From contig CAIYLW010000020.1 in the NCBI GenBank assembly GCA_903927185.1, forward strand, positions 1 to 64,000: a stretch of 64,000 nt of DNA, written 5' to 3'. Made by a program: the position numbers and the translations under genes. The stretch comes from an uncultured Bacteroidota bacterium (GTDB lineage: Bacteria > Bacteroidota > Bacteroidia > Chitinophagales > Chitinophagaceae). The notes under the pieces are model-generated. The model was not told the DNA's origin, made no database searches, and was given only the letters and a program-made list of their open reading frames with translations. Positions 1-64,000 of the stretch are shown piece after piece. Positions within the stretch are counted from its first letter, which is position 1. Each line of letters opens with the position of its first letter.

Positions 1-276
1 GTTTGATGGTATCCACATTGGACGCATAAAGAAAGTATTTAATTTATTTTTTTTAAATCTAGTTATTTCCCAAAATCTTATATAAATAAATAATTATAAT
101 AAAGATAGCTTGCTTTTGAAGATGATTTGCTATCCTTTTAGTGATATATTATTTATATTAATATTTAATCAATCAAATCATTCATATATTGATGGTAGCG
201 TATTATTTATTGAAGAATGCTTGTCGCATTACTAGATATAAAACATCTACTTTACTTTTTAATTTTAAATAATATT

Positions 277-2136
277 ATGAGATCAATTTTTAATCGTGTA
301 CTCCTTATATCTATTGTAATTTCTTCATTCATAATTAGTTGTACAAAACAAAATTCAAAACTAGCCGAATCTGCCCCGGGTTCTGTTGTTAATAATCAAC
401 AATCCACAGCTCCATTAATGGGATCAGCAAATGCGCCCCAATTTATTACTGGATCTTATATTGTGGTTCTTAAAGAAACTACTTCTAAAAGTGATGTAGA
501 TAATGCTGCTAATGAGTTTGAAACGAAACATGGCTTTAGAACGGAACGCCGTTTCAAAACTGCCATTAAAGGGTTCTCAGGAAAATTATCAGATGCAGCA
601 GTTACTACTCTAAGAAATGATTCAAGAGTGGCTTATATTGAACAAGATCAAATTGTAAATTTAGTTAACACACAATCTAACCCACTTTCTTGGGGATTAG
701 ATCGAGTAGATCAACCAGCTTTGCCCTTAAATAATACATATAATTATTCCCAAAATGGAACTGGCGTAGATGCTTATATCATTGACTGTGGTATTCTTCT
801 TTCTCATACTGATTTTGGAGGCAGAGCAGTTACTGGTTTTGATGCTGTAACTTCAGGTGGATTGGCTATTGATGGAAACGGACATGGTACCCATGTTGCG
901 GGTACCGTTGGTGGCACTGCTTATGGGATTGCTAAAAATGTAAATCTAATTGCTGTTCGCGTATTAGATGCCACTGGCTCTGGTACTATTTCTGGTGTAA
1001 TTGCTGGTATTGATTGGGTAACGAATGATCATAGTACAAATACAAATAGAGTTGGTCATCCTGCAGTTGCAAATATGTCTTTAGGTGGCGGTGTTTCAAC
1101 TGCTTTAGATGATGCTGTTCGTAGATCAATAACTGTTGGAGTTACTTATTGTATCGCTGCTGGAAATTCTACTGCAGATGCATCCACTTCTTCTCCTGCT
1201 GATGTGGTGGAGGCAATTACAGTTGGTGCTACAGATAATAAAGATGCATTTGCTAATTTTTCAAATTATGGTTCTTTAGTAGATATAAATGCACCTGGAG
1301 TGAATATTACTTCTGATTGGAATACTTCTACTACTGCCACCAATACTATTTCTGGTACTTCAATGGCAACACCACATGTTACAGGAGTGGCTGCTTTATA
1401 CCTACAGGTAAATCCAACTGCCAGCCCTGCGCAGATTCAGGCAGCCATCACAACAAACGCTACTATGGGTAAGATCACTAGTTTGAAAACCGGTACTGTA
1501 AATAAATTATTGTATTCAATAGTTGGTTCAATACCCATACTTCCAGCTATTCCTTCTGTGCCAACATTACTAACTCCTGCAAATGCTGCTACTGGTATAG
1601 CTTCGTCTGCAACACTTAGCTGGAATTCTACTTCAGGAGCTACTTCTTACAATATTCAAATTTCTACAAGCGCTACTTTTTCTACAATAGCATTATCCTC
1701 TGCTGGAATAACTGGAACAAGTCTATCTGTTTCAGGATTCGCTTCTAATACAGTTTATTATTGGAGAGTTAGTGCCAGTAATTTAGGAGGTACTAGTGCG
1801 TATTCTATTGCAAACAGTTTCACTACTGCTGTGCCAGTTACAATTCCTAGTGCCCCCACATTAAGTATACCTGCCAATAATGCAACCGCAGTTACGGTGC
1901 CTTCTAAACTTTCATGGAATGCTTCAACTGGTGCAACTTCTTATAGTGTGCAGGTTTCTAAAACTTCCAGTTTTACTACCTCTAGCAATTTGGTATATAA
2001 TGTTTCTGGTATTACTGCCACATCAACGAGTGTATCTGGATTGTTATCTAAAACCACCTATTACTGGAGAGTTAATGCAAAAAATACTGCAGGAACAAGT
2101 TCTTACTCTTCTTCTAGATATTTTAAGACAAACTAA
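277..2136 (+). CDS. Secreted subtilisin-like S8 peptidase, lipoprotein with two Fn3-like domains
   Basis: Extracytoplasmic serine endopeptidase, 619 residues from this start. A hydrophobic segment followed by FIISC gives a lipobox with Cys at residue 22; I chose the ATG at 277 over the upstream 217 start because it places the signal peptide at the N-terminus. An I9-type inhibitor propeptide spans about residues 55-130. The catalytic triad is visible as Asp170 (IIDCG), His203 (GHGTHVAG) and Ser362 (GTSMATPH), as in the proteinase K group. Two fibronectin-III-like repeats (about 426-516 and 523-619) follow, each with a YYWRV core. There is no T9SS C-terminal sorting domain, so anchoring is presumably by lipid. 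The substrate is unknown. It is a single gene followed by a strong terminator. Confidence 0.9.
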
Positions 2137-2157
2137 CTGGTAGATAAAATTTTCGCG

Positions 2158-2199
2158 AAAAACACCTTGAACCTAAATAGTTCAGGGTGTTTTTATTTG
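2158..2199 (+). terminator. Rho-independent terminator after the S8 peptidase
   Basis: A 15-base stem (2158-2172 with 2180-2194, one G-U pair) and 7-base loop, with the T-rich end running on past the stem. It lies 22 bases after the peptidase stop codon and separates it from hutH. Confidence 0.85.
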
Positions 2200-2306
2200 T
2201 ACAAATCATGAAAAAGATAAATATTTTTAAGACAAATTATAATTATCGACATTCGTACACTTAACGTTGTATTTTGGAGCATGGATCTTCAATTTAATGC
2301 TGTATT

Positions 2307-3809
2307 ATGAGTAATAATAATTTACATCTTGATCACAATTGGTTGTTTTTCGATCAAATTAAAGATCTAATTGATTTTAATCAACAAATTTCTATCACGG
2401 CCGATGCTAAAGAAAAGATAATAGCTTGCAGAACTTATCTTGATAAAAAGATGAAAGACGCAGGAACTCTGTATTATGGGATCAATACTGGCTTTGGTTT
2501 TCTGCAAAATGTACAAATTGATGAAGGATCCATTGAACAGCTACAATATAATTTATTGGTCTCTCATGCTTGCGGATTAGGGGAGGAAGTTCCTATAGAA
2601 ATAGTTAAACTAATGTTGATGCTTAAAGTAAAATCTTTAAGCTACGGCAATAGTGGCGTTCAAATTGATACTGTAAATCGACTGGTTGATATGTTCAATC
2701 ATGACATAACTCCAGTAATCTATACGCAAGGGTCTCTTGGTGCATCTGGAGATCTGGCACCTTTGAGTCATTTGAGTCTGCCCTTACTTGGGTTGGGTAA
2801 TGTCTATTATGAAGGACAGAAGCAGCCTAGTAAAACAGTGATGGAAAACCTTAATTGGAGCCCTATTCAATTGCAAAGCAAGGAAGGCCTGGCACTGATT
2901 AATGGAACACAATTTATGAGTGCTTACGGAATCTATTGTTTAAAGAAGTCTGAGCATTTAATAGCTATGGCCGATTTAATAAGTGCTATGTCGTTTGACG
3001 CTTTTGATTGTATTCAAGAACCTTTAGATCCACATATCCATTCTATTCGAGCTCATAAAGGACAGGTAGCAACTGCAAGTGCTTTGAGAAACTATTTGAG
3101 AGACAGTGAGATTTCGAGTATCTCAAAAAAACAAGTACAGGATCCCTATTCTTTTAGGTGCATCCCACAAGTGCATGGTGCCACTAAAGATGCATTTGAA
3201 CATGTACAATCAGTTTTCATGCGTGAAGCGAATTCAGTGACAGATAATCCTAATATTTTTCCAGATGATGATTTAATTGTTAGTGGGGGCAACTTTCATG
3301 GACAGCCTTTAGCTTTAGTACTAGATTATTTAGCCATTGCCATGAGTGAATTGGGAAATATATCTGAAAGAAGAACCTATCAATTAATTAGCGGCCAGCG
3401 TGGATTGCCATTATTTCTAGTTAAGAATCCGGGATTAAATTCTGGATTTATGATTCCTCAATATACAGCCGCAGGTATTGTTAGCGAAAATAAACAATTA
3501 TGTACTCCTTCCTCTGTGGATAGTATCTCTTCCTCTAATAATCAGGAAGATCATGTAAGTATGGGTGCGAATGGAGCCACCAAGTGCCTACGTGTAATAA
3601 ATAACGTTGAAAAAATATTATCTATTGAATTATTAAGTGCAGCGCAAGCACTTGATTTTCGAAGACCTTTAAAGAGCTCAACGCAAGTTGAGAACTTAAT
3701 GAAAGGGTTTAGAGAAGTTGTTAGTTTTAATGAAGTTGATCGATTACTACATGATGATATGATACATTCAATTAAATATATGACCGACTATCAAGTATTT
3801 AATAAATAA
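2307..3809 (+). CDS. hutH: Histidine ammonia-lyase
   Basis: Deaminates L-histidine to urocanate and ammonia, the first step of histidine degradation, in the cytoplasm. The 500-residue length is normal for the family. The tripeptide that cyclises to the MIO electrophile is visible as Ala146-Ser147-Gly148 in GSLGASGDLAPLSH, and the segment FHGQPLAL and the motif QEDHVSMG are also typical of HAL. It stands alone, about 58 kb from hutI and hutG in this window, and no urocanate hydratase is present, so the pathway genes are dispersed. A tyrosine or phenylalanine ammonia-lyase is an alternative within the same fold, but the combination with hutI and hutG favours HAL. Confidence 0.92.
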   Translation: MSNNNLHLDHNWLFFDQIKDLIDFNQQISITADAKEKIIACRTYLDKKMKDAGTLYYGINTGFGFLQNVQIDEGSIEQLQYNLLVSHACGLGEEVPIEIVKLMLMLKVKSLSYGNSGVQIDTVNRLVDMFNHDITPVIYTQGSLGASGDLAPLSHLSLPLLGLGNVYYEGQKQPSKTVMENLNWSPIQLQSKEGLALINGTQFMSAYGIYCLKKSEHLIAMADLISAMSFDAFDCIQEPLDPHIHSIRAHKGQVATASALRNYLRDSEISSISKKQVQDPYSFRCIPQVHGATKDAFEHVQSVFMREANSVTDNPNIFPDDDLIVSGGNFHGQPLALVLDYLAIAMSELGNISERRTYQLISGQRGLPLFLVKNPGLNSGFMIPQYTAAGIVSENKQLCTPSSVDSISSSNNQEDHVSMGANGATKCLRVINNVEKILSIELLSAAQALDFRRPLKSSTQVENLMKGFREVVSFNEVDRLLHDDMIHSIKYMTDYQVFNK

Positions 3810-3871
3810 TGTTACTATATTTTCTCATTTTCAAAAGAATAAGTATTATTTTTTCGGTGTAAATAAACTAT

Positions 3872-4393
3872 ATGAAACAAATCTTATCATTTTTTATCGC
3901 TAGCTGTATTGCAGTAGCCTCTTTTGCACAAGCAACTGAACAAAATCTTTCAGAAAAAGTAAAAGTAGTATTCCCTGGCAAACCTGAAGCTACTGATTTG
4001 CCTAATGGACCTAAAGTGTTTTCATTCAAAAAAGATAGCACTATCGCATATATGGGCATGGCTTTTGATTTAAGTCCAATGGGATTAACAGAAGACGTAA
4101 TTGCTTCATCCGGAGATGGATTATGGGATCAAATTAAAGGGGGAATGATGGGACAAATGGCAGGAGCTTCTCTAGTTAAGGACGAAGTGGTTCAATTTAA
4201 AGGCAAGAGCGCTTTATATCTTGAAATTGATGGTTCAGGTTCAACAGCACCTCAACTTAAAGGTAAAAAAGCATTCGGATATTTATTTTTCAGTGGTGCA
4301 ATACTACATCAGGTATTATACTATTCATCAGATCCAGCAGCTAAAAAAGAAGATGCTACTGCATTTTTTGAATCTGTTGTGATTTCTAAGTAA
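3872..4393 (+). CDS. Small secreted protein of unknown function
   Basis: A 173-residue protein with a clear Sec signal peptide (cleavage after SFAQA, about residue 21). The mature part has no motif I recognise. It contains a short Gly/Met-rich stretch (GGMMGQMAGA) near residue 90 and ends with alternating hydrophobic strands. It is followed by a strong terminator, so it is probably monocistronic. Likely periplasmic or exported; function not assigned. Confidence 0.75.
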   Translation: MKQILSFFIASCIAVASFAQATEQNLSEKVKVVFPGKPEATDLPNGPKVFSFKKDSTIAYMGMAFDLSPMGLTEDVIASSGDGLWDQIKGGMMGQMAGASLVKDEVVQFKGKSALYLEIDGSGSTAPQLKGKKAFGYLFFSGAILHQVLYYSSDPAAKKEDATAFFESVVISK

Positions 4394-4413
4394 GTAGTTT
4401 AATAAATAATTAG

Positions 4414-4455
4414 AATGCCGTCTCGCCTACAATAAAGGCGAAACGGCATTTTTGT
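4414..4455 (+). terminator. Rho-independent terminator between the secreted protein and glnS
   Basis: A 15-base stem (4414-4428 with 4436-4450, one G-T mismatch), 7-base loop and a run of five T (from the stem end) continuing as GTTTG. It ends the 3872 gene. It also overlaps any upstream extension of the next reading frame, which supports starting glnS at 4530 rather than 4452. Confidence 0.88.
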
Positions 4456-4529
4456 TTGAAGGGATGCATATTGGCTTTTATAAAGAAGCCCTCAATTTCG
4501 TACATTCGCAATCTAGAAAAAGAAAAAGA

Positions 4530-6191
4530 ATGAGTGAAGACAAGAGCCTTAATTTTATAGAAGAAATAGTAGAAGCTGATTTGAATAGTGGAAAATACCA
4601 GTCTATTCTCACCAGATTTCCCCCTGAACCTAATGGATATCTCCATATTGGACATGCTAAAAGCATCTGTTTAAATTTTGGGCTAGCTAAAAAATATGGA
4701 GGTAAAACGAACCTTCGTTTTGATGATACTAATCCAAGCACCGAAGAAACTGAATATGTAGAGAGTATCAAAGATGATGTAAAATGGTTAGGTTTTGATT
4801 GGGCAGAAGAATTATATGCTTCTAACTATTTTGAACAAATTTATTCGTTTGCAGTTAAGCTAATGGAGAAAGGACTCGCTTATGTTGATGATAGTAGTAG
4901 TGAAACTATTGCTCAGGAAAAAGGAACTCCTACTCAACCTGGAATTGAAAATATCTATAGAAGTAGAACAGTAGCTGAAAATATTCAGTTGTTTGCTGAT
5001 ATGCGCGCTGGTAAATATCAAGATGGCGAAAAAGTTGTCCGAGCTAAAATTGATATGGCTAGTTCCAATATGCATTTGCGTGATCCAATCATTTATCGAA
5101 TTAAACACGCACACCATCATAGAACAGGTGATGCTTGGTGCATATATCCGATGTATGATTTTGCACACGGACAAAGCGATTCAATAGAAAATATTACGCA
5201 TTCTATTTGCACACTTGAATTTATTCCCCATCGTCCTTTATATGATTGGTGTATTGAGAATCTTCAAATTTTTCCATCCAAACAATATGAGTTTGCTCGT
5301 TTGAACATGACGTATACCGTAATGAGTAAACGCAAACTTTTGCAATTAGTAAATGAAAATCATGTTAATGGATGGGATGATCCTAGGATGAGCACCATTT
5401 CAGCAATGCGAAGGAGAGGGTATCCACCTGAAAGTATTCGAGAATTTTGCGATAAAATTGGTGTGGCAAAGAGAGAAAATTTGATCGACTTCAGTCTGTT
5501 AGAATTTTGTGTTCGTGAGCGTCTTAATAAAACAGCACTAAGAAGAATGGTTGTTTTTGATCCTTTGAAAATTGTGATTACAAATTATCCTAATACTACA
5601 GAGTTATTAGAAAGCGAAAATAACCCAGAAGACATTTCTACTGGAACCAGAACTATTCCATTTAGCAATACCATATTTGTTGAGCAGGAAGATTTTATGG
5701 AAATAGCTCCTAAGAAGTATTTTAGACTTTCACCTGGACAAATGGTTCGTTTAAAGAGTGCCTATATTATTAAATGCGATGAAGTAATTAAAGATATCGA
5801 GGGGCATGTTACTGAATTACATTGTAGTTATATCCCAGAAAGCAAAAGTGGATCAGACACATCAGGAATTAATGTGAAAGGAACTTTACAATGGGTTAAT
5901 GCAGCAACCGCTACAAAAATTGAAATCAGATTATATGATCGTTTATTTAAAGTAGAAGATGTAGCAAATGCTGAGGGTGATTTTAAAGATTATATTAATC
6001 AAGATTCCCTTCAAATTATTGCAAATGGATATGCTGAACCTGCTTTAAAAACGGATAATCCTTATATGGCTTTTCAATTTATCCGAAAGGGATATTTTGT
6101 AGTTGATCGCGATAGTACTAAAGATCAATTAGTTTTTAATAGAACAGTAAGCTTAAAAGATGGATGGGCTAAAGAAGCAAAGAAAGCTTAA
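4530..6191 (+). CDS. glnS: Glutamine--tRNA ligase
   Basis: Class I aminoacyl-tRNA synthetase charging tRNA-Gln with glutamine, 553 residues. The HIGH signature is at residues 39-42 within PPEPNGYLHIGHAKS, and the KMSKS equivalent is VMSKR at 264-268. The Rossmann catalytic domain is followed by the two beta-barrel anticodon-binding domains typical of GlnRS (segments around GTRTIPFSNT and NRTVSLKDGW). The PPEPNGYLHIGH form and this length favour GlnRS over GluRS. The start at 4530 is preceded by a purine-rich run and clears the upstream terminator. tilS follows after 9 bases, so the two are probably cotranscribed. Confidence 0.95.
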   Translation: MSEDKSLNFIEEIVEADLNSGKYQSILTRFPPEPNGYLHIGHAKSICLNFGLAKKYGGKTNLRFDDTNPSTEETEYVESIKDDVKWLGFDWAEELYASNYFEQIYSFAVKLMEKGLAYVDDSSSETIAQEKGTPTQPGIENIYRSRTVAENIQLFADMRAGKYQDGEKVVRAKIDMASSNMHLRDPIIYRIKHAHHHRTGDAWCIYPMYDFAHGQSDSIENITHSICTLEFIPHRPLYDWCIENLQIFPSKQYEFARLNMTYTVMSKRKLLQLVNENHVNGWDDPRMSTISAMRRRGYPPESIREFCDKIGVAKRENLIDFSLLEFCVRERLNKTALRRMVVFDPLKIVITNYPNTTELLESENNPEDISTGTRTIPFSNTIFVEQEDFMEIAPKKYFRLSPGQMVRLKSAYIIKCDEVIKDIEGHVTELHCSYIPESKSGSDTSGINVKGTLQWVNAATATKIEIRLYDRLFKVEDVANAEGDFKDYINQDSLQIIANGYAEPALKTDNPYMAFQFIRKGYFVVDRDSTKDQLVFNRTVSLKDGWAKEAKKA

Positions 6192-6200
6192 TTATTACCC

Positions 6201-7562
6201 ATGAATTTAAATACTCAATTTAATAGCCATTGGCAAAAACAATTTCCTGATTGGAATCCGGGTAATTGCCATTTGTTATTAGCGGTAAGTGGAGGAGTAG
6301 ATAGTATAGTTTTAGTGGATTTAATAAAGCAAGCTGGTTTTTCTTTTAGTATAGCTCATGCTAATTTTCAATTACGTGGAAATGATAGTATAAGGGATGA
6401 AAAATTTGTCTCTTCTTTAGATGGGGCATCGAAAATTTTTATCAAAAAATTTAATACCACTGAATTTTCTATTCAAGAAAAAGTGGCCATTCAAGAAGCA
6501 GCAAGAATATTGCGTTACCAATGGTTTGCTGATTTAATAACTGAACATGTATTTGAAGAAGATAAAAAAGTGTTGATAGTTACGGCACACCATGGGGATG
6601 ATAATATAGAAACGGTGTTGATGAATTTTTTTAGAGGTACTGGTATAGCTGGCCTGCGTGGAATCTTGCCTTTTCAAAATGATAGACTATTGATTCGTCC
6701 ACTTCTGCCATTTAGAAAAGAGCAGATTATCAATCATGCAAAAGAAAATTATTTACAATTTGTAGAAGATGTTTCGAATGAATCAGATAAATACACAAGA
6801 AACTATTTTAGAAATAATTTAATACCACAAATTCAAAACATTTTTCCCGGAGTAGAAAAAAATATTTTAGAAAATATTGAAAGGTTGAAGGAAGTTGCGG
6901 ATATCTATCAAAATGCAATAGCTAATAAGTTATATCGGTTACTGGAAAAGAAAGGAGCTGAAATCCATATTCCAATATTAAAGTTAAAACTGGAAAAGTC
7001 TTTGACTACTATTGTATGGGAGATAACAAAATCCTATGGGTTTAGTGCTGCACAAACAAGTGAAATTTTAAAATTAATGGATGCTGATAATGGAGCTTAT
7101 GTTTCATCATTGACACATCGAATAATAAAAAACAGAAAGTGGCTGATCATTGCTGAGAATGAAACACAGAAAGCTAATTTTTATGTAATCGAAGACGTAG
7201 AAATGAAAGTTCATTATAATCAAGGGATTATTCATTTAAACAAATTGGCTGCTGCTAATTTTCAGATAAATCCTAATCCGTTATTTGCATTAATTGATTA
7301 CGACAAAATTCAATTTCCACTATTATTACGAAAGCCTAGATCAGGGGATTATTTTTATCCTTTAGGAATGGAGAAAAAGAAAAAGATTAATCGTTTCTTA
7401 ATTGATTTGAAATTATCTAAAACTCAAAAAGAAAATTGTTGGGTATTGGAAAGTAATAAAAAAATTATTTGGGTGGTAGGATATCGAATAGATAATCGTT
7501 TCAAGCTACATGTAGCGTCTAAACATATTTTACAATTACAACTTTTGCCTACAAACTTCTAA
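6201..7562 (+). CDS. tilS: tRNA(Ile)-lysidine synthetase
   Basis: Converts C34 of the CAU-anticodon tRNA-Ile to lysidine so that it reads AUA and is charged with Ile. The 453-residue protein carries the PP-loop ATPase signature SGGVDS at residues 30-35, then the family motif around HHGDDNIETVLMNFFRGTG, then the TilS C-terminal domains (LLRKPRSGDYFYPLG near residue 375). It starts 9 bases after glnS. The 3' end overlaps the convergent rhomboid gene by 14 bases. Confidence 0.95.
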   Translation: MNLNTQFNSHWQKQFPDWNPGNCHLLLAVSGGVDSIVLVDLIKQAGFSFSIAHANFQLRGNDSIRDEKFVSSLDGASKIFIKKFNTTEFSIQEKVAIQEAARILRYQWFADLITEHVFEEDKKVLIVTAHHGDDNIETVLMNFFRGTGIAGLRGILPFQNDRLLIRPLLPFRKEQIINHAKENYLQFVEDVSNESDKYTRNYFRNNLIPQIQNIFPGVEKNILENIERLKEVADIYQNAIANKLYRLLEKKGAEIHIPILKLKLEKSLTTIVWEITKSYGFSAAQTSEILKLMDADNGAYVSSLTHRIIKNRKWLIIAENETQKANFYVIEDVEMKVHYNQGIIHLNKLAAANFQINPNPLFALIDYDKIQFPLLLRKPRSGDYFYPLGMEKKKKINRFLIDLKLSKTQKENCWVLESNKKIIWVVGYRIDNRFKLHVASKHILQLQLLPTNF

Positions 7563-8193
7563 TGTATTCTGTAACCTGACTTACAAACATTTCTACTGGT
7601 CTGTAGTCACTTAAAAATTGACTACAAATAATAAGAAAAATGATTCCAAATACCCCCCCCCAAATATGTGCTGAATGATTAATATTACCTTGGCCTCGTT
7701 TAGCTAAATATGCAGATAAAAGAAGAAAAATTGGCCCAAAAACAAATCCAGGCACCATCACAGGGATTAGAAATAATCCCATTTTCATTGTTGGAAAAAT
7801 AAATATGCCTGCAAATATCACTGCAGATACAGCACCAGAAGCGCCTAAACTTCTATAATGATAATTGTCTTTATTATTTAAATAGGTTGGCAATAAACAA
7901 ACTACCAGCGCGATCATGTATAAAAAAATGTAAAGAAGCTTGCCCTTATTTCCAAATATTTGAATAAAGGCTTCTTCTACCATTCTCCCAAATAAATAAA
8001 AGGAATACATATTAAATGCTAGATGCATGATGTCTGCATGAATAAAACCACTTGTAATAAAACGATACCACTGATTTCGATTGGTTACAGCAGGTGGATA
8101 GAAGATAAGGTCTTCCATTATTTTTTCATTTGAAAAAGCTGTAAAGGAAACTATACAGGTAATGGCAAGTATTACAATGGTAACAGTAATCAT
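7549..8193 (-). CDS. Rhomboid-family intramembrane serine protease
   Basis: A 214-residue polytopic membrane protein with about six predicted helices. The rhomboid catalytic dyad is present: Ser119 in GASG and His176 in SAHIWGG. The upstream helix includes HADIMHLAFNMYSFYLFG, a form of the HxxxN region typical of rhomboids. It should cleave transmembrane substrates inside the inner membrane; the substrate cannot be told from sequence. It converges on tilS with a 14-base overlap. There are no extra domains, so it is a minimal rhomboid. Confidence 0.9.
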   Translation of the reverse strand: MITVTIVILAITCIVSFTAFSNEKIMEDLIFYPPAVTNRNQWYRFITSGFIHADIMHLAFNMYSFYLFGRMVEEAFIQIFGNKGKLLYIFLYMIALVVCLLPTYLNNKDNYHYRSLGASGAVSAVIFAGIFIFPTMKMGLFLIPVMVPGFVFGPIFLLLSAYLAKRGQGNINHSAHIWGGVFGIIFLIICSQFLSDYRPVEMFVSQVTEYIRSL

Positions 8194-8268
8194 GCAGGCA
8201 ATTTAATATATTCTGAATCGGAAAATCAAAAAGAAAGATGAATATTATGTTAGAAATAATTCATTTGA

Positions 8269-8742
8269 TTAAATGTGGTGGTATTTTTCATTCCTTAAAA
8301 TACTACATGCCCTATAAATTTGTTCTGATAAGATCAATCGAACTAGCATATGTGGAAATACAAGCTTTGACAAACTCCAGGTAGTATTTGCACGCTTAAA
8401 TATTGCTTCATCAACACCATAAGCCCCACCAATCAAAAAAACAAGCCTCTTGCAGCTTTCATTGCCCCTTTGTTGTATTAGTTGTGCAATTCCTGGGGAG
8501 TCGAATGATTGTCCTCTTTCGTCTAATAATACCAAATAATCGTCTTGATTTATTTGTTGTAGTATTAGAAGTCCTTCAGCTTTTTTAAGCCCAGTTTCAG
8601 ATAGACTTGCAGCAATTTTTGGAGGAGCAATGATTTGCCAATTTACTGGATAATATTTACATATCCTTCCCGTGAAATCTTTAATACCCTCTTCTACATA
8701 GGGTTCATTTGATTTGCCAACAGAGATAAATAAAATTTTCAT
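8269..8742 (-). CDS. rlmH: 23S rRNA (pseudouridine1915-N3)-methyltransferase
   Basis: SPOUT-class methyltransferase acting on pseudouridine 1915 of helix 69 in the assembled 70S ribosome. At 157 residues it is the usual length. Family signatures are LLDERGQSFDS, the SAM-binding knot VFLIGGAYGVDEAI, and the C-terminal FPHMLVRLILSEQIYRA and NEKYHH. It lies upstream of the rhomboid gene on the same strand with 75 bases between them. Confidence 0.95.
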   Translation of the reverse strand: MKILFISVGKSNEPYVEEGIKDFTGRICKYYPVNWQIIAPPKIAASLSETGLKKAEGLLILQQINQDDYLVLLDERGQSFDSPGIAQLIQQRGNESCKRLVFLIGGAYGVDEAIFKRANTTWSLSKLVFPHMLVRLILSEQIYRACSILRNEKYHHI

Positions 8743-8912
8743 ATTGCAAATTTGTGATTCTGCTGTATTTAATGATTCTATTCTAAGAATCTAGCAACTA
8801 AATTGCGTAAGTTCTGTTTTTTAAATCATTTAATATAAATATAGCAAACATCGGATAGAATTTAAATAGGCATATTTGAACTAAATGCTAAATATATTAG
8901 TAATTTAGATTA

Positions 8913-9191
8913 ATGGAATGGCAAATATTAATAAGGTATGATCAACAATATATTCGTTTAAAAGCAAATGTGATTTATCAGTCTGATCAGATAGAAAGGA
9001 TTAAAATAATTGGAAAGAATAGAAGTATTGTTTTACAGAATAATCGACCACTTTTAAATGCAAGAGGATTGAAGTCGAAAAGACTAGATTGGAAATTGGT
9101 GGAAGGTGAATTGCACAATAGTTATGTTTTGCAGGCAATCATTAATAAGTTAGAAAAACATTTTAAAACGAAATCAAATTCAAGTTTATAA
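8913..9191 (+). CDS. Conserved-looking small hypothetical protein
   Basis: A 92-residue basic, soluble protein without signal peptide, membrane segment or recognised motif. Alternating charged and hydrophobic residues (for example IERIKIIGKNRSIVLQNN) suggest a small beta-rich fold followed by a C-terminal helix (QAIINKLEKHF). It is divergent from rlmH and lies 81 bases before the fucose operon on the same strand. No function can be assigned. The clean ATG start and absence of overlap with other genes support it as real. Confidence 0.6.
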   Translation: MEWQILIRYDQQYIRLKANVIYQSDQIERIKIIGKNRSIVLQNNRPLLNARGLKSKRLDWKLVEGELHNSYVLQAIINKLEKHFKTKSNSSL

Positions 9192-9272
9192 TATTTCACT
9201 ATCTTTTATGGAATTTTCTATTTCTTTACAATGGTGATTAAATGCACGATTCTTCCATAACTAATTCTTGCT

Positions 9273-10532
9273 ATGCCTAATAAATCTGCTTCAACACGGT
9301 TTGCTTTTATTATGATAACCTCATTGTTTTTTATGTGGGGCTTTGTTCATAATCTTGATCCAATTCTGATACCTCATTTAAAGAAGTCGTTTAGTTTAAC
9401 AACGCTGCAATCTTCGCTTATTGACTCTTCTGTTTTCATAGCTTATTTTGTTATGGCATTGCCTGCAGGGTATATTATGAAAACCTACGGATATAAAACT
9501 GGTATTATAACAGGTCTTGGGTTATTCGCTCTTGGATCATTCTTGTTTATTCCTGCTGCTAACACCCAGCAATATTTATTTTTTTTAGCTGCGCTATTTA
9601 TTATTGCATGTGGACTTACTATTTTAGAAACAGCTGCAAACCCTTATGCTTCGTTATTAGGAGATCCTGCAACATCCACACAGCGATTGAATTTCGCTCA
9701 ATCTTTTAACGGACTTGCCGCTACTTTAGCACCAATTATTGGCGCAAGAATGATATTGACAAAAGGGAGCAGCGATGAAACTTTGGCAGGAATGACTGAA
9801 GCTGCAAGAAAAATAGCACTTGCTTCAGAAGCGGCCTCGGTGAAGACCCCTTATATTGTTTTGGGTACTATGATAGTTTTGATTGCAATTATTTTCGCAT
9901 TAATAAAATTGCCTGAAATAAAACAGGAAGATGCCTCAGTATCTGGTAAAAGTATAAAACACACTTTGCGTCATATACATTTAAGATGGGCCATTGCAGC
10001 TCAGTTTTTTTATGTAGGAGCTCAAGTTTGTGTGCTGAGTTTTTTTATTCTTTATGCTATGAAAGCTTCTGGTATTGATAAAATTAAAGCAGCAGATTAT
10101 TTAGGGATGGGATGCGGTATGGCATTTATGGTTGGTAGATTTGCGGGGACTTTTTTTATGAAGTTTATAAAACCTGCTAATCTTTTGGCATTATATGCGG
10201 GCATCAATGTTCTATTATCACTTGCAGCGATGTTTGTTCATGGAATGCCTGCAATTTATATTGTAATTGCAATTGCTTTCTTTATGTCTATCATGTTTCC
10301 AACTATTTTTTCTTTAGGTATTAAAGAACTTGATGCTGATACTGAAATGGGAAGTAGTTTAATAGTAATGTCAATAGTAGGAGGGGCGATTCTTCCACCG
10401 CTACTTGCTTTAATAAGCGACTTAACTGGAAATATTCAACTTGGCTATATAGTGCCATTAATATGTTTTAGTCTAGTATTTTATTTTGGATGGAAAGGTT
10501 ATAAAGTAGTTCCTATAAAAAATAGCATTTAA
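9273..10532 (+). CDS. fucP: FucP-family MFS sugar permease, probable L-fucose:H+ symporter
   Basis: A 419-residue membrane protein with about twelve transmembrane helices, of FucP/GluP-type MFS. The first helix contains SLFFMWGFVHNLDPILIPHL, and the third region ends with LTILETAANPYASLLG, both typical of the fucose permease family. A central loop (about residues 165-235) divides the two six-helix halves. It is the first gene of an operon whose other members all fit L-fucose catabolism, so L-fucose is the inferred substrate. A related deoxyhexose or galactose cannot be excluded from sequence alone. Confidence 0.88.
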   Translation: MPNKSASTRFAFIMITSLFFMWGFVHNLDPILIPHLKKSFSLTTLQSSLIDSSVFIAYFVMALPAGYIMKTYGYKTGIITGLGLFALGSFLFIPAANTQQYLFFLAALFIIACGLTILETAANPYASLLGDPATSTQRLNFAQSFNGLAATLAPIIGARMILTKGSSDETLAGMTEAARKIALASEAASVKTPYIVLGTMIVLIAIIFALIKLPEIKQEDASVSGKSIKHTLRHIHLRWAIAAQFFYVGAQVCVLSFFILYAMKASGIDKIKAADYLGMGCGMAFMVGRFAGTFFMKFIKPANLLALYAGINVLLSLAAMFVHGMPAIYIVIAIAFFMSIMFPTIFSLGIKELDADTEMGSSLIVMSIVGGAILPPLLALISDLTGNIQLGYIVPLICFSLVFYFGWKGYKVVPIKNSI

Positions 10533-10534
10533 AA

Positions 10535-10876
10535 TTGCAGAAATTGAAACGATATTGTTTAGCATTAGATTTACAAGATGACCCGGAATTAATTAATGGT
10601 TATGATGATTGGCATCAAAAAGTATGGCCAGAAATAATTGAAAGTATTCGTTCTTCCGGTATTGTTGATATGAAAATTTATAGAATCAGTAACCGATTAT
10701 TTATGGTGATGGAAGTAAACGATAGTTTTAGTTTTGAAGCGAAAGAAAAATCAGATAATACAAATGCTAAAGTACAGGAATGGGAAAAATTAATGTGGAA
10801 TTTTCAGAAGCCATTACCCTTTGCAAAGCCTGGCGAAAAATGGGTACTTTTAACTGAAATATTCTCATTGAAATAA
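10535..10876 (+). CDS. L-rhamnose/L-fucose mutarotase-like protein (RhaM family, formerly DUF718)
   Basis: A 113-residue RhaM-type mutarotase, predicted to interconvert anomers of the 6-deoxyhexose entering the pathway. RYCLALDLQDDPELI, YDDWHQKVWPEI and YRISNRLFMVMEV match the ferredoxin-like RhaM fold with its His and Trp residues. There is no in-frame ATG near the N-terminus: the start is a TTG two bases after the permease stop, consistent with translational coupling. In this operon the substrate is inferred to be L-fucose rather than L-rhamnose. Confidence 0.85.
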   Translation: MQKLKRYCLALDLQDDPELINGYDDWHQKVWPEIIESIRSSGIVDMKIYRISNRLFMVMEVNDSFSFEAKEKSDNTNAKVQEWEKLMWNFQKPLPFAKPGEKWVLLTEIFSLK

Positions 10877-10881
10877 AAATT

Positions 10882-11646
10882 ATGTTTAGTCTTAAAAGCA
10901 AATCGGCAGTAATAACTGGAGCGGGCAGTGGTATAGGAAAAGCAATGGCAGAGCTCTTTGCAAAGCAGGGTGCATTAGTGCATATTATTGAATTTAATTT
11001 AGAGGCAGCTGAAAAAGTAGTTGCAGAAATTAATTCAACTGGTGGATCAGCAAAAGCTCATTGTTGTGATGTTAGTGATCAAACAGCTATGACGAAAGTA
11101 TTTGATTCCATAGGAGCTCTGGATATTCTGGTAAATAATGCAGGTATTGCTCATGTTGGAAATGCTGAAAATACATATACAGAAGATTTCGAGAAAATTT
11201 TTCGTGTGAATGTGCAAGGAGCTTACAATGCAATTCATTGCGCAATTCCTTTGATGAAGAAAAATAAGAAAGGAGTAATTCTTAATATGGCCTCAATTGC
11301 AGCAATTGTAGGCCTTCCAGATCGTTTTGCTTATAGTATGAGTAAAGGTGCGATATATGCCATGACATTAAGTGTTGCTCGAGATTATCTTTCTGAAAAT
11401 ATTCGATGTAATTCTATTTCACCTGCAAGAGTTCATACCCCATTTGTAGATGGTTTCATTGCTAAAAATTATGCAGGTAGGGAAGACGAAATGTTTGAGA
11501 ATTTATCTAAAAGTCAGCCAATTGGAAGAATGGGTAATGTAGAAGAAATAGCCGCATTAGCACTTTATTTATGTAGTGATGAAGCTGGATTTATTACTGG
11601 TAATGATTATCCCATTGATGGTGGATTTATAAAATTGAATAATTAA
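10882..11646 (+). CDS. SDR-family dehydrogenase of the fucose operon
   Basis: A classical short-chain dehydrogenase of 254 residues. The NAD(P)-binding GxxxGxG is at residues 13-19 (GAGSGIG), followed by NNAG, Tyr151 and Lys155 of YxxxK (YSMSKG). The C-terminus FITGNDYPIDGGF is typical. In the operon context it is either L-fucose 1-dehydrogenase or 2-keto-3-deoxy-L-fuconate dehydrogenase. Because the second SDR of the operon has lost the catalytic Lys, this one is the more certain active enzyme. It starts 5 bases after the mutarotase gene. Confidence 0.88.
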   Translation: MFSLKSKSAVITGAGSGIGKAMAELFAKQGALVHIIEFNLEAAEKVVAEINSTGGSAKAHCCDVSDQTAMTKVFDSIGALDILVNNAGIAHVGNAENTYTEDFEKIFRVNVQGAYNAIHCAIPLMKKNKKGVILNMASIAAIVGLPDRFAYSMSKGAIYAMTLSVARDYLSENIRCNSISPARVHTPFVDGFIAKNYAGREDEMFENLSKSQPIGRMGNVEEIAALALYLCSDEAGFITGNDYPIDGGFIKLNN

Positions 11647-11656
11647 AACTGTCTAA

Positions 11657-12982
11657 ATGAAAAAATACCTGTTGTTATTATTGCCATTGATTTTAGGACT
11701 ATTTCTTAATGCTCAACAAAGCTATGTTCCGAGCAAAGAAAATTTAGCTGCCCGACAACAGTTTCAAGACATGAAATTTGGTATGTTTATTCATTGGGGT
11801 TTATCAAGTGTATTAGCAAATGGCGAATGGGTGATGAATAATCGAGGGATTCGTCAGGAAGATTATAAACTTTTACAAAAAGTATTTGATCCAACCGATT
11901 TTAACGCAAAAGAATGGGTGTCCATCGCAAAAAATGCCGGGATGCAATACATAACCCTGATAACTCGTCATCATGATGGCTTTAGTAATTTTGATACGAA
12001 AGAATCAGATTGGAAAATTACCAACACTAAATATGGTAAAGACATAGTAAAAGAAATTGCCGATGAATGTCATCGTCAAGGAATAAAAATTTGTTTTTAT
12101 TATTCATTATTGGATTGGTATCGTTCAGATTATCAATGGGAGACAGGAAAGACTGGTAAAAAATCTGGGAGAACCGAAAAAAGTAATTGGGAATCCTACA
12201 TCAAATTCATGAAAGCCCAGTTAACTGAATTACTCACTAATTATGGTGAAGTATCAACAATATGGTTTGATGGGCATTGGGATCAATTAGATAATGACGT
12301 TGATAAAACTTTGCAATCAAAAGTAAACTGGCACTATGATGAAATTTATAGTTTGATACACAAACTTCAACCTCAGTGCTTAATTGGCAATAATCATCAT
12401 TTATTGCCGATTGCGGGAGAAGATTTTCAAATGTTTGAAAAGGATTTGCCAGGCTCTAATACAACAGGATTTGGGGGAGCTGATATTTCTCAATTACCAC
12501 TAGAAACCTGTGAAACAATGAATGATGCATGGGGATATAATATGACAGATAGAAATTTCAAATCTTCCAAAACAATTATTCATTATTTAGTAAATGCGGC
12601 TGGAAGAAATGCAAATTTCCTATTAAATGTGGGGCCAAAACCTAACGGGGGAATTCAAAAAGAATTTGTAGATACCCTGGCAATTGTGGGAAAATGGATG
12701 GATAAGAATGCGGTAAGTATTCGAGGTACGAGAGGTAATGTGGCTGCAGTTCAAGATTGGGGAGTGCTTACGCAAAGAAACAAAACTATTTATGTGCATA
12801 TTCTAGATAAAAAGGATCAGAACAATTATATTTTTGTACCTCAACTTGTTGAAAAAATAAATTCGGCAACTTTATTAAACACAAATTCTACAGTGAAATT
12901 TAAACAAGTTCCTGAAGGGATGTTTATTTATTTAGAGGGTATTCAACTAAATGATATTGATACAATTATTCAACTTAACTAG
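11657..12982 (+). CDS. GH29 alpha-L-fucosidase, secreted
   Basis: Releases L-fucose from glycans by a retaining mechanism. The 441-residue protein begins with a Sec signal peptide (MKKYLLLLLPLILGLFLNAQ). The N-terminal barrel motif MKFGMFIHWGLSSV, the TRHHDGF segment and the nucleophile Asp205 in STIWFDGHW identify GH29. A short beta domain closes the C-terminus. It sits in the middle of the fucose uptake and oxidation operon, so its product is presumably the operon's substrate. It is likely periplasmic, since no T9SS sorting domain is present. Confidence 0.93.
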   Translation: MKKYLLLLLPLILGLFLNAQQSYVPSKENLAARQQFQDMKFGMFIHWGLSSVLANGEWVMNNRGIRQEDYKLLQKVFDPTDFNAKEWVSIAKNAGMQYITLITRHHDGFSNFDTKESDWKITNTKYGKDIVKEIADECHRQGIKICFYYSLLDWYRSDYQWETGKTGKKSGRTEKSNWESYIKFMKAQLTELLTNYGEVSTIWFDGHWDQLDNDVDKTLQSKVNWHYDEIYSLIHKLQPQCLIGNNHHLLPIAGEDFQMFEKDLPGSNTTGFGGADISQLPLETCETMNDAWGYNMTDRNFKSSKTIIHYLVNAAGRNANFLLNVGPKPNGGIQKEFVDTLAIVGKWMDKNAVSIRGTRGNVAAVQDWGVLTQRNKTIYVHILDKKDQNNYIFVPQLVEKINSATLLNTNSTVKFKQVPEGMFIYLEGIQLNDIDTIIQLN

Positions 12983-12993
12983 AGATTTGAAAT

Positions 12994-13860
12994 ATGAAAT
13001 TAATTCGATTTGGAACATTCGGTAATGAGAAGCCTGGGGTGCATATCAAAGGTAAAAACTATGATGTTAGTTCTTTAGTGAATGATTATGATGAAACTTT
13101 CTTTGCTAATGATGGGCTAGGGAATTTATCAAATGAGTTGAAAAAAAACGAAGACTTCTTAAAAGAAATTTCTGAAAATGCAAGGTTAGGATGCCCTGTA
13201 GCAAAGCCTTCTAAGATTGTTTGTGTAGGCTTGAATTATGCCAAACATGCAAAAGAAACAAATGCTGCAATTCCTTCCGAGCCAATACTATTCTTTAAAT
13301 CAACTACTTCAATTGTTGGCCCAAATGATGCCATCGTCATTCCAAAAAAATCTGTGAAAACAGATTGGGAAGTAGAGCTAGCTGTTGTTATTTCCAAAAA
13401 AGCAAGTTACGTGGAAGAAATAGATGCCATGAACTATGTGGCAGGATATTGCTTACATAATGATGTAAGTGAACGTGAATTTCAACTAGAAAGAGGAGGC
13501 ACTTGGGATAAAGGAAAAGGTTGTGATAGCTTCGCTCCCTTGGGGCCTTGGTTAGTTACAAAAGATGAAATTGCTGATCCCCATCATCTTAGATTATGGC
13601 TAAGTTTAAATGGAAAAATTGTTCAAGATAGCAATACGGATGATTTAATTTTTAATGTTCCTTATTTAATATCCTATATCAGTCAGTTTATGACTTTGTT
13701 ACCAGGTGATATTATTTCTACAGGAACACCGGCTGGAGTTGGCTTAGGAATGAACCCTCCTTGTTATTTAAAACCTGGAGATATTGTAGCATTAGGAATC
13801 GATGGGTTGGGAACTTCTAAACAAATTGCAGAGGCATATCAGCCAATTACAAATTTATGA
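12994..13860 (+). CDS. Fumarylacetoacetate hydrolase-family protein, probable 2,4-diketo-3-deoxy-L-fuconate hydrolase
   Basis: A 288-residue FAH-superfamily enzyme. Typical motifs are VGLNYAKHAKE, the metal-binding DWEVELAVVI, and SFAPLGPW and ISTGTPAGVG near the C-terminus. In the non-phosphorylating fucose pathway this family cleaves the diketo acid to pyruvate and L-lactate, which fits the neighbours; that assignment is by context. The next gene begins within its last four bases (ATGA overlap), so the two are translationally coupled. Confidence 0.87.
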   Translation: MKLIRFGTFGNEKPGVHIKGKNYDVSSLVNDYDETFFANDGLGNLSNELKKNEDFLKEISENARLGCPVAKPSKIVCVGLNYAKHAKETNAAIPSEPILFFKSTTSIVGPNDAIVIPKKSVKTDWEVELAVVISKKASYVEEIDAMNYVAGYCLHNDVSEREFQLERGGTWDKGKGCDSFAPLGPWLVTKDEIADPHHLRLWLSLNGKIVQDSNTDDLIFNVPYLISYISQFMTLLPGDIISTGTPAGVGLGMNPPCYLKPGDIVALGIDGLGTSKQIAEAYQPITNL

Positions 13861-14681
13861 TTATCGACGCTCACCAACATTTTTGGAAATATCAATCCGA
13901 AACCCATGCATGGATAAATGATTCTATGCAGGTTATTCAAAAAGATTTTTTGCCTGAGGATTTAGGTCCATTGTTATTAGATAATGGAATAGATGGTTGT
14001 ATTGCCGTGCAAGCAGATCAATCTATAATGGAAACAAAATTCCTTGTTGAGTTAGCGGCTCAAAATAATTGGATCAAGGCAGTAATTGGGTGGATTGATT
14101 TAAAAGCAATAGATATTGAAGACCAGCTAATCTATTGGAAACAAACGCCTATTCTTAAAGGATTCAGACATATACTTCAATCTGAAGAACCGGATTTTAT
14201 GCTGTCCTCCGATTTTTTAAGAGGAATAGCCGTTTTACAAAAAATGAATTATTGTTATGAGATTCTAATTTATCCGCATCATTTGCCTGCTGCTTTATTA
14301 CTAGTCAAGCAATTCCCAGAGATGCGATTTGTAATAGATCATTTAGCTAAACCTAATATAAAAAATAAACAAATTGCGTCATGGCAGGAGGAGATTGAAA
14401 AGCTGGGACAACAAAAAAATGTGTTTTGTAAGATAAGTGGGATGGTTACCGAAGCAAACTGGAAGAATTGGGAAGCCTCTGATTTTGAGCCGTATCTTAC
14501 GGTTATTAAGAATGCATTTGGATTGGATCGATTAATTTATGGATCGGATTGGCCAGTTTGTTTAGTGGCTGCCGATTATAAAGAGCAATATGCTATTTAT
14601 AAACAGTATTTTAGTAATTGTTCTCCAAAAGAAAAAGAAAATCTTTTTGGGGGTAACGCAAAACGGTTTTATCAAATTTAA
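13857..14681 (+). CDS. Amidohydrolase-family lactonase, probable L-fuconolactonase
   Basis: A 274-residue amidohydrolase (amidohydro_2 group). It opens with IIDAHQHFW (metal-binding His6 and His8) and ends with the conserved LIYGSDWPVCL carrying the barrel-end Asp. The family hydrolyses sugar lactones such as L-fuconolactone and L-rhamnonolactone. The operon partner genes point to L-fucono-lactone, the product of fucose dehydrogenase. The start codon overlaps the upstream FAH gene by four bases. Confidence 0.87.
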   Translation: MIIDAHQHFWKYQSETHAWINDSMQVIQKDFLPEDLGPLLLDNGIDGCIAVQADQSIMETKFLVELAAQNNWIKAVIGWIDLKAIDIEDQLIYWKQTPILKGFRHILQSEEPDFMLSSDFLRGIAVLQKMNYCYEILIYPHHLPAALLLVKQFPEMRFVIDHLAKPNIKNKQIASWQEEIEKLGQQKNVFCKISGMVTEANWKNWEASDFEPYLTVIKNAFGLDRLIYGSDWPVCLVAADYKEQYAIYKQYFSNCSPKEKENLFGGNAKRFYQI

Positions 14682-14692
14682 AAATATGATTC

Positions 14693-15481
14693 ATGAATTT
14701 ACAAATTGCCAATAAAGTAATAATTGTTTCAGGTGGTGCTAAAGGCATTGGTTCAGGTATTGTAAAACTTCTTGCAAAGGAATCAGCAATCCCAGTAATT
14801 GTTGGAAGAAATGAGGCGGATAACCTGAAATTGTTGCATGAAGTGGAAGATGCTGGCGGAACTGCATGGTGTTACACTGCTGAATTATCCAACCCCTCAG
14901 CTTCACAAGAAACCATTAATGCAGTCTTGAATAAATTTAATCGAATTGATGGGTTGGTAAATAATGCAGGAGTTAATGATGGAGTGGGATTAGAAAATGG
15001 AGATTACGATGGTTTTATGAAAAGCATACATAGAAATCTTGTCCATTATTATTTATTAGCACATCATGCGCTCCCTGCATTAATAAAAAGCAAAGGGTCG
15101 ATTGTTAATATCACTTCTAAAACTGCCGAAACCGGCCAAGGTAATACCTCGGCTTATGCAGCCGCAAATGGAGGAAGAAATGCATTAACTCGCGAATGGG
15201 CAGTAGAGCTTCTCAAATATAATATTCGAGTAAATGCAGTGGTCGTTGCAGAATGTATGACCCCACAATATGAGAAATGGATCCAAACACTTACAGATCC
15301 TGAAAATAAACTTAAAGAAATCACTTCACATATTCCACTTCAAAAAAGAATGACGACCGCCGATGAAATTGCCAATATGGTAGCTTTCCTGCTGTCGTCC
15401 GTTTCAAGCCATACAACCGGGCAAATTATTCATGTCGATGGGGGCTATGTGCATCTAGACCGAGCGTTAGCTAATGCTTAG
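14693..15481 (+). CDS. SDR-family protein of the fucose operon with Asn in place of catalytic Lys
   Basis: A 262-residue short-chain dehydrogenase fold with the nucleotide-binding motif GGAKGIG, NNAG, and catalytic-position Ser142 and Tyr155. The Lys expected four residues after Tyr is Asn159 (YAAAN; codon AAT at 15167-15169). The rest of the family core (ALTREWAVELL, IRVNAV and a C-terminal GQIIHVDGGYVHLD) is intact. By context it is the partner of the first SDR in fucose oxidation, probably of the L-fucose dehydrogenase type. It is the last gene of the operon. Confidence 0.82.
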   Translation: MNLQIANKVIIVSGGAKGIGSGIVKLLAKESAIPVIVGRNEADNLKLLHEVEDAGGTAWCYTAELSNPSASQETINAVLNKFNRIDGLVNNAGVNDGVGLENGDYDGFMKSIHRNLVHYYLLAHHALPALIKSKGSIVNITSKTAETGQGNTSAYAAANGGRNALTREWAVELLKYNIRVNAVVVAECMTPQYEKWIQTLTDPENKLKEITSHIPLQKRMTTADEIANMVAFLLSSVSSHTTGQIIHVDGGYVHLDRALANA

Positions 15482-15761
15482 TGTTATTAGTCGTATTGGT
15501 ACAATAAAGTCTGCTGTAAAACGTTCTTGTAGAGAATTATCTAGAATCGACTCTTCTAGGGTATATTTTAGTAAAATTCGTAACTTTGTGGAATAAGTTA
15601 ATGGGTTTTGTTAACCTGTTCTTTTTCTGCTACCCCAATGTTACTTCTACTTGCTGTTATATTGGCACTTTTGTACGTGTTGATTCAGCTAGTTAATTGC
15701 AGTTTATATTCCAATAAAAAAGGGATGTTTCTAGCATTTAGTTATTCGATAAAAAATAATT
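15482..15761. other. 280-base gap between the fucose operon and the T9SS surface locus
   Basis: Contains no supported gene. A -7 box candidate lies at 15581-15588. An 81-codon reading frame from 15608 with a hydrophobic start runs into the next gene in another frame; I do not accept it. Confidence 0.6.
15581..15588 (+). promoter_or_regulatory. Candidate Bacteroidota -7 box (TAACTTTG)
   Basis: Exact match to TAnnTTTG, 173 bases before the CHU_C gene at 15762. No clear TTG appears at the -33 position, so this is tentative. Confidence 0.4.
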
Positions 15762-18083
15762 GTGAATCTAATAGTACGATATTTTTTTTATTCTATCTTC
15801 AGCTTTACGCTTATTGCTTTTCAACAAGTGAATGGGCAAAGCTCGGCTTGTAATAAACTGCTATACCAAAAAGATACATTAATATGCCCAGGTGTATCAG
15901 TAACACTTAATTTAACTCCAGCGCCGCTTCCTGATTCTGTTTTGCCAGGTGTTTGGAAATTACTGATTGCGAAAAATGCCATCGACTCTGCCTTATTTAA
16001 TATTAGACCTTTTGGTTACGATAGAACAAATCAATATTTATACAGTATCATACATCAACGGATCATTAGGTATGATTTAAAAAACAATGCTGTTACTGCT
16101 ATCAACGCCTCAAATTGGCCAGGAGATTTTACTGAGTTTACTTTTGACTATACCAATAACCGTTTATTATATTGGAGAGGTGGACGAGATAGTGTTTATG
16201 CAGTTTCCGCTGCTGGTGGTAGTTGGCAATTAATAACCAATGGAATTATTGATCGTGAATCTTATGGTTCTTCTTCTTATTGGAATCCAACAACTCAACA
16301 ACCTGGGTTCTACGGAGGATTTGGATCTAACCAAATGAAGAGCTGGATTTATGAAGACAGTAATAGTGGATGGGTTTCAAAAAAATCAAACCCAACCATT
16401 GATTCCATTCCCCCTAAAGGTGGTAATCTAGTTGCTTCTGATTCATCTGGTACTAAACTTTATTTATTTGCAGGACAGGGTAGTTATAGTGGCAATGAAT
16501 TAGATGGAACTTGCACATTAGGAAGTCCATGGGCAAGTCAGGCAGGCATGTTTTGTTGGTTAAAAGATTTATGGGTACTCGATTTATCTAATTATAGTTT
16601 CAAAAATATTTTACCAGTAAATAATACAACAATAAAATATCAAGGAGCAGTAGGATATGATTATGATAAATCTCGTTTCTTTTTATTTGGAGGATTTCAA
16701 CCTACTGGAAATTATGCGCAGAATCAATTATTATCTAACACGAATAAAACTTTTCGTTTCCGTACTGCTATTGATACTGGTTTTGTAGAATTTATGGGAC
16801 AAGGCGATCAACCACCTGCTGCTGTTGGTACTTATTTGAATGGACTTGCTTACTATGATCCAATTGGTAAAAGAATGTTATGGGCAAGGACTGATGGAAT
16901 TTGGGCTTATTATCCAGATTCAACTAGTATTCCTCTTTCACAATTATCATATACGTGGTCTACTGGGGATACAACTTCTTCTGTCGTAGTAAATCCAATC
17001 ATAACTACACCATATAAAATCACACGTACAAGCGGAGGGTTTGTTTGTATAGATAGTATTTTAATTACTGTACAACCTATGCAAACAGCCTTATTACAAA
17101 CTGTAAATGTTTGTGGGGATACGGCAAAATTAGATGCTGGGATAGGATTTGATTCTTATTTATGGAGCACCGGAGATACAGTTCAGAATATTGCTGTAAC
17201 AAAAAATGCTGTTTATACAGTTTCTGTAACAAAAGGACTTTGTTCTTCAAAAGATAGTAGTACCATTCAAATTGCTACTCCAGTATTGGATTTTACAGTG
17301 ATGGCCCAAAAGGATTCTGTTTGTTATGGTGAATCAGATACTTTAAATGTGGTATCTCCACAACCTGGTGTTATTTACTCATGGTACTTGCCTGGTAGTT
17401 CTATTAAAATCAATTCAGGAATTTATTATGGACTTAGTAGTGTTACAAAAAATGTTAGTTATGTAATTAACGGAAACAGTGTACCCGCAGTTTGTACTTT
17501 AAAAAGTTCTACTGTTCAAATTGTAGTACGTCCTAAAATTTCAAAACCATTGCTTAAAATAGATTCAATAGGGGCAAATTCTATTATAGTTAGCTGGGAT
17601 GCAATTCAAAATGCTACAGCTTATTTAATCAGTTTAGATAATGGTGTGTCTTTTCAATATCCAACTCAAGGCATATTAGCGCTAAAAGAGATTGTAAATG
17701 GAATTGCTTCAGGACAATCCCAAAAAATCATTCTAAAAGCACTTGGTAACGTAAATTGTCAAACAAGCGATACGAGTCAGATTATCGCAACAACTATCAA
17801 TCCATTTGGTAATGGAATTTATATTCCAAATGCATTTACTCCAAATGCAGATGGAAGTAATGATTTCTTTCGTGTTTATGGCACTGCCATTAAAAGTATT
17901 CGTTTGAAAATATTCAATCAATGGGGCGAAATGGTATTTAGCACTATTGATATGATGATTGGTTGGGATGGAAATTATAAAGGAAATAAATCCCCTGCTA
18001 GTGTCTATACTTACACATTGGAAGCAAAGATGATTGATGGAACAGATATTATTAAAACAGGAACATTTACTTTAATCAGATAA
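15762..18083 (+). CDS. Secreted propeller-like protein with type B T9SS/gliding C-terminal domain (CHU_C)
   Basis: A 773-residue protein. The start is a GTG that puts a signal peptide (ending near VNGQS, residue 26) at the N-terminus; no in-frame ATG is better placed. Residues about 50-420 have repeated aromatic/Gly strands resembling a kelch-type beta-propeller (for example LYLFAGQGSYSG, RFFLFGGFQPTG). Ig-like repeats follow, with SYTWSTGDTTSS and SYLWSTGDTVQN. The last about 85 residues (IPNAFTPNADGSNDFF, FNQWGEMVF, GWDGNYKG) are a type B sorting domain, so secretion and surface attachment by T9SS are expected. Its probable PorP/SprF partner begins 23 bases downstream. Confidence 0.9.
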   Translation: MNLIVRYFFYSIFSFTLIAFQQVNGQSSACNKLLYQKDTLICPGVSVTLNLTPAPLPDSVLPGVWKLLIAKNAIDSALFNIRPFGYDRTNQYLYSIIHQRIIRYDLKNNAVTAINASNWPGDFTEFTFDYTNNRLLYWRGGRDSVYAVSAAGGSWQLITNGIIDRESYGSSSYWNPTTQQPGFYGGFGSNQMKSWIYEDSNSGWVSKKSNPTIDSIPPKGGNLVASDSSGTKLYLFAGQGSYSGNELDGTCTLGSPWASQAGMFCWLKDLWVLDLSNYSFKNILPVNNTTIKYQGAVGYDYDKSRFFLFGGFQPTGNYAQNQLLSNTNKTFRFRTAIDTGFVEFMGQGDQPPAAVGTYLNGLAYYDPIGKRMLWARTDGIWAYYPDSTSIPLSQLSYTWSTGDTTSSVVVNPIITTPYKITRTSGGFVCIDSILITVQPMQTALLQTVNVCGDTAKLDAGIGFDSYLWSTGDTVQNIAVTKNAVYTVSVTKGLCSSKDSSTIQIATPVLDFTVMAQKDSVCYGESDTLNVVSPQPGVIYSWYLPGSSIKINSGIYYGLSSVTKNVSYVINGNSVPAVCTLKSSTVQIVVRPKISKPLLKIDSIGANSIIVSWDAIQNATAYLISLDNGVSFQYPTQGILALKEIVNGIASGQSQKIILKALGNVNCQTSDTSQIIATTINPFGNGIYIPNAFTPNADGSNDFFRVYGTAIKSIRLKIFNQWGEMVFSTIDMMIGWDGNYKGNKSPASVYTYTLEAKMIDGTDIIKTGTFTLIR

Positions 18084-18106
18084 ATAAAAGAGATCAACAA
18101 TAATAA

Positions 18107-19096
18107 ATGCGCAAATACTTTTTATTTATATTAGTTCAACTTTTCATGATGCATGGACGCGTCAATGCTCAGGTTGATGCGCATTTTACTCAATTCTTTG
18201 CATATCCTCAATGGTTAAATCCAGCTTTAACTGGAGCGATGAATGGTAGTTATAGAGTATCTGGAAATTATCGAAAACAGTGGCCTAGTTTATCATCCCC
18301 ACTTATATCTCAAGGAATTTCAGCAGATATGTCTCTTCCAAGAAACTTTGGATTAGGTGTTACTTTATTTAATCAAAAAACAGAAGAGGGAGGATATCAT
18401 TATACAAGTGGATATCTGTCACTTTCTTATCAAGTACATTTAACACAATATCAAATTTTATCAAGTGGATTTCAGATTGGTTTTTTAAATAGGAGGATAG
18501 ACCCAGGAAATTTTCAATTTGGAAATCAGTTCAATCCAGTAATTGGATTTGATCCAACAATTCCATCCAATGAAACTTTTGCGTATCCTTCTGCCACATC
18601 TTTAGATGGAAGTTTAGGATTATTATATTTTGATGGAGACCCTAATCATATACTTAATCCATTTATAGGGTTTAGCGTATATCATCCAACAGAACCACAA
18701 AATCATTTTATCTCTAGTGCTAATGTTAATAAAATTCCAATTCGATATTCAATTCATGGGGGATTTAGAATTAAAGTATATGATCTTATTGATTTAATGC
18801 CCAATGTTATTTACTTAAATCAGGGAGGTAGTAACGAATTGATTACAGGACTTTCTTTTGATTTGAAAATTGACCCATATAAAGATTTGATTTTTGGAGG
18901 AAACTATCGAATCAATGATGCTATTTCGCCTAATGTAGGAATTCATATGAATGGATTAACAGTTGGGTTTAGTTATGATTTTAATACTTCGCAAATAAAA
19001 ACTGCGTCAACAAATAATAGAGGATATGAACTGTCGATTAGTTTTGTAAATCCGAAAAAGACACCAGTCACAAAATTTGTATGCCCAAGACTCTGA
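18107..19096 (+). CDS. PorP/SprF-family outer-membrane protein (copy 1)
   Basis: A 329-residue beta-barrel of the T9SS PorP/SprF family, with a signal peptide ending at VNAQ. The family opening DAHFTQFFAYPQWLNPALTG and the regular amphipathic strands with HPTEP and FGGNYRINDAISP are diagnostic. Relatives of SprF are needed for surface display of particular type B CTD substrates, and this one directly follows such a substrate, so a dedicated pair is inferred. The C-terminal codons overlap the next gene by 16 bases. Confidence 0.92.
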   Translation: MRKYFLFILVQLFMMHGRVNAQVDAHFTQFFAYPQWLNPALTGAMNGSYRVSGNYRKQWPSLSSPLISQGISADMSLPRNFGLGVTLFNQKTEEGGYHYTSGYLSLSYQVHLTQYQILSSGFQIGFLNRRIDPGNFQFGNQFNPVIGFDPTIPSNETFAYPSATSLDGSLGLLYFDGDPNHILNPFIGFSVYHPTEPQNHFISSANVNKIPIRYSIHGGFRIKVYDLIDLMPNVIYLNQGGSNELITGLSFDLKIDPYKDLIFGGNYRINDAISPNVGIHMNGLTVGFSYDFNTSQIKTASTNNRGYELSISFVNPKKTPVTKFVCPRL

Positions 19097-21771
19097 TTTT
19101 TAAATATATCATGATAACACATACTGCATTGATAATGTCAATGGTAGGTTCGGGATATATATGGGCGCAATCTGCTCAGAAAATTGAGAAAAGGGCCGAT
19201 GAAAGTTTTAAGAACAAAAATTATTATAATGCGGCTATTCTTTATTCAACCATTCTATATGAAACACCCATTTCAGAAAATTCTGAATCGCTAGTTTATC
19301 CTGTTCAGTCATATTCCAAAAGCCATATACATAAAATTAAAGAATCGAATATTAATAGAGTAACCTATAAATTGGCTGAATCATATAGGTTGTACGAGCA
19401 TTATCAAGATGCTGCAGTACAATATCAACAATACATTGCTTCTAAAGATGGTCAATTTCCTTTGGCAGAATTATGGTATGGATATTGTTTGCTTGCAAAT
19501 AATGAACCCTTAAAAGCAGAGTTGGCATTTAATACTTTTTTAAAAAAATACCGTAACAAGGATAGTTATGTTGAAAAGGCTCTTCAGGGAATAGCATCTT
19601 GTAGTATGGTTTTATCAAATACATCTCAAAAGCCATTAGCTACAATCTCAAAATTAAAAAGCACAGGGTCGGAAGATGGTTCCAATTTTGCTTTAGAAAA
19701 ATTAAATGAAAAGGAGTATTGGTTTAGTAGTTCAAGAAATGAAATAAATAAAAGACAGCAAAAAATATATCCATTACGTCTTTATAAAGGCGATTTTATA
19801 AAGGGATCCATCAATAAAGCATTTGATCAGATTGCAGATGATGTAAACATGGCTGCGAATTCATTTTCAAGTGATGGAAATATAGTTTTTCTAACTGCCT
19901 GGAAGGAAGATATAAAATCAGGTGTTCAACCTTTTGCTATTTATTATATGAGAAGACCAGATGTAAATTCAAAGTGGTCTAACCCTGAAATGCTACCTGC
20001 TCCCATTAATGTGAAAGGGTATCAATCAAAGCAACCTTTTATAACAAATGATGGTAAACACCTATTGTTTTCTTCTAATCAACCAGGAGGCTTGGGCAAA
20101 TATGATTTATGGATAGTTTCTATGGATGGTGTGAAACCTGTTGGGAATGCACTGAATTTAGGCTCAAATATTAATACACAAGGGAATGAGGTGACTCCAT
20201 TTTTTTATACTACAGAATCTAAACTAACATTTAGTACTGATGGAAGATTGGGTATGGGTGGCTTAGATATTTATGAAACTACTGGTTCTGTTTCTGATAA
20301 TCAATGGACCAATCCAATTATTCATCTAGGAGCTCCATATAATTCAGTGAAAGATGATGAATATTTTAAGATGTATGGCACAGATACTGGATACTTAAGT
20401 TCAGATAGGTTCTCTACTTGTTGTTTAGAAATTTTCAGAACCGTGAAAATTAAAACTATTGATACTTTAAAAATCGTATCAAGTAAAATCAACACACTTA
20501 ACAAAGATACTTCTAAATTAGTATTTGCTCAAACTCAACCCGTAACAACTCTGCCAGTAATTACAAAGATTAAAGATGATGAAAATGTTGAAAAACATTT
20601 TATGGACTCTATTAATGCAATCACATTTATAAGAAGAAATGTCTACTATAATTTTGCAAGTGCTAAAGTTCGACAGGAAGACTTTTCTCAATTAGATGAG
20701 ATTATATCGGTTCTTGAAAAAAATCCAGATTTAAATATACTCATTGCTTCATTTACTGATTGTAAAGGTTCAATGGAAGCAAATATTAGATTATCAAGAA
20801 AGAGATCTGAATCTGTTAGATTTTATTTGCTCAAAAAAGGAATTTCTACTTCAAGGATTAATATCGACTTCTTTGGGAAAGAGCATTTTATAATGCAATG
20901 TAAAGAAGATACTACGTATAATAGTTCTAAACAATTATCAAATAGAAGGTCAGATCTGATCATTACAAAAGGCTCAAAACCTAAGTGGATTCCATCTGGC
21001 AGGGAGTTGGATATAACTAAAATTAAAGCTGATTCCAATTATCATTCACCGGAATTTTATGTGATTGCTAAAAAATTGAAATTGGATATTGATACAAGCT
21101 TTATTCAGCCAGATACATTAAAGGCAGAAAAGCTGATTGCTCTTAAATTATCAAATATTCAACAAGAGGGTATTAAAAAACCTCTTGCAAATGAACCGGA
21201 AAAGAAAGCATTTGGATATATAAAAAATATAGAAACTATTGGATCCAGAGTTAAGAAAAGTGATATTCAAGTGGAAAGGATTGCTTCTTTATTAAAGACC
21301 GATAATGAGAAAAAAATCATTGAGCCGTCAACTAATAAAATACAAATGATTGAAATGCTTGATATGACTCCTAGGCTTAAAGAGTCGGATGTTATTAACG
21401 AAATGACCAAACGGATTCCCAAAAAACCGCTGCAGATTTATTCAACCTCTGACTTTGTAAGAATTGATTTATATGATAATGGGGTATTTGATTATGATAC
21501 AGTATCTGTAATATTTAATAAACATATTCAAGTGTATAAAGAATTACTACAGGTAAATAAACCGATTAGCTTTTTTATTAAACTTGATAATGATCAAAGT
21601 AAAAATGAAATGATATTTTTTGCGGAAAATCTTGGATTAACACCCCCTAATTCTGCATTAATGGTAATCACAGATGCTGATAATAAAAGGACTGAAGTTA
21701 GTGTATCAAGTGATTTAAATAGTAATGTTGTTATTTATTTCATTAAACTTAATAAGGGGCAAAAGAAATAA
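19081..21771 (+). CDS. TPR / PD40 / OmpA-family protein with a C-terminal extension
   Basis: An 896-residue envelope protein. A signal peptide ends near IWAQS; either the ATG at 19081 or the one at 19111 could be the start. TPR-like helices cover about residues 35-180. PD40/WD40-like strands (SSSRNEIN, LLFSSNQPGGLGKYDLWIV, LTFSTDGRLGMGGLDIYET) cover 200-440. An OmpA peptidoglycan-binding domain begins near residue 522 (VYYNFASAKVR, ASFTDCKG, LSRKRSESV). The architecture resembles the PorE-type T9SS accessory proteins. About 265 further residues follow, ending in a beta-rich module (VRIDLYDNGVFDYDTVSV, FFAENLGLTPPNSALMVITD). It probably anchors the preceding PorP/CTD pair to the cell wall. Confidence 0.85.
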   Translation: MPKTLIFKYIMITHTALIMSMVGSGYIWAQSAQKIEKRADESFKNKNYYNAAILYSTILYETPISENSESLVYPVQSYSKSHIHKIKESNINRVTYKLAESYRLYEHYQDAAVQYQQYIASKDGQFPLAELWYGYCLLANNEPLKAELAFNTFLKKYRNKDSYVEKALQGIASCSMVLSNTSQKPLATISKLKSTGSEDGSNFALEKLNEKEYWFSSSRNEINKRQQKIYPLRLYKGDFIKGSINKAFDQIADDVNMAANSFSSDGNIVFLTAWKEDIKSGVQPFAIYYMRRPDVNSKWSNPEMLPAPINVKGYQSKQPFITNDGKHLLFSSNQPGGLGKYDLWIVSMDGVKPVGNALNLGSNINTQGNEVTPFFYTTESKLTFSTDGRLGMGGLDIYETTGSVSDNQWTNPIIHLGAPYNSVKDDEYFKMYGTDTGYLSSDRFSTCCLEIFRTVKIKTIDTLKIVSSKINTLNKDTSKLVFAQTQPVTTLPVITKIKDDENVEKHFMDSINAITFIRRNVYYNFASAKVRQEDFSQLDEIISVLEKNPDLNILIASFTDCKGSMEANIRLSRKRSESVRFYLLKKGISTSRINIDFFGKEHFIMQCKEDTTYNSSKQLSNRRSDLIITKGSKPKWIPSGRELDITKIKADSNYHSPEFYVIAKKLKLDIDTSFIQPDTLKAEKLIALKLSNIQQEGIKKPLANEPEKKAFGYIKNIETIGSRVKKSDIQVERIASLLKTDNEKKIIEPSTNKIQMIEMLDMTPRLKESDVINEMTKRIPKKPLQIYSTSDFVRIDLYDNGVFDYDTVSVIFNKHIQVYKELLQVNKPISFFIKLDNDQSKNEMIFFAENLGLTPPNSALMVITDADNKRTEVSVSSDLNSNVVIYFIKLNKGQKK

Positions 21772-21777
21772 GAAGAA

Positions 21778-22806
21778 TTAAAATCTAGTACATCTTACCT
21801 TATCTATAGAAGTATTTCTGATCTTTAAGAAATCAGTATAAGACAATGTTAATTCCAAACCGCCTCTCCAATTAGAAGCAACATTAAGTTTAGAGATATT
21901 TATATCATAGCTAACTCCAATGTTAAAGTGACTTAGACCAATGTTAACTGCAGGAATAATTGCATCACCCCATCTTAAAAAACTACCGAGATAAAAAATA
22001 TCAGGTTCTGCATTATTATATTCAACAATACTAACTCCATAGAGCAAACCTGCTAAAAACTGTCTATTTCCCCCTTGGGCAAAATAATCGGCAAATGCTT
22101 TTATATGATTTTTGTAACCAAAATGCGAATGTATTCCGGTATTAATTGAATATTTTGGAGGGATTGCATCTGGTACTGATCCAGTTGTTGATTTGATTAC
22201 TGGATTGGTTACATGCGACATTCCCCCTGCAATGTAAAAATTAGTTTTCGAATTTATATTCGTACTAAAGCATAATCCACTTGATAAATCCCAATAGGTA
22301 TAACCAGTGTTTGCAATTGGTTGTGAACTTGGATTAGAAGGATTGTAGGCACTATTTCTATACTGGTCGCCAAAAATTAATTTTGAGGCATCGAAATGAC
22401 TGGAAACAATTCCAAACATAAATGCTCCAGATAAATATGTATCTCTATTTCCACTTAATGATTTATGAAAATTTATTGCTGGTTTGAACTGAGTTCTTTT
22501 AAGACTGATATCTCCTGCTGCATCAAGACTCATTTGAGAAGCTAGAGTTAAGTAATCGTTTTTTTCGTTTATTGGTATTTTATATTCTACACTTAATGAA
22601 GTAGTCCTAAATGGAATTGTAATACTTGACCATTGATCACGGTAGGCTGTTGATACACGTAAATCACCTGTAAAAACACCTGCTAATGCTGGATTTCGAA
22701 GAATAGGTTGTTCATAGAATTGAGAGAAAGTAAAATCTTGTGCAAGGCCTTTTTGGTAAAAAAAGCCTAAGAACATGATTATATAAAATAAATACTTTTT
22801 CATCAT
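21778..22806 (-). CDS. PorP/SprF-family outer-membrane protein (copy 2)
   Basis: A paralogue of copy 1, about 342 residues, with a signal peptide ending at KGLAQ. The opening DFTFSQFYEQPILRNPALAG is the family hallmark. The start is one of two adjacent ATG codons (22806 or 22803), so a TTG one codon upstream is not needed. The stop codon of the giant repeat protein immediately precedes it on the same strand, so the two are one transcript and probably a substrate/anchor pair. It converges on the OmpA-family gene with a 6-base gap. Confidence 0.92.
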   Translation of the reverse strand: MMKKYLFYIIMFLGFFYQKGLAQDFTFSQFYEQPILRNPALAGVFTGDLRVSTAYRDQWSSITIPFRTTSLSVEYKIPINEKNDYLTLASQMSLDAAGDISLKRTQFKPAINFHKSLSGNRDTYLSGAFMFGIVSSHFDASKLIFGDQYRNSAYNPSNPSSQPIANTGYTYWDLSSGLCFSTNINSKTNFYIAGGMSHVTNPVIKSTTGSVPDAIPPKYSINTGIHSHFGYKNHIKAFADYFAQGGNRQFLAGLLYGVSIVEYNNAEPDIFYLGSFLRWGDAIIPAVNIGLSHFNIGVSYDINISKLNVASNWRGGLELTLSYTDFLKIRNTSIDKVRCTRF

Positions 22807-22809
22807 CAA

Positions 22810-25800
22810 TTATTTTAATACTGCTACATTTCCCTTAAAAGTGGCAGGTATTCCTTTTTCACAGAGTACTTCACATATATATACAAATATGTCTTGTGCA
22901 GCAGGTTTGCCTCTTACTTTGCCATCCCAACCATTTGAAGGATCCCCAGGTAAGAAATTGGTTTTCTCAAAAACTAGTTCGCCCCAACGACTATAAATTC
23001 TAAAACTTTTTATTAGCTTAATCCCGGTACCCTGAACAAATAATATATCGTTAATGCCATCACCATCTGGTGAAAATGCATTTGGTATAAATATTTCTGA
23101 GTTAGGACAAAATGTTTTAATCGAAATAGTATCAGTTATATTACAGCCATATATATTGGTAGCTGAGCATATGATATCGGCATCATTTGATACTTTAGCA
23201 ATGGTAGTTTGACAATTATCACACGTGAAGATAGCGTTCCCAGTCCATTTCCAATTTCTTATACTTTCTAGTTTATTACTGTTGGGAACTAGCATGAATT
23301 GAACTCCTGCTTGAACTGCAGTATCTGCACCAATTGAGATTAATGTTGGTTCTCCAACCACCAAATTGATTTTAGCAGTATCAGAAAAACAATAATGATT
23401 ATCTCTTCCGATTACTGTATATGATGTAGAATAATTTGGAGTAGCAACTGGGTTACTACTATTATAATTACTTAATCCGGTTTCGGGAAGCCAAGTATAA
23501 TTTTCAGCGCCAGTAATAGTTAAGTTTAATGAAGAACCTAAACAAATCGTATCAATAAGTGATCCCTGAATTTTAAAAGGTTGAACTACTTTAATACTTG
23601 TATTTGCAATCTGACTACAACCATATTGATTATACCCAATCACACTATAATTGCTGTTGGTACTTGGTATTAAATTAATTGATGCACATGAATTACAAAC
23701 TATATTATTTTGTTGATCCATCCATATATAGTTCAATGCACCTGTTGCTATTAAGTTCAACGTATCTCCTTTGCAAACATAATTGTCAGATGGAATTGAC
23801 ACTGTTGGTAAAGGATGAATTGTTAATGATTTGTATGTTGAATCCAAACAGTTGTTAATAGTAGACACTAATAATTTTATCGTATACTTTCCTTCACTAT
23901 AATATTGTACAGTTACAATGCTATCTTTTGAACTAATTCCATTTCCCAGATTCCATAATATCAGGAATAAACTATCCTTTGAATTTACGTTAGTTGTTAG
24001 TTGCATTAATTGACTTTTGCATGCTTCGTTTACAGCATTGATATTTACTTTTGGAACCGAAAATATTTTAACTTGAAAATTTGCATTTGTTGTTGTAACA
24101 CAACCAGTATTACTTTGAATTGTAAGGCTAATTTTATTTTGACCAGCTTGTGTGTATGTTTTACTGTATTTTTTTGAAATGGTGGTGTCGGATGGTGCAC
24201 TTGACCATTTCCAATTTGCAATTCCAAACAATGATTTAGAAGCGTCTATGAAATCATAAGTAGTATTTCCGCAGTTATTAATTGCATTTAAGGCAAAATC
24301 AGCTTTTAAAGGGTCGACTTTAATAGTAACACTGCTCGTTGAAGTGGCGCAAATTCCATTATCTATCGTCCATTTGAATACATATGTTCCAGGTACTAGT
24401 CCATTTACAACTGTATTAGCATTTGTTGCGTCATTGAAATAGATAACAGAAGGCCCATTAGTCAAATTCCAAATACCCTGACCAATAATAGGCGAATTGC
24501 CTTGCAATTGAATTGATGTATTTAAGTTACAAATAATTTGATCGTTACCAGCATTAGCGATAGTTACTGGTTGAACTACATTAATATTTACCGAGTTACT
24601 ATATTGTAACGTGCATAATCCATTTTGAACAAGTGCTCTGTAAAGTGAGCTGGTATTTAATTGTTGATAAGATAATACAGTAGCTGTATCTAAAATAATT
24701 GTCCAGCTATTGCCATTATCATTTGATGATTCCCAATGTACAATCGATCCGGCATTTCCGAAAAGTTGGATGCTGCCACTATTTGAATTTAAACAAACTG
24801 TTGCATTTCCTTTAATAATTCCAGCTACAGTAGGTGAGGTAACATTTATTATTGCAATATTAGAATAATCTGCTGAGCAAACTCCACTTTGAATAAGTAC
24901 TCTGTAAATCGTTGTATTTGTAAGATTTGAAAAATTATAACTACTGCTTGAATTTTTGATAACGTTCCAGCTTTTGCCATTGTCTGTTGATTGCTCCCAA
25001 TGAATTATATAACCAGTAAAGCCGGATAAATTAATGGAACCGCTGTTCATATTCGCACAAACTGAGGTATCAGAACTTGATAATATTCCTGGGATTGTGA
25101 TTGGATTTACTGTAATATTTACTTCATTAGTATAATTTATATTACAAGGTCCATTTTGAACAAGGGCTCTAAATTTTGTATTATTTTTCAAATTAGTATA
25201 GAGATAACTATCATTGTTTGAAGTTATCATAGTCCAATTCATTCCATTATCAATTGATGATTCCCAAGCAACTATATTTCCAAGATATCCAGAGACTAAT
25301 AATTTTCCACTATTTATATCCGCACAAACAAAATTATCAGCTATCAGATTTCCTGCAATGGTATTTGGATAGATAATTATTTGTACTGTATCTCTTGATT
25401 CAGTACATAAAGTATTGGTAATGGTCCAAATAAATTGATAGGTACCAGTACTAAAACCTGAAACAATTGTATTTGGATCAGATAGATTATTAAAACTAAC
25501 CGAAGATGGATTGCTTGCTGAGGAAGACCATCTGCCAATTCCAGAGGTTGGTGCATTCGCAGCAATGGTTGTATAACTCTGACTGCATATCTTTTGATCT
25601 ATTCCGGCATTTGAAATTGTAACTGGTTGGAGTACCTGAATATTTATGATATTGGAATAAACAGAAGGACAAATATTATTTTGAACAAGTGCCCTGTATG
25701 AGGTAGACAAATTTAGATTTGTGGTTTGATAAGTATTGTTTATATTATGAATTGTATCCCAACTAATTCCATTGTTTATAGATGATTCCCATTGCAGAAT

Positions 25801-28800
25801 TGTATTGTTGTATCCAGTAAGCTTTAATAAATTGTTATTTGAATTTGCACAAACAACTGCATCTTCCGCAAGTTGGCCTGCAATACTTGAGGCATAAACA
25901 GAAACTTGAACGGTATCTTTTGATTCAGTACATAATACATTCGAAATGGTCCATACAAATTGATAAGTTCCTGTTGTTAAACCATAAACAGAACTACTGG
26001 GGTCTGTTGGATTTGTAAAACTCACTGCTGTTGGATTACCTGGTAAAACTGTCCAGAATCCAGTTCCATTTATTGGGGTATTGCCCGATAAAGTAGTGGA
26101 AGATTGACTACATATTTTTTGATCAATACCGGCATTTGATACTGTTACATTTCGTAAAACTGTTATGGTAACTACATTGCTATATAAGGAAGGACATGAA
26201 CCGTTTTTAACTTCTGCTTTGAATTGTGTAGTGGTATTTAGACTATTATATGTAATACTATCTTTATTCGCACTATTTGTAACTGGGAACCAGTTTAGGC
26301 CATTATCAGTTGAATAGTTTCCCGCCAATACCGAACCAGTGTATCCATTTAATCTTAATGTACCGGCATTATTATTAACACAAACTGTATTAGACGAAAC
26401 CATAGTTCCAGGTACTGTAGGAGCATCAATTGTAATATTTACAGTATCAACAGAATTGTTACAACTTCCATTTGATATCGTCCAGATAAATTGATAGGAT
26501 CCAATGGTTAGTCCGTTTACTATGGCATTGGGATCTTTGATATTACTAAATGTAGGGATACTTGGATTGCCAGATGGATAGCTCCAGGTTCCAGTGCCTG
26601 ATATTGGTCTATTTGCAAATAATTGAATAGAGCTTGTATTGCATATACTACTATCTTTTCCTGCATCAGCATTCGTTACTGCATCCAAAATGGTTATAGT
26701 AGCTGCAATTCCTGAATAAAGAGATAAGCCAACTCCATTTTTAACCAGGGCACGATAATAAGTAGTACTAGTAAGATTTTGATATTGTAAGGTATCTTGA
26801 TTTGTACCCACAGTTCTTGAAATAATATGCCAATTAGAATTACTCGCAGTGGAATCTTCCCATTGGAGAATACTTCCGAAATATCCTTTTACTGAAATAA
26901 AGCCACTATTAATTCCAGCACATGCAATAGTATCTAGACCAACAAAGCCGGGGTTGGTAGGGGGTTGAACAGTAACAACCATAATACTTTCGGAAGGCGG
27001 ACATATTCCGTTACTAATTGTCCATTTTAAATGGTAAATACCGTCTGATGGCGGAATAATTGGATTAGAAGTAGTGTCACCTAATTGATAAGTTAGTTTT
27101 CTTACTGTTGCTGTAGGATCTGAAGTATCAGTGAAGACTAAATTAGAAGGCCCATAAGTAGGAATTATCGTCCATACTCCCACACCTGAAATTGGAATAT
27201 TCCCTTCTAATTTGTAACTTGAAAATCCATTGATTAATGTGGTGTCAGGTCCCGCATTAGCAATTGTTGTGGAAGGCGAAACAGTTATTCTTACTAGATT
27301 AGAATATAATGAAGAACATGCACCATTTTTAACGAAAACCCTGTAATAAGTTGAACTAGTTAGATTAGAATAATTTTGTGAATTGCTTGTATTTGAAATG
27401 ATATTCCAGTTGGTGCCATTGACGGAAGATTCCCATTGTAATATATTACTAACATATCCATTTAAAGAAAGGGTACCGTTATTGGAGTTCGCGCAAACGG
27501 TAGCATCAGCACTTAATGTGCCGGGTTCAGTTTTTGGTGATACAATAATTTGTACAGTATCTTTTGAATTGAAACATACGCCATTATCAACTGTCCAAAT
27601 AAACTGATACGTTCCATTAATTAAACCATTCACAGTTGTATTTGGATCAGATAGGTTAGTAAATGTAACAACAGAAGGATTTCCAATGATAGAACTCCAG
27701 GTTCCAGTTCCTGAGGTTGGCATTGCTGCCTTTAGTGTAGCATCAGTTGCATTACAAATTGTTTGATCCAATCCTGCATTGGAAATTGTTACTGGTAGCA
27801 ATACAGTAACTACCGCGTTGTTAGAATAAAGTGGTGCACAAGAACCACTTTGAACTGCAGCTCTAAAAATTGTAGTAGTTGATAAATTATTGTAGGTTAT
27901 ACTATTTGATTGATTGGAAATAATGGTCCAGCTATTTCCGTTGTCAATAGAAGATTTCCAATTCAAAATTGTTCCAATATAACCTGTTAAAATAATCTGA
28001 CCAGTATTTGAGTTTTTACAAACGGTTGTTGATCCGCTCAAAGATCCCGCTATGGTTTGTGCATTAATTTTTATTTCTACCGTATCAGTTGATATAAAAC
28101 AAGAAGCATTAGACACATTCCAAACGAACTGATAGTTGCCGGTGATAAGTCCATTTACAATGGTATTCGGATCTCCAGGATTTATAATCGTTGCGATAGA
28201 AGGATTTGTTGGTAATGCAGTCCAGATTCCAGTTCCTATTGTTGGGCTATTTGCCGAAAGTGTACTTACATTATTGTTACATAAGATCTGGTCTGTTCCT
28301 GCATAGGCAGCTGTTACAGGTTGTAATACGGTAATAAAAGTTGTGTTGCTATATAAGGCTGGACAATTACCACTTTGAACAATTGCTCTATAGGAAGTGG
28401 TACTGCTTAAATTATTAAAGGATAATTGATTGGTAGTATTCGAAATGCTAGTCCAATTTCCTCCATTGTTATTCGAAGATTCCCAATTAAGTATAGTTCC
28501 CGAAAATCCTGAAAGCAATAAAGTACCTACATTATTATTTGCACAAACGGTTGCATCTTCAGCAATTGAACCGGTTATGGTAACCGGGCTTACTGTAATA
28601 GTAACAAAATTACTATTCACTGCATTGCATAGACCATTTTGTAAAACTGCTCTATATAAAGTTGTGTGGGTTAAATTGCTATATGAATAAGTATTACTAG
28701 TATTATTAATCATTAACCAGTTAGCACCTGCATCCGATGATGATTCCCAGTGTAGTATGCTTCCAATAAATCCATTTAAATTAAGTGTGCCGCTGTTGCT

Positions 28801-31719
28801 ATTGATACATACAGTTGAATCTGCAGAAACTTTTCCAGCTTGAGATAAAGCATTAACAATAATGGTAACAGAAGCAGAATAAGCAAAACTACAATTACCG
28901 CTTTGCACTAAAGCTCTATAAAGGGTTGTTTGAGTTAGATTATTGTAAGTATAAAAATTTGATTTATTATTTATGGAAGACCATGTGCTGCCTCCATCTG
29001 TTGAATATTCCCATTCAATAATATTTCCTGTATATCCAGATAGCGTTAAAGTATTTGAATTTGAACCTTCGCAAACTATAGCATCACTAGAAATTATTCC
29101 CCCCACAGATTCAGGCGTTATTATTAATTGCACAGTATCCCTAGAAATATTACAAGTTCCATTTGTTATAGACCATATTAATTGATAGGTACCAAAAGTT
29201 AATCCACTTATGGTGCTAAATGGAGATGTAGCAGTTCCGAAATTAACGGAAGATGGACCTGATAAAATATCCCATTTCCCAATACCAATTCCTGGAATAT
29301 TTGCTGATAAAATACTGCTCGTTACATTGCAAAGAACTTGATCAGGTCCTGCATTTGCTTGACTAGAATTAGCATAGATTAAAACATCTGTGGAATCTAT
29401 TCCATTACAACCTACACCTGTTAATGCGGTTATATAATATCGAGCTTTTGAATTGGCATTGTAAATATTATTCAGCGTATCTATAATTAAATTATTAGGG
29501 CTAGTAATTGTACTAGTTGAATTCCCATTTATAGCCCCATTGATGATAGAGGAAGTCCATGTAAAAGTGGATCCATTTATGCTGCTATTAAATTGGATAT
29601 TACTCGCACTTCCACTACAAATTGATGCATTGTTATTTATAATTGAAAGACTAGGTTTTGCTTTTATAATTACAGTATAATTAAATGGATTCCCAATGCA
29701 AGTGGCATTCGAGGGCGTAAATGCAAAAGGAGTAATGTTATAAATTACTGTTGCATCCAACACATTTGATCCATTAACCAGGGAATCATTAATATTTCCA
29801 GTGCCAGAGGCTGAATTTCCATATACTACTCCTGTTGCAATGGAAGAAGACCATGAATAGAAACTACCAGAGATAGAACTAATAGGATTGAAGTTGATAA
29901 TGTTGTTGGAACAAATGGTCTGATTGGAATTTGCAGCCATATTTGGAGGATAAATCCTTAAAATCATAGAATCTTTACCATATGCTGTCCCACAACTACC
30001 TGTTGAATTAATACTAGAGCTACCTGTAAAATATATTTTTATAGATCCCGCTAGTTTATCAGCTGCGCTTGGAGTATAATTTGTAAAAAGTGAATTGTTA
30101 TTTGAAAAATTTCCTGTACCAGAACTTGTCCATTGGTATGAATTTGTTACTGCTGATACTGCAGCCAATAATGAAATAGGGGATGTGTTACTACAAACTG
30201 TTGTATCGTGTGATCCAAGTATCGTATCAGCTGATAAAGTGTTTTTGTAGATCTTTTGTTGAGCAGAACAGGTAACAGCATTGGAGGTAAATTGAACGTT
30301 TACTGTATATGCATTTCCATTTTGCAATTGCACAGAAGGGTATTGGCTATTTGATGTGGAAGACCCTTGGTAGCTTAATGGGCCTCCCGTAATATTCCAT
30401 AAATATGTATTGCCTGGATTATTATTACTGTAGGTTACTCCATAATAATTATCAGTTGTGTTAAAATTTGTAATACCATTATTACACTCAATAATGTCGG
30501 AATGCAGACTTACTTTATTGGCAAAAAGATTGGTGGACACTGAAGTTGTACATCCATTTAAAGTCACATTGTATTGTATTGTACTGCTTCCTGAACTAAT
30601 AAAATTAACTAGCCCATTATTTAAATCTACTGTGGCAATAGAAGAATTACTCGAACTCCATACACCTCCTGTGGTGCTGTTTGTTAGATTGATAGTGCTG
30701 CCTACACATCCTCCAGTTGGCCCCGCAATAGATGCTACTAGTGGGGGTAATTTTACATTTACATTTGTGGTATAAGATCCTGTACAACCATTACTATCTG
30801 TTACTGAAACTAAATAATTCCCGCTAGCATTGCTGCTGATATTAGGTATGGTTGGATTGATAGCATTAGAGCTAAAGCCATTTGGGCCAACCCATGCATA
30901 TTGATAAGGTTGAACACCACCAATTGCAACAGAATTAAAGTTTAATGTATTACCAAGGCATATAGAACTTGCGTTTGTTGCACTAATAGAGGGTGAAGGT
31001 AAAACGGTGATGGTATCTGTAATTAAATCGATACAACCATTATTGGAAGTAACCTGAAGTGATACAGGATATTTTCCTGCAGTTGAAAAAGTATGAGACA
31101 CATTACTTCCTGTTAGGCTATTTCCATCACCAAAATTCCAAACTTGTGAATTAATACTACCTCCAAATCCTATCGTTGCATTACTATTAAAAGAAAAATT
31201 ATTCCCACTTAAACATTGATTCGATGGTATGGGATATGTGGCATTGGGTTGAGGAAAAACTGTAATTGTTTTGCTGAGGCTATCCATACAGCCCAGATCA
31301 GATGTAACAATTAGTTTAACTTGGTAGTTTCCTGGAGAAAAATAACTATGATTGACAGATGCTCCAGTAGCAGTTTTACCATCCCCGAAATCCCAAAATT
31401 GGTTGGTAATTGCTCCAGAACTGATGGTTGATAAGCTATTGAAATCAAAGCTATTTCCAGATAAACATTGGCTGCTTCCAGTAATCATACCTAAGGAAAA
31501 GGAAACTGTTTTATTTTTTTCTGACTTGGTGGGAGTTTTTTTACTTTCTGGATTCCCGTCAGAGCTTAAATTATTATTTGGACTATTTAAAACACTTTTT
31601 GGATTTTCTGCAGCGAACTCGATTTTTGGAAAAAGTATTGCCAGACAAAACAATACAGCAGTTGTTTTTGACAATAATTTAATTTGGAGTAATCTAGTAT
31701 GAAAAGTAAAAATGATCAC
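22810..31719 (-). CDS. Giant PKD/Ig-like repeat surface protein with type B T9SS C-terminal domain
   Basis: 2969 residues. The start is GTG at 31719, giving a signal peptide ending near EFAAE (residue 37). Two PKD domains (FWDFGDGKTATG, VWNFGDGNSLTG) occupy about residues 75-235. Varied Ig-like domains then run to about 780. Residues 781-2473 are an array of 19 units of two kinds. PKD-like and Ig-like domains follow, and the last about 90 residues are a CHU_C sorting domain (IPNAFSPDGDGINDILF, YSRWGELVF, GWDGKVRGK). Expected to be exported by T9SS and displayed as a long adhesin-like fibre. SprB-like gliding adhesins are the nearest functional analogy, but binding specificity cannot be inferred. 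The PorP/SprF copy 2 gene follows directly. Confidence 0.92.
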   Translation of the reverse strand: MIIFTFHTRLLQIKLLSKTTAVLFCLAILFPKIEFAAENPKSVLNSPNNNLSSDGNPESKKTPTKSEKNKTVSFSLGMITGSSQCLSGNSFDFNSLSTISSGAITNQFWDFGDGKTATGASVNHSYFSPGNYQVKLIVTSDLGCMDSLSKTITVFPQPNATYPIPSNQCLSGNNFSFNSNATIGFGGSINSQVWNFGDGNSLTGSNVSHTFSTAGKYPVSLQVTSNNGCIDLITDTITVLPSPSISATNASSICLGNTLNFNSVAIGGVQPYQYAWVGPNGFSSNAINPTIPNISSNASGNYLVSVTDSNGCTGSYTTNVNVKLPPLVASIAGPTGGCVGSTINLTNSTTGGVWSSSNSSIATVDLNNGLVNFISSGSSTIQYNVTLNGCTTSVSTNLFANKVSLHSDIIECNNGITNFNTTDNYYGVTYSNNNPGNTYLWNITGGPLSYQGSSTSNSQYPSVQLQNGNAYTVNVQFTSNAVTCSAQQKIYKNTLSADTILGSHDTTVCSNTSPISLLAAVSAVTNSYQWTSSGTGNFSNNNSLFTNYTPSAADKLAGSIKIYFTGSSSINSTGSCGTAYGKDSMILRIYPPNMAANSNQTICSNNIINFNPISSISGSFYSWSSSIATGVVYGNSASGTGNINDSLVNGSNVLDATVIYNITPFAFTPSNATCIGNPFNYTVIIKAKPSLSIINNNASICSGSASNIQFNSSINGSTFTWTSSIINGAINGNSTSTITSPNNLIIDTLNNIYNANSKARYYITALTGVGCNGIDSTDVLIYANSSQANAGPDQVLCNVTSSILSANIPGIGIGKWDILSGPSSVNFGTATSPFSTISGLTFGTYQLIWSITNGTCNISRDTVQLIITPESVGGIISSDAIVCEGSNSNTLTLSGYTGNIIEWEYSTDGGSTWSSINNKSNFYTYNNLTQTTLYRALVQSGNCSFAYSASVTIIVNALSQAGKVSADSTVCINSNSGTLNLNGFIGSILHWESSSDAGANWLMINNTSNTYSYSNLTHTTLYRAVLQNGLCNAVNSNFVTITVSPVTITGSIAEDATVCANNNVGTLLLSGFSGTILNWESSNNNGGNWTSISNTTNQLSFNNLSSTTSYRAIVQSGNCPALYSNTTFITVLQPVTAAYAGTDQILCNNNVSTLSANSPTIGTGIWTALPTNPSIATIINPGDPNTIVNGLITGNYQFVWNVSNASCFISTDTVEIKINAQTIAGSLSGSTTVCKNSNTGQIILTGYIGTILNWKSSIDNGNSWTIISNQSNSITYNNLSTTTIFRAAVQSGSCAPLYSNNAVVTVLLPVTISNAGLDQTICNATDATLKAAMPTSGTGTWSSIIGNPSVVTFTNLSDPNTTVNGLINGTYQFIWTVDNGVCFNSKDTVQIIVSPKTEPGTLSADATVCANSNNGTLSLNGYVSNILQWESSVNGTNWNIISNTSNSQNYSNLTSSTYYRVFVKNGACSSLYSNLVRITVSPSTTIANAGPDTTLINGFSSYKLEGNIPISGVGVWTIIPTYGPSNLVFTDTSDPTATVRKLTYQLGDTTSNPIIPPSDGIYHLKWTISNGICPPSESIMVVTVQPPTNPGFVGLDTIACAGINSGFISVKGYFGSILQWEDSTASNSNWHIISRTVGTNQDTLQYQNLTSTTYYRALVKNGVGLSLYSGIAATITILDAVTNADAGKDSSICNTSSIQLFANRPISGTGTWSYPSGNPSIPTFSNIKDPNAIVNGLTIGSYQFIWTISNGSCNNSVDTVNITIDAPTVPGTMVSSNTVCVNNNAGTLRLNGYTGSVLAGNYSTDNGLNWFPVTNSANKDSITYNSLNTTTQFKAEVKNGSCPSLYSNVVTITVLRNVTVSNAGIDQKICSQSSTTLSGNTPINGTGFWTVLPGNPTAVSFTNPTDPSSSVYGLTTGTYQFVWTISNVLCTESKDTVQVSVYASSIAGQLAEDAVVCANSNNNLLKLTGYNNTILQWESSINNGISWDTIHNINNTYQTTNLNLSTSYRALVQNNICPSVYSNIINIQVLQPVTISNAGIDQKICSQSYTTIAANAPTSGIGRWSSSASNPSSVSFNNLSDPNTIVSGFSTGTYQFIWTITNTLCTESRDTVQIIIYPNTIAGNLIADNFVCADINSGKLLVSGYLGNIVAWESSIDNGMNWTMITSNNDSYLYTNLKNNTKFRALVQNGPCNINYTNEVNITVNPITIPGILSSSDTSVCANMNSGSINLSGFTGYIIHWEQSTDNGKSWNVIKNSSSSYNFSNLTNTTIYRVLIQSGVCSADYSNIAIINVTSPTVAGIIKGNATVCLNSNSGSIQLFGNAGSIVHWESSNDNGNSWTIILDTATVLSYQQLNTSSLYRALVQNGLCTLQYSNSVNINVVQPVTIANAGNDQIICNLNTSIQLQGNSPIIGQGIWNLTNGPSVIYFNDATNANTVVNGLVPGTYVFKWTIDNGICATSTSSVTIKVDPLKADFALNAINNCGNTTYDFIDASKSLFGIANWKWSSAPSDTTISKKYSKTYTQAGQNKISLTIQSNTGCVTTTNANFQVKIFSVPKVNINAVNEACKSQLMQLTTNVNSKDSLFLILWNLGNGISSKDSIVTVQYYSEGKYTIKLLVSTINNCLDSTYKSLTIHPLPTVSIPSDNYVCKGDTLNLIATGALNYIWMDQQNNIVCNSCASINLIPSTNSNYSVIGYNQYGCSQIANTSIKVVQPFKIQGSLIDTICLGSSLNLTITGAENYTWLPETGLSNYNSSNPVATPNYSTSYTVIGRDNHYCFSDTAKINLVVGEPTLISIGADTAVQAGVQFMLVPNSNKLESIRNWKWTGNAIFTCDNCQTTIAKVSNDADIICSATNIYGCNITDTISIKTFCPNSEIFIPNAFSPDGDGINDILFVQGTGIKLIKSFRIYSRWGELVFEKTNFLPGDPSNGWDGKVRGKPAAQDIFVYICEVLCEKGIPATFKGNVAVLK
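24300..29375 (-). repeat. 19-unit A/B Ig-PKD-like repeat array inside the giant protein
   Basis: Eight B units (about 85-100 residues; NAGxDQxxC ... GxGxW ... DPNTxVxGL ... GTYQFxWTI ... NGxC) and eleven A units (about 85-90 residues; VCxNSNxG ... GxILxWESS ... NLTxTTxYRALVQNGxC ... YSN). Read N- to C-terminal they run B AAA B A B A B A B A B A B AAA B. Each unit carries two conserved Cys except B4 and A6. A7 lacks the usual Trp-Glu (VLAGNYS). Units are diverged rather than identical, so this is not recent expansion. Confidence 0.85.
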
Positions 31720-31873
31720 ATGCTGAATGATTTTAAAATAAAGAGATCGCTTTTAATCTGATGTGATTCAAAAAAACATTCTGAAAATCGAATTTCTGGA
31801 GCTAATGATATGATTTAAAAATAACTTCATGGTTTATTATTATTTCCATTTGCAGTCAGAGAAATCAATTATA

Positions 31874-31881
31874 CAAATTTA
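31874..31881 (-). promoter_or_regulatory. Candidate -7 box (TAAATTTG) for the giant gene
   Basis: Exact TAnnTTTG match on the minus strand, about 155 bases before the GTG start. The -33 position is not a clear TTG, so confidence is low. Confidence 0.35.
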
Positions 31882-31910
31882 AAATTTATTAAAACATTTT
31901 AGCTTCGTGT

Positions 31911-31940
31911 AAACACCGTATTTAGTAGAGGAAAACACCG
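31911..31940 (-). repeat. Two direct repeats CGGTGTTT spaced 22 bases apart
   Basis: On the minus strand CGGTGTTT occurs at 31940-31933 and 31918-31911, an offset of 22 bases, about two helical turns, lying 30-60 bases upstream of the candidate -7 box. This is the arrangement of a dimeric activator site; the binding protein is unknown. Confidence 0.4.
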
Positions 31941-31970
31941 AAAAATTAAATGTTTAACAGAAAGTATCGC

Positions 31971-32012
31971 AATTCGGGTTAATTCAATGACGAAAAAATG
32001 CAATCCCGAATT
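31971..32012 (-). repeat. Inverted repeat directly after the response regulator stop codon
   Basis: AATTCGGG (31971-31978) is a perfect 8-base inverted match of CCCGAATT (32005-32012), with a 26-base loop. It starts right after the stop codon on the minus strand. No T tract follows the stem, so it is a poor classical terminator but may protect or end the transcript. Confidence 0.4.
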
Positions 32013-32441
32013 TTAAATTGTTTGAAATTGGTCTTTAAAAAATTTAGTTTTAACGCTATTTAAAACTTCTTCATTAATTGGAGTGGCAACAAAGTCTACT
32101 ACAATAGGATATTTTACTAGGAGTAAAATTTCTTCCATTTCAACAGAAGCGGATAAAATAGCTACTTTTAAATTGGGGAAATGTGTACTATATTTTTCAG
32201 TAAATACTTTCAAGAATTCCCAACCGTTCATATTGGGCATATGTAAATCTAAAAACATAAACTCCGGAGCTTTACTAGATGGATCTGTTTCGTTTTGTAA
32301 TAGGTCATCAAAATAATCCAATGCTTCCAGACCATCTGTAGCAGTTATTGTTTCATTAGCAAAATTTGAAATACTAATCATCTTTTTAGCTATCATCAAT
32401 AAGAGCTCATTGTCGTTAACTACTAATACTTTATTCAACAT
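32013..32441 (-). CDS. Single-domain response regulator receiver protein with degenerate switch residues
   Basis: A 142-residue CheY-like receiver with no output domain. The phospho-acceptor Asp65 sits in FMFLDLHMPNMNGWEFL, and Ser97 (ILSAS) is at the switch Thr/Ser position. The acidic pair is reduced to Asn9-Asp10 (VVNDNE), and the conserved Lys before the cis-Pro is Thr120 (VATPI). It may therefore be phosphorylated poorly or act as a phosphate sink or constitutive scaffold. There is no kinase gene nearby. The giant surface-protein gene is the next gene on the same strand, 293 bases on. Confidence 0.85.
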   Translation of the reverse strand: MLNKVLVVNDNELLLMIAKKMISISNFANETITATDGLEALDYFDDLLQNETDPSSKAPEFMFLDLHMPNMNGWEFLKVFTEKYSTHFPNLKVAILSASVEMEEILLLVKYPIVVDFVATPINEEVLNSVKTKFFKDQFQTI

Positions 32442-32818
32442 AACCTAGGGGTTTTGTTTGTTTTTAATGAACTATTTATTGCTCTGTTTCTGCTGTAAAG
32501 TAAATTCAGATACCAGTTAGAATCTGTAGGGTACGACTTTTTGTTTTTGTAGTACTGTTCCTACAAAAAGCATTTTTTCGAACTTTAATAGTATATTTTA
32601 TTCAATTTATATAGCATAAAAAATATTTCAATTAAATAATTACTATCCTTTTTTGGGCAAAATATTTACAAACTCTTTACTATATACAGGTAGACTTTCT
32701 AACAAATGATTTGATTAATTGTTGTAATTTGATTTTTTTTAATTACTCAAATCTATATACTGATAATATCAAAATGGATATTAAAAAATTTATAAGAGTG
32801 CTATTAAATACTAGTTTA
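32442..32818. other. 377-base AT-rich gap upstream of the response regulator
   Basis: No gene is supported on either strand. It contains a 9-base inverted repeat at 32544-32569 and a TAnnTTTG match on the minus strand (32748-32755) without a properly spaced -33 element. Confidence 0.6.
32544..32569. repeat. Perfect 9-base inverted repeat with 8-base loop
   Basis: TTTTTGTAG (32544-32552) and CTACAAAAA (32561-32569) flank the loop TACTGTTC. It lies 103 bases upstream of the response regulator start. No T tract follows the stem as it would in a terminator of the minus-strand fucosidase gene, so an operator or leader structure is possible. Confidence 0.45.
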
Positions 32819-34162
32819 TTATAATCCACCCTTACCATTGTAAAGCTTTATTGGCTTATCTAATTTTAATTTCAAGACAGTGATATATGGATCCAGCACA
32901 TTCTCTGGAACATCTATATATACGAGGCCGGGTACTTTACTCCAAGAAATTTTTCCAACAATTTTATAGGGAAGTTTTACTTCAGTACCTAATACTTCTA
33001 TTTCTTCAATTTTATTTTCAAGTCCTTTTAACATGATTTGACCGCTTGCTTTACCTTGTAAAAAAAGGAAGAGGGTGGTACTATCTTTTGAAATTGTTGT
33101 TGGGCCATAAAAGTGCCCTTGTGCAATTCCACCAAGTTGGTTAAAAATAGCTTCCCCGTTTTTTTTATTCCATTTTCCTAATTCTTTTAAGATGTTTATT
33201 TGCTCTGCAGGTATTGTTCCATCAGGCTTTGGGCCAATATCCAATAATAAATTACCTCCATTTGAAACAGCATCCACAAAAATGCTGATTATTTCATAAG
33301 GTGTTTTCCAGTTCGTATCCTTTTGTTGATAGCCCCAATTGTTATTGGTTGTCATACAAAGTTCCCACCACTTAAATTGGGGTCTCGATACCGGAAAATT
33401 TTGTTCCGGTGTTTCATAATCGCCATAACCCGTTAAGCGGCCATTAATAATTAGATTTGGATTATAGCTTAATAATTTTTTTCTGATACCTGATGCATCC
33501 CATTGATCAGCGCTTTGTTCCCAATCTCCATCGAACCACATTAAATCTGGTTTGTATTGCTCCATAATTTCAGACAACTGATGATTTAAAAAAGTAAGGA
33601 AGCGACTCCACCTTTGAGGGTCATCTGATATTTTATAGCGACTGCTATCATTAAGAAATCCTGGATAATCTGGATAGCTCCAATCCAAAAGGGAAAAATA
33701 AGTTCCAGCTTTTATACCCTTTGATTTTAATGCTTTATAAAAGGGGGCTAACAAATCTTTCTTTGCTGGACTTGATTCAAACATATTTAATTTACTTGCT
33801 GAAGTAGGCCAAAGTGCAACTCCATCATGATGTTTCGTAGTTAGTACAGCATATTTAGCGCCAGATTGTTTAATAAGTTCTGCCCAGGCATTCGCATCAT
33901 AGTTCGAAGCAGTAAATCCATTTATTTGCTGCATATAATTGGGATACGAAATCTCTTTATTATGAAAACTCCAAGATTCACTAATGCCATTAACCGCATA
34001 TATTCCCCAATGTATAAAAATGCCAAGTTTGGCGTCAGCAAACCATTGCATTTTATTTTGAATACTATCGGTTGAAATTTTAGTTTGTGAATTACCATTC
34101 AATATCCCTAAGAAAACAAACAGAGAAAGGGCTATCACAAAACGTAGCATATTACTTTTCAT
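32819..34162 (-). CDS. GH29 alpha-L-fucosidase, secreted (second copy)
   Basis: A 447-residue glycoside hydrolase with a signal peptide ending near LNGNSQ. The GH29 hallmarks are AKLGIFIHWGIYAV, TTKHHDGVALW and the nucleophile Asp211 in LMWFDGDWEQ, followed by a GNLLLDIGPKPDG segment and a short C-terminal beta domain. It is clearly a paralogue of, not identical to, the enzyme in the fucose operon. It is divergent from the DUF1080/Gfo-Idh pair, suggesting joint use on a fucosylated glycoside, though that is only positional evidence. Confidence 0.92.
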   Translation of the reverse strand: MKSNMLRFVIALSLFVFLGILNGNSQTKISTDSIQNKMQWFADAKLGIFIHWGIYAVNGISESWSFHNKEISYPNYMQQINGFTASNYDANAWAELIKQSGAKYAVLTTKHHDGVALWPTSASKLNMFESSPAKKDLLAPFYKALKSKGIKAGTYFSLLDWSYPDYPGFLNDSSRYKISDDPQRWSRFLTFLNHQLSEIMEQYKPDLMWFDGDWEQSADQWDASGIRKKLLSYNPNLIINGRLTGYGDYETPEQNFPVSRPQFKWWELCMTTNNNWGYQQKDTNWKTPYEIISIFVDAVSNGGNLLLDIGPKPDGTIPAEQINILKELGKWNKKNGEAIFNQLGGIAQGHFYGPTTISKDSTTLFLFLQGKASGQIMLKGLENKIEEIEVLGTEVKLPYKIVGKISWSKVPGLVYIDVPENVLDPYITVLKLKLDKPIKLYNGKGGL

Positions 34163-34312
34163 TTACATATTCTTTTTAATGAGCAACTACAAAATAACTA
34201 TTATATACTAAAATCAAATAAAGACAATAAGAATTTTTTAATAAATAATCCTGCTTGAGAATGCATAATTTGAAAAAAATAGTTCAAATTCATACTCGAT
34301 TGTATAAGTATT

Positions 34313-34320
34313 TACATTTG
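34313..34320 (+). promoter_or_regulatory. Candidate -7 box (TACATTTG) for the DUF1080 operon
   Basis: Exact TAnnTTTG match 44 bases before the DUF1080 gene. No good -33 TTG at the expected spacing, so moderate to low confidence. Confidence 0.42.
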
Positions 34321-34363
34321 TTTTAATTCCAATCAATTAACGTTTGTATATTAATTTCGTGTC

Positions 34364-35749
34364 ATGAAACTTTTATTACTACACGCATCTCTATTTACTT
34401 TATTAAGTCTTTCTGCACAGAAGAAAAATGATGCGCAATGGGAATATTTATTTAATGGGAAAGACCTAACTGGGTTTAAACAATTAAATGGGAATGCATC
34501 TTATCGCGTTGAGCATGGAGAGTTGATTGGGACCACGGTATTAAATCAGCCAAATAGTTTTTTGGCTACTGAAAAGGAATATGCTGATTTTATTTTTGAA
34601 GTTGATTTTAAAGTTGATGATCAAATGAATTCCGGTATTCAATTCCGGAGTGAACAAAATGATGCAAATGATAAATGCAAGGTTACGGATAAGAAAACAC
34701 CCAATAGAGTACATGGTTATCAAATGGAAATTGATCCATCAATGAGAGCCTGGAGTGGCGGTATTTATGATGAAGCGAGACGCGATTGGCTTTATTCTCT
34801 TGACAATAATCCAGAAGCTAAAAAAGCATTTAAAAATAATGCATGGAATCATTATAGAATAGAGTGTTTAGGAAATGATATTAGGACATGGGTAAATGGT
34901 ATTGCCTGTGCTCACTTGATAGATGATATGACACCAAAAGGATTTATAGCCTTGCAAGTTCATGCTGTTTCTGATAAAAAAAATGTAGGTGAAGAAATTA
35001 GATGGAAAAATATTCGAATTCAAACTAATCATTTACAACCTACTCCACCTGATAACATTTTTATATTGAATTTATTAGTGAATAATATTTCTCAAGACGA
35101 AAAAAGAAATGGGGTTCACCTACTTTTTGATGGTAAGACTACTAATGGTTGGAGGGGAGCTAATAAGGATTTTTTCCCTGCTAAAACATGGGCTGTTAAT
35201 AATGGAAATTTAATTGTTACTAAAGGTCAAAGTGCTGAATCGCAGAATGGGGGAGATATTGTAACAATCAATGAATACGGGGCATTTGATTTGCAATTTG
35301 AATTTAAAATGACAGATACTGCAAACTCCGGTGTGAAATATTTCGTAACCGAAAAAGAGAAAACTGTCGGCTCTGCAATTGGTTTAGAATACCAGATTTT
35401 AGACGACGATAAACATCCGGATGCAAGACTTGGGTCTATTGGAAATAGAACATTGGCTTCTTTATATGATTTAATTCCGGCAAAGAAAAATGGGAGAGAG
35501 AAATTACCCATTGGAGAATGGAATAGAGGAAGAATAACTGTATATCCTGATGGAAGAGTAGAACATTGGTTAAATGGTTGGAAAGTTTTAGAATATCAGA
35601 GAGGCACACAATATTTCTATGCTCTAGTAGCCAGAAGTAAATATGTAGTTTATCCCAATTTTGGGATGGCAGCTCAAGGCCATATCTTATTACAAGAACA
35701 TGGAACAGAAGTTGCATTTCGTTCTATAAAAATTAAAGAACTACAATAA
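34364..35749 (+). CDS. Secreted tandem DUF1080 protein (3-keto-glycoside hydrolase-like family)
   Basis: A 461-residue protein with a short signal peptide (ending LSLSAQ) and two jelly-roll DUF1080 domains: about residues 23-220 (WEYLFNGKDLTGFKQ ... NSGIQFRSEQ ... GYQMEID) and 245-460 (LLFDGKTTNGWRG ... NSGVKYFVTE ... LEYQILDDDKHPDA). Members of this family have been linked to cleavage of 3-keto-glycosides. The oxidoreductase that could generate such substrates follows after 24 bases, so a two-gene oxidative deglycosylation module is inferred. Confidence 0.87.
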   Translation: MKLLLLHASLFTLLSLSAQKKNDAQWEYLFNGKDLTGFKQLNGNASYRVEHGELIGTTVLNQPNSFLATEKEYADFIFEVDFKVDDQMNSGIQFRSEQNDANDKCKVTDKKTPNRVHGYQMEIDPSMRAWSGGIYDEARRDWLYSLDNNPEAKKAFKNNAWNHYRIECLGNDIRTWVNGIACAHLIDDMTPKGFIALQVHAVSDKKNVGEEIRWKNIRIQTNHLQPTPPDNIFILNLLVNNISQDEKRNGVHLLFDGKTTNGWRGANKDFFPAKTWAVNNGNLIVTKGQSAESQNGGDIVTINEYGAFDLQFEFKMTDTANSGVKYFVTEKEKTVGSAIGLEYQILDDDKHPDARLGSIGNRTLASLYDLIPAKKNGREKLPIGEWNRGRITVYPDGRVEHWLNGWKVLEYQRGTQYFYALVARSKYVVYPNFGMAAQGHILLQEHGTEVAFRSIKIKELQ

Positions 35750-35773
35750 AATTTAACAATCAAACTTTACTTT

Positions 35774-37129
35774 ATGCAAAATACAAGACGAAACTTCTTA
35801 AAACAATCTGCAAAAGCTGCTGCTGGAACTTATATTGCCAGTATTGGATTCAGTGCTAAAAGCTATGCCCGCATTATCGGTGCCAATGATAGAGTAAGAG
35901 TTGGTGTTGTTGGTTTTTCAGATCGACATAGAAGTTCGCATATTCCTCCTTTTATGCAGTTTTATAAGGATATGAACTTTGACATTGTATCAGTTTCTGA
36001 TTTATGGAAAAAAAGAAGAGAGGAGGGGGCTGCCTATTTGAAATCAAAAATGGGTCATGATATCAATGCATATCGAAATAACGAAGAACTGTATGCCTCT
36101 AAAACATGTGATGCTGTATTTATAAGTACTGCTGACTTTCAGCATGCATTACATACCATTGAAGCAGTTAAAGCAGGCATGGATGTCTATTGCGAAAAGC
36201 CATTTGCCGAAACAATGGAAGATAATCGAGCTGCTCTTAAAGCAGTTAAATCATCTAAAAGTATTGTTCAGATTGGATCTCAGAGAAGAAGTGGCGCAAA
36301 TTATGCAGCTGCTGCCAATTTTATACAATCAGGAAAATTTGGCCCTATTACAATGGTTGAATTAACCTGGAATGTTAATCAGCCGGGAAGATGGAGAAGG
36401 CCTGATTTAGTAGCACAATGCAAAGAAGAAGACCTTGATTGGAAAAGATTTTTAATGAACCGTCCTTATGAAAATTTTGATCCTAGAAAGTATTTAGAAT
36501 TTCGTTTGTTTTGGCCTTATTCCTCTGGAATGCCAGGTCAATGGATGAGTCATCAGATTGATACTGTAAACTGGTTCAGTGGATTATCTCATCCTAGGAG
36601 TGTAACAGCAAATGGCGGAATTTATCAATGGAAAGATGGTAGAAAGAATTGGGATACAACTACTGCTGTATTTGAATATGGGCCTATCAATGATCCGAGT
36701 ACTGGATTCCAAGTTGTGTTTATGAGTAGAATGCACAATGGCGATGAAAACCCCAGTGAAATTTATTATAGTAACGGGGGGGAATTAAATTTAATTACAA
36801 ATAAAGTTTCTCCGAATGGCGGATTAAGAGCTGGTGCGGCATCGGTTATGAAAATGCAACCCAATTTATTACCCGAAATTAGTTTATCGGAATTTATAAA
36901 AGTAGAAGCGGGTGCAAATACCGGTGGCGATGTTTTAACTACTGCGCACGTCAAAAATTGGATGGAATGTATTCGGAGCCGCAAACAACCGAATGCTCCT
37001 GTGGAAGCTGGTTATAATCATTCGATTGCTACAATTATGTCTAATGCAGCATGCAGAACAGGAGAGAAAGTTACATTTGATGAAAAAACACAAGAAGTAA
37101 TGGCAGGGGGTAAAATATTTAAATTTTAA
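35774..37129 (+). CDS. Gfo/Idh/MocA-family oxidoreductase with Tat-type signal
   Basis: A 451-residue NAD(P)-dependent sugar oxidoreductase. The N-terminus TRRNFLKQSAKAAAG is a twin-arginine signal, so it is exported folded with its cofactor. The Rossmann core begins at VRVGVVGFSDRH, and the EKP signature (CEKPFAETMEDNR) carries the family Lys. This exported subfamily is frequent in Bacteroidota beside DUF1080 proteins. The substrate is unknown; 3-oxidation of glycosides is the inference from the neighbour. Confidence 0.9.
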   Translation: MQNTRRNFLKQSAKAAAGTYIASIGFSAKSYARIIGANDRVRVGVVGFSDRHRSSHIPPFMQFYKDMNFDIVSVSDLWKKRREEGAAYLKSKMGHDINAYRNNEELYASKTCDAVFISTADFQHALHTIEAVKAGMDVYCEKPFAETMEDNRAALKAVKSSKSIVQIGSQRRSGANYAAAANFIQSGKFGPITMVELTWNVNQPGRWRRPDLVAQCKEEDLDWKRFLMNRPYENFDPRKYLEFRLFWPYSSGMPGQWMSHQIDTVNWFSGLSHPRSVTANGGIYQWKDGRKNWDTTTAVFEYGPINDPSTGFQVVFMSRMHNGDENPSEIYYSNGGELNLITNKVSPNGGLRAGAASVMKMQPNLLPEISLSEFIKVEAGANTGGDVLTTAHVKNWMECIRSRKQPNAPVEAGYNHSIATIMSNAACRTGEKVTFDEKTQEVMAGGKIFKF

Positions 37130-37330
37130 AAATAATACTTAGATTACATTTTATATTTTGTAGCAAAGTAGTCATTTAATTATACTAATTTTAATAGAAT
37201 CTGAAGCCCAAGTTTGTAATCCCATTATTTTTTGAATTAACCTTTCCAATTATTACTAACTATTTTTGAAAAGGTGTAAACAAAAAAGGTTTTAATTTTT
37301 TATTGTTTGTATTTCAATAATGGGATAATT

Positions 37331-39619
37331 ATGGAACGGAAACTATTTTCAAAAATCGTTAACCGATTACTTATTTGTTTATTTATATTTTGCATGTCTT
37401 GGATGCATGTTTCCGCTCAAATGGGAATTGAAAATTTGCCATTCGCAGCAGGAGCTCAATGTGATCCATTGACTTTTAATCGATTTACTGGTTCTTATCA
37501 CTCTAATCTTTATATAGGTAATCAAGTTGGTTCCAACGTTTTGTTAGCCTGGGGACAAAATATGAATACCTACATAACCGGAGTTACTGGAGATATACTG
37601 GCCCCTGTATTTGTATCTACTTCAAGCTATGCCGGTGTTCCTTATGAAGTTAAATCTTCAAGCACTGGAGGAGGTAATGGCCCAAGTGTGATGGGTTTAA
37701 GAACTTCTTCAAATCTTTACATATTCGGAGACATGGCTAATATAGCTGCTATCACATCCATGTCTAATTTCGGGGGTCCTTCCTTAATTGATAGCAGAAG
37801 TAAAGTAACGCTCAAATTACCTACTGGGATAGCTATTACGGATATTGCACAATTTGCCATATCTCCTACAGCAATTGCAATTGTAACTAATTTAGGCCAT
37901 GTTTATATATTGACAAAAGTTCAGAATTTACAAGGCGATAAAGGAATCGCTAATTCTGCTATTTGGCATCATGTAACATTAACAAATGGAACTACTTTTC
38001 TTTCTGGTGTAATTAAATTTTCACTTTCTAATTCAGGTGCTTTCGCATTAACTTCTTCAGGACATATTTATTATTGGGGTGCTCCTGCAAATGTGAATGG
38101 TATTGTTAATACAGCAACCAGCTATAATTATGCGTATGATATGTCTACTCAAATTCCCTCTGGAATTACCGTAGTTGATATTGTTACATTGGGTCAATCT
38201 GTTACAGGTGCCACAAATGTGTTGTTTCTTTTAGGTAATAATTTAAAGGTCTATAGTTGTGGCATAAATACACAAGGCGTTTTAGGAGTAGGTAATGCAA
38301 GTGTTACTTTTAATCAACCCACTTTTCAGCCAATCAATGCACTTACAAATATTGTTCGGATTGATGGCAATACAGAAGCGGGTCTTTTTACAATGGGGGC
38401 TATGACTACTACAGGACATGTTTTTGGTTGGGGTAATGGTGTTGCATCCATGCTTGGTATAGTTGCACAATCAAGTTTTACAGGAACTTATACGAACACA
38501 TTGCCGGTTGACATTTACGGAGTAGGAGGGTTTAGTGATTTTAGTATTTCAGGGCATTTTACCATTGCATTTTTTACCAACTTGTCACTTGGTATCGATC
38601 AGTATTGGTATGTGGGACATAATATTGGTGGTTCTATTGGGATACCATCCAATATCACACCTGTTATAAGTAATGCAGTCACTGCAAAATTGGATGCACC
38701 TGCTACGATTAGTTTTGATTGCTCAAACACGCAACCTACAATAACAGTTTCAGGTACTTTGAATCCTTTTGTTACATGTTCAGGCATTGTATCTGGAAAT
38801 CAGTCTATATCAATTGTAGGAACAAGTCTTACGAATGATGTCATTATTACTGCCCCTGCAGGTTTTGAAATATCTCTCACATCAGGATCTGGTTTCTCAA
38901 ATTCAATAACCATTTCAGGAACGGGAGGAACTATTACTTCTACCAATATTTATGTCAGGATTAGTGCGGGCAGTAGCGGCTCAGTTTCAGGAAATATTGT
39001 TTTAAGTTCTACAGGAGCAAATAGTCAAACTATTCCTATAAGTGGAACCATTAATCCATTGCCTATTATTGCCACAACAACAGGAGCTGCAAGAACAGGC
39101 CCGGGTGCATTAACAATTTCAGGAACTGTATCACCGGCAATTGGAACTACCATCGACTGGTTTTTAAATCCAACTGGTGGTACGGCATTAGCCATTGGAA
39201 GTTTGTCGTATACAACTGGAATTATTTCTACCACCACAACTTATTTTGCTGAAGCAAGAAATGCCACTACTGGATGTGTGTCAACTTTGCGAACACCTGT
39301 TATCGCTACAATCAATGGTACTCTATTTGCAGGAAGTATTGGATCGAATCAATCATATTGTGTTGGACAAAGTTTAGCACCTCTCAATTCGATTGTTGGA
39401 GCTTCTGGTGGTACAGGAACCATTACTTACCAGTGGCAGATATCAACAGACAATATTACATTTAGTATTATTCCTGGGGTTCTTAATGTTTCATATAACC
39501 CTGTTCCTCCAACTCAAACTTCTTATTACAGGCGTCTTGCTTTTACAGTAAGCGATGGAAGTGTAGTATCTAATGTAATTACTATTGTGGTTAATCCGAA
39601 ACCAGTAGCAAACTTTTAG
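37331..39619 (+). CDS. Secreted RCC1/Ig-like protein lacking a sorting domain, possibly truncated
   Basis: 762 residues from the ATG at 37331, chosen because a TTG-initiated extension adds nothing to the signal peptide (ending MHVSAQ). RCC1-like blades occupy about residues 55-440 (VLLAWGQN, HIYYWGAP, VYSCGINTQGVLGVGN, HVFGWGNG). A domain with FEISLTSGSGFSNSI and two Ig-like segments (TIDWFLNPTGGTALA, TYQWQISTDN) follow. The chain stops at VVNPKPVANF, where comparable proteins would continue to a T9SS domain. In-frame sequence beyond the stop does not resume such a domain. It ends 7 bases before the convergent phnW-like gene. Confidence 0.8.
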   Translation: MERKLFSKIVNRLLICLFIFCMSWMHVSAQMGIENLPFAAGAQCDPLTFNRFTGSYHSNLYIGNQVGSNVLLAWGQNMNTYITGVTGDILAPVFVSTSSYAGVPYEVKSSSTGGGNGPSVMGLRTSSNLYIFGDMANIAAITSMSNFGGPSLIDSRSKVTLKLPTGIAITDIAQFAISPTAIAIVTNLGHVYILTKVQNLQGDKGIANSAIWHHVTLTNGTTFLSGVIKFSLSNSGAFALTSSGHIYYWGAPANVNGIVNTATSYNYAYDMSTQIPSGITVVDIVTLGQSVTGATNVLFLLGNNLKVYSCGINTQGVLGVGNASVTFNQPTFQPINALTNIVRIDGNTEAGLFTMGAMTTTGHVFGWGNGVASMLGIVAQSSFTGTYTNTLPVDIYGVGGFSDFSISGHFTIAFFTNLSLGIDQYWYVGHNIGGSIGIPSNITPVISNAVTAKLDAPATISFDCSNTQPTITVSGTLNPFVTCSGIVSGNQSISIVGTSLTNDVIITAPAGFEISLTSGSGFSNSITISGTGGTITSTNIYVRISAGSSGSVSGNIVLSSTGANSQTIPISGTINPLPIIATTTGAARTGPGALTISGTVSPAIGTTIDWFLNPTGGTALAIGSLSYTTGIISTTTTYFAEARNATTGCVSTLRTPVIATINGTLFAGSIGSNQSYCVGQSLAPLNSIVGASGGTGTITYQWQISTDNITFSIIPGVLNVSYNPVPPTQTSYYRRLAFTVSDGSVVSNVITIVVNPKPVANF

Positions 39620-39626
39620 AAATACA

Positions 39627-40721
39627 TTAAAAACCTATTTCTTGTTTAACTTCTTTGATGGCAGTTAAAAGATTAGTGATATCCTCTGTAAAGATCCTTC
39701 CAATATTTCCAATGCGAAAACAATTGGCTTTAGAAAGTTTTCCAGGATAAATAACAAAACCACGTTGATTCAGTTTTTGATAAAATATTTTAAAATCAAA
39801 AACTGTACTTTCAGGATAATGATAGGTATTAATAATATATCCTTGTTTCTCTTCTTCTAAATATTCTTTAAAACCCAATTCAGACATGCCAAGTTTCAAT
39901 ACACTGAAATTTGCATGGTATCTGATGGATCTTCCTTCTACGCCTCCTTCTTCTTCTAATTCAATCAGTGCTTGTTTAAATGCAAGTAGTGAGTGAATTG
40001 GTGGCGTGAACCTAAATTGCCCATCAGTTTCTAATCCTTGCCATTGAGCATATAAATCTAATACCAAAGTATCTGCCTGGTCTTTGCAGGAATTCAATGC
40101 TTCTTTTTTAGCCAGTACAAATGAAAATCCCGGCACACCTTCAATACATTTATTAGAAGAAGAAATTAGAAAATCAATACAACAAGTTGCTAAATCCACT
40201 GGCACAGCTCCAAATGCGCTCATAGAATCAACAATATATTGAACGCCATATTTTTTTGATAATGCTCCGAAAGATTCAATTGGATTCAAAATTCCTGTAG
40301 TGGTTTCACAATGAACAATTACTAAGTGCGTAAATTTACCATTCATTAATAATTGTTCTGTCTTATCTAAATCGGCTATTTCATTTTCAGCAAATACAAG
40401 TGAAGTAAATGGAATTTTATGAATGGAAGCAATTTTGGAAATCCTCTCACCATATGCACCATTAATTATAATTAGTAATTGGCCATTGCGTGGAATTGCT
40501 GATGAAATGACAGACTCCACTCCAAAGGTTCCGGAACCCTGCATGATTACTGTTTCGTAGCCAGTATCTTTCGAAACATTCCCCAAACTTAAAAGGGTGT
40601 TTCTAATGTCTTTAATTAATTGAATAAATAAATCATCTCTGGATCCATAATCATGAAGCATAGCTTCTTTTACAGTAATGCTTGTAGTAAGTGGTCCAGG
40701 TGTAAAAAGTAATTTATCCAT
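39627..40721 (-). CDS. phnW: 2-aminoethylphosphonate--pyruvate transaminase
   Basis: A 364-residue PLP-dependent class V aminotransferase converting 2-aminoethylphosphonate and pyruvate to phosphonoacetaldehyde and alanine. It opens with LLFTPGPLTTS, the typical PhnW start. VIMQGSGTFGVE and the Schiff-base Lys191 in SSNKCIEGVPGFSFV follow. It is immediately downstream of a phosphonatase-like gene on the same strand (29-base gap), which completes a two-step route to phosphate. Serine-pyruvate type relatives are the only realistic alternative. Confidence 0.9.
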   Translation of the reverse strand: MDKLLFTPGPLTTSITVKEAMLHDYGSRDDLFIQLIKDIRNTLLSLGNVSKDTGYETVIMQGSGTFGVESVISSAIPRNGQLLIIINGAYGERISKIASIHKIPFTSLVFAENEIADLDKTEQLLMNGKFTHLVIVHCETTTGILNPIESFGALSKKYGVQYIVDSMSAFGAVPVDLATCCIDFLISSSNKCIEGVPGFSFVLAKKEALNSCKDQADTLVLDLYAQWQGLETDGQFRFTPPIHSLLAFKQALIELEEEGGVEGRSIRYHANFSVLKLGMSELGFKEYLEEEKQGYIINTYHYPESTVFDFKIFYQKLNQRGFVIYPGKLSKANCFRIGNIGRIFTEDITNLLTAIKEVKQEIGF

Positions 40722-40750
40722 AACATCAGAAAATGAATAATAAAAAAACG

Positions 40751-41431
40751 TTATTGAGCTTTGTCTAATATTGGTAATAGTTCCAACAAATTGTCTAAAA
40801 TAAAATCGGGGTTTACAATTTCTAATTGTTCTTTTGTATGGGCTCCTGTTGTGATTCCAATATTGAATCTACAACCTGCATTTCTACCTTCTTCAATATC
40901 GATAGTAGAATCACCTACTTTAAGTACTTCTTGAGGGTCTGTAATATCAAACTGTTTCATCGCTAATATTATCATATCAGGTTTTGGGCGATTATTGCTT
41001 ACATCAGAAGCAGTAACAACAGCATCAATCTGATCCCCAATCATCCAACCTAGTTTTGAAATTAATGAATGAGCAGTTTGTAAATTATAGCCAGTATTTA
41101 AAACAACAATGATTCCCCTTTTCTTTAACTCAGCAAATAATTCTGTTGCATTATTTTGAGGAAGAATTTCCATGGTATCGTAAGCGGTTGCAAGCTGATT
41201 AATAAAACTTTGAAAGATGCTGCTTGCCAATGAATCGTCTTCAATTCCTCCATAAACACTTAATACACTTTTAATAGCTTGCAATTTCTCTTTTCCTGCT
41301 CCTTCGGCTAATACCTGATCTAAAGTAAATTCAAAGCCAGCTTCGTTAATCGCTTTTCGAAGGGTTTTATATACCACATTATCTTCATTTACAGTGGTTC
41401 CAGCCATATCAAAAACGGTCATCTTTATCAT
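40751..41431 (-). CDS. Phosphonatase-like HAD hydrolase (PhnX-like)
   Basis: A 226-residue HAD-superfamily enzyme. The start at 41431 places MIKMTVFDMAGTTV at the N-terminus; a longer frame to 41497 adds an unlikely leader. The nucleophile is Asp8, and the Ala two residues later (DMAGT) is the form found in phosphonoacetaldehyde hydrolase rather than the usual DxD of phosphatases. A cap region with GAGKEKLQAIK follows and could carry the Schiff-base Lys. KVGDSTIDIEEGRNAGC is HAD motif IV. With PhnW it would yield acetaldehyde and phosphate from phosphonoacetaldehyde. Confidence 0.85.
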   Translation of the reverse strand: MIKMTVFDMAGTTVNEDNVVYKTLRKAINEAGFEFTLDQVLAEGAGKEKLQAIKSVLSVYGGIEDDSLASSIFQSFINQLATAYDTMEILPQNNATELFAELKKRGIIVVLNTGYNLQTAHSLISKLGWMIGDQIDAVVTASDVSNNRPKPDMIILAMKQFDITDPQEVLKVGDSTIDIEEGRNAGCRFNIGITTGAHTKEQLEIVNPDFILDNLLELLPILDKAQ

Positions 41432-41559
41432 ATATGAGTATTTATACCCTGAAATTAAAATTCTTTCAGTTATTCTGTATGATAGTAATGTTATCAATTT
41501 AACAATTGGGGATTTGAATTGCTATTTCCAATACTGCAGCATTCAACTACCTTTACCGC

Positions 41560-42891
41560 ATGATGACTTTTGATGATCTAAATTTAAATACGGCTCTTTG
41601 GACTGCACTTGATGATTTGGGCTATGTTAATCCAACCACCATTCAACATAAAGTATTCCCCATTGCGATGTCAGGGAAAGACGTTTGTGGAATTGCGCAA
41701 ACTGGAACAGGGAAAACAATTGCATATCTATTACCTTGTTTAAGACAATGGAAATTTGATAAGAATAAAGATCCTCAGATTCTGATAGTTGTACCAACAA
41801 GAGAATTAGTGGCACAGGTGGTTGAGACAGTGAAAAAACTTACGTCACATATGAGTCTGATTGTTACAGGTGTTTACGGTGGAGTAAACATTAATACGCA
41901 GGCAATAGAATTAGAAAAAGGAGTGGACGTTATTGTTGCCACACCCGGTAGATTTTTTGATTTAGCTATGAATGGGGCATTTAAAACAAAGATGATTAAG
42001 AAGCTAGTTATTGATGAAATGGATGAAATGCTAAACTTAGGATTTCGTACACAGCTAAAGAATATTATCGATATGATTCCTGCAAAAAGGCAGAATTTAT
42101 TATTTTCAGCAACTATTACAGAAGATGTAGAAGCATTAATAGGTACTTTTTTCAATAATCCTGTGATGGTAGAAGCTGCCCCAACTGGTACACCTTTGGA
42201 GAATATTCTTCAATCCAGGTATAATGTGCCAAATTTTTATACCAAAGCAAATCTGCTGGAATATCTTTTAAAAGCAGATGGAACAATGACTAAAGTGTTG
42301 GTATTTGCTGCTACAAAAAAATTAGCGGACCTTTTATTTGAAGAGCTTAGCGTTCGATTTCCTGATCAAGTAGGGGTGATTCATTCTAATAAAGAACAAA
42401 ATCACCGTTTTAATACTGTTAAACAATTTAAAGATGGTGCTTATCGATTTATCATAGCAACAGATATCGTAGCGCGTGGTATTGATATTGCAGAGGTAAC
42501 GCATGTGATAAATTTTGATACCCCTGATGTACCTGAAAACTATATTCATCGAATTGGGCGTACGGGTCGGTTTGATAAAAAAGGAATTGCTATTACTTTT
42601 ACTACTGAAAAAGAAATGCCATTCATTGATACTATTGAAGGCTTGATGAAATATAAGATTCCAGTATTAATCCTGCCTGAAAATTTGATTATTTCTACTG
42701 ACTTAACGGAAGATGAAATGCCAAAAGTGTATATAAAAATTCCGGATTTCAAAATCAAGAAAAAAGATGAAGCTGGTCCTGCTTTTCATGAAAAATCAGC
42801 TAAGAATCTTAAAGTGAACGTAAAGATTAGCAGAAAAGATATTATGATGAAAAAATATGGTAAGCCGATTAAGAAGGGCGGGAAAAAATAG
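41560..42891 (+). CDS. DEAD-box RNA helicase
   Basis: A 443-residue ATP-dependent RNA helicase. The Q motif region precedes motif I AQTGTGKT (residues 46-53), motif Ia PTRELVAQV, motif II DEMD (152-155), motif III SAT, motif V ATDIVARGID and motif VI HRIGRTGRF. Motif II reads DEMD instead of DEAD. A short basic C-terminal tail (KKYGKPIKKGGKK) probably binds RNA. Its role (ribosome assembly or cold adaptation, as for related RhlE/CsdA proteins) cannot be specified. Transcribed divergently from the PhnX-like gene. Confidence 0.92.
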   Translation: MMTFDDLNLNTALWTALDDLGYVNPTTIQHKVFPIAMSGKDVCGIAQTGTGKTIAYLLPCLRQWKFDKNKDPQILIVVPTRELVAQVVETVKKLTSHMSLIVTGVYGGVNINTQAIELEKGVDVIVATPGRFFDLAMNGAFKTKMIKKLVIDEMDEMLNLGFRTQLKNIIDMIPAKRQNLLFSATITEDVEALIGTFFNNPVMVEAAPTGTPLENILQSRYNVPNFYTKANLLEYLLKADGTMTKVLVFAATKKLADLLFEELSVRFPDQVGVIHSNKEQNHRFNTVKQFKDGAYRFIIATDIVARGIDIAEVTHVINFDTPDVPENYIHRIGRTGRFDKKGIAITFTTEKEMPFIDTIEGLMKYKIPVLILPENLIISTDLTEDEMPKVYIKIPDFKIKKKDEAGPAFHEKSAKNLKVNVKISRKDIMMKKYGKPIKKGGKK

Positions 42892-42908
42892 AATACAATA
42901 ATCTTGAA

Positions 42909-42944
42909 CAAGCATAGTGGATAGTATAATAATCACAATGCTTG
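42909..42944. terminator. Inverted repeat between convergent helicase and SDR genes
   Basis: An 11-base stem with one mismatch (42909-42919 with 42934-42944, CAAGCATAGTG / CACAATGCTTG) and 14-base loop. No long T tract follows, so terminator function is uncertain. Confidence 0.4.
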
Positions 42945-42974
42945 CGCTTTCTAAACTAGCACTCCCGATTAATT

Positions 42975-43811
42975 TTATTCCTTTTTAAAATCTGCTCCTT
43001 CCGATGTGGCAGCCCAAGTGTCAAAGTCGTTCTTTAATTCTTCCAGCTTTGCTCTTGCACCTTTTAAAGCGGCAACACCCAATAATAATCTTAATGGAGG
43101 TTTTTCTGTTTCTGTAACTTCAATCATTGCTTTTGCAGCTTTTACAGGATCACCAGGTTGATTACCACTATATCCTCGAATATCTCCCATGTTTTTACCA
43201 GAAGTGTCAGTGTAATCTTCAATTTTTATACTGCTATCTTTAGCTGAACGACCAGCCCAATCAGTTCTAAATCCACTTGGTGCAACGATGGTAACTTTTA
43301 TACCAAGTGGAGATACTTCTTTATAAAGGGCTTCACTTAAGCCATCTACCGCATATTTCGTAGCATTATAAAAACCAACTCCAGGAAAAGATCTTAAACC
43401 ACCAATTGATGCAATATTTAAAATATGACCAGATTTACGTTTACGCATATGTGGAAGTACTTCCTGAATCATTTTTGCTAAACCAAAAAAGTTTATTTCA
43501 AACATTCTTCTTACTTCCTCATCTTCACTTTCTTCTATTGCTCCAAAATATCCAATACCTGCATTATTCACTAATACATCTATTTGTACAAATCGAGTGA
43601 TGGTTTCAGCAATTGCTTCTTTAATTTCTTTAATTTTTGTTACATCCAGTTTAACTGCAATAGAACTATCAGGGTAATCCTTTACAATATCTAAGACATC
43701 ATTTATATTTCGGGAAGCTACTGCCACCTGATAACCTTTAGCTAAAACTTCCAATGCTAATGCCCTTCCAAAACCTGAAGAACAACCAGATATTAACCAA
43801 ACTTTTTTCAT
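42975..43811 (-). CDS. SDR-family oxidoreductase
   Basis: A 278-residue classical short-chain dehydrogenase. The nucleotide-binding motif is SGCSSGFG near the N-terminus, then NNAGIG, and YNATK with the catalytic Tyr and Lys. ASIGGLRSFPGVG and PSGFRTDWAGRS are typical of the bacterial SDRs related to retinol dehydrogenase and ketoreductases. It stands alone on the minus strand, upstream of no recognisable partner, so the substrate is not predictable. Confidence 0.88.
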   Translation of the reverse strand: MKKVWLISGCSSGFGRALALEVLAKGYQVAVASRNINDVLDIVKDYPDSSIAVKLDVTKIKEIKEAIAETITRFVQIDVLVNNAGIGYFGAIEESEDEEVRRMFEINFFGLAKMIQEVLPHMRKRKSGHILNIASIGGLRSFPGVGFYNATKYAVDGLSEALYKEVSPLGIKVTIVAPSGFRTDWAGRSAKDSSIKIEDYTDTSGKNMGDIRGYSGNQPGDPVKAAKAMIEVTETEKPPLRLLLGVAALKGARAKLEELKNDFDTWAATSEGADFKKE

Positions 43812-43927
43812 GTTATATTGATATTTATCTAATTGAATAAGTATAAAAATGGATGGAAAATTAATCGAATTGAAGTAGATGTTCCATTAAACTTCTACCC
43901 ATTAAGCAACCCTTAGTGTAACAACAT

Positions 43928-43960
43928 AAAAAAAGGATCCTACATAATTGTAAGATCCTT
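43928..43960 (-). terminator. Rho-independent terminator of the tRNA-Arg transcript
   Basis: On the minus strand an 11-base stem (one mismatch, AAGGATCTTAC / GTAGGATCCTT, 43933-43943 with 43950-43960) with a 6-base loop is followed by a run of T. It begins 3 bases after the tRNA CCA end. Confidence 0.82.
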
Positions 43961-43962
43961 CC

Positions 43963-44039
43963 TGGTGACCGCGTTAGGATTCAAACCTAAAACCCCCTCA
44001 TCCGTAGTGAGGTACTCTATTCAGTTGAGCTACGCAGCC
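43963..44039 (-). tRNA. tRNA-Arg (anticodon ACG), CCA encoded
   Basis: A 77-base tRNA read from the minus strand. The acceptor stem is GGCTGCG paired with CGCGGTC (two G-U pairs). The D arm, a 5-base-pair anticodon stem (CCTCA/TGAGG) around loop CTACGGA, and a T arm with TTAGG/CCTAA follow. The anticodon at the loop centre is ACG, which is normally converted to ICG to read CGN arginine codons. The discriminator A and CCA are encoded. Confidence 0.92.
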
Positions 44040-44057
44040 ATTCCCCCTAAAGGGCTG

Positions 44058-44089
44058 CAAATATAAGAGCTATTTCAGAAATTCCAAAA
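44058..44089 (-). promoter_or_regulatory. Bacteroidota-type promoter for tRNA-Arg (TATATTTG -7 box with -33 TTTTG)
   Basis: On the minus strand TATATTTG (44065-44058) matches TAnnTTTG exactly, and a TTTTG (44089-44085) lies 19 bases further upstream, the expected -33 spacing. The predicted start is about 12 bases before the tRNA 5' end. This is the best promoter in the window. Confidence 0.72.
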
Positions 44090-44109
44090 CCAAAATTGAT
44101 TTTGATCCT

Positions 44110-44889
44110 TTAATCCTGACTATAAATTCCTGCAGCAGTCTTTTCAACGATTTTTTTCGGTAATAACCAAACAAAAGCAGCACCAATTTGATTCAAAAGA
44201 CCAGTAATTTTTTCTGTTTTGCCAGCTAGCATAGCATCAATAGCAATTTTGGCTACTGCATCTGCTGACATATTTAATTTTTCGCCCGCTTTTCTAGCTT
44301 TTTCAACCAGATTAGCCCTATTGGCAAAATCTGTATCGGTACCACCAGGACATACTGTGGTAACTCTCAAATTCGTATGTCTTAATTCGTATTGTAAACC
44401 CCTGCTAAAACTCAAAACAAATGATTTGCTCGCAGCATATACACTCAATCCTGGAACAGCCTGATAAGCAGCAGAACTTGCAATATTTAGTATATGTGCT
44501 TTTGGCGCTTTTTTTAGTTCAGGTAAGAATAAGGAACTCAGTTCCACTAACACATTCATATTTACCTGCATCATATCCGTATGCTCTTTTGCAGTATAGT
44601 TTTCAAATGGCCCACTTAATCCATAACCTGCATTGTTAATAAGGATATCTATAGAGTAGTTTTTATCAACACACCATTGCTGAATTTTGTAAGATGCACC
44701 AGATTCAGTAAAGTCTACACTCAACCAATCCGCTTCAATTTGATACTGAGTTTTCAAAGTATTCGCTATACTCTCCAAAAGGTCACTTGATCTAGCAACT
44801 AAAAGAAGGTTCCTCTTTTTTGAAGCTAAAATTTCGGCCATTGCTCTGCCAATACCTTTACTTGCACCGGTTATTAATGCGTATTTCAT
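44110..44889 (-). CDS. SDR-family oxidoreductase
   Basis: A 259-residue short-chain dehydrogenase with the start at 44889 (MKYALITGASKGIG); a longer frame to 45000 would overlap the upstream PhyH gene and add an unlikely leader. The nucleotide-binding GASKGIG, NNAGYGLSG, and the catalytic YAASK are all present. SADAVAKIAIDAMLAGK is a feature of the YqjQ/DltE-like SDR group. It lies 19 bases after the PhyH-type gene on the same strand, so the two are probably an operon. Confidence 0.9.
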   Translation of the reverse strand: MKYALITGASKGIGRAMAEILASKKRNLLLVARSSDLLESIANTLKTQYQIEADWLSVDFTESGASYKIQQWCVDKNYSIDILINNAGYGLSGPFENYTAKEHTDMMQVNMNVLVELSSLFLPELKKAPKAHILNIASSAAYQAVPGLSVYAASKSFVLSFSRGLQYELRHTNLRVTTVCPGGTDTDFANRANLVEKARKAGEKLNMSADAVAKIAIDAMLAGKTEKITGLLNQIGAAFVWLLPKKIVEKTAAGIYSQD

Positions 44890-44908
44890 TGTATGAAGTT
44901 TTGTGCAA

Positions 44909-45721
44909 CTACTTATGAACCTTGGAAGTAAATAAATGATAAAAGGGAGTTTTGCTGGTATCGTCTTTTGGTTTGTATTTGCCGGTAACGATTGGCACAT
45001 ACATCACCCTTCTTCTACTTGCTTCTCCAAAAAGTGGTGATTGCTTTACACGATGCCATAGCCGCCCATCATGCACTGAAAGATCGCCTGGATGAATATC
45101 AAACCCAACCTCATCTTTGTCATCTTTATTGTCAATAAAATATTTTTTACCAAACAATAATTTCAAAAAACCTTGCTTATGTGTTCCAGGTAAAACACGA
45201 AGACCACCATTTTCAAACAAACATTCATCCAAATGTATTCCAACATTTAACATAGGCATTATCTTTTGACCAAGGAATAAATCTCTTGGACTATCCGTAT
45301 GCCAACCCATTTGCGAAAATTTACTATTCGGTGTATTGAGGTAATTATTAACAACTAAACCATCTTTTTCATTTTCAGCAATCCTACCATCAAAAGGAAT
45401 TAAGAAACTAAAGAGTTGTTTCAACCTCTCATCATTCAATAATTCATGTAATGCATCGCTAAAAAGTGAAGTAAAACTTAATCTTTGAATAGTTTTATTT
45501 CCCAATTCATCTTTCCCGAATTTTAGTGGAATACCATTTATTTTTTCGCGCTTTTCTTCTAGCCAGGTCTTTTCTAAGCGCTTAATTTCTTCCAGATATA
45601 ATTTTACTTTTTCAGCCGTAAGAAAATTTCTAAAAACAATCACTCCATGTTTTTCGAAATTTTCTAATTGATCTTGGGTAAGTGTTTCTCCCATTTGAAA
45701 ATTACTTTCCCATTTATTCAT
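44909..45721 (-). CDS. Phytanoyl-CoA dioxygenase (PhyH) family protein
   Basis: A 270-residue Fe(II)/2-oxoglutarate dioxygenase. The iron-binding HxD is His141-Asp143 in GWHTDSP; the distal His is His217 or His223 in SVHDGRLWHRV. A 2-oxoglutarate-binding Arg is plausible in RRRVMYVP. The fold matches the PhyH family, whose substrates range from acyl-CoAs to small secondary metabolites. It precedes an SDR on the same strand, so an oxygenation then dehydrogenation pair is possible, but substrate unknown. Confidence 0.88.
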   Translation of the reverse strand: MNKWESNFQMGETLTQDQLENFEKHGVIVFRNFLTAEKVKLYLEEIKRLEKTWLEEKREKINGIPLKFGKDELGNKTIQRLSFTSLFSDALHELLNDERLKQLFSFLIPFDGRIAENEKDGLVVNNYLNTPNSKFSQMGWHTDSPRDLFLGQKIMPMLNVGIHLDECLFENGGLRVLPGTHKQGFLKLLFGKKYFIDNKDDKDEVGFDIHPGDLSVHDGRLWHRVKQSPLFGEASRRRVMYVPIVTGKYKPKDDTSKTPFYHLFTSKVHK

Positions 45722-45770
45722 GTGTGATATTAATTAAAAGTCAACTATTTGTTACTGTGGGGTTTTCAAA

Positions 45771-45803
45771 TTGTTACCTGAAATTGTTGTTTCAGGGTAA
45801 CAA
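45771..45803. repeat. 13-base inverted repeat between PhyH and BamA/TamA-type genes
   Basis: TTGTTACCTGAAA (45771-45783) pairs with TTTCAGGGTAACAA (45790-45803), with one bulged G and a 6-base loop. It covers the likely start of the PhyH transcript, just after a candidate -7 box at 45801-45808, so an operator is as likely as a leader hairpin. Confidence 0.5.
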
Positions 45804-45808
45804 AAATA
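45801..45808 (-). promoter_or_regulatory. Candidate -7 box (TATTTTTG) for the PhyH gene
   Basis: Exact TAnnTTTG match on the minus strand, 80 bases before the PhyH start, abutting the inverted repeat. No clear -33 element. Confidence 0.4.
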
Positions 45809-45868
45809 AGCAATTTTTTTAAGAGTTTTCTCGATTAATGAGATAAGCACAGTATTTTGCATCATAAT

Positions 45869-46972
45869 ATGATTTTAAGGAACCCCAATTTTATAGCCAT
45901 ATTAATTTTATTGATTGCAACATCAATTATTTCTGATTCTTTAATGGCTCAGAAAGATAGTATGAAATCGCATCAGGTTTTATTTTTTCCAGTATTGACT
46001 AGATCTATTGAAACAGATTGGTCATTTGGTGTTGCAAGTTCTTCAACTTTTCGCTTTTCTAAAAAAGATACCGCTTCACGTACTTCGAACTTTCAAGCGC
46101 TGGTGTTATATTCTTTGAAAAAACAATTTGTTGCTGCAATTAATGGAGCTCAATATTTTAATAACGAAAAATTTATATTAAATGAACAAATGTCTTATAG
46201 TTCTTTTCCGGATAAGTTTTGGGGATTAGGAAAATATTCAAAAGATATAGATGAAGAGAGTTATAATTTTAAACAGTACTATATCTATTTGCATTTAATG
46301 AGACATTTAGGTAATAACATTTATTTTGGATTGTTATTTGAAGCGCAAAAATTATTAGAAATTGATTATAAAAAAGGAGGGTTATTTGATCAACAACAAG
46401 TTGCTGGTAGAACTCCTTATAAGATTGCGGGATTAGGCTTAAGTCTTACATACGATAACCGAAATAATGCATTTGCTCCTGATAAGGGATATTTCGCACA
46501 ACTATATTTTAATAACTTTAATTCGTTCATAGGATCTGATTACGCTTATACCAATATAGTAATTGATTTACGTAAATTTTTATCCTTTAATCAGAAAAAT
46601 GTATTGGCATTACAAACTTACAGCTATACAAATTTAGGAAAAGAAGTGCCCCTAAGAAGTTTAGCCACATTAGGTGGAATGGGCAGTATGAGAGGATATT
46701 ATGATGGAAGATTTCGAGATCGTCAACAACTCGTATTTCAAGCAGAATGGCGCCATAGTTTTAATAAAAGATTTGGTGCTGTTGGGTTTGGAAATTTTGG
46801 GGATGTGGGTAAAAATATCACCGATTTTTCTTTTAGTGATTTAAAATACACTTATGGTGCAGGTATAAGATATGCCATTAATAAATCAGAGAAACTTAAT
46901 CTCCGAGTAGATTATGGTATTGGCCCTGGAAAAAATAGAGGATTTTATTTTCAATTAGGGGAAGCTTTTTAG
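45869..46972 (+). CDS. BamA/TamA-family outer-membrane beta-barrel protein
   Basis: 367 residues from the ATG at 45869; a TTG 12 bases upstream is not needed. The signal peptide ends near SLMAQ. No POTRA domains are present; the barrel (16-strand Omp85/surface antigen D15 type) accounts for most of the protein. Typical elements are LGLSLTYDNRNNAFAPDKG and the lid-lock-like GSMRGYYDGRFRDRQQ near the C-terminus, where RGY resembles the VRGF motif. The role is unknown; short barrel-only members of the family occur in many Bacteroidota. Confidence 0.87.
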   Translation: MILRNPNFIAILILLIATSIISDSLMAQKDSMKSHQVLFFPVLTRSIETDWSFGVASSSTFRFSKKDTASRTSNFQALVLYSLKKQFVAAINGAQYFNNEKFILNEQMSYSSFPDKFWGLGKYSKDIDEESYNFKQYYIYLHLMRHLGNNIYFGLLFEAQKLLEIDYKKGGLFDQQQVAGRTPYKIAGLGLSLTYDNRNNAFAPDKGYFAQLYFNNFNSFIGSDYAYTNIVIDLRKFLSFNQKNVLALQTYSYTNLGKEVPLRSLATLGGMGSMRGYYDGRFRDRQQLVFQAEWRHSFNKRFGAVGFGNFGDVGKNITDFSFSDLKYTYGAGIRYAINKSEKLNLRVDYGIGPGKNRGFYFQLGEAF

Positions 46973-47613
46973 CGAGTGACTGTTGTTTTTCCTAAAAGAT
47001 ATACGCAATAAGTTAGAATTGGTGCAGATAATACATCTATCGAATAATGGATATGTTGTACCATTACAAATATCCCTATTAAGATGGTGGAAATTAATGA
47101 TAGTATCTTGTCTGTTTTTTTTGTGAAGCATAGGAACATCAAGAACTGAGTTGAAGTATGACCCGAGTAAAATAAATCTTTAGTTATAAATCCATGTTTT
47201 TTACCATAAAAAATATTAGTAATTGGATCGCTTAATTCTATTAACTGTTCAGGAGGATTTAGTGGAAATAAAAAGATGGTAATGAATCTTGAAATACTTA
47301 AAAAAATAAAACCCCAAAGAAATAATAATAAAAGTTCTGGTTTTTGAATTGCTCGATACAAAAAAAACAAAAACATTGACCAAATAATTAGAAATGTTGG
47401 AATAGATAAATCAAATGCAGGTATTTTATTTATAATCCAATCATTTAATACTGGTCCATTTCTATTTTCAATATAATTGAAGAAAAAAGGGAATGCAATC
47501 AATATAGCAACCCAAATAATGATACCTAATTGAAATCTCTTTTTATAAAAAGAATCTGCTAAGGCTTCATTCCAAACTTTTTTTATTTCGAGTTGATTAA
47601 TTAAAAACATCAT
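46969..47613 (-). CDS. PAP2-like (PAP2_C/sphingomyelin synthase-like) membrane protein
   Basis: A 214-residue protein with about six membrane segments. YSGHTST followed by QHIHYSIDVL fits the two histidine motifs of the PAP2_C family (a lipid phosphatase/phosphotransferase fold related to sphingomyelin synthase), with His and Asp in the expected positions. It may remodel membrane lipids, but the substrate is not known. The last four bases overlap the convergent barrel gene. Confidence 0.78.
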   Translation of the reverse strand: MMFLINQLEIKKVWNEALADSFYKKRFQLGIIIWVAILIAFPFFFNYIENRNGPVLNDWIINKIPAFDLSIPTFLIIWSMFLFFLYRAIQKPELLLLFLWGFIFLSISRFITIFLFPLNPPEQLIELSDPITNIFYGKKHGFITKDLFYSGHTSTQFLMFLCFTKKTDKILSLISTILIGIFVMVQHIHYSIDVLSAPILTYCVYLLGKTTVTR

Positions 47614-47673
47614 ACAAATGTAATAGAAAACGCTGTTAGTGTTTAACAGCGTTTTGATAAATGGAAATTATTT

Positions 47674-49575
47674 TTAAAAGTGCCATCTCACAAATGCTTC
47701 CATTGCAGCATATTTTGTTAGCCCCAATGATGCATAAATATTGGCTGTATTTCCGTTTCTATCTTCAGCTCTTTGCCAGAATTCTCTACTATCAGTACCC
47801 TGAAATGGTACTGAATCTTTTTGTGATTGGTGAATGAATATGCCAAACCTTTTTTTCATTACTTGATCTGGACTCATCGGGATAGCCATTTCTATTTCTG
47901 AAATATCCCATTCTTGCCAGGCACCTTTATATAACCATACCCAACAATCTTTCACCCAAGTTTCTCCTGCATCTTTTAGTCGGCGCATACTCTCAAACAC
48001 CACGTCTAAGCAAACTTTATGTGTTCCATGTGGATCTGCTAGGTCTCCAGCACAAAAAATTTGATGAGGCTGAATTTTATTCAATAAATCCATCGTATTA
48101 ATAATGTCAGCTTCACCCATTGGATTTTTATCAATGGTTCCAGTTTCATAGAATGGCAGATTTTGGAAATGGCATCGACTATCATCCGGTAAACCAACAT
48201 AACGACAAGTTGCTTTTGCTTCACAACGACGAATCAATCCTTTGATTTCTCTTATTGCACCTGTATCTACCTGATTTTTTTTCTTACTGGCAATAAAGTT
48301 TCTGGCTTCAGTTAAAATGCTTTGACTCTTTTGATTATCGATTCCAAACATTTCTTCAAACCCAACGGCAAAATCAATAAATCTTGTTACAAACTCATCC
48401 GTTACAGCAATGTTGCCACTTGTTTGATAAGCAACATGTACTTCATGACCTTGATCGTGTAAGCGCATAAATGTTCCGCCCATACTAATGATATCATCAT
48501 CTGGATGGGGGGAGAAGATGATACATTTTTTAGGATAAGGATGACTCCTTTCAGGATGCGTTGGATTTTGAATGTCTGGCTTGCCACCTGGCCATCCTGT
48601 AATGCTATCCCTTAAAAAATAGAATACCTGCATATTAATTTCATAGGCATCCCCCTTTTCAACTAATAAATCAGATAATCCATTTTCATTATAATCATTC
48701 GTATTTAAACTCAAAACTGGTTTGCCAACTTTTAATGCCAGATTAATCACCGCTCTTTTGATCATATTGGTTGTCCAATCGCATTCTCCGGTTAACCAAG
48801 GTGATTTGATACGTGTTAATTCTGCAGATGCAATTTCATCAACTATAAAAGTACATTCATGGTGTTGTTGCAAGATACTTGCAGGGATTTGTTCGGTAAC
48901 ATTTTCTTCTACTGCTTTTGCTACAATACTTGCTTTAGAACCCCATGCCAACAGTATAATTTTTTTTGATTTCAAAATGGTACTTATTCCCATTGTAACA
49001 GCTCTTCTGGGAACCTTTGAAATGTTTTGAAATTCGTAAGTATTTGAAAGACGTGTATTATTTTCAAGATTCACCATTCTGGTTTTAGAAAAAATACTCG
49101 ACCCTGGTTCATTGAATCCAATATGTCCATTATTCCCAATCCCTAAAATTTGTAAATCAATTCCACCAGCTGCCTCTATTTTGTTTTCATATTCCTGACA
49201 GAATTTTTTTACATCTTCCTTGCTTCCTGTTCCTGAAGGAAGATTAATATTATTAGGTTCAATGTCTACATGATTGAACAAATGTCTGTGCATGAAACTC
49301 CAATAACTTTGATATGCTTCTTTTTCAATAGGATAATATTCATCCAGATTAAAGCTGATTACATTTTTAAAACTCAACCCTTCTTCCTGATGCATTCTTA
49401 CTAATTCGGCATACAAAAAAATAGGGGTAGAGCCGGTAGCAAGACCTAAAACACAATTTTCATTGGATACTTGTTTACTTCGGATTAATTCAGCTATTTC
49501 TTTTGCAGCTTGAACAGATCCTTCCTTTGCATTTGGGAATATTTGTACGGCAATTTTTTCGAAGGAGTCAACCAT
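47674..49575 (-). CDS. nagB: Glucosamine-6-phosphate deaminase fused to a PIG-L/LmbE-type deacetylase
   Basis: 633 residues in two domains. Residues about 10-255 are NagB: GLATGSTP, Asp78 in FNLDEYY, His151 and Glu156 in GHIGFNEP. The residue equivalent to E. coli Asp141 is Asn149 (GNNGH). Residues about 350-633 are a PIG-L zinc deacetylase-like domain with HPDDD (His357) and DPHGTHK. The fusion is common in Bacteroidota and could combine deacetylation of an N-acetyl sugar with deamination, but I cannot tell which substrate each half takes. It is the last gene of the hexosaminidase operon. Confidence 0.88.
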   Translation of the reverse strand: MVDSFEKIAVQIFPNAKEGSVQAAKEIAELIRSKQVSNENCVLGLATGSTPIFLYAELVRMHQEEGLSFKNVISFNLDEYYPIEKEAYQSYWSFMHRHLFNHVDIEPNNINLPSGTGSKEDVKKFCQEYENKIEAAGGIDLQILGIGNNGHIGFNEPGSSIFSKTRMVNLENNTRLSNTYEFQNISKVPRRAVTMGISTILKSKKIILLAWGSKASIVAKAVEENVTEQIPASILQQHHECTFIVDEIASAELTRIKSPWLTGECDWTTNMIKRAVINLALKVGKPVLSLNTNDYNENGLSDLLVEKGDAYEINMQVFYFLRDSITGWPGGKPDIQNPTHPERSHPYPKKCIIFSPHPDDDIISMGGTFMRLHDQGHEVHVAYQTSGNIAVTDEFVTRFIDFAVGFEEMFGIDNQKSQSILTEARNFIASKKKNQVDTGAIREIKGLIRRCEAKATCRYVGLPDDSRCHFQNLPFYETGTIDKNPMGEADIINTMDLLNKIQPHQIFCAGDLADPHGTHKVCLDVVFESMRRLKDAGETWVKDCWVWLYKGAWQEWDISEIEMAIPMSPDQVMKKRFGIFIHQSQKDSVPFQGTDSREFWQRAEDRNGNTANIYASLGLTKYAAMEAFVRWHF

Positions 49576-49600
49576 AGTTTATATGTTTTTTGGATAATAA

Positions 49601-51277
49601 TTATTTTTTTACTGTTGATAATTCGTTTTGGTCTTCTATAATTTTAGTTGTAGGATCCAGAATTACTTTACTATAATTCCAATTCCAGAAATCATACCTT
49701 TTAAACTGTGTAGCTAGCTTTTTTTCGAAATTATTCCAGTTTTTATTTTCTTTGGAACTCCATAAAACTTCACTTAAAGCAGTCAATCTTGGGAAAAGCA
49801 TATATTCCAGTTTACTAGAATTTGCAATATATTCAGTCCATAAATTGGCTTGAGCACCAAGTACATATTTTTCATCCTCTTTTGATAACTGTTTTGGAAT
49901 TGGCTCGTAATCGTATACCATTTTCAAAGTCAAATATCCGCCAATTGTTACAGAATCTTCATGTTTTGTTTGAGAATAGTCAAAATATACATATGTAGTG
50001 GGGGTCATGATTACTTTATGCTTTTGTTTTGCAGCTTCAATTCCACCTTTTTCTCCTCTCCAGCTCATCACTGCAGCATTTGGAGCCAAACCACCTTCTA
50101 AAATTTCATCCCACCCAATAATTTGCCTTCCTTTTCCATTCAAGTATTTTTCTACTCGCTGAATAAAATAACTCTGTAAACCATGTTCGTCTTTAAGGTT
50201 TTTATCTTTTATGAGTTGTTGACAGAATTCAGATTTTTTCCAAGCAGTTTTTGGACACTCATCGCCACCAATATGAATATACTTTGAAGGAAATAATTGC
50301 ATTACCTCATCCAGCACATCTTGTATAAAGTTAAAAGTATAATCTGTTGGGGCAAAGACATCTTCAAATACTCCCCATGTTTGTTGAACATATTTTCCAT
50401 TGGTGGGGCCTGACCAAGGTGTTTTTGAGGAGTGTTTAGTTGATGAATCCGGGAAACAACTCAGTTGTGGATAGGCAGCTATAGCGGCTGAGGCATGCCC
50501 TGGCATTTCAATTTCGGGAATAATGGTTACAAAACGATCAGCAGCATATTTTACCAGTTCCTTTATTTCTGCTTGTGTATAGAATCCGCCTTCTCTAATG
50601 CCATCATTCGACTTGCCAGGGAAACGACCTACAATTGTTCCATTTCTATAAGCTCCCACAGAAGTTAATTTCGGATATTTTTTGATTTCAATTCTCCAGC
50701 CTTGATCTTCAGTTAAATGCCATTGAAAAGTATTCAATTTATGCATGGCAATAAAGTCGATATATTTTTTAATATAAGAAGCCGGGAAGAAATGGCGGCC
50801 AACATCCAGCATCATACCTCTATAGGCGAATCTTGGTTTGTCTTCAATATCCACAAAGGGCACTGCCAGCGAGCTTGTTTTTTCTGCTGGTAATAATTGA
50901 ATCAGAGATTGAATACCATAAAAAGTTCCTGTAGCATTATCTCCTTCTATCATTACCCCGTCCTTATTTACGTGCATATTATATGCCCCTGCAATAGGGT
51001 ATTCCATTTTATAATAATTCAGAACAATATTATTTTTGAAATCTCCCTTTGAAACGACTTTTAATTTAAATCCATAAAATTTCTCTAGAAAATCATTTAA
51101 AAAAGCAGAGGATTTTTCTAGTCCACTTCCTGCTAAAACAATTTGTGTTTTATTAGTGATATTAAAATTTCCTTTTGAAGAAACTAATTTGCTAGGTTGA
51201 GGGATAATGCATACCTCTTGTGCCTGAATGGTAATGAAACTCAGTGCCAACAATAGGATGGATGCGATTTTTTTCAT
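49601..51277 (-). CDS. GH20 beta-N-acetylhexosaminidase, secreted
   Basis: A 558-residue exo-hexosaminidase with a signal peptide ending at IQAQ. A GH20b-type N-terminal domain is followed by the barrel starting FAYRGMMLDVGRHFFP. The catalytic pair Asp339-Glu340 is in HIGGDECPKTAW, where Glu is the general acid and Asp assists substrate-assisted catalysis through the N-acetyl group. It releases terminal GlcNAc/GalNAc from chitin oligomers or glycoprotein glycans. Gene order with NagB fits GlcNAc use. Confidence 0.93.
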   Translation of the reverse strand: MKKIASILLLALSFITIQAQEVCIIPQPSKLVSSKGNFNITNKTQIVLAGSGLEKSSAFLNDFLEKFYGFKLKVVSKGDFKNNIVLNYYKMEYPIAGAYNMHVNKDGVMIEGDNATGTFYGIQSLIQLLPAEKTSSLAVPFVDIEDKPRFAYRGMMLDVGRHFFPASYIKKYIDFIAMHKLNTFQWHLTEDQGWRIEIKKYPKLTSVGAYRNGTIVGRFPGKSNDGIREGGFYTQAEIKELVKYAADRFVTIIPEIEMPGHASAAIAAYPQLSCFPDSSTKHSSKTPWSGPTNGKYVQQTWGVFEDVFAPTDYTFNFIQDVLDEVMQLFPSKYIHIGGDECPKTAWKKSEFCQQLIKDKNLKDEHGLQSYFIQRVEKYLNGKGRQIIGWDEILEGGLAPNAAVMSWRGEKGGIEAAKQKHKVIMTPTTYVYFDYSQTKHEDSVTIGGYLTLKMVYDYEPIPKQLSKEDEKYVLGAQANLWTEYIANSSKLEYMLFPRLTALSEVLWSSKENKNWNNFEKKLATQFKRYDFWNWNYSKVILDPTTKIIEDQNELSTVKK

Positions 51278-51283
51278 TAGTAA

Positions 51284-53134
51284 TTATTTTAAAATAGGGA
51301 GAATGATCTTTGATTGGTTATTGAATATTTTAATGCTCTCTTTTTGATAATCATTTGGTTTAGCATGATAGATGTCTGTGAATTTTTGGGGATTTCTATC
51401 CACTAATGGAAACCAGGAACTTTGAATTTGTACCATTAATCGATGTCCTTTTTTGAAAGTATGAGCAAGGTCGGGAAGTGCAAATTTAACCTGGGTTGGC
51501 TTTCCAGGGATAAACGCCTCTGGTGTTTCAAAACTATTTCTGAATTTCCCACGCATCACTTCACCCCGCACCAGCATTTGATAACCATTCATGGTATAAG
51601 TATCATGATCAGAGTATTTAAAATCGTCTGGAAATACATCTATTATTTTCACTACAAAATCAGCGTCTGTTTCACTAATGCTAACCATCAAATCTGCAGA
51701 AGCAGTTCCTGCAATTGTTAAGTCTTCGGTTAAAATGGGGGTTTGATACACTAATACATCAGGCCTTCTTGCTGCAAATCTTTGATCATCCGTCATGTAT
51801 TCTCTGGTTCTTCCCATATGCACATTTTCTGCATAAGGCACGGGCTTTGCAGGGTCGCTAACGTATTCTGTATAGCTTGATAATGGGGCCATTTTATTAG
51901 TAAAATAACTAAGTCCGCCATTTGCAGTTAAGAATAAATCACGTGGTTCTATTTTTGATGATGGCCATTCTGTAAACTTCCTCCATTGATTTTCGCCAGA
52001 GAAAAAAATGGTTGCTTCTGAGATATTATCAATAGTTCCTTTTCCTTTTAGATAAAAATTGAAGAAGGGTAATTCAATATTTTGCTGATACCAATCACTG
52101 GTGTTGGAACCAAAATTTATATTACCTAAATGGGTACCATCTTTTGTGCCCCATTGTCCATGATACCATGGACCAATCACCAATTGATTCTTATTTTTTG
52201 CTTTTGATTCAATTGCCTTATAAAGATTCCATGCACCCCAACAATCTTCTGCATCAAATAATCCACCTACAATTAGTGTAGGTATTTTTGAAGAAATATT
52301 TTGAACATAATTGCGGTCGTTTCTATTTTTCCACCAATCACTATAAGTTGGATGATTCATTAAATCATTCCAGAATGCAATACTATCGCCCATTAATTTG
52401 CTTAACTGTGGCAGCGTTCCATTCCGTAAGAAAAATTCATAATTATCCTGAATGGGAAAATTAAATCCTTCCGGACCAACTGTTGTGGGCTTGGGTCTAG
52501 GTTTCCCAAATGATGAATAAAAGTCAAATGCATCCATCACCATCAAAGCCCCATTATGGTGGAAATCATCTCCTATAAACCAATCGGTAACGGGTGCTTG
52601 CGGACTAACCGCTTTTAAAGCCGGGTGGTTACTCAGTGCTGCCATTGCAGCATAAAATCCAGGATAAGAAGTTCCATAAACACCTACATTACCGCTATTG
52701 TTTTCGATATTGTTTATTAACCAGTCAATTGTATCGTAGGTATCAGAAGATTCATCTACATCATTTTTTGTTATTTTATTTGGATTATAAGGTCGCACAT
52801 CTACAAAAGCGCCTTCACTCATCCATCTGCCCCTAACATCTTGCTGAACTATAATATAATTTTCTTTTGTAAAATATTTTCTAGGTCCTCGCCAAATCCC
52901 TGAAAATTTATCTTCTCCATAGGGTGCACAGCTATATGGGGTGCGGGTAATTAAGAACGGATGTTTCTCGATTCGGTCTTTTGGAATATAAATGGAAGTA
53001 AAAAGTTTAACTCCATCTCTCATTGGAATGAGTATTTCCTTTTTTGAGTAATTAGTCACAAACCAAATCGAATCAACATTTTGCGAAAATCCAATAAGCG
53101 GTATTAGGCAAATTACAATCAGTAACTTTTTCAT
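51284..53134 (-). CDS. CocE/NonD-family S15-type hydrolase, secreted
   Basis: A 616-residue alpha/beta hydrolase of the CocE/X-Pro dipeptidyl-peptidase group with a signal peptide ending at GFSQ. The nucleophile Ser156 is in YGTSYPGFYAA. A C-terminal jelly-roll (SADLMVSISETDADFVV, RGKFRNSFETPEAFIPGK, GHRLMVQIQSSWFP) is family typical. It may be a peptidase or an acyl esterase; specificity is not predictable. It is the first gene of the operon, with GH20 6 bases downstream. Confidence 0.88.
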   Translation of the reverse strand: MKKLLIVICLIPLIGFSQNVDSIWFVTNYSKKEILIPMRDGVKLFTSIYIPKDRIEKHPFLITRTPYSCAPYGEDKFSGIWRGPRKYFTKENYIIVQQDVRGRWMSEGAFVDVRPYNPNKITKNDVDESSDTYDTIDWLINNIENNSGNVGVYGTSYPGFYAAMAALSNHPALKAVSPQAPVTDWFIGDDFHHNGALMVMDAFDFYSSFGKPRPKPTTVGPEGFNFPIQDNYEFFLRNGTLPQLSKLMGDSIAFWNDLMNHPTYSDWWKNRNDRNYVQNISSKIPTLIVGGLFDAEDCWGAWNLYKAIESKAKNKNQLVIGPWYHGQWGTKDGTHLGNINFGSNTSDWYQQNIELPFFNFYLKGKGTIDNISEATIFFSGENQWRKFTEWPSSKIEPRDLFLTANGGLSYFTNKMAPLSSYTEYVSDPAKPVPYAENVHMGRTREYMTDDQRFAARRPDVLVYQTPILTEDLTIAGTASADLMVSISETDADFVVKIIDVFPDDFKYSDHDTYTMNGYQMLVRGEVMRGKFRNSFETPEAFIPGKPTQVKFALPDLAHTFKKGHRLMVQIQSSWFPLVDRNPQKFTDIYHAKPNDYQKESIKIFNNQSKIILPILK

Positions 53135-53137
53135 TTC

Positions 53138-53155
53138 GGCATTTTTTGTAATGCC
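53138..53155 (-). repeat. Short hairpin just before the CocE start codon
   Basis: GGCATT (53138-53143) and AATGCC (53150-53155) form a 6-base-pair hairpin ending three bases from the start codon on the minus strand. It could limit ribosome access, but the stem is short. Confidence 0.4.
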
Positions 53156-53162
53156 TGAAAAT

Positions 53163-53194
53163 AAAAAAGTTTCCGCAACATCGGAAACTTTTTT
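53163..53194 (-). terminator. Terminator after pyk
   Basis: A 13-base perfect stem (53163-53175 with 53182-53194) with a 6-base loop and A/T tails on both sides. It lies about 20 bases after the pyk stop on the minus strand and isolates the CocE operon. Confidence 0.85.
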
Positions 53195-53216
53195 ATTTTT
53201 TTTATAAAGTTATATT

Positions 53217-54707
53217 TTAGGAAACTTTTGTCAGCTTAATCATATTGGTAGGTAAGTGAAGATGTACTGGGGTACTTCCTGTATTTACTACTACATCACC
53301 ATCTTGAACAAACCCACGTTCTTTAAGAATGTTAATTTGGTCAGTTACCATATCGTCAAAACTTTCTTCTTCTGCATAATAGAAGGCCCTAACTCCCCAG
53401 CTTAAGCTCAATTGATTTACCAAAGAACGTTCTTTAGTGAAAATAAAGAGGGGTGAAGAAGGGCGATAACTACTTAACATAAATGCAGTATACCCACTTT
53501 GTGTCATACCAATCAAGGCATGAGCTTCTACATCTTCTGCAATTTTACAGGCATTATAGCAGATAGCATCACTATGGTATGATGGCGAATGTGGTTGGGG
53601 TTTTAAATCTGCGGAACGATCATAACGGTATTCTTTTTTCTCGATTTCACGTATAATCTTACGCATTGTTTGAACAACCAGTGAAGGGTGATTACCCGCT
53701 GCAGTTTCTCCGCTTAACATTACAGCATCAGCGCCTTCTAATACGGCATTTGCCACGTCGGTGATTTCAGAACGATTAGGTTTAACCCGATCAATCATAC
53801 TCTCCATCATCTGAGTTGCAACTATTACTGGTTTTGCACGGTGTAAACATTTACGAATAAGCTCCTTCTGAACCAAAGGAACTTGTTCAATAGGAATTTC
53901 AACGCCTAAGTCGCCACGAGCAATCATAATGGCATCGCTTTCCAAAATAATATCACGAATATTTACTAATGCTTCTGGCTTTTCAATTTTGGCAATAATC
54001 TTGGTCTTGCTTTTCTTTTCAGCCAATTTACTTCTTAAAATAACTATATCCCTAACACTTCTTACAAAGCTCAAAGCAACCCAGTCGCATTGCTGCTCAA
54101 TAATAAATTCAAGGTCAATTAAATCTTTCTCAGTTAGAGCAGGTAAGGAAATTTTGGTATCAGGTAAGTTTAATCCTTTTTTTGAAGAGAGAATTCCACC
54201 CAGAGTAACTTCTACTTTTACATCTCCATTTTTTTCAATGCCTACAACTTTCACTTCAATTTTACCATCATCAATCATGATAATATTTCCTAAAACCACA
54301 TCTCCGGCCAAATTAGGATAAGAGACATAAATCTTTTCCATTGTCCCTATACATTTTTCATTTGTTAGGGTTAGTATATCACCTGCTTTAATTTCAAGTG
54401 CATTATTGGCAATTTCCCCAACACGAAGTTTTGGCCCCTGTAAATCTGCAAGAATTGAAATATTATAAGGTTCAGTTTTATTAATGTTTCTAATATGGTC
54501 AATGATTTGCGCTTTATCTTCATGACTTCCGTGAGAGAAGTTTAAACGAAAAACGTTAACCCCTGAACGAACAAGATCCAATAATTTATCGTAGGTATCA
54601 CAGGCTGGGCCAACTGTAGCAACAATCTTAGTACGATGATCGACGTGCTCTAAACCTGCTTGTGTATTCATTTCTTTGTGCAAGTATTGGTCAATGTTTT
54701 TTGACAT
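53217..54707 (-). CDS. pyk: Pyruvate kinase
   Basis: A 496-residue glycolytic enzyme transferring phosphate from phosphoenolpyruvate to ADP. VDHRTKIVATVGPA is the family opening, then NFSHG, the active-site MIARGDLGVEIP, and the C-terminal effector domain. The start at 54707 is used; an internal ATG twelve codons later (54671) would give a protein of more typical length. It follows pfkA after 43 bases on the same strand, so the two irreversible glycolytic steps are probably cotranscribed. Confidence 0.95.
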   Translation of the reverse strand: MSKNIDQYLHKEMNTQAGLEHVDHRTKIVATVGPACDTYDKLLDLVRSGVNVFRLNFSHGSHEDKAQIIDHIRNINKTEPYNISILADLQGPKLRVGEIANNALEIKAGDILTLTNEKCIGTMEKIYVSYPNLAGDVVLGNIIMIDDGKIEVKVVGIEKNGDVKVEVTLGGILSSKKGLNLPDTKISLPALTEKDLIDLEFIIEQQCDWVALSFVRSVRDIVILRSKLAEKKSKTKIIAKIEKPEALVNIRDIILESDAIMIARGDLGVEIPIEQVPLVQKELIRKCLHRAKPVIVATQMMESMIDRVKPNRSEITDVANAVLEGADAVMLSGETAAGNHPSLVVQTMRKIIREIEKKEYRYDRSADLKPQPHSPSYHSDAICYNACKIAEDVEAHALIGMTQSGYTAFMLSSYRPSSPLFIFTKERSLVNQLSLSWGVRAFYYAEEESFDDMVTDQINILKERGFVQDGDVVVNTGSTPVHLHLPTNMIKLTKVS

Positions 54708-54750
54708 AATTGGGTTGGGTTGTTAATGATATTTTTAGGAAATTTTGGGA

Positions 54751-55737
54751 TTAGCTGGCGAGGATTTTTACAATCTTCATCCATTCTTCTCCAATTTTTT
54801 GTTTTTCTTTAATGGCTTTATCTAATGGGGTATAGTGAACCGCATTATTTACAATGCCAATCATTTCGTTTCTTCTACCTGCTACCAAACTTTCAACTGC
54901 GTAATATCCCATATGGCTTGCTATTAATCTATCTAGACAACTTGGAGAGCCTCCTCTTTGGATATGTCCTAGAATACAAACTCTGATGTCGGCTTGTGGC
55001 AAACGTTCTTTTAAAACTTTGCCTAACTCATTAGCACCTCCAAATTCATCTCCTTCAGCAACTACCACCAAATTTACTAACTTCTTTCTTTTCTCTTTTT
55101 CTGTCAATGAATTAATCAAAGCTTCTATATCGGTCTTAGATTCAGGAATCAAAATATTTTCTGCGCCAGTGGCAATCCCACTATGCAGTGCAATATAACC
55201 TGCATCTCTTCCCATCACTTCCACTAAGAATAGACGATCATGAGCATCCATAGTGTCTCTAATTTTATCAATAGCTTCAACAGCAGTATTTACTGCAGTA
55301 TCAAAACCTATCGTAAAATCACTACCGGCAATGTCTTTATCAATGGTGCCAGGCAAACCCATGCAAGGAATGTCGAATTCATTACTGAATTTTTGTGCTC
55401 CTCTAAAGCTACCATCACCCCCAATAATAACTAAGCCATCGATACCCCTCTTTTTAAGATTTTCATAGGCTTTTTTTCTGCCTTCCGGCTCAAAAAATTC
55501 TTTGCTTCGAGCAGTTTTAAGAATGGTTCCACCTCTTTGTATAATATTGGCTACCGATCTTGAATCCATTTGAAAGATATCATCGTCAACCATGCCGTTA
55601 TAACCACGCATAATTCCGAATACTTCTAAACCATGGTAAATTCCTGTTCTTACTACAGCCCTAATAGCTGCATTCATTCCAGGCGCATCACCTCCAGAGG
55701 TAAGGACACCGATTTTATTGACTTTTTTAGCAGACAT
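54751..55737 (-). CDS. pfkA: ATP-dependent 6-phosphofructokinase
   Basis: Phosphorylates fructose 6-phosphate, the committed step of glycolysis. The start at 55737 gives 328 residues, the normal length; a longer frame to 55812 adds an unlikely leader. GVLTSGGDAPGMNAAIR, GGDGSFRGA and GTIDKDIAGSD carry the ATP site and catalytic Asp. The Gly following GGDG (GGDGS) points to the ATP-dependent rather than pyrophosphate-dependent type. Upstream of pyk in the same operon. Confidence 0.95.
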   Translation of the reverse strand: MSAKKVNKIGVLTSGGDAPGMNAAIRAVVRTGIYHGLEVFGIMRGYNGMVDDDIFQMDSRSVANIIQRGGTILKTARSKEFFEPEGRKKAYENLKKRGIDGLVIIGGDGSFRGAQKFSNEFDIPCMGLPGTIDKDIAGSDFTIGFDTAVNTAVEAIDKIRDTMDAHDRLFLVEVMGRDAGYIALHSGIATGAENILIPESKTDIEALINSLTEKEKRKKLVNLVVVAEGDEFGGANELGKVLKERLPQADIRVCILGHIQRGGSPSCLDRLIASHMGYYAVESLVAGRRNEMIGIVNNAVHYTPLDKAIKEKQKIGEEWMKIVKILAS

Positions 55738-55824
55738 TGTAGATATGCGATTCTTTCTTAATACGATAAAAAAATAAACTGACTTAACAATCGTAATGGA
55801 AATGTGTATCAACTACACAAGTTC

Positions 55825-55854
55825 CAAAAATAAGCAATTATAGGTAAATGCCAA
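55825..55854 (-). promoter_or_regulatory. Candidate promoter for pfkA-pyk (TATTTTTG -7 with -33 TTG)
   Basis: TATTTTTG (55832-55825, minus strand) matches TAnnTTTG exactly, and a TTG (55854-55852) lies 19 bases upstream, the expected -33 spacing. Predicted leader about 80 bases. Confidence 0.55.
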
Positions 55855-55891
55855 GTGCTTATCTATACACATCCTGTAGTAAATTAGCTAA

Positions 55892-56779
55892 ATGAAGGTA
55901 TTTATAACAGGAGCTAACGGTTTTTTAGGTCAACACCTAAGCATATATATGCATAATGATAAATATGAAGTTTATGCAGTTTCTAGGGGAGAAAACAAAA
56001 TTCCTGATGCGAAAATCTCTTATTTTAATCTTGAACTGACAAATAAACAGTTGGTAATTGCTATGATTACCACAATTAGGCCAGATGTGATTATCCATAC
56101 TGCAGCAATGAGCAAACCAGATGAATGTCATCTTCACCCAGAAACTTGTTTATTAAATAATGTAACCGCTACTGAATATCTACTCGAAGCAGCCAAACAA
56201 GTATCTGCAAGATTTATTTATATTTCTACTGATTTTATTTTTGGGGAAGGTGGTCCACACACTGAATTATCTGTTCCAGCTCCTTTGAATTTTTATGGTG
56301 AGAGTAAATTGATGGCTGAAAATTTAGTAAAAAATAGCGGGTTACACCACAATATTGTACGTCCAGTTTTTATTTATGGCCCACATTGGGAGGGCTTAAG
56401 ACCAAGTTTTATTCAATGGGTAAAGCAAAAATTAGAATCAAAACAATCAATAAAAGTAGTCACTGACCAACAACGCACACCAACTTTTGTTCTTGACATT
56501 TGTATGGGAATTGATCTGTTAATTCAAAATAATACCCATGAATCCTTTCATTTTGCTGGTTCAGAAATGATAACTCCTTATGAAATGGCAATCACGGTAG
56601 CCCGCGTAGCCAATTTAGACAGTAGTTTAATAGAACCAGTTACTGCAGAAGTGTTTCCTGAAATGGTTAGAAGAGCCAAAAAATCAGGTCTTTTAATTGA
56701 AAAAGCAATTAACCTTTTAGGCTATCTGCCTCATAATTTTGAAGATGGCGTAAAACTAAGCTTTGCCATAAAACCTTAA
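55892..56779 (+). CDS. RmlD-like NAD-dependent sugar epimerase/reductase
   Basis: A 295-residue extended SDR related to dTDP-4-dehydrorhamnose reductase. The nucleotide-binding GANGFLGQH is at the N-terminus, followed by HTAAMSKPDECHLHPE, YISTDFIFGEGG and the catalytic YGESK. RPVFIYGPHWEG and VVTDQQRTPTFV fit RmlD. There are no other nucleotide-sugar genes nearby, so the sugar is unknown. A single gene, divergent from pfkA. Confidence 0.87.
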   Translation: MKVFITGANGFLGQHLSIYMHNDKYEVYAVSRGENKIPDAKISYFNLELTNKQLVIAMITTIRPDVIIHTAAMSKPDECHLHPETCLLNNVTATEYLLEAAKQVSARFIYISTDFIFGEGGPHTELSVPAPLNFYGESKLMAENLVKNSGLHHNIVRPVFIYGPHWEGLRPSFIQWVKQKLESKQSIKVVTDQQRTPTFVLDICMGIDLLIQNNTHESFHFAGSEMITPYEMAITVARVANLDSSLIEPVTAEVFPEMVRRAKKSGLLIEKAINLLGYLPHNFEDGVKLSFAIKP

Positions 56780-56854
56780 TGAAAGTTTCACATTGGGCTT
56801 TATATAATTGTTAATTTTAAATTAGAACTTTATTGGTAATTAGAAATTTGCGGG

Positions 56855-57634
56855 ATGCTTGAATCTTCTTTATCATTATATTATAATCAAAGGGTTAAAC
56901 AGGTTTTTAATCACCTTTTGGAGTTTGATATTAGCTCCTCTGAGAATTCGTTACATGATTTTAGGGTAGAAATTAAGAAGATGAGGGCTATCATGAAATT
57001 TCTAAAATCGGTATACCCTAAACAGAAGCTAAAAAAAGCGACAAGGCAATTAAATAGCATATTTCAAGAGGCTGGTGAAATTCGAGAATATCAATTGCTA
57101 TTAATTTGGTTTCAAAAACATGATTTAGATATTTTCATTAAACATACTTTTCCAAATGCTACACTTGATGAAATGATTAAGAAATTTCATAAAAAAGTGC
57201 ATGAGTTTAAAAATGATTTAAAAGATCTAAACGAGCATGTAAACGAATATATTTTTAAAACGAATGAAATTCTTGCTGAGCAATATGTAACTGATCTTTC
57301 GCTTCAAATAGAAACTATTATTCGAAAAAATTGCCCGATGAGTGAGTGGCATGAATTAAGGAAAATAATAAAACAATGGATGTATGCGATTAATTGGATT
57401 GAGAATGGGGTGGGTACTGATATTTCTTTTTTTCAAAAATTACAGGAAGCAATTGGCTATTGGCACGATGCTCAAGTAATCAAAGAAACACTTTTTCAGA
57501 AAAAAATATTCTTATCTCAGGATGTAGAACTACAAAAGTCTTTCTCAATAGCAACTGAAAAATTAAATCAATCTCTAAAATATAGAGAAAGGCAAATTCA
57601 AGAACTACTAAGTAGAAAAGAGATAGCTGCTTAA
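56855..57634 (+). CDS. CHAD-domain protein
   Basis: A 259-residue helical protein of the CHAD family (conserved histidine, alpha-helical domain), which binds polyphosphate-like anions. SENSLHDFRVEIKKMRAI is the first helix with the family His and basic residues. The matching second half contains EWHELRKIIKQWMYAI and GYWHDAQVIKE. No adenylate cyclase/CYTH domain or polyphosphate kinase is attached or adjacent. It converges on the CtlX gene with a 4-base gap. Confidence 0.85.
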   Translation: MLESSLSLYYNQRVKQVFNHLLEFDISSSENSLHDFRVEIKKMRAIMKFLKSVYPKQKLKKATRQLNSIFQEAGEIREYQLLLIWFQKHDLDIFIKHTFPNATLDEMIKKFHKKVHEFKNDLKDLNEHVNEYIFKTNEILAEQYVTDLSLQIETIIRKNCPMSEWHELRKIIKQWMYAINWIENGVGTDISFFQKLQEAIGYWHDAQVIKETLFQKKIFLSQDVELQKSFSIATEKLNQSLKYRERQIQELLSRKEIAA

Positions 57635-57638
57635 TTTT

Positions 57639-58550
57639 CTATTTCGGGGTCAAAAAAATCTCGGCAATCATACACCTCGCACTACCTCCTCCATTTTTTT
57701 CAATTGTTCTAATATCAGAATGAATAATTTCATTAAAAACTTTGATTTGTTTTATTTGATCATCTGTTAAACTTTGAAATGCTTGAGTAGACATCACCAA
57801 ATATTTAGTTCCTAAATTATTTTCGAGTTGTAACATATTACCCGCAAAATGATTCATTTGATCTATTGAAATTGGAATAATTACTTTTCCAGTTCCCAAT
57901 AGTGTTTTTATTAGAATATCTTTTTCATCCTGATTGTGAATACTGTCTAAACATATTACTACAAATTGATCGGCTACACACATCATCACATTGGTATGAT
58001 AAATGGGATATTCTTCTGCATCAACGGATTCAAAAACTAATGGGGTATAGCCCATCTCATCACAAAATTGTTGTAAGATATTTTCGTCTGTCCTAACAGA
58101 TAAGCAAGCATACGCTATTTTATGTTCTCTGTCCAAAACCATACTGCCAGTGCCTTCTAGAAATCTTGCTCTTTCTTCCTGCTCTGTAAAATCAATTGTA
58201 TTTGTTAAATCAAATTTGGAAGATATTTGATCTAACACAGATTGCTTTCGCTCTTTTCTTCTATTTTCTGCAAACATTGGATACAAACAGATGGTATCTT
58301 CTGAATGAAAAGAAATCCAGTTGTTAGGGAAAATTGAATCTGGTGTATATGGGTCGGCAGTGTCTTGCACAACTGTAACATCAATATCGTAAGAACTTAA
58401 TTTAATCACAAACTGATCAAATTCCTTTAAGGCCTTCTCAGGCACCAACATATCACCTGTATTTATTTGAAAACTATTATTTACAGCAGTCTCTTTATTA
58501 AAATCAAAATGACTGGGCCGAATCATTAAAATATGTGAAGTTGTTTGCAT
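57639..58550 (-). CDS. ctlX: Citrulline utilization hydrolase CtlX-type guanidino-modifying enzyme
   Basis: A 303-residue member of the arginine deiminase superfamily (alpha/beta propeller). MIRPSHFDFN at the N-terminus and SIFPNNWISFH are typical of CtlX. Catalytic residues are visible as the His in YHTNVMM and Cys293 in GSARCMIAEIF. The gene follows an arginine deiminase by 5 bases, so the two probably act consecutively or on related guanidino/ureido compounds. Confidence 0.85.
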   Translation of the reverse strand: MQTTSHILMIRPSHFDFNKETAVNNSFQINTGDMLVPEKALKEFDQFVIKLSSYDIDVTVVQDTADPYTPDSIFPNNWISFHSEDTICLYPMFAENRRKERKQSVLDQISSKFDLTNTIDFTEQEERARFLEGTGSMVLDREHKIAYACLSVRTDENILQQFCDEMGYTPLVFESVDAEEYPIYHTNVMMCVADQFVVICLDSIHNQDEKDILIKTLLGTGKVIIPISIDQMNHFAGNMLQLENNLGTKYLVMSTQAFQSLTDDQIKQIKVFNEIIHSDIRTIEKNGGGSARCMIAEIFLTPK

Positions 58551-58555
58551 GATAT

Positions 58556-59992
58556 TTATTTTAATGCTGTTCTTAAAATGGGCATACTCATGCAGTGGAA
58601 TCCTCCTCTTGCCCTGGAAAGCTCAGCTGAAGGCATGAGTATCAAACAGTCTTTCATCTCATCCACATTCATAGTTCCTGCTTCTAGTTCTTTTATTAAT
58701 TCTTTTACATGAATAACGCTAAAGCCAGCTTGTTTAAATGCCTCTGTTGTTTTATCATTTCGATCATATCCTAAAACTACTCCCTCCTTTAATGCCAATA
58801 AATTACAAGAATCTGTCCATTGTTCTCTGGCATTATAAGGGAACTCATTATTGCCTGAAAAAATAAATTGTACATCACCTTCACAATGCAAATCGTTTTT
58901 GCTGATATCGACTAATAAGTCTTCAAGACTATCAAAGTATACAGGATTCTCTGGCGACTTTTTATGAAATTGAAGAATCTTTATTTTTTCTTCTTTTTTA
59001 ATTTCAAGAATTCTTTCAATGGCATTTTCGTCTTCATGTTTTACGGCCTTTCTGGAGAAATTTCCAAGCATTACCCATACATCCCTTTTTACTTGCGTAA
59101 AAACTGTATCGATATGCATATAATCTCTTTTCTTTGGAATCTTTACTACAGTAACTTTTTCTAAAATATTTTTTTCAAATAAAATATTAGTAATTTGAAC
59201 AGCAGCTTCCGAAGAAGTTCTTTCGCTCACACCAACTAGTAAGTGATTGTTGCTTACCACCATAATATCGCCTCCTTCTAAAGTTATTTTTCGATCATCT
59301 TCTTCTTTAGGCATTAAAAAACTGTGGTGGGAATCAGATAATTCAATAATATGCTCCTTGTAATTTGCGAAAAGGGGATGATTAAAGAAAATATATTTTG
59401 CTAATAAAGCCTCTCTTGTTCTTGCTTTTTTGGCAGGCTTATTTAGCAAAACATAATCATTGATAGTTATCCCAATATCCCTGGTGAATATAAAATTTGG
59501 AATTGGAGCAAACAGCAATTGTTTATCAAAGGAAGTACCGGATACAAATGTTTTTGCCAATTCAGTGGCACTATAATTTAATAGGGTTTTCTGAGTTTCA
59601 TAAGTGCAAGCTTCAATAGCGCAAACAGAAGCTACCAATTTTATTTTGATATCGTTGTTTTCAAGAACTTGTGCCAATAACCATTGCAATTCAATCACTT
59701 TGTCAGAAGCAAAAAAATCTTTATGATCTGGTTTATAAAAATTACGCTTCGCTTCTTCAGCATCAACTTGAGCGAGTTTACCCTTAATTTTTTCAGGGTC
59801 TAAAAAGTATAGTAGAATTTTTGTATAGTAGTCGTATTCTTTTTTCCTAATAGTATCTAAATGAACAATATCTTCAAATAACCAGTCCTGTGCTTTTGAA
59901 GGAACAACTTTCCCTAAACCACTATCAGGGCTATGAACTAATAAACGTTTTAACGTGCCAACTTCTGAGGTAACAGACAATTGCTGATCCAT
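58556..59992 (-). CDS. Arginine deiminase-family protein
   Basis: A 478-residue enzyme predicted to hydrolyse arginine to citrulline and ammonia. SEVGTLKRLLVHSPDSGL is the ADI start; DIGITINDYVLL, EGGDIMVV, HIDTVFTQV and catalytic Cys467 (RGGFHCMSMP) follow in the expected order. It is longer than the usual about 410 residues, so a diverged subfamily. No ornithine carbamoyltransferase or carbamate kinase is adjacent, so the ADI fermentation pathway is not complete here. Confidence 0.87.
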   Translation of the reverse strand: MDQQLSVTSEVGTLKRLLVHSPDSGLGKVVPSKAQDWLFEDIVHLDTIRKKEYDYYTKILLYFLDPEKIKGKLAQVDAEEAKRNFYKPDHKDFFASDKVIELQWLLAQVLENNDIKIKLVASVCAIEACTYETQKTLLNYSATELAKTFVSGTSFDKQLLFAPIPNFIFTRDIGITINDYVLLNKPAKKARTREALLAKYIFFNHPLFANYKEHIIELSDSHHSFLMPKEEDDRKITLEGGDIMVVSNNHLLVGVSERTSSEAAVQITNILFEKNILEKVTVVKIPKKRDYMHIDTVFTQVKRDVWVMLGNFSRKAVKHEDENAIERILEIKKEEKIKILQFHKKSPENPVYFDSLEDLLVDISKNDLHCEGDVQFIFSGNNEFPYNAREQWTDSCNLLALKEGVVLGYDRNDKTTEAFKQAGFSVIHVKELIKELEAGTMNVDEMKDCLILMPSAELSRARGGFHCMSMPILRTALK

Positions 59993-60135
59993 ACAATATG
60001 TATTGATTAATATTTAATAATTAAGTTCAAAAAAAACGTTACGCTTCGTACCTAGCTAGTGATCGGGCATTGAATTTAAACCCCTGTACATCCATGCAAA
60101 ATGGGCAGTAAGAAATGATATTATAGTACAGTGGT

Positions 60136-60894
60136 TCATGAATTATTTGCAATATAAGGTTTTCTTTTTAATGGGTCAATTCCGTTAAGTGTGCCATAAC
60201 TTGCAATAGGGATAAAGCGAATAAACATTTCCTCGCTATACCAGTCTTCCTTTTTTGTTTTTTGAATTACAGTAGCGTGCTCTTGCATTTTGTAAGCAAA
60301 ATTACGCATGGCGATTTTTGACTCCCACAAACTAAAAGTGGCTTGTTTTATCCAAGGCACTTCACCTATGCCAAAAGAACCAATAAATCCAACCGAATCA
60401 TTCATTTTATTAGCCACAGGTGCCACATTCAACCAAAAGCTTTTCAACTTTTTAAATCTAATGGTTGCCCTTGTTAATACAGCCAGAATGCCTTCATATG
60501 CCGAATTTTTAGGAAGATTCCCAAAGACCTCTTTACCATCCCATAATCCATGTCCCTCAATAGGTTGAAGAACAATAGTCCAAATTTCACATCTGCAAAA
60601 CCGCCACCAACTATTAATAAATCCTCCATAAAGATGATGTAGCATTTTTTTGTTTGCAATATCTTCAGGCTTTGAATTAATGAAATCTTGATCAAATGAT
60701 TTAAATGCGCAAATTAAGGCCCACTGCCTTAAATCCGGTGTTTTATCAAAGCTCCCATTTTTACCTGATCCCATTAATTTACTGAAAAAAATAGTATTAT
60801 TCAAGAACAGAGGTAAACGGAAAATGGCCATCGACAATATTCCAGCCCATGCTAGCCACTTCGGGTATCTGACGATTGTTAGGGTAGTAATCAT
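60136..60894 (-). CDS. Spheroidene monooxygenase (CrtA)-like protein
   Basis: A 252-residue protein. FSKLMGSGKNGSFDKTPDLRQWAL is the conserved core of the CrtA/spheroidene monooxygenase family (GSGKNGSF, with Trp and Ala-Leu), followed by TRATIRF and GIGEVPWIKQATFSLW. The family contains carotenoid oxygenases, but no carotenoid gene lies in this window. A heme-binding dimeric fold is the likeliest common feature. Function is inferred only from family resemblance. Confidence 0.7.
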   Translation of the reverse strand: MITTLTIVRYPKWLAWAGILSMAIFRLPLFLNNTIFFSKLMGSGKNGSFDKTPDLRQWALICAFKSFDQDFINSKPEDIANKKMLHHLYGGFINSWWRFCRCEIWTIVLQPIEGHGLWDGKEVFGNLPKNSAYEGILAVLTRATIRFKKLKSFWLNVAPVANKMNDSVGFIGSFGIGEVPWIKQATFSLWESKIAMRNFAYKMQEHATVIQKTKKEDWYSEEMFIRFIPIASYGTLNGIDPLKRKPYIANNS

Positions 60895-60927
60895 ACTTGA
60901 AAATACAGGCTTTACAGGTGATTATGA

Positions 60928-60953
60928 ATGGCTATTCAAAAAAATGGCTATTC
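60928..60953. repeat. 10-base direct repeat (ATGGCTATTC), 16-base period
   Basis: ATGGCTATTC occurs at 60928-60937 and 60944-60953 in the divergent space between the CrtA-like gene and hutI. A regulator binding site is possible. Confidence 0.35.
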
Positions 60954-60978
60954 CATTCTTTCTGTTTAATTTGCTCTT

Positions 60979-62220
60979 ATGAAATTGCTTATTACTAACA
61001 TTCATCAGCTGGTTAATGTTCGCACAGAAAATGTTTTGTTGCGTGGTGCATTGTTGGCGGAACTACCTAGCATAGTAAATGCTTATTTAGTAATTGAAAA
61101 TGGATTAATAAATGATTTCGGTGAAATGCATTTGCTATCATTGAAATATACAAATTCAGAAATAACGGTTTATGATGCCAAAGGTGCTACTGTATTACCT
61201 AGTTGGTGTGATAGCCATACGCATCTTGTTTTTGCCGAAAGTAGGGAGTCGGAATTCGTAGATAAAATAAATGGCTTATCCTACGCTGAAATTGCAGAGA
61301 AAGGAGGTGGAATTTTAAATTCAGCTGATAAACTTAATAAAGCCTCAGAAAAAACACTTTTAGATTTAGCTTGGAATAGATTGAAAGACTTAATTAGTTT
61401 AGGAACAGGTGCTATTGAAATTAAGTCAGGATATGGACTTACTGTAGAAGGAGAACTAAAAATGTTACGAGTTATTAAACAATTGCAAAAAATATCCCCA
61501 ATACCAATAAAAGCAACCTTCTTAGCTGCTCATACCTATCCGCTTGCGTTTAAGCAAAATCACTTAGGTTACATTGATTTGATTAAACATGAAATGTTGC
61601 CGATTATTGAAAATGAAAATCTGGCCGATTATATTGATGTGTTTTGCGAGGAGGGATTTTTTAGCATTCCTGAAACCAAAGAAATCTGCCTTGCTGGAAA
61701 ATCAATTGGATTAATTCCGAAGATTCATGCTAATCAACTCAGTGTTTCTGGTGGGGTAGAATTGGGGGTTGAATTAGGAGCTCTTTCGGTGGATCATTTA
61801 GAGAGTATGGATGAAAATGCAATTCAATCATTGTCTTATTCTGATACAATCGGAACTCTATTGCCAACTGCAGCCTTTTTTTTGAGAATGCCCTATCAGC
61901 CAGCACGTGATTTGATTGAAGCGGGTTGTGCCATTGCCATTGCTTCTGACTATAATCCAGGATCAAGCCCTAGTGGTAATATGAATACCGTTGTATCTAT
62001 GAGTTGCATACAACTTAAAATGTTGCCAGAGGAAGCCATCAATGCTGCAACCATTAATGGTGCCTTTGCGATGGGTTTAGAAGAATGTGTTGGTTCCATT
62101 ATGAAGGGAAAATTGGCAAATCTGATATTCACCAAACCTATACCTTCATTAGCCTATATTCCATATGCATTTGGCTCTAATCTGATTGATAAAGTGATGG
62201 TAAAAGGTGTTTTTCAATAA
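60979..62220 (+). CDS. hutI: Imidazolonepropionase
   Basis: A 413-residue amidohydrolase opening the ring of imidazolone-5-propionate to formimidoyl-glutamate. Metal ligands appear in DSHTHLVFAES, then AAHTYPL, KIHANQLSVSGGVELGV and DYNPGSSPSGNM. It is adjacent to hutG on the same strand (66-base gap). Typical length and motif order, so the assignment is firm. Confidence 0.94.
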   Translation: MKLLITNIHQLVNVRTENVLLRGALLAELPSIVNAYLVIENGLINDFGEMHLLSLKYTNSEITVYDAKGATVLPSWCDSHTHLVFAESRESEFVDKINGLSYAEIAEKGGGILNSADKLNKASEKTLLDLAWNRLKDLISLGTGAIEIKSGYGLTVEGELKMLRVIKQLQKISPIPIKATFLAAHTYPLAFKQNHLGYIDLIKHEMLPIIENENLADYIDVFCEEGFFSIPETKEICLAGKSIGLIPKIHANQLSVSGGVELGVELGALSVDHLESMDENAIQSLSYSDTIGTLLPTAAFFLRMPYQPARDLIEAGCAIAIASDYNPGSSPSGNMNTVVSMSCIQLKMLPEEAINAATINGAFAMGLEECVGSIMKGKLANLIFTKPIPSLAYIPYAFGSNLIDKVMVKGVFQ

Positions 62221-62286
62221 CTGATATTTTTCTCTATCAAGCTAATAGGTTAAATTACCAAGATCAGAAAATTTCAAAACTGATTT

Positions 62287-63339
62287 ATGAAACATTTCAA
62301 GTACTATAACAAAGAAAATATTCTATCAATCACTAAGATTCGTAGATACGAAACTAAGCTTGGAGAGCGCATTCAGGTGTTAACAGATGTAAACAATATA
62401 GAGCAATCTTTAAAGGAATCAAATGCAGGGTTTGTCCTAATAGGCATACCTGAAGATATTGGTATCAAAGCAAACCATGGAATAGGAGGGGCTGACTCTG
62501 CCTGGGTTCCATTTTTGCAGGCGTTTTTAAATATACAGAGTAATGATTTTTTAGAAGGCGGGGAACTTTTGCTGTTGGGACATTTTGATTTTTCTGATAT
62601 GGAACACTTAATTGAAAATAATGCTTTAAGTCTGGATGAAAGGTCAGAAGCATTTCGTCATGCGGTAAATACTATAGATGCAGAAGTGGAGCAATTGATT
62701 CATTTAATTACACAGAATAAAAAGATCCCAATTGTAATTGGAGGTGGACACAACAATTCTTATCCTTGTATCAAAGGAGCTGCAAAAGGATATTATAAGG
62801 CAGGGTTATTACCCATTGCTCAAATTAACGCGATTAATCTTGATGCGCATGCAGATTTACGTCCCATGGAAGGAAGGCATAGTGGTAATGGATTTACTTA
62901 TGCAGAAGAAGATGGTTACTTAGAAAAATATTGTGTGATTGGAATTCAAGAAAATTATTTACCTCAAAACGTATGGATTGATATCGTTAATAATCCATTT
63001 GTTGATTGTATCACTTATGAAGACATCTTTATTCATGAAAAAAGAACTTTTCTTCAAGCCATAGGCCACGCTACTTCATTTACCGATGATACAAGATCTG
63101 GCATAGAATTAGACCTGGATATTATTAAAGATGTATTAAGTAGTGCTACATCACCTGTTGGGATTAGTACAAATCAAGCGCGTCAATATATTCATTATGC
63201 CACTTCACAATCAAAAGTAGCTTATCTACATATTTGTGAAGGAGCTACTCATTTATCTGATGGCAGAACAAATCCAAGCACAGGTAAACTCATTAGCTTT
63301 TTAGTAAGTGACTTTGTAAAAGCTGTTTTAATCGATTAA
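62287..63339 (+). CDS. hutG: Formimidoylglutamase (arginase/agmatinase superfamily)
   Basis: A 350-residue manganese hydrolase of the ureohydrolase family, releasing formamide and glutamate from formimidoyl-glutamate. PIVIGGGHNNSYP and NLDAHADLRPMEGRHSGN hold the metal ligands. The later ligand pair appears as ELDLDII rather than the canonical DxDxxDP form. It follows hutI, which supports formimidoylglutamase over arginase. The start at 62287 is the only reasonable ATG. Confidence 0.86.
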   Translation: MKHFKYYNKENILSITKIRRYETKLGERIQVLTDVNNIEQSLKESNAGFVLIGIPEDIGIKANHGIGGADSAWVPFLQAFLNIQSNDFLEGGELLLLGHFDFSDMEHLIENNALSLDERSEAFRHAVNTIDAEVEQLIHLITQNKKIPIVIGGGHNNSYPCIKGAAKGYYKAGLLPIAQINAINLDAHADLRPMEGRHSGNGFTYAEEDGYLEKYCVIGIQENYLPQNVWIDIVNNPFVDCITYEDIFIHEKRTFLQAIGHATSFTDDTRSGIELDLDIIKDVLSSATSPVGISTNQARQYIHYATSQSKVAYLHICEGATHLSDGRTNPSTGKLISFLVSDFVKAVLID

Positions 63340-63342
63340 ATT

Positions 63343-64000
63343 TTATTTGCCATTACCAGGTTTTTTATTGGTAGGCGGCATAATTGCTTTCCCTTTTTCA
63401 ACAGGTTTATTAGTTGGAAGAGGTGATTTGCCATCAGTTGCTTTTGGAACAATTTGTGGTTTAAGATCTGATTCTTTAAGCTTTGATTTTTTGGTGGCCT
63501 CTAAATTAATATCTGATTCAGGACTGATTTCTTCTGCTTTAATTTCTTTTGGTACTTCATAATCTGTGCTAGTTCCGTTGCCCTGATCTTCACCTTCACC
63601 AGTCATAGGTGCAGCAGTTCCATTGATAAAATCAAAATTCATATCACTCATGTTTTCAGGCTTCATAAATGTTTGACTTGGATCTAATCCACAATTAGGA
63701 TCTGCTGCTGCTTTAGCATAGAAGTAAGCCCAGATAGGCATGGCTGCTCTTGCACCTTGTCCGTTTAAATTCTCTCCATTAAATCGAATTATTCGATCAT
63801 CAGCACCCACCCAAGTACCTGCCAAGATTTGAGGAGTATATCCCATAAACCATGCATCACTATTATCGTTTGTAGTTCCTGTTTTACCAGCCATTTCTAA
63901 ATTGCCAGGTAAATCGTATGCCCATATTCCCCTTGCCGTACCAAATTGAACAACACCTTGCATCATCTTAACTACTGAATAGGCAGTTACTTCACTGATT
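63343..64000 (-). CDS. Penicillin-binding protein 1A-type transpeptidase, C-terminal part (cut by window edge)
   Basis: The C-terminal part of a class A penicillin-binding protein; the gene continues past the window end and only about 219 residues are visible. The reading frame stays open from 63966 to 64000 (SEVTAYSVVKMM), so 63966 is not the start. The transpeptidase KTGTT motif lies in AGKTGTTNDNSDAWFMGYTP, then GTWVGADDR. A long Pro/Lys/Glu-rich tail (about residues 120-200 of the visible part) ends in NKKPGNGK. It converges on hutG with a 3-base gap. Confidence 0.9.
   Translation of the reverse strand, partial: ISEVTAYSVVKMMQGVVQFGTARGIWAYDLPGNLEMAGKTGTTNDNSDAWFMGYTPQILAGTWVGADDRIIRFNGENLNGQGARAAMPIWAYFYAKAAADPNCGLDPSQTFMKPENMSDMNFDFINGTAAPMTGEGEDQGNGTSTDYEVPKEIKAEEISPESDINLEATKKSKLKESDLKPQIVPKATDGKSPLPTNKPVEKGKAIMPPTNKKPGNGK

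What the first reader, a model, noticed from the sequence alone, without database searches (positions are those of the whole stretch)
24300..29375. Palindromic order of 19 Ig/PKD-like units in the giant surface protein
Sorting the repeat region into two unit types gives B AAA B A B A B A B A B A B AAA B: eight B and eleven A units, identical read from either end, with unit A6 at the centre. Tandem arrays in T9SS adhesins normally show simple alternation or blocks. A mirrored order suggests an ancestral A-B alternation with equal AAA expansions on both sides, or selection on fibre architecture. The units are diverged, so the order is old.
Basis: partly seen in the sequence, partly recalled or inferred. 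Interest (0 to 1): 0.62.

Follow-up and report, generated by a model that had tools for sequence, protein, structure and literature searches.

The report
Conserved mirrored stalk of surface adhesin
A giant surface protein of a Bacteroidota bacterium has two kinds of Ig-like domain in the mirrored order B-AAA-B-A-B-...-B-AAA-B; close relatives keep the two AAA end pieces and change only the number of AB pairs between them, so the mirror follows from fixed ends plus an extendable middle.

Summary
In detail: 19 units, BAAABABABABABABAAAB (8 B, 11 A; window 24304-29358, minus strand). It is conserved. Nine gapless arrays of this form, the window's included, have 19, 23, 29 or 43 units and all are exact two-letter palindromes; within this clade every complete N-cap (16 of 16) and C-cap (22 of 22) has three A. 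The form is B-AAA-(BA)k-B-AAA-B with k = 5, 7, 10 or 17, mirrored for any k.

At finer resolution the mirror breaks: A units form subtypes a (before A) and b (before B), giving B-aa-(bB)k+1-aa-bB, which has a direction. Core dimers are near-identical in some relatives (up to 0.98 DNA identity); cap units are not. A block duplication of the AAA cap is rejected by AU tests, though not by SH tests.

The protein carries a T9SS type B domain and lies beside a PorP/SprF gene: most likely a length-variable stalk adhesin anchored at its C-terminus. B resembles domains of the Aureispira grappling hook protein, A a domain of RemZ. The capped order was not found in 12 loci of other genera; simple mirrored runs were. 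New variant of a known kind; selection for the mirror is not shown.

The parts
22810..31719 (-). giant surface protein gene, 2969 aa, GTG start as listed
   Evidence: PKD_4, PKD_5, K319L-like_PKD, CHU_C
31258..31479 (-). N-terminal PKD domain (best PKD_4 stretch, protein 81-154)
29653..29922 (-). PKD-like domain (best PKD_5 stretch, protein 600-689) upstream of the array
29107..29358 (-). B1 (N-cap)
28843..29106 (-). A1 (N-cap, subtype a)
28579..28842 (-). A2 (N-cap, subtype a)
28312..28578 (-). A3 (N-cap, subtype b)
28054..28311 (-). B2
27787..28053 (-). A4 (core, subtype b)
27529..27786 (-). B3
27268..27528 (-). A5 (core, subtype b)
26956..27267 (-). B4 (104 aa, with an insertion)
26674..26955 (-). 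A6 (central unit, subtype b)
26416..26673 (-). B5
26143..26415 (-). A7 (core, subtype b)
25885..26142 (-). B6
25618..25884 (-). A8 (core, subtype b)
25360..25617 (-). B7
25096..25359 (-). A9 (C-cap, subtype a)
24829..25095 (-). A10 (C-cap, subtype a)
24562..24828 (-). A11 (C-cap, subtype b; its position forms its own clade across 10 genomes)
24304..24561 (-). B8 (C-cap)
   Evidence: best K319L-like_PKD match at protein 2390-2468
22855..23091 (-). CHU_C / T9SS type B sorting domain (protein 2877-2955)
   Evidence: Pfam 42.8 bits, cut-off 27; TIGR04131 32.5 bits, below its cut-off of 35
21778..22809 (-). PorP/SprF-family outer membrane protein gene, next gene downstream on the same strand
   Evidence: PF11751 and TIGR03519; homologue found in 40 of 51 loci tested

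Best explanation
The array is the stalk of a giant T9SS-secreted adhesin, held to the outer membrane at its C-terminus by the PorP/SprF protein encoded next to it. The stalk has two fixed end pieces and a variable middle. Each end piece is B-a-a-b-B; the middle is a run of b-B dimers that is lengthened, shortened and homogenised by recombination between similar dimers. Because only whole dimers change, and each end carries three A, the two-letter order B-AAA-(BA)k-B-AAA-B is mirrored for every length. The mirror is a consequence of this grammar, not a signal in itself. Shown: the formula, its conservation with k = 5, 7, 10 and 17, the a/b subtypes, higher mean similarity of cap units by position, and near-identical core dimers in relatives. 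Inferred: secretion by T9SS, PorP/SprF anchoring, a stalk that sets the reach of the N-terminal domains, and recombination as the agent of change.
For: Nine gapless arrays of this form (window included) with 19, 19, 19, 23, 29, 29, 29, 43 and 43 units, all mirrored; a tenth (G112) is interrupted by a run of N. Within the clade, complete N-caps have three A in 16 of 16 and complete C-caps in 22 of 22 (my counts). Mean identity of a cap position to the same position in other species (0.54-0.60) exceeds that to every other class. FastTree splits N1,N2,C1,C2 from N3,core,C3 with support 0.886. Leave-one-clade-out HMMs predict the next neighbour for 152 of 154 A units, and for 146 of 154 with the last 14 residues cut. 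G080: two core dimers 0.98 alike in DNA against 0.85-0.86 to their G115 counterparts, k = 10 in both, so homogenised after the split; G039 (k = 7) has near-duplicate dimers at 0.87 and 0.81. In the mirrored clade no neighbouring like pair exceeds 0.67 aa identity (81 pairs), while 67 of 314 next-but-one like pairs exceed 0.7. CHU_C and adjacent PorP/SprF; SprF binds the type B protein SprB (PMC9143113, abstract and passages).
Against: In the window itself no dimers are recent duplicates (core DNA identity at most 0.61), so recombination is seen only in relatives. Position-specificity of cap units is a matter of means: the single best match in another genome falls in the same class in only 36-57 of 90 comparisons per cap position (often a core unit wins), and of the six A cap positions only C3 is one clade in 10 of 10 genomes. 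TIGR04131 scores below its cut-off. No ligand, adhesion or localisation was tested. Repeat number was compared between species, not strains. The a/b rule is confounded with position, because in this clade a units are exactly the first two of each cap; it fails in the A-run protein G084 (14 of 14 A-before-A units score as b) and in 5 of 41 such units of mirrored-clade fragments (my count). One contig-edge array (G101) reads BAABAAAB. Many relatives break at contig ends inside the array, so repeats may be collapsed.
Confidence: 0.75

Rival explanations
1. The mirrored order is itself selected: the fibre needs equal end pieces, for example because stalks pair antiparallel, so both ends must present the same AAA surface.
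For: Both caps keep three A in every complete case seen in the clade, while k varies from 5 to 17.
Against: The caps differ in sequence: N- and C-cap units are 0.40-0.48 alike between species, C3 forms its own clade, and with three letters (a, b, B) the order is not mirrored. The conservation comes from one clade, so it is one event.
Confidence: 0.1
2. One AAAB block was duplicated to the other end (ancestral B-AAAB-AAAB), and AB dimers then grew between the copies.
For: B(AAAB)(AB)k(AAAB) is the simplest parse; N1,N2,C1,C2 fall together (0.886); SH tests do not reject the block trees (p = 0.07 and 0.11).
Against: AU tests reject N1C1|N2C2 (p = 0.018) and the three-unit version (p = 0.048); direct-order identities are not raised. 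Later exchange within each cap could have erased the signal.
Confidence: 0.15
3. The mirror arose by chance once and is kept by descent without function.
For: 3 of 21 orders of the same run lengths are mirrored; two-letter mirrors also appear in simple arrays of relatives (B-A15-B, BABABAB); other genera have other orders.
Against: It does not explain why the caps stay at three A and are not homogenised while the core between them is. It is partly compatible with the best explanation, which also makes the mirror a by-product.
Confidence: 0.25
4. Assembly artefact: repeats collapsed or joined wrongly in a metagenome contig.
For: Many relatives break at a contig end inside the array.
Against: Window units of one type are on average about 45% identical (aa), easy to assemble; other assemblies give the same 19 units (G086, G097), and single-contig genomes give the same form with other k (G010, G080).
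Confidence: 0.03

Closest known systems
SprB and other T9SS type B adhesins anchored by PorP/SprF-like proteins (Flavobacterium johnsoniae)
   Same: Giant repetitive protein with a C-terminal type B domain and an adjacent PorP/SprF-family gene (PMC9143113 abstract and passages)
   Different: SprB was not compared; gliding not tested; this array has a capped two-domain grammar
Periscope proteins (SasG, Rib, Sgo_0707; PMC8201768, passages read)
   Same: Tandem-domain stalk whose repeat number varies; near-identical repeats in some relatives
   Different: Window repeats are diverged; variation seen between species, not strains; the repeating unit is a dimer of two unlike domains between fixed caps; no N-terminal ligand domain identified
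Grappling hook protein A (GhpA) of Aureispira sp. CCB-QB1 (PDB 9flp, 9fly and others)
   Same: The B profile finds 11 stretches in GhpA (E 1.2e-119); best structural match of the B-A-B-A model is 9fly (Z 16.1, rmsd 5.2, 325 aligned)
   Different: GhpA is 5898 aa; the A profile does not find it at E up to 1; the assembly state of our protein is unknown
RemZ of F. johnsoniae (PDB 8gl8)
   Same: One A-type domain (E 5.9e-23, residues 308-392)
   Different: RemZ is a type A substrate (PMC10994853, passages read); ours carries a type B domain
Relatives with A-only or other arrays (G083, G084; loci L151-L162 of other genera)
   Same: Same A and B domain families; G083 and G084 also share the C-terminal region
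   Different: Simple A runs or unlike orders; the capped BAAAB...AAAB order is in none of the 12 loci fetched from other genera, though L152, L153, L154 and L160 are simple runs that are mirrored trivially

Membership tests
T9SS type B (CHU_C) surface protein | C-terminal CHU_C / type B sorting domain | tested here: met
   PF13585 42.8 bits over cut-off 27; TIGR04131 32.5 bits, under its cut-off of 35
T9SS type B (CHU_C) surface protein | cognate PorP/SprF gene nearby | tested here: met
   21778-22809, TIGR03519 107.4 bits over cut-off 90.55; homologue in 40 of 51 loci (one of the 40, L119, only 25% identical); of the other 11, nine lack the 3' end of the gene and two (L116, L118) hold more distant proteins (my reading of the loci)
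T9SS type B (CHU_C) surface protein | secreted through T9SS and bound at the surface | not testable with these tools
   needs experiment
Periscope protein | tandem domains with very high mutual identity | tested here: not met
   window dimers at most 0.61 DNA identity; met in some relatives (0.98 in G080)
Periscope protein | repeat number varies between strains | not tested
   only one genome per species held; it varies between species
Periscope protein | N-terminal functional (ligand) domain at the tip | tested here: inconclusive
   only PKD/Ig-like domains found N-terminally by Pfam
GhpA grappling hook | domain homology | tested here: met
   B profile, 11 stretches, E 1.2e-119; A profile finds none
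GhpA grappling hook | multi-chain hook assembly | not testable with these tools
   needs microscopy
RemZ/RemA family (type A substrate) | type A CTD | tested here: not met
   Por_Secre_tail (PF18962) is not among this protein's Pfam matches at E up to 1, and none of the 17 matches in the own genome lies in the window's contig
SprB gliding adhesin | orthology to SprB and role in gliding | not tested
   SprB was not compared

The most novel reading that the evidence does not exclude
The stalk has recombination-insulated caps: a-type units, which join A to A, mark both ends and are too diverged to recombine with the core, so stalk length can change in two-domain steps without touching the end pieces. 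Alternating two unlike folds keeps neighbouring domains dissimilar even when dimers are almost identical, which would avoid the misfolding cost proposed for identical neighbours.
Probability: 0.35. Interest if true: 0.6.

Novelty: new variant of a known kind. Interest (0 to 1): 0.45.

Why it matters
Variable-length stalks are known, as tandem arrays of highly similar domains. Here a clade of about 24 genomes (one per species) keeps one domain grammar, fixed ends and a dimer-extendable middle, over lengths from 19 to 43 domains. It makes a concrete question testable: whether the ends of a tandem array are held apart from recombination by sequence divergence, and whether alternating unlike domains permits length change without misfolding. 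It also shows how a striking symmetry can be an invariant of the way a repeat grows and not a selected feature.

Tried and rejected
Block duplication of AAA and mirror pairing of caps were tested with constrained trees (IQ-TREE fast search, one start each). AU: block pairs 0.018, block triplets 0.048, mirror of the a units 0.11, three-unit mirror 0.084, independent pairs 0.19, a-type monophyly 0.67. SH rejects none. IQ-TREE with bootstrap on all units timed out; the trees it left, without support values, were printed there but not used; FastTree was used instead. The 'singleA' column is wrong (overlapping matches not counted); k was recomputed as (units-9)/2. In one search the window rows read zero because the wrong record was picked; they were redone. 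Domain hits of 40 bits or less were dropped before the formulas; this removed one weak A-like hit near residue 265 in several relatives and none in the window.

In one search, 75 A-before-A units lay outside the training set and 52 were classed a; of the 23 misses 14 are in the A-run protein G084. Units next to neither A nor B, or at contig ends (10), were not judged. Classing units of non-mirrored relatives by cap position gave no clear caps in G084, G083 or G103, so the origin of the caps could not be read from them.

Fold searches return many unrelated Ig-like chains, as expected for Ig folds. Paper searches for mirrored or palindromic domain order and for giant Chitinophagaceae T9SS repeat proteins gave nothing on point in their listings; the library is partial. 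No paper on GhpA itself was among the 8 papers, so statements on GhpA rest on PDB titles and sequence. A general anti-misfolding rule was considered and not adopted: related A-run arrays tolerate neighbours at a mean of 0.72-0.85 identity (G083, L152, L160).

Full report
What was claimed.

The observation. The ORF at window 22810-31719 (-) codes for 2969 aa. Pfam finds four PKD_4 stretches (best 81-154), two PKD_5 stretches, four K319L-like_PKD stretches (the best on B8) and a C-terminal CHU_C domain. The A units have no Pfam family over its cut-off except a YccV-like match (36.3 bits) of which no stretch passes on its own. Hand delineation and HMM scanning agree on 19 contiguous units at 24304-29358. 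Left-out units score 66.7-127.1 bits to their own type and at most 15.1 to the other; A and B profiles hardly align. The order is exactly as reported.

Is it more than chance? On the window alone, hardly: 3 of 21 orders of the same run lengths are mirrored, 10 of 210 for free run lengths. The relatives decide. A search of 101 genomes of the genus found a match in 82; with the C-terminal region as query, 65 of 147 genus genomes match at E <= 1e-30, and 38 of these score above 480 bits (my count). I fetched 51 loci and scanned them with rebuilt A and B HMMs.

The formula in relatives. Nine arrays of this form, window included, are gapless in one ORF: window, G086 and G097 have 19 units, G039 23, G080, G115 and G120 29, G010 and G104 43. 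All nine are exact two-letter palindromes. G112 has 26 recognised units and one gap, which is a run of N in the assembly. Other genomes are cut by contig ends or frame breaks, but within this group every complete N-cap reads BAAAB (16 of 16) and every complete C-cap BAAAB (22 of 22; my counts). One fragment, G101, reads BAABAAAB from a contig edge. So the form is B-AAA-(BA)k-B-AAA-B, mirrored for any k. On a midpoint-rooted FastTree of the C-terminal region (41 sequences) 22 of these genomes form one group, whose own support value is not shown; G089 falls outside with low support (0.681), although its cap units score best as N1, N2 and C1, C2, C3; G035 lacks the C-terminal region. That makes 24 genomes. 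The rest of the genus differs: long A runs between two B (G084, G083; G137 is a fragment), BABABAB (G103), isolated B units (G041, G081, G116, G129, G059 and others) or AaAAaABB (G090). B-A15-B, B-A10-B and BABABAB are also two-letter mirrors, of a trivial kind.

Caps against core. Between species, the mean identity of each cap position to the same position elsewhere (N1 0.60, N2 0.58, N3 0.60, C1 0.58, C2 0.55, C3 0.54) exceeds that to any other class; N-cap and C-cap units are 0.40-0.48 alike, in no preferred order. Single best matches are less clean: they fall in the same class in 57, 37, 47, 48, 36 and 46 of 90 comparisons for N1, N2, N3, C1, C2 and C3, and only C3 forms one clade in 10 of 10 genomes. 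The A units split on the FastTree tree into N1,N2,C1,C2 and N3,core,C3 (support 0.886): A before A (a) against A before B (b). Leave-one-clade-out HMMs recover this for 152 of 154 units, and for 146 of 154 with the last 14 residues cut, so the difference is not only in the linker, though the two strongest columns are there. In mirrored-clade fragments outside the training set, 36 of 41 A-before-A units are classed a (my count), and 67 of 67 A-before-B units over all test sequences are classed b (64 of 67 trimmed). The rule fails in G084. With three letters the array is B-aa-(bB)k+1-aa-bB: directional, not mirrored. Because a units are exactly the first two of each cap, next neighbour and position cannot be told apart here.

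How the array changes. Core dimers are near-identical in some relatives: 0.98 DNA identity in G080 between two dimers that are only 0.85-0.86 like their G115 counterparts, with the same k = 10 in both; 0.87 and 0.81 in G039, which has two dimers more than the window. G010 and G104 keep 1:1 rank over 19 dimers. In the mirrored clade no neighbouring like pair exceeds 0.67 identity (81 pairs) but 67 of 314 next-but-one pairs exceed 0.7. Recombination of whole dimers would explain this, and such changes keep the mirror. In the window the dimers are old (at most 0.61).

Origin of the caps. AU tests on 111 cap units reject the block duplication (p = 0.018 for pairs, 0.048 for triplets), and do not reject a-type monophyly (0.67), independent pairs N1N2|C1C2 (0.19), mirror pairing of the a units (0.11) or a three-unit mirror (0.084); SH tests reject none. 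So the predicted grouping of A1-A3 with A9-A11 is not seen, and the exact route stays open.

Other genera. A cap profile matched 86 of 294 family genomes, in 41 of 101 genera. None of the 12 loci fetched from other genera has the capped order. They read, for example, BAB[386]BABABAB followed in another frame by ABAB...aA (L151), BbaABABaA (L156) or BBBBBBaA (L158); four are simple runs that are mirrored trivially (L152, L153, L154, L160). On this sample the capped grammar is confined to one clade of the genus. Record titles of the three closest relatives found name Chitinophagaceae or Bacteroidetes metagenome assemblies.

What it does. CHU_C and an adjacent PorP/SprF gene (homologue in 40 of 51 loci) mark a T9SS type B surface protein; in F. 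johnsoniae SprF binds SprB and PorP-like proteins are proposed as anchors (PMC9143113, abstract and passages). AlphaFold models of B-A-B-A (mean pLDDT 92.8, pTM 0.63) and of the N-cap (85.8, 0.52; the five models ranged from 43.9 to 85.8) are chains of beta domains; relative domain angles were not examined. The closest solved structures are segments of the Aureispira grappling hook protein (9fly, Z 16.1, rmsd 5.2, 325 aligned), in whose sequence the B profile finds 11 stretches; A matches a domain of RemZ. I conclude, as inference, that the array is a stalk that carries the N-terminal PKD/Ig domains away from the cell, with a length set by k.

Verdict. Real, conserved within a clade, and explained: the palindrome follows from two AAA end pieces plus a dimer-extendable core. 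It is a new variant of the length-variable stalk adhesins, of moderate interest; selection for mirror symmetry is not shown.

Noticed in passing
window 15762-21771 (+): A second CHU_C protein (773 aa), a PorP/SprF gene (329 aa) and an OmpA/PD40 gene (896 aa) lie convergent with the giant gene and its PorP/SprF: two type B sets side by side.
   Followed up: no
window 37307-39619 (+): RCC1-like (below that family's cut-off) plus Ig_7 protein of 770 aa, perhaps another surface protein.
   Followed up: no
L048 (G083), L152, L160: Related proteins with A-only runs whose neighbours are on average 0.72-0.85 identical, unlike the mirrored clade.
   Followed up: partly
L044 (G089), L151 (G409), L055 (G035): The orthologous or related gene is split over two or three frames; either sequencing errors or frame changes.
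   Followed up: no
window 26956-27267 (-): B4 carries an insertion (104 aa against 84-86 in the other B units), matched by longer fourth B units (103 aa) in L060 and L061.
   Followed up: no
GhpA (sequence of PDB 9flp), about 4844-5884: The grappling hook protein seems to end in a run of B-type domains (11 stretches; alignments at 4844-5806) before a weak CHU_C-like match (14 bits), possibly an anchor-side stalk of the same domain family.
   Followed up: partly
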